The position numbers and the translations under genes are program-made. The notes below the pieces were generated by a model, which searched no databases, was not told the DNA's origin, and saw nothing but the letters and a program-made list of their open reading frames with translations. From the IMG/VR virus record IMGVR_UViG_3300042197_002757, positions 1-34,380 of that record: a stretch of DNA of 34,380 bases. The stretch is one strand, 5' to 3'. Shown here piece by piece: positions 1 to 34,380 of the stretch (its first letter is position 1; each line of letters starts with the position of its first letter). Origin of the DNA: a virus.

Positions 1-455
1 CTGCATTTAAAATTGCAGACATTCGAAAAACTAATCTCTACATATTTTGGATTAAAATCTTTGTCATACCCATCCTGTGTAATTTGGTCAAAATATGGTA
101 TGGACCATAATTCAGAACTTTTTAGAACGCGATCACTAAACTGATCAATATTATCTAAATCTTCTATATTCCAACAATAATTACATTCATTAGGACGATG
201 GCCTTCGAGCATTTCTTTTCTAATTAATTTCTTATATTCTGTGTTATGTAGAGCTGATGGTTTTTTTTGAATTTCTGCTATCGGAATTACATGAGTTCTA
301 GGATGATGACAACTATGTGTGTGACCTACACCTAAGTGAATCGTAGACTGAGTCCATTTAGCCAGACACATTCCCGGACCTATTTTGTCAAGAATATTTT
401 TGACTGCAAGTTTTTTATTTTCAGAATCCACTTTCTTCCAAGGATGTAAGTACAT
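1..455 (-). CDS. Twitch-type radical SAM protein, N-terminal part (3' end beyond window)
   Basis: The frame is open from about 455 to the window edge. The translation carries HTHSCHHP, then ECNYCW followed by IED, then PKYVEISFSNVCNFKC at the edge. The last motif is the start of a radical SAM CxxxCxxC [4Fe-4S] site; its third cysteine lies outside the window. The upstream His/Cys-rich stretch with a CxxC pair matches my memory of a radical SAM family frequent in marine phages. Such enzymes cleave S-adenosylmethionine to start radical chemistry; the substrate is unknown here. The start is uncertain. ATG at 455-453 overlaps the preceding gene by 35 bases and has no clear Shine-Dalgarno. GTG at 431-429 overlaps by 11 bases and has GGAAG three bases upstream. 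The gene follows another radical SAM gene directly, so the two are probably co-translated and may act together. Confidence 0.85.
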   Translation of the reverse strand, partial: MYLHPWKKVDSENKKLAVKNILDKIGPGMCLAKWTQSTIHLGVGHTHSCHHPRTHVIPIAEIQKKPSALHNTEYKKLIRKEMLEGHRPNECNYCWNIEDLDNIDQFSDRVLKSSELWSIPYFDQITQDGYDKDFNPKYVEISFSNVCNFKC

Positions 456-3315
456 CAGTTAATTCTGGTATAGTATTAAAAATATTTTCATTTCTAATAT
501 GATCTAATCTTTTTGTAATTTCTACAAACTGCTGTGCTTGACTTTTATCATAAGGTTTGGACAACTCAAATAATATTTGTAAAAAAATAAATCTAACATC
601 TGTTACATATCTTTCGTTATGTGTCTGAATAAAATTGTTTATTTTAGAAACTATTTGTTTTCTAAAATCTTCTGATAAAATATGGACATGATAATGGGAC
701 GGCCATTCTAACAAGTTTAAATAAAAGTTGCTAAATCTTCGAGTCGAAGTTATTACCCCTATACTGATTAAATAATCAATAATTTCCGGCAGTCTGAAAA
801 CATTCATTGCACCTGCAGTAATAGCCGGTCTTACATGTATGTTTGGTAATTTAGATAGTTCTATCAAATTATTTTCTACCTGTTTCCAAACAGTGCCGGA
901 TCTTATTAATTCTGCACGGTCACCAATCTCGTCGACACTGGGCCAAATTTCTAATTTTCCAGGTTGCCATTTACTCCAAATATCTAATATATTTTTCTTT
1001 TTATAAATAAGGGTTGATAAATTTGTATTATAAGATATTTTTACATCATATCTCTGATATTTTTGCAACAAATCTAATATATACCAATGTTCGTCCATTA
1101 ATAATGGTTCACCGCCAGCGAAATAAATTTTTTCAACTGTTTGAATTTGCTCTTCTAAAAATTCATAATTATTAGATGAACCAACTTGCTGTATATTCCA
1201 TACCTTCTCTTGATCTTTGACCCATCCCATTTTTTTGGCATCAGGTACCCATGATGAACTATATCTCGGTCCGCAGCTACGACATTTAAAATTACAAAGA
1301 TTACTAAATCTAAAATCCCAGTATCTTAAATCCATAGCGTGACATGTGCCGTCATCATCGGTAATTTTAGGAATGGAATCTATGACATGATTAAATTCTT
1401 CATTATGTCTAGTTCTACCACTATAACCAGCAGATGTTTCAGCGCTGAAACATTTAATACAAATTTCCGGTTGTTTTCCTTCTATCATAGTTCGACGAAG
1501 AGATTTCATATTTTCACTGTTCCAAATTTCATCAACTGTTTGATCATTTAGATCACCGGCAAAATATTCGAAAGTTGAAGTCAAGCAACAAGGAACTACT
1601 TTTCCATTAGGTTCAAAATTTAAATGCATCCATGGAATAGCACAAATTGTCTTTCGATCAAAAGATTTAATAGTTCTATCTTTTCCGTATTGTTCTCTGA
1701 GCCAATCAAAATCATTTATTTTAAAGAGGGCCTCTGGATTTTCTATATTCTCCAATCCATATGTTTTGCCTAAAGTGGCACCTTGCAATGCAAATTTACC
1801 GAAAGGTCGATCGGCACCTTTAGTACACCATGTCTCTAAACGATTATCTGTTTCTTCGTCATAATTTTTGTCAATCGGCTTAGTTGCCAACTTTACACAT
1901 TCTCGAAAAGCTGATTTCCAAGTATTAAACGGATCTGTATTAAACTTCGTGATATTACTTATCGTTGCGATAGATCTAAATTCAGTACTGATCGATAGAG
2001 TCATGTCTACAGTATTTGTATTCATTGAAAGAACTAAATCTTTGGGTAACAATTTTACTCCGCCATATCCATACACCAAATCATTTATAGGATTAATAGA
2101 TTGCCAAATAAAAACGATATCTCTTTCATATCTGGATACCTCATGATCAAATTTAAAATCATCTACTATTTCGGCATCTCCGTCGACTGCATAAAACATA
2201 TTCGTATCTGCTATTTCGGCTGCGGCTTTGTGTGCATTATGTATACCTTTTATACCATGCACTCTTTTAGATCGGGGAAATTTAGATTTTAATTTTTCAT
2301 AATTTTCATCTGCATTAGGCTCATTATAACTGATAAAAACAATATCATATGGCTTTAATTTCGACGCAACGATTTCGTATTGTTTCTTTTCGATAGGAAA
2401 TCTAAAATCTATTTCTTTTTTAGATAACTTTTTATTTTTTGGAACACAAGATATACCATTATATATTAATTCGTTTCTAAATTTATGTTGAAATACATGA
2501 TTAATATTTCTATCATATAGATTATGATGATTGAAATAAAGATCAAAGTCGAAATCTAAAACCTCTACTTCTTTAGGTATCATCCAAAACATTTCCATTC
2601 TACTTTTGTCGCAAGCATCGATATAATCATCATAGGTGTCTATGATAAATTTTTCAAATTGTTGAGGACGAGATGCAACTATATCTATTTCTTTTTTTTC
2701 TATAAAAAATCTATGTTCTAATTCTTTTTCCGTAACTGTTTTATTTTTAGGCATCAAACATATTCCGTCAAAAAAATTCTTATTTTTAAAAATATGTACA
2801 ATATGTTGGTTATGATATTCTATTTGATATTCAAAATTAAATTTTTCATCAATAATTATATCATTCCAGATCGCCCAAAATACATTAGTAGTTGATTGTT
2901 CTATAGCTTTTAAATATTCTTCATAAGAATTAATATAAAAAATATCATATTGTCTGGGCTCACTTGCCTGAATATCAACTTCTTTTTTAGCTGTATAAAA
3001 TCTATGCGTAAACTCTCTCTGCGAGATAGACAATGCCTTAGGTACTAAACAAAGTCCGTCAAAAAAATCTCTATTTTTAAACACATGAATATATTGTTCG
3101 TCCCATTTTGTTGCACGGTAGGCACTTAAATCAAAATCATCATTTAATATGATATCATCCCATACTACCCAATACATTTTAGTAAAGGCTTGATTTTTGA
3201 TCTGATCAAAAGATGTAATATTTTCTAATTTTTGTGCAGTAGGATATTTCTGCATTAGTTTTTTCCATTCAGCATCATTAAACTTATTATTGGAGATATA
3301 AAAAATATCATACAT
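421..3315 (-). CDS. Fusion: GT-A-like glycosyltransferase repeats plus C-terminal radical SAM enzyme
   Basis: This 964-residue protein has two parts. Residues 1-320 hold three tandem repeats of about 100-120 residues, each ending in a KKE/KKQ-x-x-I-x-A-S linker. Residues 322-550 form a glycosyltransferase-like domain (YDIVFISYNEPNAD, then DGDA near 376) that is clearly paralogous to the 302-residue protein encoded just upstream. The repeats align to its first half, but the DxD position reads WDD, WND and PKE, so they look degenerate. From about 556 come CAIPWMHL, GKVVPCC and CIKC, a SPASM/twitch-like cysteine region, then the radical SAM cluster CNFKCRSC (673-680) and AGGEP (about 733). ATG at 3315 overlaps the previous gene by 8 bases, indicating coupling. 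Base composition is very AT-rich. The radical SAM assignment is firm and the glycosyltransferase likeness good; substrate and catalytic competence of the GT part are unknown. Confidence 0.9.
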   Translation of the reverse strand: MYDIFYISNNKFNDAEWKKLMQKYPTAQKLENITSFDQIKNQAFTKMYWVVWDDIILNDDFDLSAYRATKWDEQYIHVFKNRDFFDGLCLVPKALSISQREFTHRFYTAKKEVDIQASEPRQYDIFYINSYEEYLKAIEQSTTNVFWAIWNDIIIDEKFNFEYQIEYHNQHIVHIFKNKNFFDGICLMPKNKTVTEKELEHRFFIEKKEIDIVASRPQQFEKFIIDTYDDYIDACDKSRMEMFWMIPKEVEVLDFDFDLYFNHHNLYDRNINHVFQHKFRNELIYNGISCVPKNKKLSKKEIDFRFPIEKKQYEIVASKLKPYDIVFISYNEPNADENYEKLKSKFPRSKRVHGIKGIHNAHKAAAEIADTNMFYAVDGDAEIVDDFKFDHEVSRYERDIVFIWQSINPINDLVYGYGGVKLLPKDLVLSMNTNTVDMTLSISTEFRSIATISNITKFNTDPFNTWKSAFRECVKLATKPIDKNYDEETDNRLETWCTKGADRPFGKFALQGATLGKTYGLENIENPEALFKINDFDWLREQYGKDRTIKSFDRKTICAIPWMHLNFEPNGKVVPCCLTSTFEYFAGDLNDQTVDEIWNSENMKSLRRTMIEGKQPEICIKCFSAETSAGYSGRTRHNEEFNHVIDSIPKITDDDGTCHAMDLRYWDFRFSNLCNFKCRSCGPRYSSSWVPDAKKMGWVKDQEKVWNIQQVGSSNNYEFLEEQIQTVEKIYFAGGEPLLMDEHWYILDLLQKYQRYDVKISYNTNLSTLIYKKKNILDIWSKWQPGKLEIWPSVDEIGDRAELIRSGTVWKQVENNLIELSKLPNIHVRPAITAGAMNVFRLPEIIDYLISIGVITSTRRFSNFYLNLLEWPSHYHVHILSEDFRKQIVSKINNFIQTHNERYVTDVRFIFLQILFELSKPYDKSQAQQFVEITKRLDHIRNENIFNTIPELTDVLTSLEESGF

Positions 3316-4216
3316 CTGTGTTCGTCCTATAATAGGTAAGACCTAAATTTATTGTTTCGTCGTACAAATCTAAAGTATATTTACTCTGCTGGGCGTCTAA
3401 CCACGGCCAATCTAAGCCTAAATTAATTTTTATCTTTTCGCCTAAATTCTTAATTTCATCTACCAACCCCTCGGCATTAACTTCTTCGTAGAGTCGACCA
3501 TACTGATTCCATATACCTCTAAGTATTTCAAAATCTCTAACATCTACATAGTTCCAATCAGTGCAGTTGGCCATCCATGTGCCTAATCTTGCACCATAGA
3601 TTGCATAAAGACCGTATTCTTCGTGAGCGCCAACTGTTGACCACATGCGTAATCTATGGATATTGTGCCACCAGATTCTCTGTTTTATTTCTTGAGGTGG
3701 AACTTTTACTCCGTCAAGCAGAGTCATTTTAACACCTTCACGGAATCCTGCCCTCCATGCTTGAAAAGGGCTGGCATTTATATAGACGTCGCTGAAACAT
3801 TGTGGAAATTGTTTATAACCATCTTCCCAGCAGAAATCTACCTGTGCTCGATCGCTGTCGCTGGCTTCGTGAGTCTGCATTTTTATGACGAAATCTTTAC
3901 GCCATAGTTTCAATCCTCCGTTGCCGTACATGAGTCCATTGACGATGTTTTTTCCTACCCAGCTGTAGACCTGTATGTTTTCTTTGATATCAAGATCTAA
4001 ATTAAAAAAACTGTTGTTTACTATATTATCAGCGTCAACACTAACAAAATATTCTGTGTCTGATAATTCTGCCGCGGCTTTATGGGCGTGGTCCGAACCT
4101 TTAACTCCGTGAACACGTTTGGCCCAGGGAACTTTATTGCATAGATCTGCATAATGTAGATCTGCATTAGGTTCATCATAACTCAAAAATACAACATCAA
4201 ATTCTACTATTTTCAT
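3308..4216 (-). CDS. Glycosyltransferase-like protein (GT-A fold, DxD)
   Basis: This 302-residue protein begins FDVVFLSYDEPNAD and has VDADN near residue 59, the DxD-type metal/nucleotide-sugar motif of GT-A glycosyltransferases. A YGNGGLKLW motif follows (the GG that commonly precedes the acceptor loop), and a C-terminal half contains FQAWRAGFREGVK and YAIYGARLG. The whole length matches residues 322-550 of the downstream 964-residue fusion, so it is a stand-alone paralog with an intact DxD. Its ATG overlaps the upstream stop as ATGA, so translation is probably coupled. Its G+C is visibly higher than its neighbours (27 of 60 bases in 3601-3660). No membrane segment or signal peptide is apparent, so it should act in the host cytoplasm. 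Donor and acceptor are unknown. Confidence 0.85.
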   Translation of the reverse strand: MKIVEFDVVFLSYDEPNADLHYADLCNKVPWAKRVHGVKGSDHAHKAAAELSDTEYFVSVDADNIVNNSFFNLDLDIKENIQVYSWVGKNIVNGLMYGNGGLKLWRKDFVIKMQTHEASDSDRAQVDFCWEDGYKQFPQCFSDVYINASPFQAWRAGFREGVKMTLLDGVKVPPQEIKQRIWWHNIHRLRMWSTVGAHEEYGLYAIYGARLGTWMANCTDWNYVDVRDFEILRGIWNQYGRLYEEVNAEGLVDEIKNLGEKIKINLGLDWPWLDAQQSKYTLDLYDETINLGLTYYRTNTDV

Positions 4217-4809
4217 TTATATTCGATAACGTAATTTTTAAAAATACGTCTAGTATAGACACTAAATTCTTTAGGAAAATATACACGGTAATCTAAAGAT
4301 TTCGATTTGAACAGTTGATCTACAGTAACGGATATTGTATCATAGAGAGCGTTAGGATCATTATAATCTGTAATTAAAAACAACATTTCTGTACTACCAT
4401 TCCATAGAATTTTTTTGGATTGATAAAACTTTTCCGATAATGTTATGATTAGTTTTTTCCTAGTTACATCAGCAGATAATGATATATCATTATCATTATT
4501 CTCCGACCAGCGTTGATCTATGATACGATGCAATACATCATCTATTTTCGTAAGGCTCTTAGTTTCTATTTTTTCTAGACCCCCACTTGAAATATCCACT
4601 GCATATGAATTTAAATTTGTTTTACCTTCCAACACCGATAATGCAACATCGTCATCAATATGTATTTTGTGATCAGTCTCGGGGCAAGAATGATTAGGAT
4701 AGATTCCTGTAATCTGCCCTGTAGACGAATCAAACACTGCATAATAAACAATTTCCTGTAACGGAATAGTCTTAAGCCATTCCTCGAAATCTTTTAGCGC
4801 AGCTTCCAT
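4213..4809 (-). CDS. Unknown protein in glycosyltransferase/radical SAM cassette
   Basis: I do not recognise a family for this 198-residue protein. The N-terminal half reads as a beta-rich small domain (EIVYYAVFDSSTGQITGIYP, then an acidic HIDDDVALSVLEG stretch), with a short KIDDVLHRIIDQRW helix-like segment in the middle. The C-terminal half contains LFLITDYNDPNALYDTISV. No transmembrane segment, signal peptide or cysteine motif is seen. A GAGGAG Shine-Dalgarno precedes ATG at 4809. The gene overlaps the upstream glycosyltransferase gene by 16 bases and touches the downstream one by ATGA, so it is embedded in the cassette. It may be an accessory or substrate-recognition subunit, or a structural protein being modified; neither is shown by sequence. 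Confidence 0.8.
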   Translation of the reverse strand: MEAALKDFEEWLKTIPLQEIVYYAVFDSSTGQITGIYPNHSCPETDHKIHIDDDVALSVLEGKTNLNSYAVDISSGGLEKIETKSLTKIDDVLHRIIDQRWSENNDNDISLSADVTRKKLIITLSEKFYQSKKILWNGSTEMLFLITDYNDPNALYDTISVTVDQLFKSKSLDYRVYFPKEFSVYTRRIFKNYVIEYK

Positions 4810-5636
4810 GCTATCTCCTCGAGGATGTTTATAATCTCATCAGTAATTAAATCTTTCTCTACGTAATGTACGATATGGTGTTGTTGATAATTTCCAATCT
4901 TTAGTCCAGCCTGTCTATTCAAATAAAAACCTACATGATGAGTAAACTTATCAGCTGGCCAAGGCCAGTTTTGAACCGATCCCTTCATATGTACTATTTT
5001 TGGAAAATCTAGATCGTAAGAAATATCATCGTATATATCAAGTATTTTGGCCGATAATGCAAATGCTTCATCGGTACCTACAATTTTCGGTTTATGTTGA
5101 GCGAAATAAATATTCGAATATTCTTTAGGATTTTTTATGATATGTCTACCTAATGCAAAAAAATCTTTGGCCAACGCAGAATCTTTCTTAAAAAATGTAT
5201 ACATTGAATAAAGATTCGGAAGATCGTTTTTAGTAAAACATCTACGATAATAATCGCTAGTTACTATTTCCTCTCTATAGGTGAATACTTTACCAGGAAG
5301 ATATACATCACAATTTTCTAAAAAATATTCTACCCAATGACTATAATCTCTTAAAAACAACATATCGACATCTAAACATATTGTAGATTCCCAAGGAGTT
5401 AATTTGTCCATCCACGATCTACCATTCCAGAATGCTTCCTGATTCCATTCTATAACATGATCAAAAACCCAAGGAGACTTAATTCTCTCTAACTGTTGTT
5501 TATCGTCGATAACTAACGCTACTTTATCAAATCCAGGTTTCTGCGTATTCTTAATGCTCAGTGCTAATGCATACGCCATTTTAAGATAATCTATGTTATC
5601 ATGTGAAGATACAACTAAAAGATAACCGAAGTTCAT
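4794..5636 (-). CDS. GT-A-like glycosyltransferase, paralog of the gene at 5633-6490
   Basis: This 280-residue protein has the layout of a GT-A/family-8-like glycosyltransferase. It starts with a beta strand and the motif NIDYLKMAYALA, has KVALVIDD near residue 40, TPWESTICLDVDMLF with the DxD at about 88, and GTDEAFAL near 190, which resembles the D-(E/Q) motif of galactosyl/glucosyltransferase-type enzymes. The tail has HMKGSVQNWPW. The upstream neighbour shares the order and wording of these motifs, so the two are tandem paralogs. ATG at 5636 overlaps that gene's TGA as ATGA. No membrane segment is visible. Sugar donor and acceptor cannot be predicted. The alternative is a catalytically silent GT-fold protein, but the DxD is intact. 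Confidence 0.82.
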   Translation of the reverse strand: MNFGYLLVVSSHDNIDYLKMAYALALSIKNTQKPGFDKVALVIDDKQQLERIKSPWVFDHVIEWNQEAFWNGRSWMDKLTPWESTICLDVDMLFLRDYSHWVEYFLENCDVYLPGKVFTYREEIVTSDYYRRCFTKNDLPNLYSMYTFFKKDSALAKDFFALGRHIIKNPKEYSNIYFAQHKPKIVGTDEAFALSAKILDIYDDISYDLDFPKIVHMKGSVQNWPWPADKFTHHVGFYLNRQAGLKIGNYQQHHIVHYVEKDLITDEIINILEEIAWKLR

Positions 5637-6490
5637 AGGCTCATCAACCTTTCATAGTGACGAATGATACTCTGTTTATTCATTATGTGTACATCACGAT
5701 CTTTAATTGATACCAAATAAAAAGATTCTGTATCTATACTAGATTTAATCGAAAAAATCATCCTTCCGTCATCATTTATTTTTTCTAAAATATCTTTATC
5801 TTGTACTGTAAAAACATCTGGTAAAGAAATTTGTGATTTTTCAAATCCGTCTAATATATGTTTGGCTACACTAAAGGAAATATCATTACGATATTGATCT
5901 GATTTAAATCTAAATAAATCGGCATAATATTTGTAATTTTCTCTTACGTAATCTACTAACTGGAAAAATATTTTACTTTTTTCGTTTTTTGTAAACATCA
6001 CTGTAGTTGCCCAATACAGATGGGTGCCTGTTTCCGAAACCCATCGATCTAAAACTCCGGATCGATCACCTTGTATATCATTAAAGCCTCCAGAAATTAA
6101 TATATCTTTGTCAATATCCCAATAATTATTTAAATTATCAGAACATATTAAAAAATCACTATCTATCAATAGACTACGTTCATATGGAGTATGATGCCAA
6201 ATTACAGATCTATTCGAATTTAAAAAGGGCACCCGATCATGATCGTTGCCATCATACAAAATTCTTTGATTATCAGTATCGGGTCTTTCCGTCGTAATTA
6301 TCTGATCGAAGATTGATTCTGTTTCTTTCCATATTTGAGATTGTTGCATCCATTGTATTGTTTCATCGTCAGTGATCAAAGATACCGGTACACCTAAATT
6401 TTTTCCTGCAAATTTAGCCGCAATCAATGCCATTTTAGCATAATCGATCTTTCGATTATTATGAGCTAAAATTATGATTCCCTTATTCAT
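5633..6490 (-). CDS. GT-A-like glycosyltransferase, first of tandem pair
   Basis: The protein has 285 residues if it starts at ATG 6490; a TTG six bases further upstream is possible but less likely. It begins MNKGIIILAHNNRKIDYAKM, then VSLITDDE, FDQIITTERP, and TPYERSLLIDSDFLI with a DxD near residue 108. A later SDQYRNDISFSVA segment fits the second acidic motif of GT-A enzymes. The motif order matches the downstream 280-residue paralog (IDYxKMA, xxDD, TPxExxxxxDxD). The start overlaps the end of the small upstream gene (TATGAATAA), implying translational coupling. It is predicted soluble. Likely an NDP-sugar-dependent transferase acting in the infected cell; the acceptor is unknown. Confidence 0.8.
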   Translation of the reverse strand: MNKGIIILAHNNRKIDYAKMALIAAKFAGKNLGVPVSLITDDETIQWMQQSQIWKETESIFDQIITTERPDTDNQRILYDGNDHDRVPFLNSNRSVIWHHTPYERSLLIDSDFLICSDNLNNYWDIDKDILISGGFNDIQGDRSGVLDRWVSETGTHLYWATTVMFTKNEKSKIFFQLVDYVRENYKYYADLFRFKSDQYRNDISFSVAKHILDGFEKSQISLPDVFTVQDKDILEKINDDGRMIFSIKSSIDTESFYLVSIKDRDVHIMNKQSIIRHYERLMSL

Positions 6491-6836
6491 AATCAACTAA
6501 CTTTTCTACAGATCTGCTTTTTTTGATCTTTTCGTATTCCTGTTGATAATCAGATGTCACAGAAAAATATCTGTCAAATATCTCAGTTTTAAATTGTTCT
6601 AGATCTTCGACCAATATAGGATTTTCGTTCTGATCTAACAGCACTACACCAGATGTCCTTCCTTCAGAACATAATAATGAGACAAAGGTCACTAGAATTC
6701 TATCGATTTTAAAAATACCGCCATTGTGGCCATAGGTCAATTTTGCCTGCATTTTTTCATTCAATGATCGACGTTGCACTGCAAGTGTCTGTCTGTAGTT
6801 AGAAAAATCCAAAGCTTTTTTAAGACGCTCGTCCAT
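6483..6836 (-). CDS. Small unknown protein, first gene of the glycosyltransferase/radical SAM cassette
   Basis: This 117-residue charged protein is one I cannot assign. The first 35 residues (DERLKKALDFSNYRQTLAVQ onward) look helical and basic. The middle contains GGIFKIDRILVTFVSLLC and LLDQNENPILVEDLEQFKTE, and the C terminus is a highly charged helix. No signal peptide is seen; the hydrophobic stretch is short. A strong GGAGG Shine-Dalgarno lies four bases before ATG 6836, but it is buried in an inverted repeat (6831-6888). The gene leads the cassette and overlaps the next by a few bases. It might be a chaperone or adaptor for the preceding fibre proteins or for the enzymes that follow; this is inference from position only. 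Confidence 0.78.
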   Translation of the reverse strand: MDERLKKALDFSNYRQTLAVQRRSLNEKMQAKLTYGHNGGIFKIDRILVTFVSLLCSEGRTSGVVLLDQNENPILVEDLEQFKTEIFDRYFSVTSDYQQEYEKIKKSRSVEKLVDYE

Positions 6837-6888
6837 ATTTCCTCCGTAGTAAACTGTACAGGTTATTTACCAGGAGAAAAATATGGAC
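6831..6888 (-). promoter_or_regulatory. Inverted repeat sequestering RBS and start codon
   Basis: In the mRNA sense, GTCCATATTTTTCTCC (6888-6873) can pair with GGAGGAAATATGGAC (6845-6831): ten base pairs, a small internal loop, then four more. Inside lies a second pairing, GTAAA with TTTAC, around a 12-base loop. The 3' arm contains the Shine-Dalgarno GGAGG and the ATG of the 117-residue gene, so the fold would block initiation. No U-tract follows the stem (the T-run is 5' of it), so it does not look like an intrinsic terminator. A regulatory role is inferred. Confidence 0.5.
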
Positions 6889-6895
6889 AAAAAAA

Positions 6896-7861
6896 TTATG
6901 AATAAATGAATGAACCGATGGATGTGGTACCACCACCCGCGGGATTCGGTCCGCTAGTAATGAAGTTACCTGCAGTTGGTGAAGGCTGTAACACACCACT
7001 GGCACGCACCATATCTGTAGTAATTGTTAACGTTCCATTAACAGCGTCTTCTGGAGGAATTCCTACTGGGGGAGGGGGATCAACATAAGGGTCATTTAAA
7101 AGAACTCTAATAAAAACTTGATTGGCAGTTCCGGAAGAGTTATCGGCTACATTTGATCTGGCCTGCAATCTATATGTATTACTAGAGTAAGGACTGCTGG
7201 CAGTAGCGGTATAAAAAGTTTGGAAGGTATTTGTCAGCCTGAAATAGTTTGTCCCATTTAGCGGACTAAATCCAGTACTAGGCAGTTGGCCACCGACACT
7301 TTGTTGTCCGGCTGAAGTTAAAAGATTTTCCCAAGATATGGTTTGAGCTTTGGTTACACTTTTTACAAAACTAGTTGTAACTCTCAGTCGACCTCCACTA
7401 TTAAAGAAAAATCTAGCTGTTTCTGCGGTGCTAAATGTATAGGTAATATCTGCATATATTTCGCTGAGCCAGGTTATATCACCAGAACTAACTGATGCTA
7501 GACTCTCGGTGACAAACTGACCTGAACCTAGATTAAACCTATTAGCTATAATGGTATCGGCAAGTGTATCGTATGAATTATTAGGATGACCTGCTCCGAA
7601 TCTTATCGGGGCACCAGTAGACACACTGACGATCGTGGGATTTGTACCGTTCTGATGGACTAGACAGTTAAAGATATCGAATCTTAAATTTCCCCATTGT
7701 GCGGCGGTGATATTGTTACCATCGGCTACCGCAGAACTCTGTAATCTAGCGGCTTGCCCGTAACCGGCATTTCCCGTACCGGTGCCTAAAACCGCTATAA
7801 TTTTATTTCTGATACCGTTGTAATCAACATCTTCGATAATTCCGCCGACACTGTTAGCCAT
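6896..7861 (-). CDS. Putative tail-fibre-associated structural protein
   Basis: This 321-residue protein begins MANSVGGIIEDVDYNGIRNK and continues with a glycine/alanine-rich stretch, AAQWGNLRFDIFNCLVHQNG and RFGAGHPNNSYDTLADTI. I recall similar proteins near fibre genes of marine myoviruses but cannot name a family. The middle (residues about 140-240) is rich in Ser/Thr/Asn with alternating hydrophobics (TYTFSTAETARFFFNSGGRL), typical of beta-structured virion proteins. The C terminus carries a proline/glycine hinge followed by TLTITTDMV and a Gly/Thr-rich tail. It lacks the N-terminal domain shared by the four upstream fibre genes, so it is not a fifth paralog. The start has AAGGATC nine bases upstream. 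A role as fibre or decoration component is inferred from composition and position. Confidence 0.8.
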   Translation of the reverse strand: MANSVGGIIEDVDYNGIRNKIIAVLGTGTGNAGYGQAARLQSSAVADGNNITAAQWGNLRFDIFNCLVHQNGTNPTIVSVSTGAPIRFGAGHPNNSYDTLADTIIANRFNLGSGQFVTESLASVSSGDITWLSEIYADITYTFSTAETARFFFNSGGRLRVTTSFVKSVTKAQTISWENLLTSAGQQSVGGQLPSTGFSPLNGTNYFRLTNTFQTFYTATASSPYSSNTYRLQARSNVADNSSGTANQVFIRVLLNDPYVDPPPPVGIPPEDAVNGTLTITTDMVRASGVLQPSPTAGNFITSGPNPAGGGTTSIGSFIYS

Positions 7862-7870
7862 TTTTGATCC

Positions 7871-9619
7871 TTAAATTACTATCGCTTCTATTAGTTTTTC
7901 TTCGACATCGTTGTTATCTTCTAAAGCGATAGCAAATACCTCAGAAGAATGACGTACAGATTTCGTAGCAAATCCATTATCAGCAGCGATTAAATTATCA
8001 CCTTTACAAACACTTCCTATAACTCTAATCGGAACCCTGCCTTTGAGTGCTATATACGTTCCGCCTTCTAAATCTTTGTTCATCATAAATGCTGGATTGG
8101 AGCTAACCACTCCTATAGCTCTTTTTCCAAATGAGGATGCAGTTACTTCTGCATTCCCGCCTACGCACATCACAGTCCCCACAGCATATTCTTTATCGCA
8201 TAGATATTTTTCTGCTAGGTCAGCATATCTGGCGGCAGTGGCAGTTCCATTGAATACATTTGCTGTAAGATTTCCGCCGCCATCCCTAGCTGCTATGGTA
8301 TTAGCTGACGCGGTAGTTTTTGCTGATTTAAAATTGGGATCGGTATCCGTAGCAAGATCGTTGATTCTCAACCTGTCGGACTTATCTGCTGTTCCCACGA
8401 ACTGATTTGCTATAAGATTTCCGCTACCGTCTCTTTCTGCTATTGTAGTTGCGGTAGCTGCACTAGATGCTAATTTGCTGTTTAGAGTCAATGCATTATT
8501 GGCGGTGCCTATGACATCACCTATGACATTACCTGTTAAGTTTCCTACGAACGCAGCGGTAACAGTTTTAGTAGCTGCGTTTATGATCGTGGTAAGATCG
8601 CTCGCTATAACATTACCAGTGACATTACCAGCGACATTACCGGTGACATTACCCGATAAATCGCCTGTAAATGTAATAGAATAGACATTGTTCCAGCGTT
8701 CGGAAACTTTTCCTAGAGTAAAAAAATTATTTTGACCGGGATATAGAGAGGTTCTATCAAAAACAGCTACATCTCGTTGATCGCCAGAACTTACTCTAAT
8801 TCTAATCCTAAAATCATCGCCTAATTGATTTTCTATTACAGGGAGAAGCCCGTCTACATAAAATCTAATATCTCTTTGATCGCCAAGATAAAATCCCTGA
8901 TCATCGAATTCTGCGCCTGAAGGTAATGCAGGATTAGACAATCTAACAAAATCCTCTGCCACGAAACTACCTAATTTAAGAGCATTAGCCGCTGTTCCCC
9001 AGAAATAATGATCGGTAGATGTAATTCCAGTCACACCATTAGTGTTAACTAATGTTATTCCTTTCTTTATTACCGAAAATCCTGTTATAGGAGTTTCGCT
9101 GCCCAGAGTGAACGCATCTTTACTGATAACCAGCATAGTTTCGCCACCAGCCAACAATTTCGCTATGCTATGTGTTCCACCGGTAGTATCTCTAACTAAC
9201 TGTGGTACTAGTGCCGAAGTGCCAATATCGGGGGCGTTTTCTGGACCGATCAATACGAATTCGGTACCGTTGAAAGCGTATAATTGCTGTCCGGCCGTGT
9301 CAAACCAAAAATCACCGGGTGTCAACCCGCTAGGTGCTGTTTGGCTGGCTTCTGCACCACCTGCTGTCCTAAACCTTGAGCCATCATAAAACTTTAATTT
9401 TTTATTCGCCGAATCGAACCAAATCTGTCCTGTAACAACTTTGGGAGGTGCTGTGGTATTAGAGAAATTTTCTAAAAGATGAAGGAAATTTTCGTTCTGT
9501 ACTTCGCCGTATCCGGCATAATTTTTACCTACGAATCTTAGATCAGTAGTCGTATCAATGGTTCCATCTTCGACTGATACTAAAAATGTTCCATTAAATT
9601 TATCTACTTGATACGCCAT
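7871..9619 (-). CDS. Tail fibre protein, paralog 4 of 4
   Basis: This 582-residue protein starts at ATG 9619; an upstream TTG would add one residue, but the paralogs begin MAYS or MPYI, which favours ATG. Residues 1-120 hold the shared fibre domain: DGT, GKNYAGYGE, NENFLHLLENF, GQIWFDS, KKLKFYDG, QQLYAFNG and a closing GP. The middle has LGKVSERWNNVYS, the fibre motif often found before terminal domains. Next comes a GNVTGN tetrapeptide run encoded by a 12-base DNA repeat (8611-8657). The end (from about 460) carries ARYADLAEKYL, an IGVVSSNPA segment and KGRVPIRVIG, the same terminal domain as the neighbouring 609-residue paralog. Such proteins form trimeric fibres for receptor contact. A candidate promoter motif and GGAGC ribosome site precede it. 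Confidence 0.88.
   Translation of the reverse strand: MAYQVDKFNGTFLVSVEDGTIDTTTDLRFVGKNYAGYGEVQNENFLHLLENFSNTTAPPKVVTGQIWFDSANKKLKFYDGSRFRTAGGAEASQTAPSGLTPGDFWFDTAGQQLYAFNGTEFVLIGPENAPDIGTSALVPQLVRDTTGGTHSIAKLLAGGETMLVISKDAFTLGSETPITGFSVIKKGITLVNTNGVTGITSTDHYFWGTAANALKLGSFVAEDFVRLSNPALPSGAEFDDQGFYLGDQRDIRFYVDGLLPVIENQLGDDFRIRIRVSSGDQRDVAVFDRTSLYPGQNNFFTLGKVSERWNNVYSITFTGDLSGNVTGNVAGNVTGNVIASDLTTIINAATKTVTAAFVGNLTGNVIGDVIGTANNALTLNSKLASSAATATTIAERDGSGNLIANQFVGTADKSDRLRINDLATDTDPNFKSAKTTASANTIAARDGGGNLTANVFNGTATAARYADLAEKYLCDKEYAVGTVMCVGGNAEVTASSFGKRAIGVVSSNPAFMMNKDLEGGTYIALKGRVPIRVIGSVCKGDNLIAADNGFATKSVRHSSEVFAIALEDNNDVEEKLIEAIVI
8611..8657 (-). repeat. 12-base in-frame tandem repeat in fibre gene
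   Basis: About four units of a 12-base sequence (plus strand CATTACCAGTGA with single-base variants) lie in tandem and encode GNVT/GNVA/GNVT/GNVI on the minus strand. Two related units occur at about 8511-8535. Because the unit is a multiple of three, gain or loss would lengthen or shorten the fibre shaft without a frameshift. Confidence 0.75.
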
Positions 9620-9636
9620 CAAAAAGCTCCAATTGT

Positions 9637-9649
9637 TATCTTATATTTA
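9637..9649 (-). promoter_or_regulatory. Candidate late promoter element
   Basis: The minus strand reads TAAATATAAGATA, 17 bases before the ATG of the 582-residue fibre gene, in a 44-base gap with no coding. The identical 13-base string occurs upstream of the gp6-like gene (33401-33413). Here it is preceded by GA, giving GATAAATA, one base from the T4 late promoter core TATAAATA. The assignment rests on this resemblance and on the two occurrences in intergenic gaps. Confidence 0.4.
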
Positions 9650-9663
9650 TCAGCAGTTTATTT

Positions 9664-11493
9664 TTAAAGTCTACCTACGACCACTTCGATCAAACCATCT
9701 AACCCGTCAAAATCCTCCAATGATTTGCCTATAATCGTGCCTATTTCTGGGTTTTCGCATGCCATAGCATACCCTTTTCCTGCAGAAATAAGCATATCTC
9801 CTTTCTTTATAAATCCTGTGACTTTACAGGGAACACGTCCTTGTAGAGCCAAAGGCACCACGAATTTTCCGGAAATTTTTGAGTTCATTAGATATGCGGG
9901 ATCGGTAGAAACCACACCTGCCACTGCTCTAGCAGCAGATTCCGCTAAGGTCACTTCTGCTTCTCCGCCAAACATCAGTACAGTGCCCGGTTCGTATGCG
10001 AAATCAGCGAGATAATTTTCTGCCAGATCAGCATATTGTGCCGTGGTAGCTGTTCCAACGAAAAATTCAGAATATACATTCTTCCATCTGTAATTCACAT
10101 GTCCGAGATTGATCGCTGTGTCTCGAGTAGCGGTCATCGAGGGAAAATTGGCGCCACCTAAAGATAATGCAACATCACCAGGTAATAATCCTATTCTAGC
10201 TGTAGAGCCAGGATATGCTGAATCTGCTACTTGTAAATACAAGGATTTGCCGGCTATCTGCGATGATAGAATCGGATCCTCAGTATTTGCATCCGCAAAA
10301 ACTCGCAAAACATTATTATTACCTACGGTTATTCCTGTATTTCTCACAGCTAAATTGTTTAGAAATCCAACACTTATGAGACTGCTGGCAGTAACATTAG
10401 GTGCCAGTGTGTTTCCAGTTAACGTACTAGATTCGGCAGTAACAATAACATTACTGGTACCATCAAACAGTGTACCATTTATAGTTCTAGGTGTTTCAAG
10501 TTTTGTCGCAGTAAAGGCATTTCCAGTAAAAGTCGCACCGATGACCTGGGCAGCCTGAACGACATTAAATGTGCTCGTGCCATTGTTTACCGTTACATTA
10601 CCTTGAACGTCGCCGATCAAGTTAGCTGTGATCGTTCCTGCACTAAAGTTTCCTGCACTATCTCTAGCTACAACTTTTCCTATCGTGTTATCTGCTGTTG
10701 CATCGACCGCCCAAGTAGAAGCGGAAGATCCGTTGAAATTACTTCCAGTTAAATACGTACCTCTGGTCAGTGCAGCCGTAGTCGTTGAAGTTATAGTTAT
10801 ATCGGTCTGACCATCAAAATTGATTCCGTTTATCTTCCTTGGATTTGCCAATCTAGATGCTGATTCTGCATTTCCTATAAGATCTCCTGTATAAGAATAA
10901 ATTTTATTTCCTGTTACGGTCCTGGCATTTAAATTTATTCCAGGTTTTATATTAAAAAATCCATCAATAAAATCTGAAATACTTATAGAAAACTCATCCG
11001 AGCTGATTATACAAATCGTCTGATCGTTGTTTACAAGTTCTAGAATGGGGTGAGCTGTTCCGGCAGAGTCTCTAATAGACCTCGCTCTAGCCTTGGTCGT
11101 TGCGAAATTTTCTACTGCTTCGGGACCTACTAATATCCATCCATCGTTATAGACATAGAGTTGATTGGTATCTTGATCAACCCATAACCCGCCTTCGGTG
11201 CCGGAAGGTTGAGAGTTAGAAACCACTGCAGACCCCACCGACTTCCAATCGATTCCATCATAGACGTTTAACGTTTTATTTTGGCTATTAAACCATGTTT
11301 GCCCGGACAAAGGTCTAGAAGGCGGGCTAGCGTTTGCGAAATTTTCTAAAAGATATACGAAATTTTCATTCTGTATCTCGCCATATCCAGTATAATTCCT
11401 ACCAACCAAACTGATACTGGTAGATACGTCAACCGTTCCATCATCTAATACAGTTAATTGGGCACCACTAAATCTATTAATTATATAAGGCAT
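9664..11493 (-). CDS. Tail fibre protein, paralog 3 of 4
   Basis: This 609-residue protein opens with the shared N-terminal fibre domain (GRNYTGYGE, NENFVYLLENF, GQTWFNS, KTLNVYDG, NQLYVYNDG, then GP at about 125). The middle (200-450) consists of Ser/Thr/Asn-rich beta repeats with recurring ARDSAGNFSAG and PRxINGxxFDG motifs, each ending in ITxxS-type strands. LGHVNYRWKNVYSEF precedes a terminal domain at about 482-609: YADLAENYL, GTVLMFGGEAEVT, VAGVVSTDPAYLM, LQGRVPCKVTG and KKGDMLIS. I recall this end from many phage fibres, but no self-cleavage serine can be assigned. The ribosome site is GGAGCG. The next fibre gene upstream stops 12 bases before this start. Likely a receptor-binding or connector fibre. 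Confidence 0.88.
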   Translation of the reverse strand: MPYIINRFSGAQLTVLDDGTVDVSTSISLVGRNYTGYGEIQNENFVYLLENFANASPPSRPLSGQTWFNSQNKTLNVYDGIDWKSVGSAVVSNSQPSGTEGGLWVDQDTNQLYVYNDGWILVGPEAVENFATTKARARSIRDSAGTAHPILELVNNDQTICIISSDEFSISISDFIDGFFNIKPGINLNARTVTGNKIYSYTGDLIGNAESASRLANPRKINGINFDGQTDITITSTTTAALTRGTYLTGSNFNGSSASTWAVDATADNTIGKVVARDSAGNFSAGTITANLIGDVQGNVTVNNGTSTFNVVQAAQVIGATFTGNAFTATKLETPRTINGTLFDGTSNVIVTAESSTLTGNTLAPNVTASSLISVGFLNNLAVRNTGITVGNNNVLRVFADANTEDPILSSQIAGKSLYLQVADSAYPGSTARIGLLPGDVALSLGGANFPSMTATRDTAINLGHVNYRWKNVYSEFFVGTATTAQYADLAENYLADFAYEPGTVLMFGGEAEVTLAESAARAVAGVVSTDPAYLMNSKISGKFVVPLALQGRVPCKVTGFIKKGDMLISAGKGYAMACENPEIGTIIGKSLEDFDGLDGLIEVVVGRL

Positions 11494-11505
11494 TTATCGC
11501 TCCAA

Positions 11506-13383
11506 TCATGATACGAACGTCCATGCTCCTGTTACTAGCTGGAAGGTTTTAACGACGCGAGTTGGTGTTATCGCAGGTGCCGGAATAGTAGCTGTGGCGA
11601 ATGCCACTGGTTCAATTACCGCTGGGGCTGTGCCGGTAGGAGTAACAAATGTCGCCGTGGTCGTTGATACTAATGTGTTAATGTTTAAACTTGTAGATCC
11701 TGCCGATAAAAAACTACACACAATCCTCGCGATCGTTCCATTTTCATATTCGTTTACTGGAGCGATCTGAGACAACAAAGTGGCTATGCCGCTGTTAGAA
11801 ATACCGTCCGAAATATCTAGGCTTAAAACAATAGACCTAGTCCTTACGAAATTAGTCACATATTCTTTGTTAGTCGCTTCCGATAGTTGAGTAGCGGACA
11901 ATAATGTGCTAGATTCGGTGGTTTGAGAAACACCGGCCTGGCCAGTAGTAGCCAATCCTTCTATCTTAGGAGATCCTATCAACACAATATCTCCTGTACC
12001 ATTAGGTGCTAATTCTAGATCCTGATTAGTCTGAATTGTTGATATTCTATTGTCCTGTATTCGTGTATAGGTAGTAGGCGTAGTCGCAGGGGCTATGACC
12101 GGTCCCACATTGAGGACGACCTGCGTACCGAAACTGGTAACTCCTGGAATGCTAGTGATCCCAGATCCAAGAGAAGTACCGGAGATCACAGTCACACCAT
12201 TGATTTTAAATTCTTTACCGCTGACCAAATTGATGTGTTCGGTGGAAAACCATGCTGTTTGAGACCTATCCCAGGTCCATTCGTGATCGGTCGCTCCGCG
12301 AACAACTATACCTCCGCCATCTGCATATTCGTCGGTGGAGGTGCTATCTCCGGTATTCGCCAGAGTAATCTGTTTATTTTCTACTAATAATTCAGTGGTT
12401 TTGATAACATTGACATCTCCGTCGTTGATCACCAGGTTGCCTTTGATCGTGACATCACCTTCGACTGTGAGATCTCCCCCTGCGGTAATTTCGCTAGTTG
12501 GTATTCCAGAATATAAATTAATTCGCCTATTTAATGCATCGATATTAATAGCTGTTTCAGCTACAATTCCGCGTCTAACTAATAAATTTAAAGCTTTGTC
12601 TGATGCAATATTAGTCAATAACACATCTCCGTTATTAACTGTTAATTGTGCTTGACTGGCATCACCTACAATCAACCCTAGATTAGATGCTAATATTAGC
12701 TGTCCGTCGATGATATTAGAAGTATCATTCCTAACATATACACTAGCAGGCTGTCCTCCTAATTGATCCGAATTAGTACAGGTGACATTAAATTTAATCC
12801 CTGTTAATGTACCGGCGTTAAAACCTGGTTGGATATTTCCACTAAATCCAGTTATAGGTAATTTCGGTGTGAAAGAGTCTTTGCTGAAAATACCTATCAA
12901 AATTCCATTGGTATATAGATAGGTAATTACTCGACTTTGATTTAGTGTATCTAATATTGTCGCTACTCTTAGACCACTTAAACCTTGACCTTCTGAGTAA
13001 TCCGGCCCTAGTAAAATCGTGTTGGTACCATCATAAAAAAATAATTGTTTATTTAGATCATCAAACCAAAGATCGCCGATTCCCAATGTCAGTGGTTGGC
13101 TCGTAGATATAGTAGCTGAGCTGACTGGTACAAATGCCGTTCCATTATACACCTTAAGCTTTGATTCGGACGCATCAAACCATATCTGACCCCGTATGGG
13201 ATTCGAAGGCTGAGATGTGTCCGCAAAATTTTCTAATAATCTAACGAAATTTTCATTTAATGTTTCTCCGAATCCACTATAGTTTTTTCCTATCAAGGTT
13301 ATATCAGTAGAAAACTGATCTATCTGTCCGTCTGCTACCGTAGCTAAAATCGTTCCATCTGTTTTATTAATCGAATATGCCAT
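11506..13383 (-). CDS. Tail fibre protein, paralog 2 of 4
   Basis: This 625-residue protein has the shared N-terminal domain (GKNYSGFGE, NENFVRLLENF, GQIWFDA, KQLFFYDG, GPDYS). The body contains fibre-shaft motifs: GDLTVEGDVTIKGNLVINDG (regular beta-helix-like strands), a GGGIVVRG segment followed by EWTWD, and DLELAPNGTGDIVLIG. The C terminus (from about 490) is an unrelated Thr/Ala/Pro-rich segment ending in VVKTFQLVTGAWTF, without the terminal domain of paralogs 3 and 4 and without a collar domain. It may therefore be a shaft or intermediate segment joined to other fibre proteins, or may carry a novel tip. The start ATG has AAGGAC upstream. Gaps to both neighbours are about 10 bases. Confidence 0.87.
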   Translation of the reverse strand: MAYSINKTDGTILATVADGQIDQFSTDITLIGKNYSGFGETLNENFVRLLENFADTSQPSNPIRGQIWFDASESKLKVYNGTAFVPVSSATISTSQPLTLGIGDLWFDDLNKQLFFYDGTNTILLGPDYSEGQGLSGLRVATILDTLNQSRVITYLYTNGILIGIFSKDSFTPKLPITGFSGNIQPGFNAGTLTGIKFNVTCTNSDQLGGQPASVYVRNDTSNIIDGQLILASNLGLIVGDASQAQLTVNNGDVLLTNIASDKALNLLVRRGIVAETAINIDALNRRINLYSGIPTSEITAGGDLTVEGDVTIKGNLVINDGDVNVIKTTELLVENKQITLANTGDSTSTDEYADGGGIVVRGATDHEWTWDRSQTAWFSTEHINLVSGKEFKINGVTVISGTSLGSGITSIPGVTSFGTQVVLNVGPVIAPATTPTTYTRIQDNRISTIQTNQDLELAPNGTGDIVLIGSPKIEGLATTGQAGVSQTTESSTLLSATQLSEATNKEYVTNFVRTRSIVLSLDISDGISNSGIATLLSQIAPVNEYENGTIARIVCSFLSAGSTSLNINTLVSTTTATFVTPTGTAPAVIEPVAFATATIPAPAITPTRVVKTFQLVTGAWTFVS

Positions 13384-13392
13384 CTTTTGTCC

Positions 13393-15489
13393 TTAGAATG
13401 CGGGTAGCCCAGAGCGTATGATGTAATTTATCGTGAGGTAAGGATTCATCACGGCAAATGGTTGCCCTAACGAACCAGACGTTCTTACACCTCCCGAACT
13501 TGGTAGATATTGACTCTGACCTACTGTAGTCGGACCTTTATCGCTGAATGCTCCGGAATCTAACGGTGCTGCGGTATCGATTCTCGTGGCAAAATATTGT
13601 TGTCCGGTAGATCCTCTCATATTGTGTTCATGATCTGGAAGATTGCCCACTATAAGAGTATTAGAACTTTGTCCTCCGAATCCTGCAAGATTGTCTGCGG
13701 CTGTTCCAGGTACTCTGTCTATGTTTCCTCCACCAGCATCTACATATCCTCCTGTGTTGTTCGGAACGGTGATGCCATTCTCCATGTTATCACGACCTAG
13801 AGCGAATCTTCCTCTTAGATCTGGCAATCTATAAGTTCCAACTCCAACAAGGGCAGCCGAACCATTATACGTAGTACCTATGACATCGAACAATAGATTA
13901 TATCTTACTCTTTCTAATTCGCTTCCGTCACACAAAAGATATCCTTCTGGTACATTGGCACCAGCAAATGGAAAAATAGTTCCGATAGGTACAGCAAGAT
14001 CTGCAAAGAAGGCATTTCTAGTTTGTTTGATAAGACCTTTTCCTGAACGAAAAACAAGAAGAGTGTCGCTGGCTAAAGACTGCGGATTATCTTGAGCGCC
14101 TCCAGGTAATTGCTGCGGAAATAGTTTGCTGCTTATGAGTCCAGGTGAAATCTCAGTTACAAACGTTTTAGTAAGGCCGCCGACCTGGCCATCGAAGGTT
14201 ACGGGAGGAGCGGAAACATCTCCGCTAAACTGAAAAGAGGTTGCGAATCTAAGATTGGTGGCTGTGCTAGCATTACCGACTATGTTTCCGTCGAGGGTCC
14301 CTTCAATAACATCTGCCACTAATCTTTTGGTTCTAACATTGTTCCATCTTCGACTAGCCGTACCTAGATCATAAAAATCTGTAATCTTAGGCGATGTATT
14401 CGCTAAATTGGCTGAACCAGTTACATCTATAGATTCTCCTACAATGAGATTTTTAGCGATAGAAACGCCGCCGGCGGTTCTTATGGTTCCATTAGTTAAA
14501 TTTGTAGCAACATTAGAATTCGTAACGATGATATTACCATCAGTTAGGACGTTTCCAGACACTTCTAAAACTTCGTTGGGGTCTGGTACATTGATTCCTA
14601 CTTTATTGTCGATGACACGAAGTATAGTTTCAGGAATACCCCCTCTATTGATTTGTAGATCTAAGCTACTCCCTTCGGCAGAATTATAAATTTTTGCCGC
14701 AGTTGTTGAAGTAGTCAAACTGAAATTTCCGTCGGTACCTATGTTAATACCAGAATTATTTCTAATGTTAATGCCAAACTCTGTGGTATTGATAACATCG
14801 GATCTCAAAAAACTTCCGGCAGGTATTTCAACACCAGAAATATTGAGAGCATCGGCAGTGTTTGCTTTACCCCACAGCTTTGTCTCGAGATCGTTATCAT
14901 CTACCTGCAACGAAGTTATATTCAACCCTGTCCGTATTATGTTGAATCCCGGTATAGAAATTTTAGGAGTAAAACTATCTTTGCTGATTATAAAAATTGG
15001 TTCGTCTTCTACATAAAAAGTTAAAACAATCCTGTCTTGGCCATCGGAATCATCAAGTTGTTCTACTAATGGACCACTTCGTAATCCCGTAGAAAAATTG
15101 GGTCCAACCAGAATCCATCGTGTTCCAGAAAATATGTATAATTGTTGGTTAGTTGTATCCACCCAAAGTTCGCCTAATCTTGCGGAATCTACCGCAGGTT
15201 CTACGGGGCTTTTTTGTATATTAGAAGCTGCCTTCCATTGCACGTTATCCCATATCTTTAATACACCTTCGGCACTATCATACCATAGTTGCCCCTCAGT
15301 GGGATTTGTTGGAGCTGTAGATCTAGCAAAATTTTCTAGCAGAGCAAGAAAATTTTCGGCGATTATCTGTCCATAACCGGTGACATTTCTTCCCGGAAAA
15401 ACCAAGCTAGTATCTGTGCTAGAGGTATTATCGAATACTGTGATCGGTACTTTATTTTCTCTATCTGTAAAGTTTACAATATATGGCAT
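13393..15489 (-). CDS. Tail fibre with C-terminal phage collar domain, paralog 1 of 4 (gp12-like)
   Basis: This 698-residue protein has the shared N-terminal domain (GRNVTGYGQ, AENFLALLENF, GQLWYDS, QQLYIFSG, GPNFS). Shaft repeats include SGNVLTDGNIIVTNSN and LGTASRRWNNVRT. From about residue 500 it carries a textbook phage tail collar domain: PIGTIFPFAG, PEGYLLCDG, YRLPDLRGRFALGRDN, LPDHEHNM and a final MNPYLTINYIIRSG. In T4 this domain occurs in the short tail fibre gp12, which binds the cell surface irreversibly. This protein therefore probably supplies the short-fibre tip, with the PDHEH histidines as candidate metal ligands by analogy with the gp12 receptor-binding end. It is the first of the four fibre genes, two bases after the 226-residue gene, with GAGG before the ATG. 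Confidence 0.92.
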   Translation of the reverse strand: MPYIVNFTDRENKVPITVFDNTSSTDTSLVFPGRNVTGYGQIIAENFLALLENFARSTAPTNPTEGQLWYDSAEGVLKIWDNVQWKAASNIQKSPVEPAVDSARLGELWVDTTNQQLYIFSGTRWILVGPNFSTGLRSGPLVEQLDDSDGQDRIVLTFYVEDEPIFIISKDSFTPKISIPGFNIIRTGLNITSLQVDDNDLETKLWGKANTADALNISGVEIPAGSFLRSDVINTTEFGINIRNNSGINIGTDGNFSLTTSTTAAKIYNSAEGSSLDLQINRGGIPETILRVIDNKVGINVPDPNEVLEVSGNVLTDGNIIVTNSNVATNLTNGTIRTAGGVSIAKNLIVGESIDVTGSANLANTSPKITDFYDLGTASRRWNNVRTKRLVADVIEGTLDGNIVGNASTATNLRFATSFQFSGDVSAPPVTFDGQVGGLTKTFVTEISPGLISSKLFPQQLPGGAQDNPQSLASDTLLVFRSGKGLIKQTRNAFFADLAVPIGTIFPFAGANVPEGYLLCDGSELERVRYNLLFDVIGTTYNGSAALVGVGTYRLPDLRGRFALGRDNMENGITVPNNTGGYVDAGGGNIDRVPGTAADNLAGFGGQSSNTLIVGNLPDHEHNMRGSTGQQYFATRIDTAAPLDSGAFSDKGPTTVGQSQYLPSSGGVRTSGSLGQPFAVMNPYLTINYIIRSGLPAF

Positions 15490-15491
15490 CG

Positions 15492-16172
15492 TTATACCTC
15501 ATTAAATCCGGTTAAACTTTGTATGCGTATAGTATAGTCTATCTGCAACAATCTGTTTAATGATTTTTGCACAGGATGAAATACCACATGAGTTAATAAT
15601 CTACCAGTTCCATTAGGATTGTATGACCTTAAACCTAACTCATCAAAAACAAAATTACCGTCTAAAGTCTGACTATTGTCAAATGCCTCTTGTCCATCAG
15701 GTTCTCCATAATCTAACACGCATGATATAATTATATCGCTGTATGTAGCACCGCTAATATGTCTTATTTCCATTTTATTTCTGATAGGATCGCTATTAAT
15801 AATAGAATTTTGATCAACATTTTTACTATAAGTCTGATTATATAAACTAGAATTAACTCCCACTGTATTAGGTGTAAGATAAGTTATTAGTCCGGTAGGA
15901 TCGACCGTCGTACCACCGGATCCAAAAACCATTTCGTAGATAGTTCCTTGACCTTGATTTGCTAAAGCATTCACCATAGCCACGCTCATGTTTTCGTAAT
16001 GAATAGCATTGCGTTTATCCATAAACACTTCTTTGGTTTCTGGATCAAAAATTTTAATGTGGCCTTCAAAATGAAATCCACCTGTTTCATTGGGCATATT
16101 TTTACTATTCTCCACGTCGGTATTTTTTTCTTCTGTAGTGTATTTATTCTGGTAATTCGCTGGATTTTTCAT
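15492..16172 (-). CDS. Putative baseplate or fibre-attachment protein
   Basis: This protein has 226 residues from ATG 16172, which overlaps the giant gene by 29 bases. An internal ATG at residue 27 (MPNETGG) is an alternative start with GGAG 12 bases upstream, and would remove a charged, disordered-looking leader. The body contains FHFEGHIKIFDPETKEVFMD, MVNALANQGQGTIYEMVFGSGG, DPTGLITYLTPN and a beta-rich C-terminal half (FVFDELGLRSYNPNGTGRLL, LQIDYTIRIQ). I recall similar proteins in marine T4-like phages without a known function. Its place between the wedge-region giant protein and the first fibre gene suggests a connector analogous in position to T4 gp8-gp10, but I see no direct similarity to them. 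Confidence 0.8.
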   Translation of the reverse strand: MKNPANYQNKYTTEEKNTDVENSKNMPNETGGFHFEGHIKIFDPETKEVFMDKRNAIHYENMSVAMVNALANQGQGTIYEMVFGSGGTTVDPTGLITYLTPNTVGVNSSLYNQTYSKNVDQNSIINSDPIRNKMEIRHISGATYSDIIISCVLDYGEPDGQEAFDNSQTLDGNFVFDELGLRSYNPNGTGRLLTHVVFHPVQKSLNRLLQIDYTIRIQSLTGFNEV

Positions 16173-19100
16173 TTATAAATCTCACATAAGGGGTATTATT
16201 TTCTAGGAAAGTCAGCCCTTTAGAAGCAGAGCTTTCTCCTCTTTCATACCAAATTCTACCTGTTCTTTTTATAATAGTAATTCTAGTGCCTGCCGGCACC
16301 GCCGAAGTTAATCTTATCTGCGGTAAAGCACCATCTACGCTAAATTCTGATTCTAAATTTACGTCTGATTCTGGGCTGGTAGATCCCAGATCTTCATTAT
16401 ATATAGATACATCACTTTTTCTTAATCTTCGTCCTCCGACAAACACTTCAATTTCGTCGCAGGGACCATAACTGTCGGGAATACTTGTGTATTCACCCAA
16501 TTCATTGCGAATCCTATAAAATTCCCTGTCGCTTTTTATAGGAACGTAATCTAAAGGACCTATTACAAGACTACTGCCGTCGCTGACAAAATCATTTCGT
16601 AATTGTTCTTCGTTGTAGGGAATATTTTCGCTGGCACTGATATCTATAACATAACTATCGATTTCATGAATTTCGGCGATCGCTGAACCCTGAGCACCTC
16701 TCCGTAATCCAGAAAGAATATTTCCATTCTTATATAGATATTCTATGCGTTCATTATTAATGATAATCGTTCCGGCTAAATTTCTACTGGCAACGGGATC
16801 ATATAATTGTCCGTTATCGGTAATTAGTATTTCAGTATCGAAATAATTTAATGCTTTTGCCAGTCGTGTATTTTTATTTTTATTATATCTCTTATAATGA
16901 TTAAAATTTAACATATCTTTATATATTTCATATGCTACAGGTTCTCGATATATGTTCGAACCAAAATTTATAATTTTAATCAAGTCATCGGTGGTCGATT
17001 CTACATTTAGATAAACGACATTCCGAGGTAGAATTAATTCATAATCTCGATCTTGAGTAAGCCTAATACCATTTTTATAAACCCATACGTATGATGAAGA
17101 CAAAGGAATCCTAGAAATTTGATAATTTACTTTACCGCCAACATATTCGTCAGATATGATATCCATCGAAGGATATTCGCTGAACCATGTTATCTCAATG
17201 ACATCATTTTCTTGTAAAGTGACAAAATTAGAAATCGTTAAGACGTTGTTTGCAGATAACACGTATTCTGCTCTTAGATCAATTTCGACTTTGATTTCAT
17301 CCCCGAGAGTTAAATTCGATGGCGGAATAGTAATTAGATTTTGATTTCCATCAAACACATAATCAATCACAAACCTTTGAAGAGAGCCGTTTACAAATAC
17401 TGAGATATTTCCCGAAGTAATGCTTCCGATAGCTTCTAAGGGATCTAATCCAATAAAAATATTGTTGTTCGAACCATCGTAGATAACATAGGTGGTATCG
17501 ACACCGATTAATAATCTATCATTTACTGAAACTAAGAGACTGGATTTAGCTGAACCACGAGTCAATGATACGAACCCGTCTAATGAAAATGATCTCGTGC
17601 TACCATCAAAGATATTCTGTTGTCTATTAACACCTACAAGCGGCAATCTCGACGAATCCACGTCTGCCGTGGATGCACCTAAGCATATGATTTTAATTCT
17701 GCTACCTTCTTGAGGAGGTATTCCGAATTGTATGAGAGTAAGATCTTCTTCTTGAGTAAATTCAGAACTTTCAACATATCCAACATCAATCACCGAACCA
17801 TCTAATGAAACGAACACGTTTGAAGTACGACTATAACGAGCTCGTGTCAAAAAGAATGATGTTTCGCCATCAGCTGTAAATTCTTGATAATCTAGGATCT
17901 CGATTCCGCCTATTCCGATAGAGATAATTTCTATGACAGATCCGGCGAGGGGAGCTGAAACGAAGGATATTGAATTATCATCGAAGTTGATTTCATAATC
18001 AGTAGTCAATTGTTTTTTGATTTTATCTACATAAACGATCAAAGAATTTGATTCTACTATTTCTAGATCTATGGCGAAAGTTCTTGTTGATTCATCACCA
18101 AAATAAATTTTAGTCTGTAAAGCAGCAGCTCCGCTTCTGGTGGTATTAAAAACTTTGATACTCAGGCTATCAAGGACCTGACCCGGAATATTTTCTTCTG
18201 GCGAGGGGACCTGATCGGGTGTGATGAATTTATCTCCATCGAGACTAATTTCTTCAGCTAGTGTTCCATTAGCTGTCGTATATGCTCCCGAAATCGAAGA
18301 TAATGTGCCGCCAGATATTAATGTATCTACTAGATTAGGATCTTCGATCGTTAAAGATCCGTCGCTATCAATGGTTCGAAAAATCAAAGTATCACCCGGT
18401 TCGGTCGTTATATAGGGTAGATCTGTAACAGGATCTAAGAAATCTATCACCAACGTCGACCCATCTCCGATAAAACTAGGCATTACTGCTCCGTCTGGCG
18501 CCGCTTTACGACCGTTGGGCATCAGCGTTGATCCATCATACATATCGAAATAAAGATCATCGATTCTTATGGTCTTGGGTTCTTCGCTAAATTCATTGAA
18601 TTGTAAGTCGTTGATGCGTTTGTCAAAAGTAGAATCTCTAGATAAACCTAAAAAAGGAGAAATATATCGTCTCTTGATATAAATCGTAACCAGTTGTCCT
18701 TGTGCTGGAACATAAGGCAACGTAATAGTATTGGTGCTGCCATCACAGACCACATAAAAATCAGTATTCGGTTCTATGCTATCCCAACCCTCAGTGAACC
18801 AAGGTAACGCATCCCAACCTCCTGTGACATCGAACGTAGTTCCTTGTATTTGCACCCCGCCAAAATCTACGCCTGTCATTAATTGATTTATTTCGTTACC
18901 TTTCATTCCGCTTAGAGGTCGATAATATTTTTCTATCCTGGCCACACTATCTAATAGTTCATCATTTTTTTCATAGGTTATTTCGATGATGTCACCGGTC
19001 GCTGGCGGTAAAACAAAGATCAATCTGCCTCTTAGGATTTTATAAACGTCGTTTTCTAATGTGAAAAGAGAAATATCGTATTCATTGTTTAATACGACTT

Positions 19101-22100
19101 GATTATTTTTTAAAATCCTTATTTTACTTTTATCTATAATAGATGCGTAATTCAGATTAAAAATCGCAGTGTTTCCTGTGGCTACAAAAGTTTGAGATTG
19201 AGAAAAATTATTGTAAATCGGAGAAGTAGATATCCTATCAAATTTTAATTTTATGTCGAAAGATCGTACGAATGAATTACCTAATATAGGCACAGCTTTA
19301 GCGATATCAGGCGAAGATCCGTTACCTCCCACTAAGAAAATATTAGGTGTAGCTGTATATCCTCGACCTTCACTTGTCACTAAAATCTTAGAAACATGTC
19401 CATTAGAAATATATGCCCGAGCCGCGGCTCCAGAGCCATTGCCTTCGATAACCACGCTCGGTACCGTGGTGTATCCGGACCCACCGTCTGCTATAGATAT
19501 CGCAGTTATACCAAAACCTAGATTATCTGCCCACCATTTCCAAGGATATAGATTTGTTTTATCGAAATATTTGTCTATTGGTAAAATTTTTCCGTCAACT
19601 TCTGAATATGAGGGTGGTAGATCAAAATCTGCTACCGCTGAAAAATTATTGTCTATGTTAGTATATCTGCTGGTAAATTCTCTGATCGTCGTCCTATATG
19701 GTTTGACTTCTTCTAGATAAGATTTATAACTTTCTAGATTGTCATTTTTATATGATAATTTCTGTTGGAGAGGACCTATATTATGTACCGCTCCTAGGAA
19801 ACTGGTCTTGAATAACCAATCGACATATTCCTGCTCTGATAGGACATATTTTAAACTGAAGAAAAACAATTTGTTCCACTCCACAGATAATTCTTCGATA
19901 AAGATATCTTCTTTGACCGCTTTAAAAATATTTCTCAATTCTTGTATCGGTTGGAGATCATACAACGCGGCATCGAAAGATCCTATGTTGTCGAAACCGA
20001 GCGGAGTGGTTTTTTTGTTGTACAACGAATCTTTGAGATAAATCGTACCTCTCTGTCTCCCTACAATATTATATTTTCCGTCTATATCTCCGATACCTTC
20101 TACTCGTTCTAGAACTGCCCATCCCCCATTACCAAATTCTGAAATTTTTATTAAATCGCCTATTTTTACGGATAATAATGTTGGTTCTAGATAATAACTT
20201 AGAATTTCTACAGAAATCCTAGACGATATTCCATAACCTGTTTTCCACCAATCGATATAATCCCAATATAATGAAGTGTTGAATCCCTGAGATTTACTTC
20301 TATAAAAATTAAATCTCTGTTGATCCCAACTATATACACTCCAATAGTTGCCAGCGGTAATATCATTTCTTACTAGAACTGAAAATTGTCTTATCTTAAC
20401 GATAGCGGATGTATATTTTCTTCCTCGGGTCAATATCGTGACCGAATTCACTCTGCCTTGACCGTCGATGGTTATTTCGGCAGTAGCTCCTATGCCTGTC
20501 CCTTGGATCGTTATTTCGGGGGCGTTTCTATATCCGAATCCAGTATCCGATATAGTAATCGATTCTATTTCACCATTTACTATATTAGGTATCAATACGG
20601 CCTGCCGTACCCTGGCCGTTCCTACCTGCTCTAAATCGATGAAAGAATCGACTGCAACATCGTACTCATTCAATTCTTCTACTGGTAGTGGATCCGAAAG
20701 ATTTAAATTTTCAAAATTAATAACATCTGCAAATGAGCGCTGTGTTAATATTCTGTTAATATTGTCTATTATGATTTTTAATATTTTAGTCCTATCAACA
20801 AACATCGTCTGCCTGGGTCTAAAACTTAATCCATATTTTTGCTTGGTTGATAAATTGGGATCCGGTACGGTGTTTCCCTGTTCGTCGAAACCTACCAAAC
20901 TATCGATCCATTTTCTTTCTATCTGAACACTCGGCAAGCTATCTGCCTGGCCTTCTGTTAACAATTGATATTCTCTGTGGATCGGTATCAAATCTTGATC
21001 GGATTTTTTGTATTTGATGTTAACGCTGCTTTGATTACCTTTTAGCAGACTATCGAAATTAAAAACTAGCACTTGATTAGGAGCTATCATAGAAATAAGA
21101 GGCAGGCCCCCCGATTGTGGAGATTCTATTAATCTAGCAACGTCGAAGACCGATCTTCTTCTAAATTTTAGATCGGGAATCGTTTTTTTGTCCTTGACCC
21201 AATAATAATAAATCGTCTCGACTATTTGACCATTTAAAATATTATAATTTTCTTTGAAAGAATAGACATCGTCTCCGTACAATGCCTGCCCAGATATTCC
21301 CTGAGATAATCCTTCTGCAGTTTCTGCCAGGACGTTCCACTCCGAAGGAAGATAAATCGATGCCACCCATTCATAGACATCTATGCTGGCTCCGTGAGCT
21401 AATCGATTCCAATTTCCGCTGCGATAGGCGGTATCGCCTTGCTCATAAGTGATCCATTTGGCTGTACTTAGATCCCACCATACTTCTCCTACGTGTTTTT
21501 CTCTCCAGTTTTGAGAGGGATCCACTACCACTTTGTCATTTCCAACGGTATAGATCGCAGGATCATACATCAGTTTGTAGTTTATTTCTTGTTCCGCTAT
21601 GCCTACGATTTTATTTTTGTAATGATCGACAAAATCGAGATTAGACAACCTTTCATCTAAAATATCATCAACTACGAATACTTCGTCGATCAAACTGATA
21701 TCCACCAGCTCTGTTTCATTGGCGATTATGTTCCACGGATTTACAGAAATATCAGATTTAAACAATCTCACCAATCCAGTATATTGACTCGATATTTGGT
21801 GTGCTGGAGATCCTACTAATATTGTTGATGATGTCGCATCTATGCTGAATCCGAATGATTCAAAAGTGATTAGGTCGTCCGCTTCTAGCTTTTCAGACAA
21901 TATGTATTTTTGATCATTAAGCTGATAAACATAGACCTGTCCGGGATATCCCTGATCTTCAGAAAATATCGTCGTGCCATCATCGAATGTTGTTCCTAGG
22001 TCAGTATCAAATCTCGCATACAATTTGAAAGGTGCATTTTTTGCTCCTATGACTATTTTTTCTGTAAATGGTGTAATGGCCACGCTTGTACCGAAAAATA

Positions 22101-25100
22101 AATTAGCGTTAGATTCATAGGACACCAATTTTTGTTTTAACCTAAAATCTGTATTTGCATCCGTATCTTTCTTAAAAACATATACCACGCCTTGATTTAT
22201 CAAATTGACATCTGCTTCGGGACTACTGACAACTAATGTAGTTCCGCTGTAATCGATATCTAGATCGTAACCAAAAAGATCTCCAGAAGAAATAAATTCT
22301 TCATCGGTATCATTGATATCTGCGAAATTTCCAGCAGTGATAGTTTGAATCAAATGATATCTATCAACGAAATCTCGTCGATAAACAAAAACTTTTCCCG
22401 TAGGGATGTCTGTGCTGTCGCCGACAGAAATCCAAGGGTCGCTGGCCGGATCTTCGTTTTGACTGATGTATATATCAGAACTATCTTCTACGTTTGATCT
22501 AGGATCTATCAACTTATAATATCCGGCAGGAGTCCGTACGACATCACCTTCTCTATAGATAGCGGCACCACGCCAATCTCCTTTATAATTTGGAAAATAT
22601 TGTCCATCACTATAGATCGCCGATACAAAAAGCAAACTTCCATCTAGACTCATAGCTATAGAGTGCCCGAAGATATCTCCGGTTTTGGTCAGTTCGGCTA
22701 AATCAGATTCGTTTAACATGCCAGAAGACAGAGTAGAACCGTCGTCATCTAAGAAAACATTTTTAGGTAACGAAGATTCTCCGCTCACTGGGTCGATCTG
22801 AGTCCATTCGCTACTTACTACATCTGTTAGACCTATGGTACTACCGTCACCGATCACATCGATTTTTGCCTGATATAATTTATTATCGTACCAAACTATC
22901 GATCCTCGCGGATAAAAAGTCGAAGATTTATAGATTCCAGCGTAATCAGTATTAAGAAGATTCTTCCATACATTATTTTCAAATTTAAATAGATATACCC
23001 TTCCTCTATTTTCCAATGCACCGGGAGCAGATACGGAAACATAATAGCTGTTACCAGTTTTACCTATCGAGATATCGTGACCAAAATTTTCATCGAGGTC
23101 GAGATCTGGACTTAGTATAGTGGTCGAATAATTCCATTGTTGATTCTGCCACTCATAAATCAATACACATCCCTGGTTGCTAGGTCCGTTGAATCGACCA
23201 ATCGGGGATGCTTCGATAATCGACGCAGGATCCCATCTATCAGTGTAAACATCTACGGTGCTACCGTCACCAAACATATCATCGGTCGCGGACCACAATC
23301 TGTTAGCATACCGTGTTATTTCTTCCGCGAAATATTGACCATTCGCGTCATAATCTCCTGCGAATTTACTTCTCACCCCGCTGGCATTAGGAGCACCTAT
23401 CAATAACCATCTGCCGTCGGCACTAATTGCCATTCCCTTACCTAGAGAAAAATTCATGGAATTTTCTAAGAATTCGGGCGGTGTTATACTGGCATATAAG
23501 TTCAGTGACTCGGGTAATTCTTTGTAAATTAAAACATAATTAGTATGTGGCAAACTGACTATAGACTGGCCCAACACATCGCTGTACAAAACCTTATATC
23601 CTAATTCTCTAGGATTAGCGATTCCCAGATCAATAGGTTTCTTAAAAGAAAATACTTTGTTTTTTTCTACGACTTCCCATTTCTGATCTTTATTCCTTTC
23701 GATCCACAGCTTCGAACCGGCTTTTATGCCTGCAACTTTTTCTAAATTCAATTGTTGATAATCAATAAATTTAGCCACGGAAAATTCGTAGATATAGTTT
23801 ATGGTGCTTGAATCAAATTCTGCAGGTGTATCTGTTGGCGCCTCAATAACGATGCTGCGCGATGTCTGGTCAACTATCCTGTGAAATCCTGTTAGATTTG
23901 GAATATTTTTTATACCTACTACATCGCCCACTAAAAAAGCGTGTGGTCTGTCAAAAGAAATAGTATCTCTAGAACCTGTCCTCTCGATATTGTTTATCGT
24001 TAATGTCGAAGATTGATTAAATCTCCATACGGTCCAAGACATTTCAGATAAAAATGTAATCCATATGTGATTATTTTCTCTAAATTGTTCGACATCTAAA
24101 GTCAACAATTCATCGATATCAGATACTATAAACTCTACCTGATCTAATTTAACGAACCCTGCAGATCTGTTATTATCTGAATAATATTTTACAGGAGTTA
24201 CTTCTGTAGTGAAAGGTATTTTACTAATTAAAAATTCCGATTGTGGTACCCTTAAAAACTGATCTAGTATAGCTCCAGCGGGTTTTGATTCGGTAAAGAT
24301 GATAGGTTGAGGATTTATTTTTAAATCATTCCTAGAAATATTAAATTCTATTTCTACTTTTTGATCTATCCCTCCGTATCTCGACAATAACAATGCCCAC
24401 TCTTCTTTTAAGATTATGCTATCATCTTCGACCGGGCTAGTCTTATCAAAAATCTTTTTGACAGAATTAGCTGTTCCTTTTTCTCTTATAAATCCCTGAT
24501 ATAGTTTGTATTGAACCACATCGTCTTCAGCTAAATTTGATAGATAATCTCTTTTCTGATATCCTATTAGATGTCTGGCAAGGTCTCTTTGCTGATTTCC
24601 GAGACCTTCTGAGTCTAAATCATAATAGTCTTCGATTTGATTAATTCTATAATCGAAATTCATTACTAATTTTTTGGATGGGGCCGAATCTAATTTAACC
24701 CAATTTGTATCATCGAAGACATCGACTCCTGCTTGATTAGACAAGCTAGTCCAATAAAAACTTTTATACGAAACCACGTCCCCTAATTTGTAATCTGTGA
24801 AAGGTTCCCAAAATTTAATGCTGGCTGTATCGAAAACGAATCCGGGGCTAGTATAATCGCCATCCCAATCGGTAGTTCTAAAACCTCTACCTTTTATTCT
24901 TTCTTGCCGATATCCTGTAGGTTTGTCATAGATAACATCATTGAAAACTGTTCTATCATCGAATATTGTCACGTGTTCTTTAAGAATTACATGGGCAAGG
25001 AAAAAATAAATTCCTTCATTGGTGTTTATCGGTGACAAGGTAAACTCTTGAAAGTCTCTCGTTACTTCAATAAAGGCCGGTTCAAGGATCGTTCCATCGC

Positions 25101-28100
25101 TTTTCAACACAGAATATCCGTAAAAATTATCTAATAGATTATCAACGACGCCTACGCTATTTTTTAATTTTATTTTGGTAGATAGAGGACTCAACGAAAT
25201 CAATGCACCGATCTGCCAATTCTGTCTAGTCCAGAACATAAACTCTTTGGCAGAAGTAAGAAAATCATTAGCTACCCCGATCTCGGTATTATATGAATCG
25301 AACACATATCCTAGAGATTGTAGGTATTGCTGATGTCCTAATAAAAAATCAACTACAGATTGTATATCAGATAAAATCGTACCATAAATTATACTAGATA
25401 TCCTTAAGGAATTAAAATTCTTTCTATATAATGCAGTAACGCCTTGGACAGTTGGGAGAACCGGTAATTTTTTTAAGAAGTCGAAAGAAAATGTTTCGCC
25501 TGAAGTAAAACTCTGTAAAGTTCTATAAAATTCATTATTATATCTTATGACCACACCATTACCGTAAAATTTAGTTGGTGCCCAATCTACAAAAGTTTCG
25601 CTTATTCCTCCGACATTGATCGCAGAATCATTTTGAGAAGCCAATGCTTGATAATAATTAAAATATGGATTTAGTTTATCATATCCGTATATTTTATATC
25701 CCCTATCTGTCTTTTCTATGATTACGCCACTATAAGATATAGAACTAATAGGACTGCTAACATTAAAAATAATATCATAGTTTTCTGCTGGAACGAAAAC
25801 ACTACTCGACGTGCTCTGAGGATTCTTGCTATCTAATATATATTTTTGATTATCGGGGTCCACAAACCCTGATAATCTTGTGGTCAATTTTACATCTATG
25901 CCATTTATGAAGTTTTTAAAATCTACATATCTCAAATTTATGCTCTTGAGATAATCCATGAGATATTTTATAAGTCCTGATCCAAAGACCTCGCCGGCTA
26001 TCGGTATCTGTATATCATTGATAGTGTAGAAATAACCTGTTTGATTATTGATAGTTTGATTTAATATGTTATTTTTCGTATTAGAAAACGTGAAGTTATT
26101 ACCTATGAATTCAAATGGTTTCAACAATGAAAACAATATCATTAATGCGAATGGATATTCAGAGCTGGCTTTCCATGCATGTTCTACCGGAGCGCAATCG
26201 CCTAGTTTAAAATCTCCTTGATTATTGATCAGTGAAAAATTTCCTGCTAGATTAGAATCCAGAGGGCTTAACAGATTTCCATCACCGTCAACAGGTACAT
26301 GATCTAATAAAGTTGACCGTTTATAACGATCATAAGTGCCTGCTCTATTTCCCTGACGTATAATACCATCTCTTAGATCTTCCCACAAAAGCAGATTACC
26401 GCTAGTATATGGGGCTGGACCATATTGAGATTCCCACCAATCGGGCTGTTCGGAAAATCCTAACATCTCCCAGGGACAGCGATGTGGCCTATCTGTGTCA
26501 TAGAACCATCTGTATACTCCTCTCCAATATCCGGGAAGGTTTGTCGATTCTGCTCTATCGGACATGTTAGAATAGGTATAAGTAAAACTATTCTCGCTAT
26601 CAAAATACGTGTTGTTTACATAATCTATATTTGTATCAGCGATCCATTGTAAAAATTGCCTGTTTAGCACAACATCGATTTTATCTTTAGAATATTCACC
26701 GACTCCGTAATAACCTGCTATGATATTATCTATATTAAAAATAGATTCGTCGTAGCGTCTTTTTATATTGTTATAAATCCTAAATTCTAACTCTAAAAGA
26801 AGATCGTCACGGAAATCATTATAAGCAATGGTAATACTGCCATCATGTCCTTGGATTACATATTTTGGTTCGATATAGGTATCGTCCAAAAATTTCTGTG
26901 GTAGATATTTTTTATACAATCCTAATTTCGTAGGAGTAGGTGGAACGAAACAAGATGCTGTAGAATTATATTCTCTGATAGTAATTAAATCGTTTTCATT
27001 TAGATTTTTCAATATTTTTAAAAAACCGAAAGTAGAATCAAATTCGTAATCTCTCAGAGATACGAGTTGTTCATCGTTGATATAAACGTACACAGCCTTT
27101 CTGCTATCGGTATCTAGATCGAATTTTTCATCTAAAGCAAATGTTTTAATACCAATATCATCTACTCGATATACAATATCTCTGTAGGCTCCACATCCTA
27201 GCATATCCGAATCAGCGAAAGGATCATCGGCGGTTTTTGATCTAGTGTATTCTGCGAAAATTTGATCGCATAACTCAGAAACGTCTTCGTTGTAGGGAAA
27301 CCGAGTAGATAGATCTAAAAACGATGATTTAAATTCAGTATATCTTTTTTTAGCATATTCAATGGATTTGATTAAATTGATCTCTTTATCACAGAGCAAC
27401 GTTATAGGTAACGAAGAAACTCCAGAATGTTTTAATATTCTTGTAGAAAACGGAATGTAATCCGAAAGATCTCTTAGATTATTCGAACCAACAGATTCTC
27501 CTATTAACTCATCATTAAATTCTAAAGCAGATTTTAAATGGTCGACCGCTACTCCATAAGTAAAATTTTCTATCAGGGCATTAAGAGGATTTCTTTCCAA
27601 GGCCGCCGGTATTTCATAAAATCCCATGTCTGGTAAGGTTTTACAAAACAATTTAATCGAAACCGTGTCTCCTTGAGATAATTTTTCTTCAAAAATAAAT
27701 TTAGATTTAATTCTCTCAAATTGTTTTTTATATTTTATTCCATTAACATAGATTACCAAAATCGTGGAAGATTCATTGTCAAAATCATTCCAATCAACGG
27801 TTTCAAAAATCACGGTATCAGTCGATTCTTGTATTATTTTACTATCGATAATAGGCTGTATATATTTAGAATCAGTCTTGGTCCAGCAATTGCTATAAGA
27901 ATCAACGAGATTATTTTTAAAAAATCCAACTCTTATAAATTTTTGAAAAACTTCTTGATTGACCTGATATATAAAATTGTCTATTTCCCAATCAAATTCA
28001 AATTGTATGTCACCAACGTTACCTATGTTTAGATAACTCAATGAAAAACCTAATTCAGAATCAACGATGCTCGATCCGACTTTGTAACTGATTATTTCTG

Positions 28101-29973
28101 TTCCTGAAAAACTAGAAACCGGATATCTATCTAAGTCTGAAAAACTAACTCCATCTTCGTCAAATACATCGAACAAAGGCGATTGATTCACTGATTGTTT
28201 TACCTGGCTACGTATCCATCTGTTTCCGTCGAAATGATACATCAATCGTTGATTTGCATTTCCTCTTTTTACTAGAACACACTCTTGGATTAACGATTCG
28301 GAATCGGAGGTCGGCATCAGACTTATCTGTCTCGTCCCATTGTGTGTAATAAATTTTACTTCATATATTCTATTATTGGCTAATTTATCGGTATCTGCGA
28401 TTACCAGTATCCTAGCTCCTTGGAATAGTTCTTCTCCGTCAACGATATATCCCCTGCTTCCTTCGATTTTGCTGAAAACATCCGTGGTAAAATCATCTAT
28501 ATAATCTACAGGCACCTTTGCAATCGAGCCGTGTTTAAATAATTTGATATTAGGAACGAACTCAATTATCGGACGTTTGGCTCTATTCCTTTCATCTGAA
28601 TCGAAATCTGATCCAGAAATCTGAAACGCCTGTTCTAATACCGATCTGTGAAACCATCTGTTATATCTAGACCAAGGATTTAAATCTCGACTACCTCTAT
28701 TAATAACGACATAATCTTTCTTTCCCGCATAAAAGGTCGCATCATCAAAAGGATCGGTATCGAAACCAGAGTTATCAAACAAAACTTCAGGAACATCATT
28801 ATTGATACCACGAGAAATAACTAGATCGGAAAATTTCGTCAATGTTATCCCAGTTCCTACACCCTCTACGACCCAAGACTGATCATTACCGTACGACTCT
28901 GGTATTATCTGTCCAGAAAATCTTACTATCATCCCATTCGAAAAAGAAATACCATTGCTGCTAAAGTATTCCGATTTACCTAAAATCTCCTTTTCAACAT
29001 CTAGTTTAGTGTTAGAATCAACGTTTCCTACTATGAATTTACCTAGCCTGTTCGGATTAGTATCGCTCTGATAGTATAACACATCTGGTGCGTCAAAGGG
29101 TATTTCGAATGTCAACGTACCATTTTCGATGCCATTGTTTGTCACTCCATTGCTATAATCTAGAGAACTGGAAACAGCGGCTGGTTCGAGGTATTCCCAA
29201 TCTTCAGAATCTTCATCTATGGTGCTTCCGTCGCCCTGAGGAATATTTTTAAGAGCACGCCATAGCTTGGCATCAAATAATACTATAGAACCTTTAGAAT
29301 ATGCCAGATCGGGATTATACCGAAGGCTTCCAGAATCATAAGATGTTCTGATCGTAAATCCGTTGCCTGGAGCGTTGATGATAAATTTGTATTTCTGTCC
29401 GCGATAGAGTGTTAGCGTTGGATTGTTAGTCAATCCGTCTGGAAAGAAAACATAACTATCAGTCACACCTAGTTTCACTCTATAGGTACTTTCGATCGCT
29501 TGCAGTTGTCCTCTGATCGTGATAGGTGGTGGTCCGTCGGGTATCCAATAATATTCTCTAAAATTAACAAATTTATCCCAGTCTATGGGAGGATCCCAGC
29601 TGTAATGTTTTTGCTGGGTAACGAGATTATCATTCTCTTCGGTATTACCAAAAAATCTTAAAATATTTTTAAAATCTAAGTAGTCATAAAATTTTGTATC
29701 TCGATTTTCTCTCTCGACGATAACGCCAGGTTCTAATTGATATCTACTTCTTAAAGTATCATCCGAATCCAGATAAACATCAGTACCGTTGTAGGTTTTA
29801 CCATATCTCCTACCTATGTAACCTACATTCTTTTGAAGGACTCCGGGCTGGGTTAACGGATCTAATGTCGCTCCAAAAAACTTCTTATTATTTTCTGTTT
29901 GAAATATCTGAGGTAAAAGATCAGATTTCTTTCTAATCGGTACCTGGCTCTGAGGAAATCTTTTATTTTCCAT
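16144..29973 (-). CDS. Giant multi-domain baseplate/tail protein (4609 aa)
   Basis: One uninterrupted frame of 13.8 kb starts two bases after the gp6-like stop. The order gp5-like, gp25-like, gp6-like, this gene places it where T4 has wedge genes 7 and 8 (gp7 is 1,032 residues), so a greatly enlarged wedge or peripheral tail protein is likely but not proven. The first 100 residues are a conserved-looking leader (GVLQKNVGYIGRRYGKTYNG, SWDPPIDWDKFVNFREYYW). Visible modules are CBM5/12-like segments (near 217-264, 1460-1495, 1717-1760, 2345-2395, 2465-2518), an FG-GAP-like propeller (about 2170-2745), GSGY/YTxxP glycine-rich repeats (3130-3190, 3485-3560), a long run of VYVNG-type beta modules (about 3590-4340) and an INNERIEYLY / GLRRGAQGS motif (about 4410-4440). 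There is no signal peptide or transmembrane helix, as expected for a virion protein. Confidence 0.93.
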   Translation of the reverse strand: MENKRFPQSQVPIRKKSDLLPQIFQTENNKKFFGATLDPLTQPGVLQKNVGYIGRRYGKTYNGTDVYLDSDDTLRSRYQLEPGVIVERENRDTKFYDYLDFKNILRFFGNTEENDNLVTQQKHYSWDPPIDWDKFVNFREYYWIPDGPPPITIRGQLQAIESTYRVKLGVTDSYVFFPDGLTNNPTLTLYRGQKYKFIINAPGNGFTIRTSYDSGSLRYNPDLAYSKGSIVLFDAKLWRALKNIPQGDGSTIDEDSEDWEYLEPAAVSSSLDYSNGVTNNGIENGTLTFEIPFDAPDVLYYQSDTNPNRLGKFIVGNVDSNTKLDVEKEILGKSEYFSSNGISFSNGMIVRFSGQIIPESYGNDQSWVVEGVGTGITLTKFSDLVISRGINNDVPEVLFDNSGFDTDPFDDATFYAGKKDYVVINRGSRDLNPWSRYNRWFHRSVLEQAFQISGSDFDSDERNRAKRPIIEFVPNIKLFKHGSIAKVPVDYIDDFTTDVFSKIEGSRGYIVDGEELFQGARILVIADTDKLANNRIYEVKFITHNGTRQISLMPTSDSESLIQECVLVKRGNANQRLMYHFDGNRWIRSQVKQSVNQSPLFDVFDEDGVSFSDLDRYPVSSFSGTEIISYKVGSSIVDSELGFSLSYLNIGNVGDIQFEFDWEIDNFIYQVNQEVFQKFIRVGFFKNNLVDSYSNCWTKTDSKYIQPIIDSKIIQESTDTVIFETVDWNDFDNESSTILVIYVNGIKYKKQFERIKSKFIFEEKLSQGDTVSIKLFCKTLPDMGFYEIPAALERNPLNALIENFTYGVAVDHLKSALEFNDELIGESVGSNNLRDLSDYIPFSTRILKHSGVSSLPITLLCDKEINLIKSIEYAKKRYTEFKSSFLDLSTRFPYNEDVSELCDQIFAEYTRSKTADDPFADSDMLGCGAYRDIVYRVDDIGIKTFALDEKFDLDTDSRKAVYVYINDEQLVSLRDYEFDSTFGFLKILKNLNENDLITIREYNSTASCFVPPTPTKLGLYKKYLPQKFLDDTYIEPKYVIQGHDGSITIAYNDFRDDLLLELEFRIYNNIKRRYDESIFNIDNIIAGYYGVGEYSKDKIDVVLNRQFLQWIADTNIDYVNNTYFDSENSFTYTYSNMSDRAESTNLPGYWRGVYRWFYDTDRPHRCPWEMLGFSEQPDWWESQYGPAPYTSGNLLLWEDLRDGIIRQGNRAGTYDRYKRSTLLDHVPVDGDGNLLSPLDSNLAGNFSLINNQGDFKLGDCAPVEHAWKASSEYPFALMILFSLLKPFEFIGNNFTFSNTKNNILNQTINNQTGYFYTINDIQIPIAGEVFGSGLIKYLMDYLKSINLRYVDFKNFINGIDVKLTTRLSGFVDPDNQKYILDSKNPQSTSSSVFVPAENYDIIFNVSSPISSISYSGVIIEKTDRGYKIYGYDKLNPYFNYYQALASQNDSAINVGGISETFVDWAPTKFYGNGVVIRYNNEFYRTLQSFTSGETFSFDFLKKLPVLPTVQGVTALYRKNFNSLRISSIIYGTILSDIQSVVDFLLGHQQYLQSLGYVFDSYNTEIGVANDFLTSAKEFMFWTRQNWQIGALISLSPLSTKIKLKNSVGVVDNLLDNFYGYSVLKSDGTILEPAFIEVTRDFQEFTLSPINTNEGIYFFLAHVILKEHVTIFDDRTVFNDVIYDKPTGYRQERIKGRGFRTTDWDGDYTSPGFVFDTASIKFWEPFTDYKLGDVVSYKSFYWTSLSNQAGVDVFDDTNWVKLDSAPSKKLVMNFDYRINQIEDYYDLDSEGLGNQQRDLARHLIGYQKRDYLSNLAEDDVVQYKLYQGFIREKGTANSVKKIFDKTSPVEDDSIILKEEWALLLSRYGGIDQKVEIEFNISRNDLKINPQPIIFTESKPAGAILDQFLRVPQSEFLISKIPFTTEVTPVKYYSDNNRSAGFVKLDQVEFIVSDIDELLTLDVEQFRENNHIWITFLSEMSWTVWRFNQSSTLTINNIERTGSRDTISFDRPHAFLVGDVVGIKNIPNLTGFHRIVDQTSRSIVIEAPTDTPAEFDSSTINYIYEFSVAKFIDYQQLNLEKVAGIKAGSKLWIERNKDQKWEVVEKNKVFSFKKPIDLGIANPRELGYKVLYSDVLGQSIVSLPHTNYVLIYKELPESLNLYASITPPEFLENSMNFSLGKGMAISADGRWLLIGAPNASGVRSKFAGDYDANGQYFAEEITRYANRLWSATDDMFGDGSTVDVYTDRWDPASIIEASPIGRFNGPSNQGCVLIYEWQNQQWNYSTTILSPDLDLDENFGHDISIGKTGNSYYVSVSAPGALENRGRVYLFKFENNVWKNLLNTDYAGIYKSSTFYPRGSIVWYDNKLYQAKIDVIGDGSTIGLTDVVSSEWTQIDPVSGESSLPKNVFLDDDGSTLSSGMLNESDLAELTKTGDIFGHSIAMSLDGSLLFVSAIYSDGQYFPNYKGDWRGAAIYREGDVVRTPAGYYKLIDPRSNVEDSSDIYISQNEDPASDPWISVGDSTDIPTGKVFVYRRDFVDRYHLIQTITAGNFADINDTDEEFISSGDLFGYDLDIDYSGTTLVVSSPEADVNLINQGVVYVFKKDTDANTDFRLKQKLVSYESNANLFFGTSVAITPFTEKIVIGAKNAPFKLYARFDTDLGTTFDDGTTIFSEDQGYPGQVYVYQLNDQKYILSEKLEADDLITFESFGFSIDATSSTILVGSPAHQISSQYTGLVRLFKSDISVNPWNIIANETELVDISLIDEVFVVDDILDERLSNLDFVDHYKNKIVGIAEQEINYKLMYDPAIYTVGNDKVVVDPSQNWREKHVGEVWWDLSTAKWITYEQGDTAYRSGNWNRLAHGASIDVYEWVASIYLPSEWNVLAETAEGLSQGISGQALYGDDVYSFKENYNILNGQIVETIYYYWVKDKKTIPDLKFRRRSVFDVARLIESPQSGGLPLISMIAPNQVLVFNFDSLLKGNQSSVNIKYKKSDQDLIPIHREYQLLTEGQADSLPSVQIERKWIDSLVGFDEQGNTVPDPNLSTKQKYGLSFRPRQTMFVDRTKILKIIIDNINRILTQRSFADVINFENLNLSDPLPVEELNEYDVAVDSFIDLEQVGTARVRQAVLIPNIVNGEIESITISDTGFGYRNAPEITIQGTGIGATAEITIDGQGRVNSVTILTRGRKYTSAIVKIRQFSVLVRNDITAGNYWSVYSWDQQRFNFYRSKSQGFNTSLYWDYIDWWKTGYGISSRISVEILSYYLEPTLLSVKIGDLIKISEFGNGGWAVLERVEGIGDIDGKYNIVGRQRGTIYLKDSLYNKKTTPLGFDNIGSFDAALYDLQPIQELRNIFKAVKEDIFIEELSVEWNKLFFFSLKYVLSEQEYVDWLFKTSFLGAVHNIGPLQQKLSYKNDNLESYKSYLEEVKPYRTTIREFTSRYTNIDNNFSAVADFDLPPSYSEVDGKILPIDKYFDKTNLYPWKWWADNLGFGITAISIADGGSGYTTVPSVVIEGNGSGAAARAYISNGHVSKILVTSEGRGYTATPNIFLVGGNGSSPDIAKAVPILGNSFVRSFDIKLKFDRISTSPIYNNFSQSQTFVATGNTAIFNLNYASIIDKSKIRILKNNQVVLNNEYDISLFTLENDVYKILRGRLIFVLPPATGDIIEITYEKNDELLDSVARIEKYYRPLSGMKGNEINQLMTGVDFGGVQIQGTTFDVTGGWDALPWFTEGWDSIEPNTDFYVVCDGSTNTITLPYVPAQGQLVTIYIKRRYISPFLGLSRDSTFDKRINDLQFNEFSEEPKTIRIDDLYFDMYDGSTLMPNGRKAAPDGAVMPSFIGDGSTLVIDFLDPVTDLPYITTEPGDTLIFRTIDSDGSLTIEDPNLVDTLISGGTLSSISGAYTTANGTLAEEISLDGDKFITPDQVPSPEENIPGQVLDSLSIKVFNTTRSGAAALQTKIYFGDESTRTFAIDLEIVESNSLIVYVDKIKKQLTTDYEINFDDNSISFVSAPLAGSVIEIISIGIGGIEILDYQEFTADGETSFFLTRARYSRTSNVFVSLDGSVIDVGYVESSEFTQEEDLTLIQFGIPPQEGSRIKIICLGASTADVDSSRLPLVGVNRQQNIFDGSTRSFSLDGFVSLTRGSAKSSLLVSVNDRLLIGVDTTYVIYDGSNNNIFIGLDPLEAIGSITSGNISVFVNGSLQRFVIDYVFDGNQNLITIPPSNLTLGDEIKVEIDLRAEYVLSANNVLTISNFVTLQENDVIEITWFSEYPSMDIISDEYVGGKVNYQISRIPLSSSYVWVYKNGIRLTQDRDYELILPRNVVYLNVESTTDDLIKIINFGSNIYREPVAYEIYKDMLNFNHYKRYNKNKNTRLAKALNYFDTEILITDNGQLYDPVASRNLAGTIIINNERIEYLYKNGNILSGLRRGAQGSAIAEIHEIDSYVIDISASENIPYNEEQLRNDFVSDGSSLVIGPLDYVPIKSDREFYRIRNELGEYTSIPDSYGPCDEIEVFVGGRRLRKSDVSIYNEDLGSTSPESDVNLESEFSVDGALPQIRLTSAVPAGTRITIIKRTGRIWYERGESSASKGLTFLENNTPYVRFINEKSSELPE
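16950..19220 (-). repeat. Beta-rich tandem modules in giant protein, C-terminal part
   Basis: The translated region (about residues 3590-4340) has at least six units of one theme: a hydrophobic strand with V-x-V/K-N/D-G or V-D-K, a DYEI / DYVF-type strand, a loop, a strand before a proline (PPATGD, APLAGS, PPQEGS, PSNLTLGD), and a final I-x-I strand. FDGSTRSFSLDG-type starts recur. This is a protein-level repeat; DNA copies have diverged. Such units resemble small beta-sandwich modules seen in phage fibres and tail proteins, probably forming an extended arm. Confidence 0.6.
19290..19520 (-). repeat. GSGY-type glycine-rich repeat pair (giant protein)
   Basis: Two adjacent protein repeats share the pattern I-x-x-GGSGY-T-x-x-P-x-x-x-I-x-G-x-G-x-G-A-x-A: ADGGSGYTTVPSVVIEGNGS then SEGRGYTATPNIFLVGGNGS. 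A related diverged pair lies at about 20400-20585 (DTGFGYRNAPEITIQGTGIG, TRGRKYTSAIVKI). The pattern is known in phage and large viral structural proteins as short beta-rich repeats. Function is unassigned. Confidence 0.6.
21738..23466 (-). other. FG-GAP/integrin-like beta-propeller inside giant protein
   Basis: Six spaced repeats are visible in translation: GKGMAISADGRWLLIGAPNA, FGHDISIGKTGNSYYVSVSA, FGHSIAMSLDGSLLFVSAIY, FGYDLDIDYSGTTLVVSSPE, FGTSVAITPFTEKIVIGAKN and FGFSIDATSSTILVGSPAH. Several are followed by GxVYLF / GVVYVF strands. FG-x-S/D-(A/I)-(x)-DG-(x5)-(V/I)-G-A-P is the FG-GAP signature of integrin alpha propellers, where each repeat forms a blade, usually with bound calcium; DLDLDENFG is a candidate acidic loop. 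A seventh blade may be diverged or split. CBM-like inserts occur between blades. Confidence 0.7.
29183..29323 (-). other. CBM5/12-like module in giant protein
   Basis: The translation has AYSKGSIVLFDAKLWRALKN, a GDGST segment and a closing EDWEYL. This matches the aromatic-glycine layout of CBM5/12 (chitin/cellulose-binding) modules, Y-x-x-G-(D/S)-x-V-x-(Y/F)-x-x-x-x-(Y/W)-(x)-A ... W. Comparable segments lie at about 25488-25596, 24688-24822, 22790-22940 and 22418-22582. Sugar binding is inferred from the aromatic positions only. Confidence 0.5.
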
Positions 29974-29975
29974 AA

Positions 29976-32900
29976 CTATGTGCTTGAAATTATATTATTA
30001 ACATTGGCTTTGATTTCCGAAGCGATGATGGCAGGAACTATTTCGACATCATCTACCGTAGCTCCGCTGATAAAAATTTCATCAGATCTACTTTTTATTT
30101 CAAAAAGGCTTCCGAAAACCTGATTTTCTTGTCTAGGTACGATGACCATATTACTGATATCTGGAGATGTTGAATTAGTCACATAAGTTATCAATTCTGA
30201 CAGGTAGAAGGTATCTCCAAAATCCCAATTGTTGATATTAAAAAAATCATTTATAGCAGAAATTATCCTAACTTTTAGATCATTATCATTTATGCTTTTA
30301 TTAGAATTCTTAACTATTTTGAATATCGCCTGTAATTTGCTAGTAGCGGTTCTACCAAATAATATTTTATAAGTTACTGGATGATAAATTATTTCATCGC
30401 TGATAGTCTTGATGTTAGTTAAATTGGCATCAAAATTGATTCTTAGATCATCGCTAGATGGTGCCTCTGGTTCTATCGACGTAAATCCTTGAAGATAATT
30501 TCTAAATTCTGTATCGTAGGATCGGGTTAATAAGAAAATATCTATGATGTTACTGACGCTAGGATCTATTCTTCTATCTACGCTGGCATTGTGTATGTAC
30601 TGGAATTTAATATTATTCCTGCCAATGTTGGCTCGATAACTGGGTTCTAATATGAAAGTGTTCGTAGATTTATCTACTCTCTTGACGTTGTTTTCATCGA
30701 TGTCGTAAAAATAAACCAACCGACCATCGGTAAATTCATTATCATTTATGTTAACTAAACTCTCTTTCTGCCTGATGAGAATGTTTCCATTAGAATTATC
30801 TATGAATTTGTAAATCAACTGCCCGAACGAATCGGTCGTTTCTTGGAAAAACAAAAAATTCGATTGAGAATCTAAACCCACGATGTCCTCAAATTGCTCT
30901 GGGTTATCAATGACTCCGTCATCGTCGCTGTCGCTGAATGATATTTTGATTTCATCAGTAGCCTGATATCCATCGTCGTATTCTATCATATCGCTGATTT
31001 CAAAAGTTAAATCCGATTTCAAAGGATTTATAAAATCGCTAGAAGTATTGATCCCTAACACTCGTATTTGATCTTTGACGACTGCATTATTTCTAGCATC
31101 ATAGGCTTTTTGATTAGCATCAAAATAAAATCTATTCTGTTCTAGACTTCCAAAAATGTAATCTAACGTTCTAATCCTGACTACGTAACGATCAGCGATT
31201 TTCACGAAGGCTATCAGCCAAGATGAATCTAGATTAGAATTAGTGGTATCTCCGGCTTTTCCTAGGCTAAATTCATTGATAGTGTTTAAATTAGCGGTAT
31301 CTACGATCTTCCATTGGGCATCATTTATATCGTATCTCAATCCGAAATTCAAATTCGCGAAAGTTATGTTAACTATTTCTAGTTCCAAAGACGTCGATAA
31401 ATCATTTACGAATCTAGGAACGATCCTCGAAGCTATGGCTCCAGTTGGGATGATATCATTGAATTCGATGGGTCCTAGACCGTTAGTTAATACACCTCTA
31501 CCTGCATTGGTGCCATCACCGACCACTCTTACCGCCTTGGTCCATAGTTTTGTAACCTGTTTATAATCATTGAAATCTGCATCAACTATCTGATCATCTT
31601 TAAAGGCCTTGCCTGCAGGAGGCACGAATTTAATGAGAGATCCCACTTGGAGACTTTTTAAAATATTAGTGGTATAGGCCGAACCAACTTTGATCAAAGT
31701 AGAATCGATCGCGCTGACAAAATATCCAGTGGACTGATTAACTGATTTAGAAACCTGTGTCCACAATGTATTATTATCTGAGAATAATATTTTACTATAT
31801 TTGGCGAGATAAAAATTATAAATTCCTGATTTTTGAAATTCTAATTCCAGATCGTTTTTAATAAAATTTAATATATCTTGTTTATTAGCGAATTTAAATG
31901 ACAGCGTTATTTCGTTGTCGTTTTTATAGATCAACCCGTCAGAAGCAAAAATATTTACTCCTGAATATTTTCCCGACGCATCTATAATCTCAAAATTCCT
32001 AGATATTCCACTAGATGTTCTATTGATAGCTCTTACTTTTAAAATATTTTGACTACTGGACAAGGGAGCGAGTTGATAATCTTCCGCTGTGATCATCCTA
32101 TTTTGTGTATAATAAAGTGCAGGTGCCCGTTCTCTAATAGTATCGATATCTTCCGAGGGTGCTGAAGATGTCACGGTATATTTCAATGCCATGCTGATAT
32201 TCAATGACTGTAGGGTTCCCGTCTTGCTGATATAAGGAATGGCTATATTGATGTTCCTCATATCGACCGGATTTATCTGATATGACAGACCATTGCTGAT
32301 CCTATAAAATACCCTAAAAGACCCTTGTGGTAAATTTCCATAAACGCCGTCGGCGAATACTAACTCAACTTTGTCATTTTCTTTAGTGACCACATTGTAG
32401 ATGTTTCTGATATCACTATTAATAGAATTGTAGGCGATGTTGTTACCTATCAAAGATTCAACTTTGGTCCATTGAGTGGTTTGATTTCCAATAGAATCTA
32501 AAGAGTAAAGCCATACATCAGTGTTGTTGATACCTTCTGTGGCTACCGCTACTTTTTCGTTCGTCGTTGGAATATCTATAGCGAAATCTGCGGTTTCAAG
32601 GCTGCCCTGCTTGAACATCATATAGAAACCTGTGTTCTGGCTGCCTGCTCCTTTGTTGTCTTGTCTGTAAATAAATCCTATTTGATTTCCTGGTTCGGGA
32701 TTTTCTTCATAGACAAATTCTCGGTCTTTGAAACTGGTGCTGACTATTTCAAACACCATCGACCTACCTGCTACTGATTTCGTGAACGAAAACAAAGGTA
32801 TATCTGATAATGCTGATCTAAATCTATATTGTTCTGTGTCTATACCATCTATCCGGGCTTCGCCTTGATTCCGACCGAATTCCGTATTGTTTGACATAGC

Positions 32901-33386
32901 GGCGTTTATCACTGCTAAAAATTGTTCATACCAATTAGGATTTGTAGGATCATTCCATACTATGGTCTGCTGACTTAGATTCCTTCCGGCGCTGTCAAAC
33001 ACAGGCTCCGATGTACTGATTGTTTCAAATTTTAGCAGTCCTGTCGCTGGAATGTTTCTTTTTGCATTATAAGAAAGCATCCTTGCTAGACGAAGAACGC
33101 TTTCCTTGCGTTCTGCGATTTCTATAAAATTTTCTCTGCTGGCGAGATCTATTCTAAAACTAAGGCTTTGGCCCACAAAAGCGATAGCATCTATCAGCGC
33201 CATGTATTCTGAAGATTCGATATAATCATTGAAATCTTCTGCGTAATTTTCTCTTAGATATTCTATAATAACACGGCGGAGATTTTCAAAATCGTAGGAT
33301 TTAAAATCAGCATTTTTAAATGTCTGATATATCCTCGTCCAGTCCTGATTCAATAGCAAATTGTTTAATCTAGATGTTGTGCTCAT
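29976..33386 (-). CDS. 6: Baseplate wedge protein gp6-like
   Basis: This 1,136-residue protein opens with TSRLNNLLLNQDWTRIYQTF, NLRRVIIEYLRENYAEDF, then YMALIDAIAFVGQSLSFRID and ARMLSYNAKRNIPATG. This helical N-terminal region matches gp6/baseplate J-type proteins of marine T4-like phages. The middle shows the baseplate J layout (VFADGVYGNLPQGSFRVFYR, AEDYQLAPLSS), and the end has VTYKILFGR, NDFFNINNWDFGDTFYLSEL and a PDISNMVIVPRQ segment before the stop. T4 gp6 is 660 residues, so this is much longer, with an extra middle block (about 440-900). In T4, gp6 dimers join wedges into the baseplate ring and help trigger sheath contraction. It lies between the gp25-like gene and the giant gene. Confidence 0.9.
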   Translation of the reverse strand: MSTTSRLNNLLLNQDWTRIYQTFKNADFKSYDFENLRRVIIEYLRENYAEDFNDYIESSEYMALIDAIAFVGQSLSFRIDLASRENFIEIAERKESVLRLARMLSYNAKRNIPATGLLKFETISTSEPVFDSAGRNLSQQTIVWNDPTNPNWYEQFLAVINAAMSNNTEFGRNQGEARIDGIDTEQYRFRSALSDIPLFSFTKSVAGRSMVFEIVSTSFKDREFVYEENPEPGNQIGFIYRQDNKGAGSQNTGFYMMFKQGSLETADFAIDIPTTNEKVAVATEGINNTDVWLYSLDSIGNQTTQWTKVESLIGNNIAYNSINSDIRNIYNVVTKENDKVELVFADGVYGNLPQGSFRVFYRISNGLSYQINPVDMRNINIAIPYISKTGTLQSLNISMALKYTVTSSAPSEDIDTIRERAPALYYTQNRMITAEDYQLAPLSSSQNILKVRAINRTSSGISRNFEIIDASGKYSGVNIFASDGLIYKNDNEITLSFKFANKQDILNFIKNDLELEFQKSGIYNFYLAKYSKILFSDNNTLWTQVSKSVNQSTGYFVSAIDSTLIKVGSAYTTNILKSLQVGSLIKFVPPAGKAFKDDQIVDADFNDYKQVTKLWTKAVRVVGDGTNAGRGVLTNGLGPIEFNDIIPTGAIASRIVPRFVNDLSTSLELEIVNITFANLNFGLRYDINDAQWKIVDTANLNTINEFSLGKAGDTTNSNLDSSWLIAFVKIADRYVVRIRTLDYIFGSLEQNRFYFDANQKAYDARNNAVVKDQIRVLGINTSSDFINPLKSDLTFEISDMIEYDDGYQATDEIKISFSDSDDDGVIDNPEQFEDIVGLDSQSNFLFFQETTDSFGQLIYKFIDNSNGNILIRQKESLVNINDNEFTDGRLVYFYDIDENNVKRVDKSTNTFILEPSYRANIGRNNIKFQYIHNASVDRRIDPSVSNIIDIFLLTRSYDTEFRNYLQGFTSIEPEAPSSDDLRINFDANLTNIKTISDEIIYHPVTYKILFGRTATSKLQAIFKIVKNSNKSINDNDLKVRIISAINDFFNINNWDFGDTFYLSELITYVTNSTSPDISNMVIVPRQENQVFGSLFEIKSRSDEIFISGATVDDVEIVPAIIASEIKANVNNIISST

Positions 33387-33400
33387 GTACGATCGTTTCC

Positions 33401-33413
33401 TATCTTATATTTA
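33401..33413 (-). promoter_or_regulatory. Candidate late promoter element upstream of gp6-like gene
   Basis: The minus strand reads TAAATATAAGATA, 14 bases before the ATG of the gp6-like gene, inside a 50-base gap. The same 13 bases occur before the fibre gene at 9619. A 7-base inverted repeat (TACATTA ... TAATGTA, 33412-33430) overlaps its upstream end and might be an operator or chance AT-rich pairing. No terminator is seen in the gap. Confidence 0.4.
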
Positions 33414-33436
33414 CATTAGATAATAATGTACATATA

Positions 33437-33877
33437 TTATGAACCAGTGATAGCATTGTTTCTGTCAAAAGTAAAGGCCATCCTCTCGGTGATGTTAAAA
33501 GGGATATAGGTGATCGAAGCTTCTATTCTTATACCCTGCTGGACCGAATTGATCTGGATCGAGTTGACTGAAACCCTGGGATCGTAGTTAACTATCTGTT
33601 CGACATTATCTGCTATTAGTTTTTTGTTTTCTTCTGTCATCGGTTCAAACAGCATATCCCATATGATAGTTCCAAAGTTGGGATTTTCTAGCTTCTCACC
33701 TTTGCGGATATAAAAATGATTCAGTATATCCTGTTTGACCAGGTCGATATCATAGGATTTATAACCGCTATTGGTATTTTTGCTGTTAAATCCTTTATAG
33801 GTAAAAGCCGTGATATTCTGGTTGCCCTGAGAAATCCTGTTCTCTGCTACCGTTCGTTGATTATATAATTTTGCCAT
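33437..33877 (-). CDS. 25: Baseplate wedge protein gp25-like (GPW/gp25 family)
   Basis: This protein has 146 residues from ATG 33877 (a TTG three bases upstream would add one). The centre contains KQDILNHFYIRKGEKLENPN, FGTIIWDMLFEPMTEENKKL and YDPRVSVNSIQI, which are the diagnostic motifs of GPW/gp25 proteins. These include the E-x-x-x-P-x-F-G turn (the EPR-type core in contractile systems; here EN-P-N-FG) and the conserved late acidic-helix region. In T4, gp25 (132 residues) is the wedge core protein that nucleates sheath polymerisation; homologs occur in R-type pyocins and type VI secretion (TssE). ATG shares one base with the upstream stop (TGATG), so translation is coupled. Length is normal. 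Confidence 0.92.
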   Translation of the reverse strand: MAKLYNQRTVAENRISQGNQNITAFTYKGFNSKNTNSGYKSYDIDLVKQDILNHFYIRKGEKLENPNFGTIIWDMLFEPMTEENKKLIADNVEQIVNYDPRVSVNSIQINSVQQGIRIEASITYIPFNITERMAFTFDRNNAITGS

Positions 33878-34380
33878 CAATCTATCTCCCTATCTGTAAA
33901 TTCAGGTTTCAGCACAGCTGGACTTTGATTTTCATGCAGCAGCCAAGGTTCGTGCATGGGAACCCTTTTCATGATACTGGCTACCGATGCTGTTTGATAT
34001 CTCTGTTTCCAACCGGCGGCGGGGTTCGTGGATGGATTTAAATGTGTAGACAGCGGTGTAACTGGGGCGGCCGTCTGCGCGGGAAAGCTGTTCATATATA
34101 TTCGTGTAGCCGATTCAGTGTGATTTCCTCCGGTCTTTATGTCTGTGTTTCCTGCAGCGGTAAATTTATGATCGCCATCGCTCCTAAGATCGAAGTTTCC
34201 TCCACAGGTTATCTTACCGTCCTGTCCGACTAAAATATTCCAATCAGTGGCGGCTTCGCTCTGTATCCTTCCGGATTCGGATTTCATATTGATATTGCGG
34301 CCGGCTTCGAGATTTATGTCTCTGTCTGCACGGATATTCAGATCGTTTTCTGTGTGTATAGATATGGAATCCTGTGCATA
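33877..34380 (-). CDS. 5: gp5-like baseplate hub/needle protein, C-terminal end (5' end beyond window)
   Basis: The frame is open to the window edge, giving 167 residues. Residues 1-75 of the visible part show a regular short repeat (NDLNIRADRDINLEAG, KITCGGNFDLRSDG, AAGNTDIKTGGNH) with alternating hydrophobic and polar positions. This is typical of the triple-stranded beta-helix needle of T4 gp5 and VgrG. A linker follows, and then VASIMKRVPMHEPWLLHENQ, a C-terminal segment I know from gp5 homologs in marine T4-like phages. The lysozyme and OB-fold parts, if present, lie outside the window. The protein should form the central membrane-piercing spike beneath the tail tube. The downstream gp25-like gene starts on its stop codon. 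There is no start inside the window that I would accept. Confidence 0.85.
   Translation of the reverse strand, partial: YAQDSISIHTENDLNIRADRDINLEAGRNINMKSESGRIQSEAATDWNILVGQDGKITCGGNFDLRSDGDHKFTAAGNTDIKTGGNHTESATRIYMNSFPAQTAAPVTPLSTHLNPSTNPAAGWKQRYQTASVASIMKRVPMHEPWLLHENQSPAVLKPEFTDREID

Follow-up and report, generated by a model that had tools for sequence, protein, structure and literature searches.

We analysed a window of 34,380 nt (IMG/VR record IMGVR_UViG_3300042197_002757) that carries a cassette of glycosyltransferase (GT) and radical SAM genes at positions 3-6836 of the minus strand. The original prediction of seven overlapping or touching genes on one strand held, as all seven ORFs are on the minus strand with overlaps of 4 to 35 bp between neighbours. 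The first operon gene, g7 (6483-6836), encodes a conserved 117-aa protein that may act in assembly or as an adaptor (locus order, alignment A8). It is followed by g6 (ORF 5633-6496; 5633-6490, with 6496 an alternative TTG start) and its paralogue g5 (4794-5636), predicted GT8/glycogenin-like glycosyltransferases with IDSD and LDVDM motifs, respectively, then by g4 (4213-4809), a conserved 198-aa protein within the GT operon (locus order, alignment A9), and g3 (3308-4216), a predicted GT-A-type glycosyltransferase with a VDADN motif. Next is a fused pseudo-GT/GT-A/N_Twi radical SAM ORF of 964 aa (421-3315), comprising three degenerate GT half-repeats of ~105 aa at the N-terminus (2362-3315), a GT-A module with VDGDA (1678-2361), and a radical SAM domain with N-terminal twitch/SPASM (448-1659). 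The last gene, a second N_Twi radical SAM gene (3-455), is cut by the contig end after its 5' 151 aa.

Upstream on the same strand are four paralogous tail-fibre/collar genes, fib4 (13393-15489), fib3 (11506-13383), fib2 (9664-11493), and fib1 (7871-9622), a block spanning 7871-15489 with matches to the tail collar family PF07484 and phage tail-fibre families (PHROGs). The cassette had been placed immediately after these fibre genes. The fibre genes are real and share its strand, but the adhesin-like gene g8 (6896-7861, minus strand; alignment A7, structure model) intervenes, 59 bp before g7. The g8-g7 gap contains a T4-late-promoter-like TAAATA (6864-6869, minus strand; upstream-region survey) at -33 of g7, followed by the palindrome CTGTACAG (6854-6861, minus strand).

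Predicted enzymes of the cassette

Glycosyltransferases. Four GT-like units had been predicted, and homology, profile, and fold comparisons agreed. As paralogues, g6 and g5 share 24% identity (E 8e-6). A combined g5+g6 profile matched glycogenin-1 over positions 16-122 (E 1e-5), while the single window sequences matched no Pfam GT family at E 0.1. The LDxDM motif of g5 was kept in 89/91 relatives and the DxD of g6 in 76/80. g3 aligned to residues 319-516 of the fused protein at 37% identity (E 1e-37); its DxD occurred in 94/94 sequences, with invariant YGNG and FREG motifs (alignment A1). A g3 profile found no relative among PDB sequences, and by homology to the fused GT module we assign g3 as a predicted GT-A-type enzyme of an uncatalogued family. 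The model of the fused module (pLDDT 92.7) has a GT-A fold with a metal-binding DxD (VDGD), matching chondroitin polymerase by Foldseek (E 2.5e-6) and, by VIA, B4GALNT1 (Z 11.4) and ThuS (Z 10.4) over residues 320-475 with 130-140 residues aligned. The DxD was kept in 116/118 GT modules, and a Bdellovibrionales relative passed PF00535.

The N-terminal half-repeats of the fused protein lack the DxD, with WDD, WND, and PKE in place of VDGD, and GT-protein lengths of 222-1622 aa in relatives correspond to 0 to about 13 such repeats. In three relatives (L003, L006, and L007) the fused ORF is split into separate genes. Relatives of g4, g7, and g8 had no usable match in either PHROG or Pfam.

Radical SAM enzymes. 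Residues 555-955 of the fused protein scored 361 bits against NCBIfam NF033640 (N_Twi_rSAM), above its curated cut-off of 170 bits, and the radical SAM domain matched PF13186 (E 1.5e-13). The cluster motif CX3CX2C is at 674-681 (C674, C678, and C681), with auxiliary twitch/SPASM cysteines at C558, C576, C577, C619, and C622. Of the two radical SAM enzymes originally predicted, both matched NF033640, but the second is visible only as a 151-aa fragment whose truncation leaves it at 119 bits, under the cut-off; in the close relative L002 its counterpart is an open frame of 386 aa. CX3CX2C was kept in 233/233 radical SAM proteins of relatives, and these genes are the part of the cassette that varies between phages in number and type. 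Vibrio phages K566 and K567 also carry N_Twi radical SAM genes and were rejected as cassette carriers, having no GT or fibre annotation within 15 kb.

From their motifs, the cassette enzymes are presumably catalytic. The opposite view, that the genes are non-catalytic as a set and the GT-like proteins help fibres to fold or attach as scaffolds or chaperones, could draw on the repeat arm without DxD, the absence of an enzymatic signature in g7 and g4, and the fixed place behind the fibres. We consider it very unlikely, as DxD and CX3CX2C are retained nearly everywhere in the catalytic units and the GT-like proteins are missing from relatives with the same fibres.

Bacterial relatives. Relatives of g3 occurred in Bdellovibrionia and Photorhabdus, in tail-free glycan-type clusters with genes for GT2/GT4 enzymes, an epimerase, an aminotransferase, and a flavin oxidoreductase. 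This setting suggests that the enzymes are genuine glycan makers, and those of the cassette probably make glycans as well. It also leaves room for a surface glycan or a small molecule as the product. Synthesis of a soluble natural product or a nucleotide-linked signal or antimicrobial, catalysed mainly by the radical SAM enzymes, would fit the Photorhabdus relative, whose biosynthesis-like cluster includes GT1/GT2 enzymes, the high number of radical SAM genes in some phages (up to 9), and the halogenated-metabolite clusters proposed for cyanophages (PMC7824862). This explanation is improbable, given that no precursor-peptide, NRPS/PKS, or exporter genes were recognised in the phage cassettes seen and that the constant part consists of GTs beside a virion gene.

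T4 DNA glucosyltransferases are GT-B enzymes. The modelled GT is GT-A, which argues against hypermodification of phage DNA by addition of sugar to modified bases, a role known for phage glycosyltransferases generally. A possible QueE gene, noted by eye in related contigs, would provide an independent base-modification route, but none of 12 related virus contigs (109-280 kb, some incomplete) contained PF00303, the family to which dCMP hydroxymethylase belongs. Considering also the linkage to tail genes and the chromosomal glycan-type clusters of the bacterial relatives, we regard DNA as an extremely unlikely target.

Conservation and linkage to virion genes

We examined synteny in 94 IMG/VR loci containing g4. 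In every one g4 was between g5 and g3 where these could be seen: g3 followed in 94/94, and g5, g6, and g7 preceded in 93/93, 91/91, and 68/68, with g7 always three genes before g4. Further upstream were g8 (59/61) and fibre genes (31/31). Loci recruited through a fibre gene alone contained the whole cassette in 66/68 cases, the other two ending before g4, and a radical SAM gene was present in 48/48 of those with at least 9 kb downstream. Loci recruited through the structural gene g13 had little downstream sequence, and g7 came next in 7/10 informative ones; among the exceptions, L006 had two extra genes before g7 and two loci ended shortly after g8. With over 100 related contigs showing it, the arrangement is far beyond chance. 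We looked for a cassette far from structural genes in one phage-containing MAG and 12 virus contigs (109-280 kb) and found none; in these, g3 was 2.5-3.5 kb from g8.

Cassette identities followed those of g13 (r 0.86), unlike a shuffled cargo island, and the cassette is thus inherited vertically with structural genes. After correction for overall divergence, g8 and the cassette genes covaried weakly (partial r -0.07 to 0.38). An apparent mirror-tree sign of GT coevolution with g8 but not fib1 was spurious, caused by fibre fragments, and did not survive a clean rerun. The carriers are a widespread group of large, mostly uncultured aquatic T4-like phages. A tblastn search of g3, g5, and g7 from the window plus the marine g5 and GT module of L024 against 50,697 records found no match in cultured phages.

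g8 as a virion protein. The g8 homologue in the cultured Pseudomonas phage PA5oct, gp360, is annotated ESI-MS/MS, as are the fibre homologues gp358 and gp359, and from this annotation we take g8 to be a virion protein. Its model (pLDDT 87.5) is beta-rich, with a helical N-terminus and a beta-sandwich. It matched phage proteins in BFVD (E 3.5e-23) and nothing convincing in the PDB (best Z 7.1, Foldseek E 0.0085). Relatives carry 1-3 copies of g8. In PA5oct-like phages the same fibres and g8 occur and the cassette is missing, so tail assembly does not depend on the modification. Ser/Thr content, taken as a sign of O-glycosylation, showed no real difference between g8 with the cassette (24.1%) and in PA5oct (22.2%). 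In L006, one g8 has a run of 24 prolines and is the sole g8 directly before a 2OG-Fe(II) oxygenase gene (PF13640; n = 1). A Bdellovibrionales contig kept g8 together with g7-g3, and no fibre or gp6 homologues were found in it, which makes g8, rather than the fibres, the constant partner. Modification of the fibres themselves, one of the targets first proposed, did not gain support, the bacterial relatives acting in tail-free glycan-type clusters.

Late-promoter-like element. In 60/61 loci the 60 bp before g7 contained TAAATA, mostly at positions -31 to -34 (10% in mononucleotide shuffles). It also preceded fib1 in 32/40, but neither g6 (0/71) nor g5 (0/91; 0/162 together). It supplies the core of the T4-type late promoter, a TATAAATA-like box ~30 bp upstream of late genes; the full TATAAATA was present in only part of the loci, and the window copy does not have it. 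The Gp23 capsid family (PF07068) was present in related contigs, which makes T4-type late control plausible; a search for the sheath family PF04984 gave no phage matches. The cassette is apparently switched on together with virion genes. The tail linkage is conserved and old, and the element is what would be expected for enzymes that act during virion building. TAAATA also preceded non-virion genes, which counts against a late virion-modification role.

Possible host-surface modification. The same linkage could pair recognition with receptor alteration, if the cassette changes host O-antigen or capsule late in infection or in pseudolysogeny and so blocks superinfection or virion re-adsorption. 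GT clusters of pelagimyophages (PMC7029224) and of jumbo phages and cyanophages (PMC7824862) have been interpreted this way in the literature. GT8-like enzymes are typical of LPS synthesis, the bacterial g3 relatives are in envelope/natural-product glycan clusters, and among the variable extras of related islands are a UDP-sugar dehydrogenase, a DegT aminotransferase, and possible SGNH esterases. We consider this reading a real rival, though less likely than virion modification: the published clusters are described as sporadic and polymorphic whereas the core here is invariant and vertically inherited, a late-like element fits early masking poorly, cassette proteins matched no family of flippases, polymerases, or lipid-carrier transferases, and g8 accompanies the GTs even where fibres are absent.

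Proposed virion modification and related systems

We see roughly even chances that the cassette is a late-expressed virion-modification operon, with g8 and/or the fibres as the likeliest acceptor. Our data show a conserved operon, the folds and motifs of its enzymes, a late-like element, and vertical inheritance with structural genes; catalytic activity, acceptor, chemistry, and benefit are inferred. The T4-late-type promoter in the g8-g7 gap would turn on g7-g6-g5-g4-g3-GT-rSAM as one translationally coupled unit, made alongside the tail proteins. A short glycan would be assembled by the glycogenin-like g6 and g5 together with the GT-A enzymes g3 and the fused GT module, and the variable pseudo-GT repeat arm often attached to the GT module may bind the acceptor. 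The SPASM/twitch radical SAM enzymes, differing in number and type between phages, would tailor the glycan or the polypeptide, and the modified g8 and/or fibres could alter receptor binding or shield the tail. Our more specific proposal is tentative and rather unlikely to hold in full: in these uncultured T4-like phages, g8 receives a radical-tailored glycan from a four-GT machine that works with interchangeable radical SAM enzymes, with the GT core providing the linkage and the radical SAM set the diversity. Any part in evading immunity or host defences is speculative.

Should a tail protein prove to be the acceptor, radical SAM enzymes would let these phages vary the chemistry of their receptor-binding surface as well as its sequence, and a glycan on g8 would be a chemical rather than sequence-based route to changed receptor range. 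The cassette would offer GT and radical SAM enzymes together with g8 as a candidate acceptor, and PA5oct-like phages would be a natural control with the same adhesin and no cassette. Some GT clusters of large phages would then belong to core virion biology, and not all would be host-surface 'auxiliary' genes.

We know of no radical SAM enzymes in virion maturation. In flagellin glycosylation islands, a GT core and variable sugar-tailoring enzymes adjoin flagellin genes. In layout, the cassette is similar in placing a GT core and variable tailoring beside a surface-filament gene, although those islands concern cellular flagellin and the cassette a phage tail. Glycosylation of virion proteins has been shown experimentally for capsid and tail-tube subunits of mycobacteriophages (Freeman 2023, as cited in PMC12619734). 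As summarised there, that case shares phage-encoded GTs acting on virion proteins, which is a proposal here, and differs in that our acceptor is predicted and radical SAM enzymes are added.

Moraphages, with predicted Bacteroidota hosts, likewise are large aquatic phages, and their core genome includes four orthogroups of putative glycosyltransferases (PMC12619734), which we set beside g6, g5, g3, and the GT module by description only; that account does not mention radical SAM. The LPS/capsule-type clusters of jumbo cyanophages (e.g. P-SSM2) share several GTs and sugar-modifying enzymes but are sporadic, polymorphic, and rich in sugar synthesis, and are not a fixed operon behind an adhesin (PMC7824862). 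The marine T4-like genome TARA_ERS488813_N000010 (183 kb, 12 radical SAM genes; PMC5332604) resembles L024 and L042 in size, T4-like type, and radical SAM gene number; the passage describing it interprets these genes as Fe-S metabolism and contains no tail linkage or GT operon.

The closest known arrangement is in pelagimyophages, also T4-like aquatic phages, whose 'host recognition cluster' brings together tail fibres, GT8 glycosyltransferases, and cassettes of radical SAM genes (PMC7029224), so the combination is not undescribed as originally supposed. That cluster lies between VrlC and gp14 as a hypervariable island lacking synteny (PMC7029224), whereas here the order g8-g7-g6-g5-g4-g3-GT is fixed, invariant in the sets of 94 and 68 loci, and only the radical SAM genes vary. 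Clusters of fibres, GT8, and radical SAM genes were already known; what is new is the fixed-operon form.

Gene order and conservation of the cassette

The sequence (G000, a virus record) was a 34.4-kb piece of a tailed phage. Its minus strand encoded, in order, a gp25-like protein (PF04965), a baseplate wedge resembling gp6 (phrog_10646), a giant ORF of 4609 aa, and the structural gene g13, followed by four paralogous fibre/collar genes, the adhesin-like gene g8, g7, g6, g5, g4, g3, a fused glycosyltransferase (GT)/radical SAM gene, and a second radical SAM gene. The gp6 relatives among cultured phages were jumbo phages, e.g. Salicola phage SCTP-2, Atu_ph07, and PA5oct, at 34–37% identity. The giant ORF (16144-29973, minus strand) lay between gp6 and g13, a position equivalent to that of PA5oct gp355 (3857 aa, annotated ESI-MS/MS), and encodes a putative giant tail/baseplate protein.

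The 124 IMG/VR loci gathered using the fused protein or the GT-A protein g3 as query had the prevailing order fib1-g8-g7-g6-g5-g4-g3-(repeats)GT-rSAM(n). Genes from g7 to GT touched or overlapped (median intergenic distance, -13 to -4 bp), with a g8-g7 spacing of 50–68 bp. We added recruitment by the fibre gene fib1 only, so that the cassette itself was not the bait, and counted those loci whose downstream sequence reached 4.5 kb or more. The entire set was present in 66/68, while the remaining two stopped short of g4, and all 48 fib1-recruited loci with at least 9 kb downstream had a radical SAM gene. The cassette-fibre neighborhood in the original prediction was thus conserved among related phages. 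g3 and g8 were 2.5–3.5 kb apart in 12 virus contigs (109–280 kb) and one phage-containing MAG, with an additional g3/GT pair farther along a single one of these contigs. The g3 family comprised more than 599 stretches in IMG/VR.

In the 18 loci with every gene complete, cassette identities correlated with those of g13 (r = 0.86) about as did those of g8 (0.86) and fib1 (0.84), which argues that the GT core, in contrast to a shuffled auxiliary island, is old and was passed on vertically with the tail. With g13 controlled, no convincing excess covariation between g8 and the GTs was found in these 18 loci.

PA5oct-type Pseudomonas phages shared gp6, the giant protein, and relatives of g13, the fibre genes, and g8, arranged in the order seen here, but had convergent small genes after the g8 homologue in the cassette's place. 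The cassette is therefore most likely a gain of the aquatic lineage, or else a loss in the PA5oct group. The PA5oct g8 homologue, gp360, and both fibres are marked 'ESI-MS/MS', taken as mass-spectrometry detection, and g8 is accordingly most likely part of the virion.

Glycosyltransferase and radical SAM modules

The paralogues g5 and g6 jointly produced a profile match to glycogenin-1 (PDB, E = 1e-5), and g3 was homologous to residues 319-516 of the 964-aa fused ORF. A structure model of residues 1-546 of that ORF (pLDDT 92.7) placed a GT-A domain at ~320-475. Foldseek matched the modelled GT to chondroitin polymerase (E = 2.5e-6), RmlT, and GalNAc transferases, and VIA-align to B4GALNT1 (Z = 11.4), the S-glycosyltransferase ThuS (10.4), and the PBCV-1 capsid glycosyltransferase (9.1), over 130–140 residues each. 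These matches to a predicted structure indicate the module's fold, not its acceptor. Modification of phage DNA by the cassette is unlikely because PF00303 was not found in 12 related virus contigs (some incomplete) and the modelled transferase had a GT-A fold. Elsewhere in two related phages, the replication-side block contained a QueE-like gene (7-deazaguanine synthesis, by eye; L006:18020-18889, L012:22531-23403), which suggests a separate DNA base modification.

The fused protein began with three degenerate copies of the GT domain's first half, without DxD (2362-3315). Similar arrays of ~105 aa half-repeats preceded a single intact GT in related loci (L012:9113-13981, L043:9152-13762). Copy number varied from 0 to ~13 between phages and GT protein length from 222 aa (repeat-free) to 1622 aa, in steps of ~105 aa. 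This length-variable arm could diversify by recombination. Nearly all relatives retained the catalytic motifs. The C-terminal half of the fused protein was an N_Twi radical SAM enzyme (NF033640, 361 bits) with intact cluster cysteines. Large related contigs had one to nine radical SAM genes each, mostly, though not exclusively, adjoining g3.

Putative late expression and function

TAAATA (frequently TATAAATA) occurred in the g8-g7 gap, at positions -31 to -34 relative to g7, for 60/61 loci, compared with 10% of mononucleotide shuffles and 0/162 ahead of g6 and g5. It was also found ahead of fib1 (32/40) and of certain genes without a recognised virion role. The window copy, GTAAATAA (6864-6869, minus strand), was followed by a short palindrome. 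Since related contigs encoded a gp23 capsid (PF07068), T4-type late transcription of the cassette is plausible, with the caveat that TAAATA was not confined to recognised virion genes. The palindrome (AAACTGCGCAGTTT type; window 6854-6861) was conserved between TAAATA and the g7 ribosome-binding site in the g8-g7 gap of most loci, and is a candidate operator or RNA hairpin.

The reading we favour, at about even odds, is that the GTs would glycosylate g8 and/or the fibres late in infection, with tailoring by the radical SAM enzymes. One locus (L006:4654-7320) had the only g8 with a 24-proline run and, 5 bp beyond it, a gene for a 2OG-Fe(II) oxygenase (PF13640), then one for a DUF6065 protein. 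This layout was unique among 197 g8 copies and, as a single case, is no more than a hint of possible hydroxyproline chemistry on the adhesin.

Bacterial relatives and known systems

A single search of bacterial genomes, using the GT module as query, gave six loci. One was a 335-kb jumbo-phage contig binned into a Marinimicrobia MAG (L127). That MAG had two contigs sharing their jumbo-phage genes (G020:C57 and C77; 335 and 153 kb), and both are phage contamination of the bacterial bin. In three Photorhabdus loci, GT1- and GT2-type genes flanked the GT in a biosynthesis-like cluster. The chromosomal cluster at L130:8774-16294 (also L131, L132) contained a radical SAM gene, GT1, the GT-module relative, two GT2-type genes, and, by eye, isopentenyl-diphosphate isomerase and an ABC exporter; it is apparently a natural-product or glycoconjugate locus. 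A Bdellovibrionales MAG contig (L129:1-12107) had g8-g7-g6-g5-g4-g3-rSAM-rSAM 35 bp from a pheT-like gene, with no fibre or gp6 homologues found on the contig. It may be a domesticated or prophage-derived cassette, or a mis-assembly, and its gene content suggests that a g8-retaining unit can exist without fibres. The g3 family was present in 9/129 Bdellovibrionia genomes, in several of which it belonged to a chromosomal cluster that also encoded radical SAM, GT2, flavin oxidoreductase, epimerase, and aminotransferase enzymes (some by eye). Such clusters argue that cassette-type enzymes are native to glycan synthesis.

Because the bacterial homologues work in tail-free settings, and because comparable clusters have been interpreted this way (PMC7029224, PMC7824862), modification of a host-surface glycan is the main rival to virion glycosylation, one we consider a real but less likely possibility.

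Glycosylation of phage virions is already known. The combination that seemed undescribed in the original prediction had been reported, as tail fibres together with cassettes of GT8 and radical SAM genes (PMC7029224). Separately known, too, were GTs in the core genome of large aquatic phages (PMC12619734) and marine T4-like genomes rich in radical SAM genes (PMC5332604). As far as our searches reached, the new elements are the invariant operon with its putative late promoter and its link to the adhesin g8, the fusion of a pseudo-GT repeat arm to GT and radical SAM modules, and the bacterial counterparts without tails.
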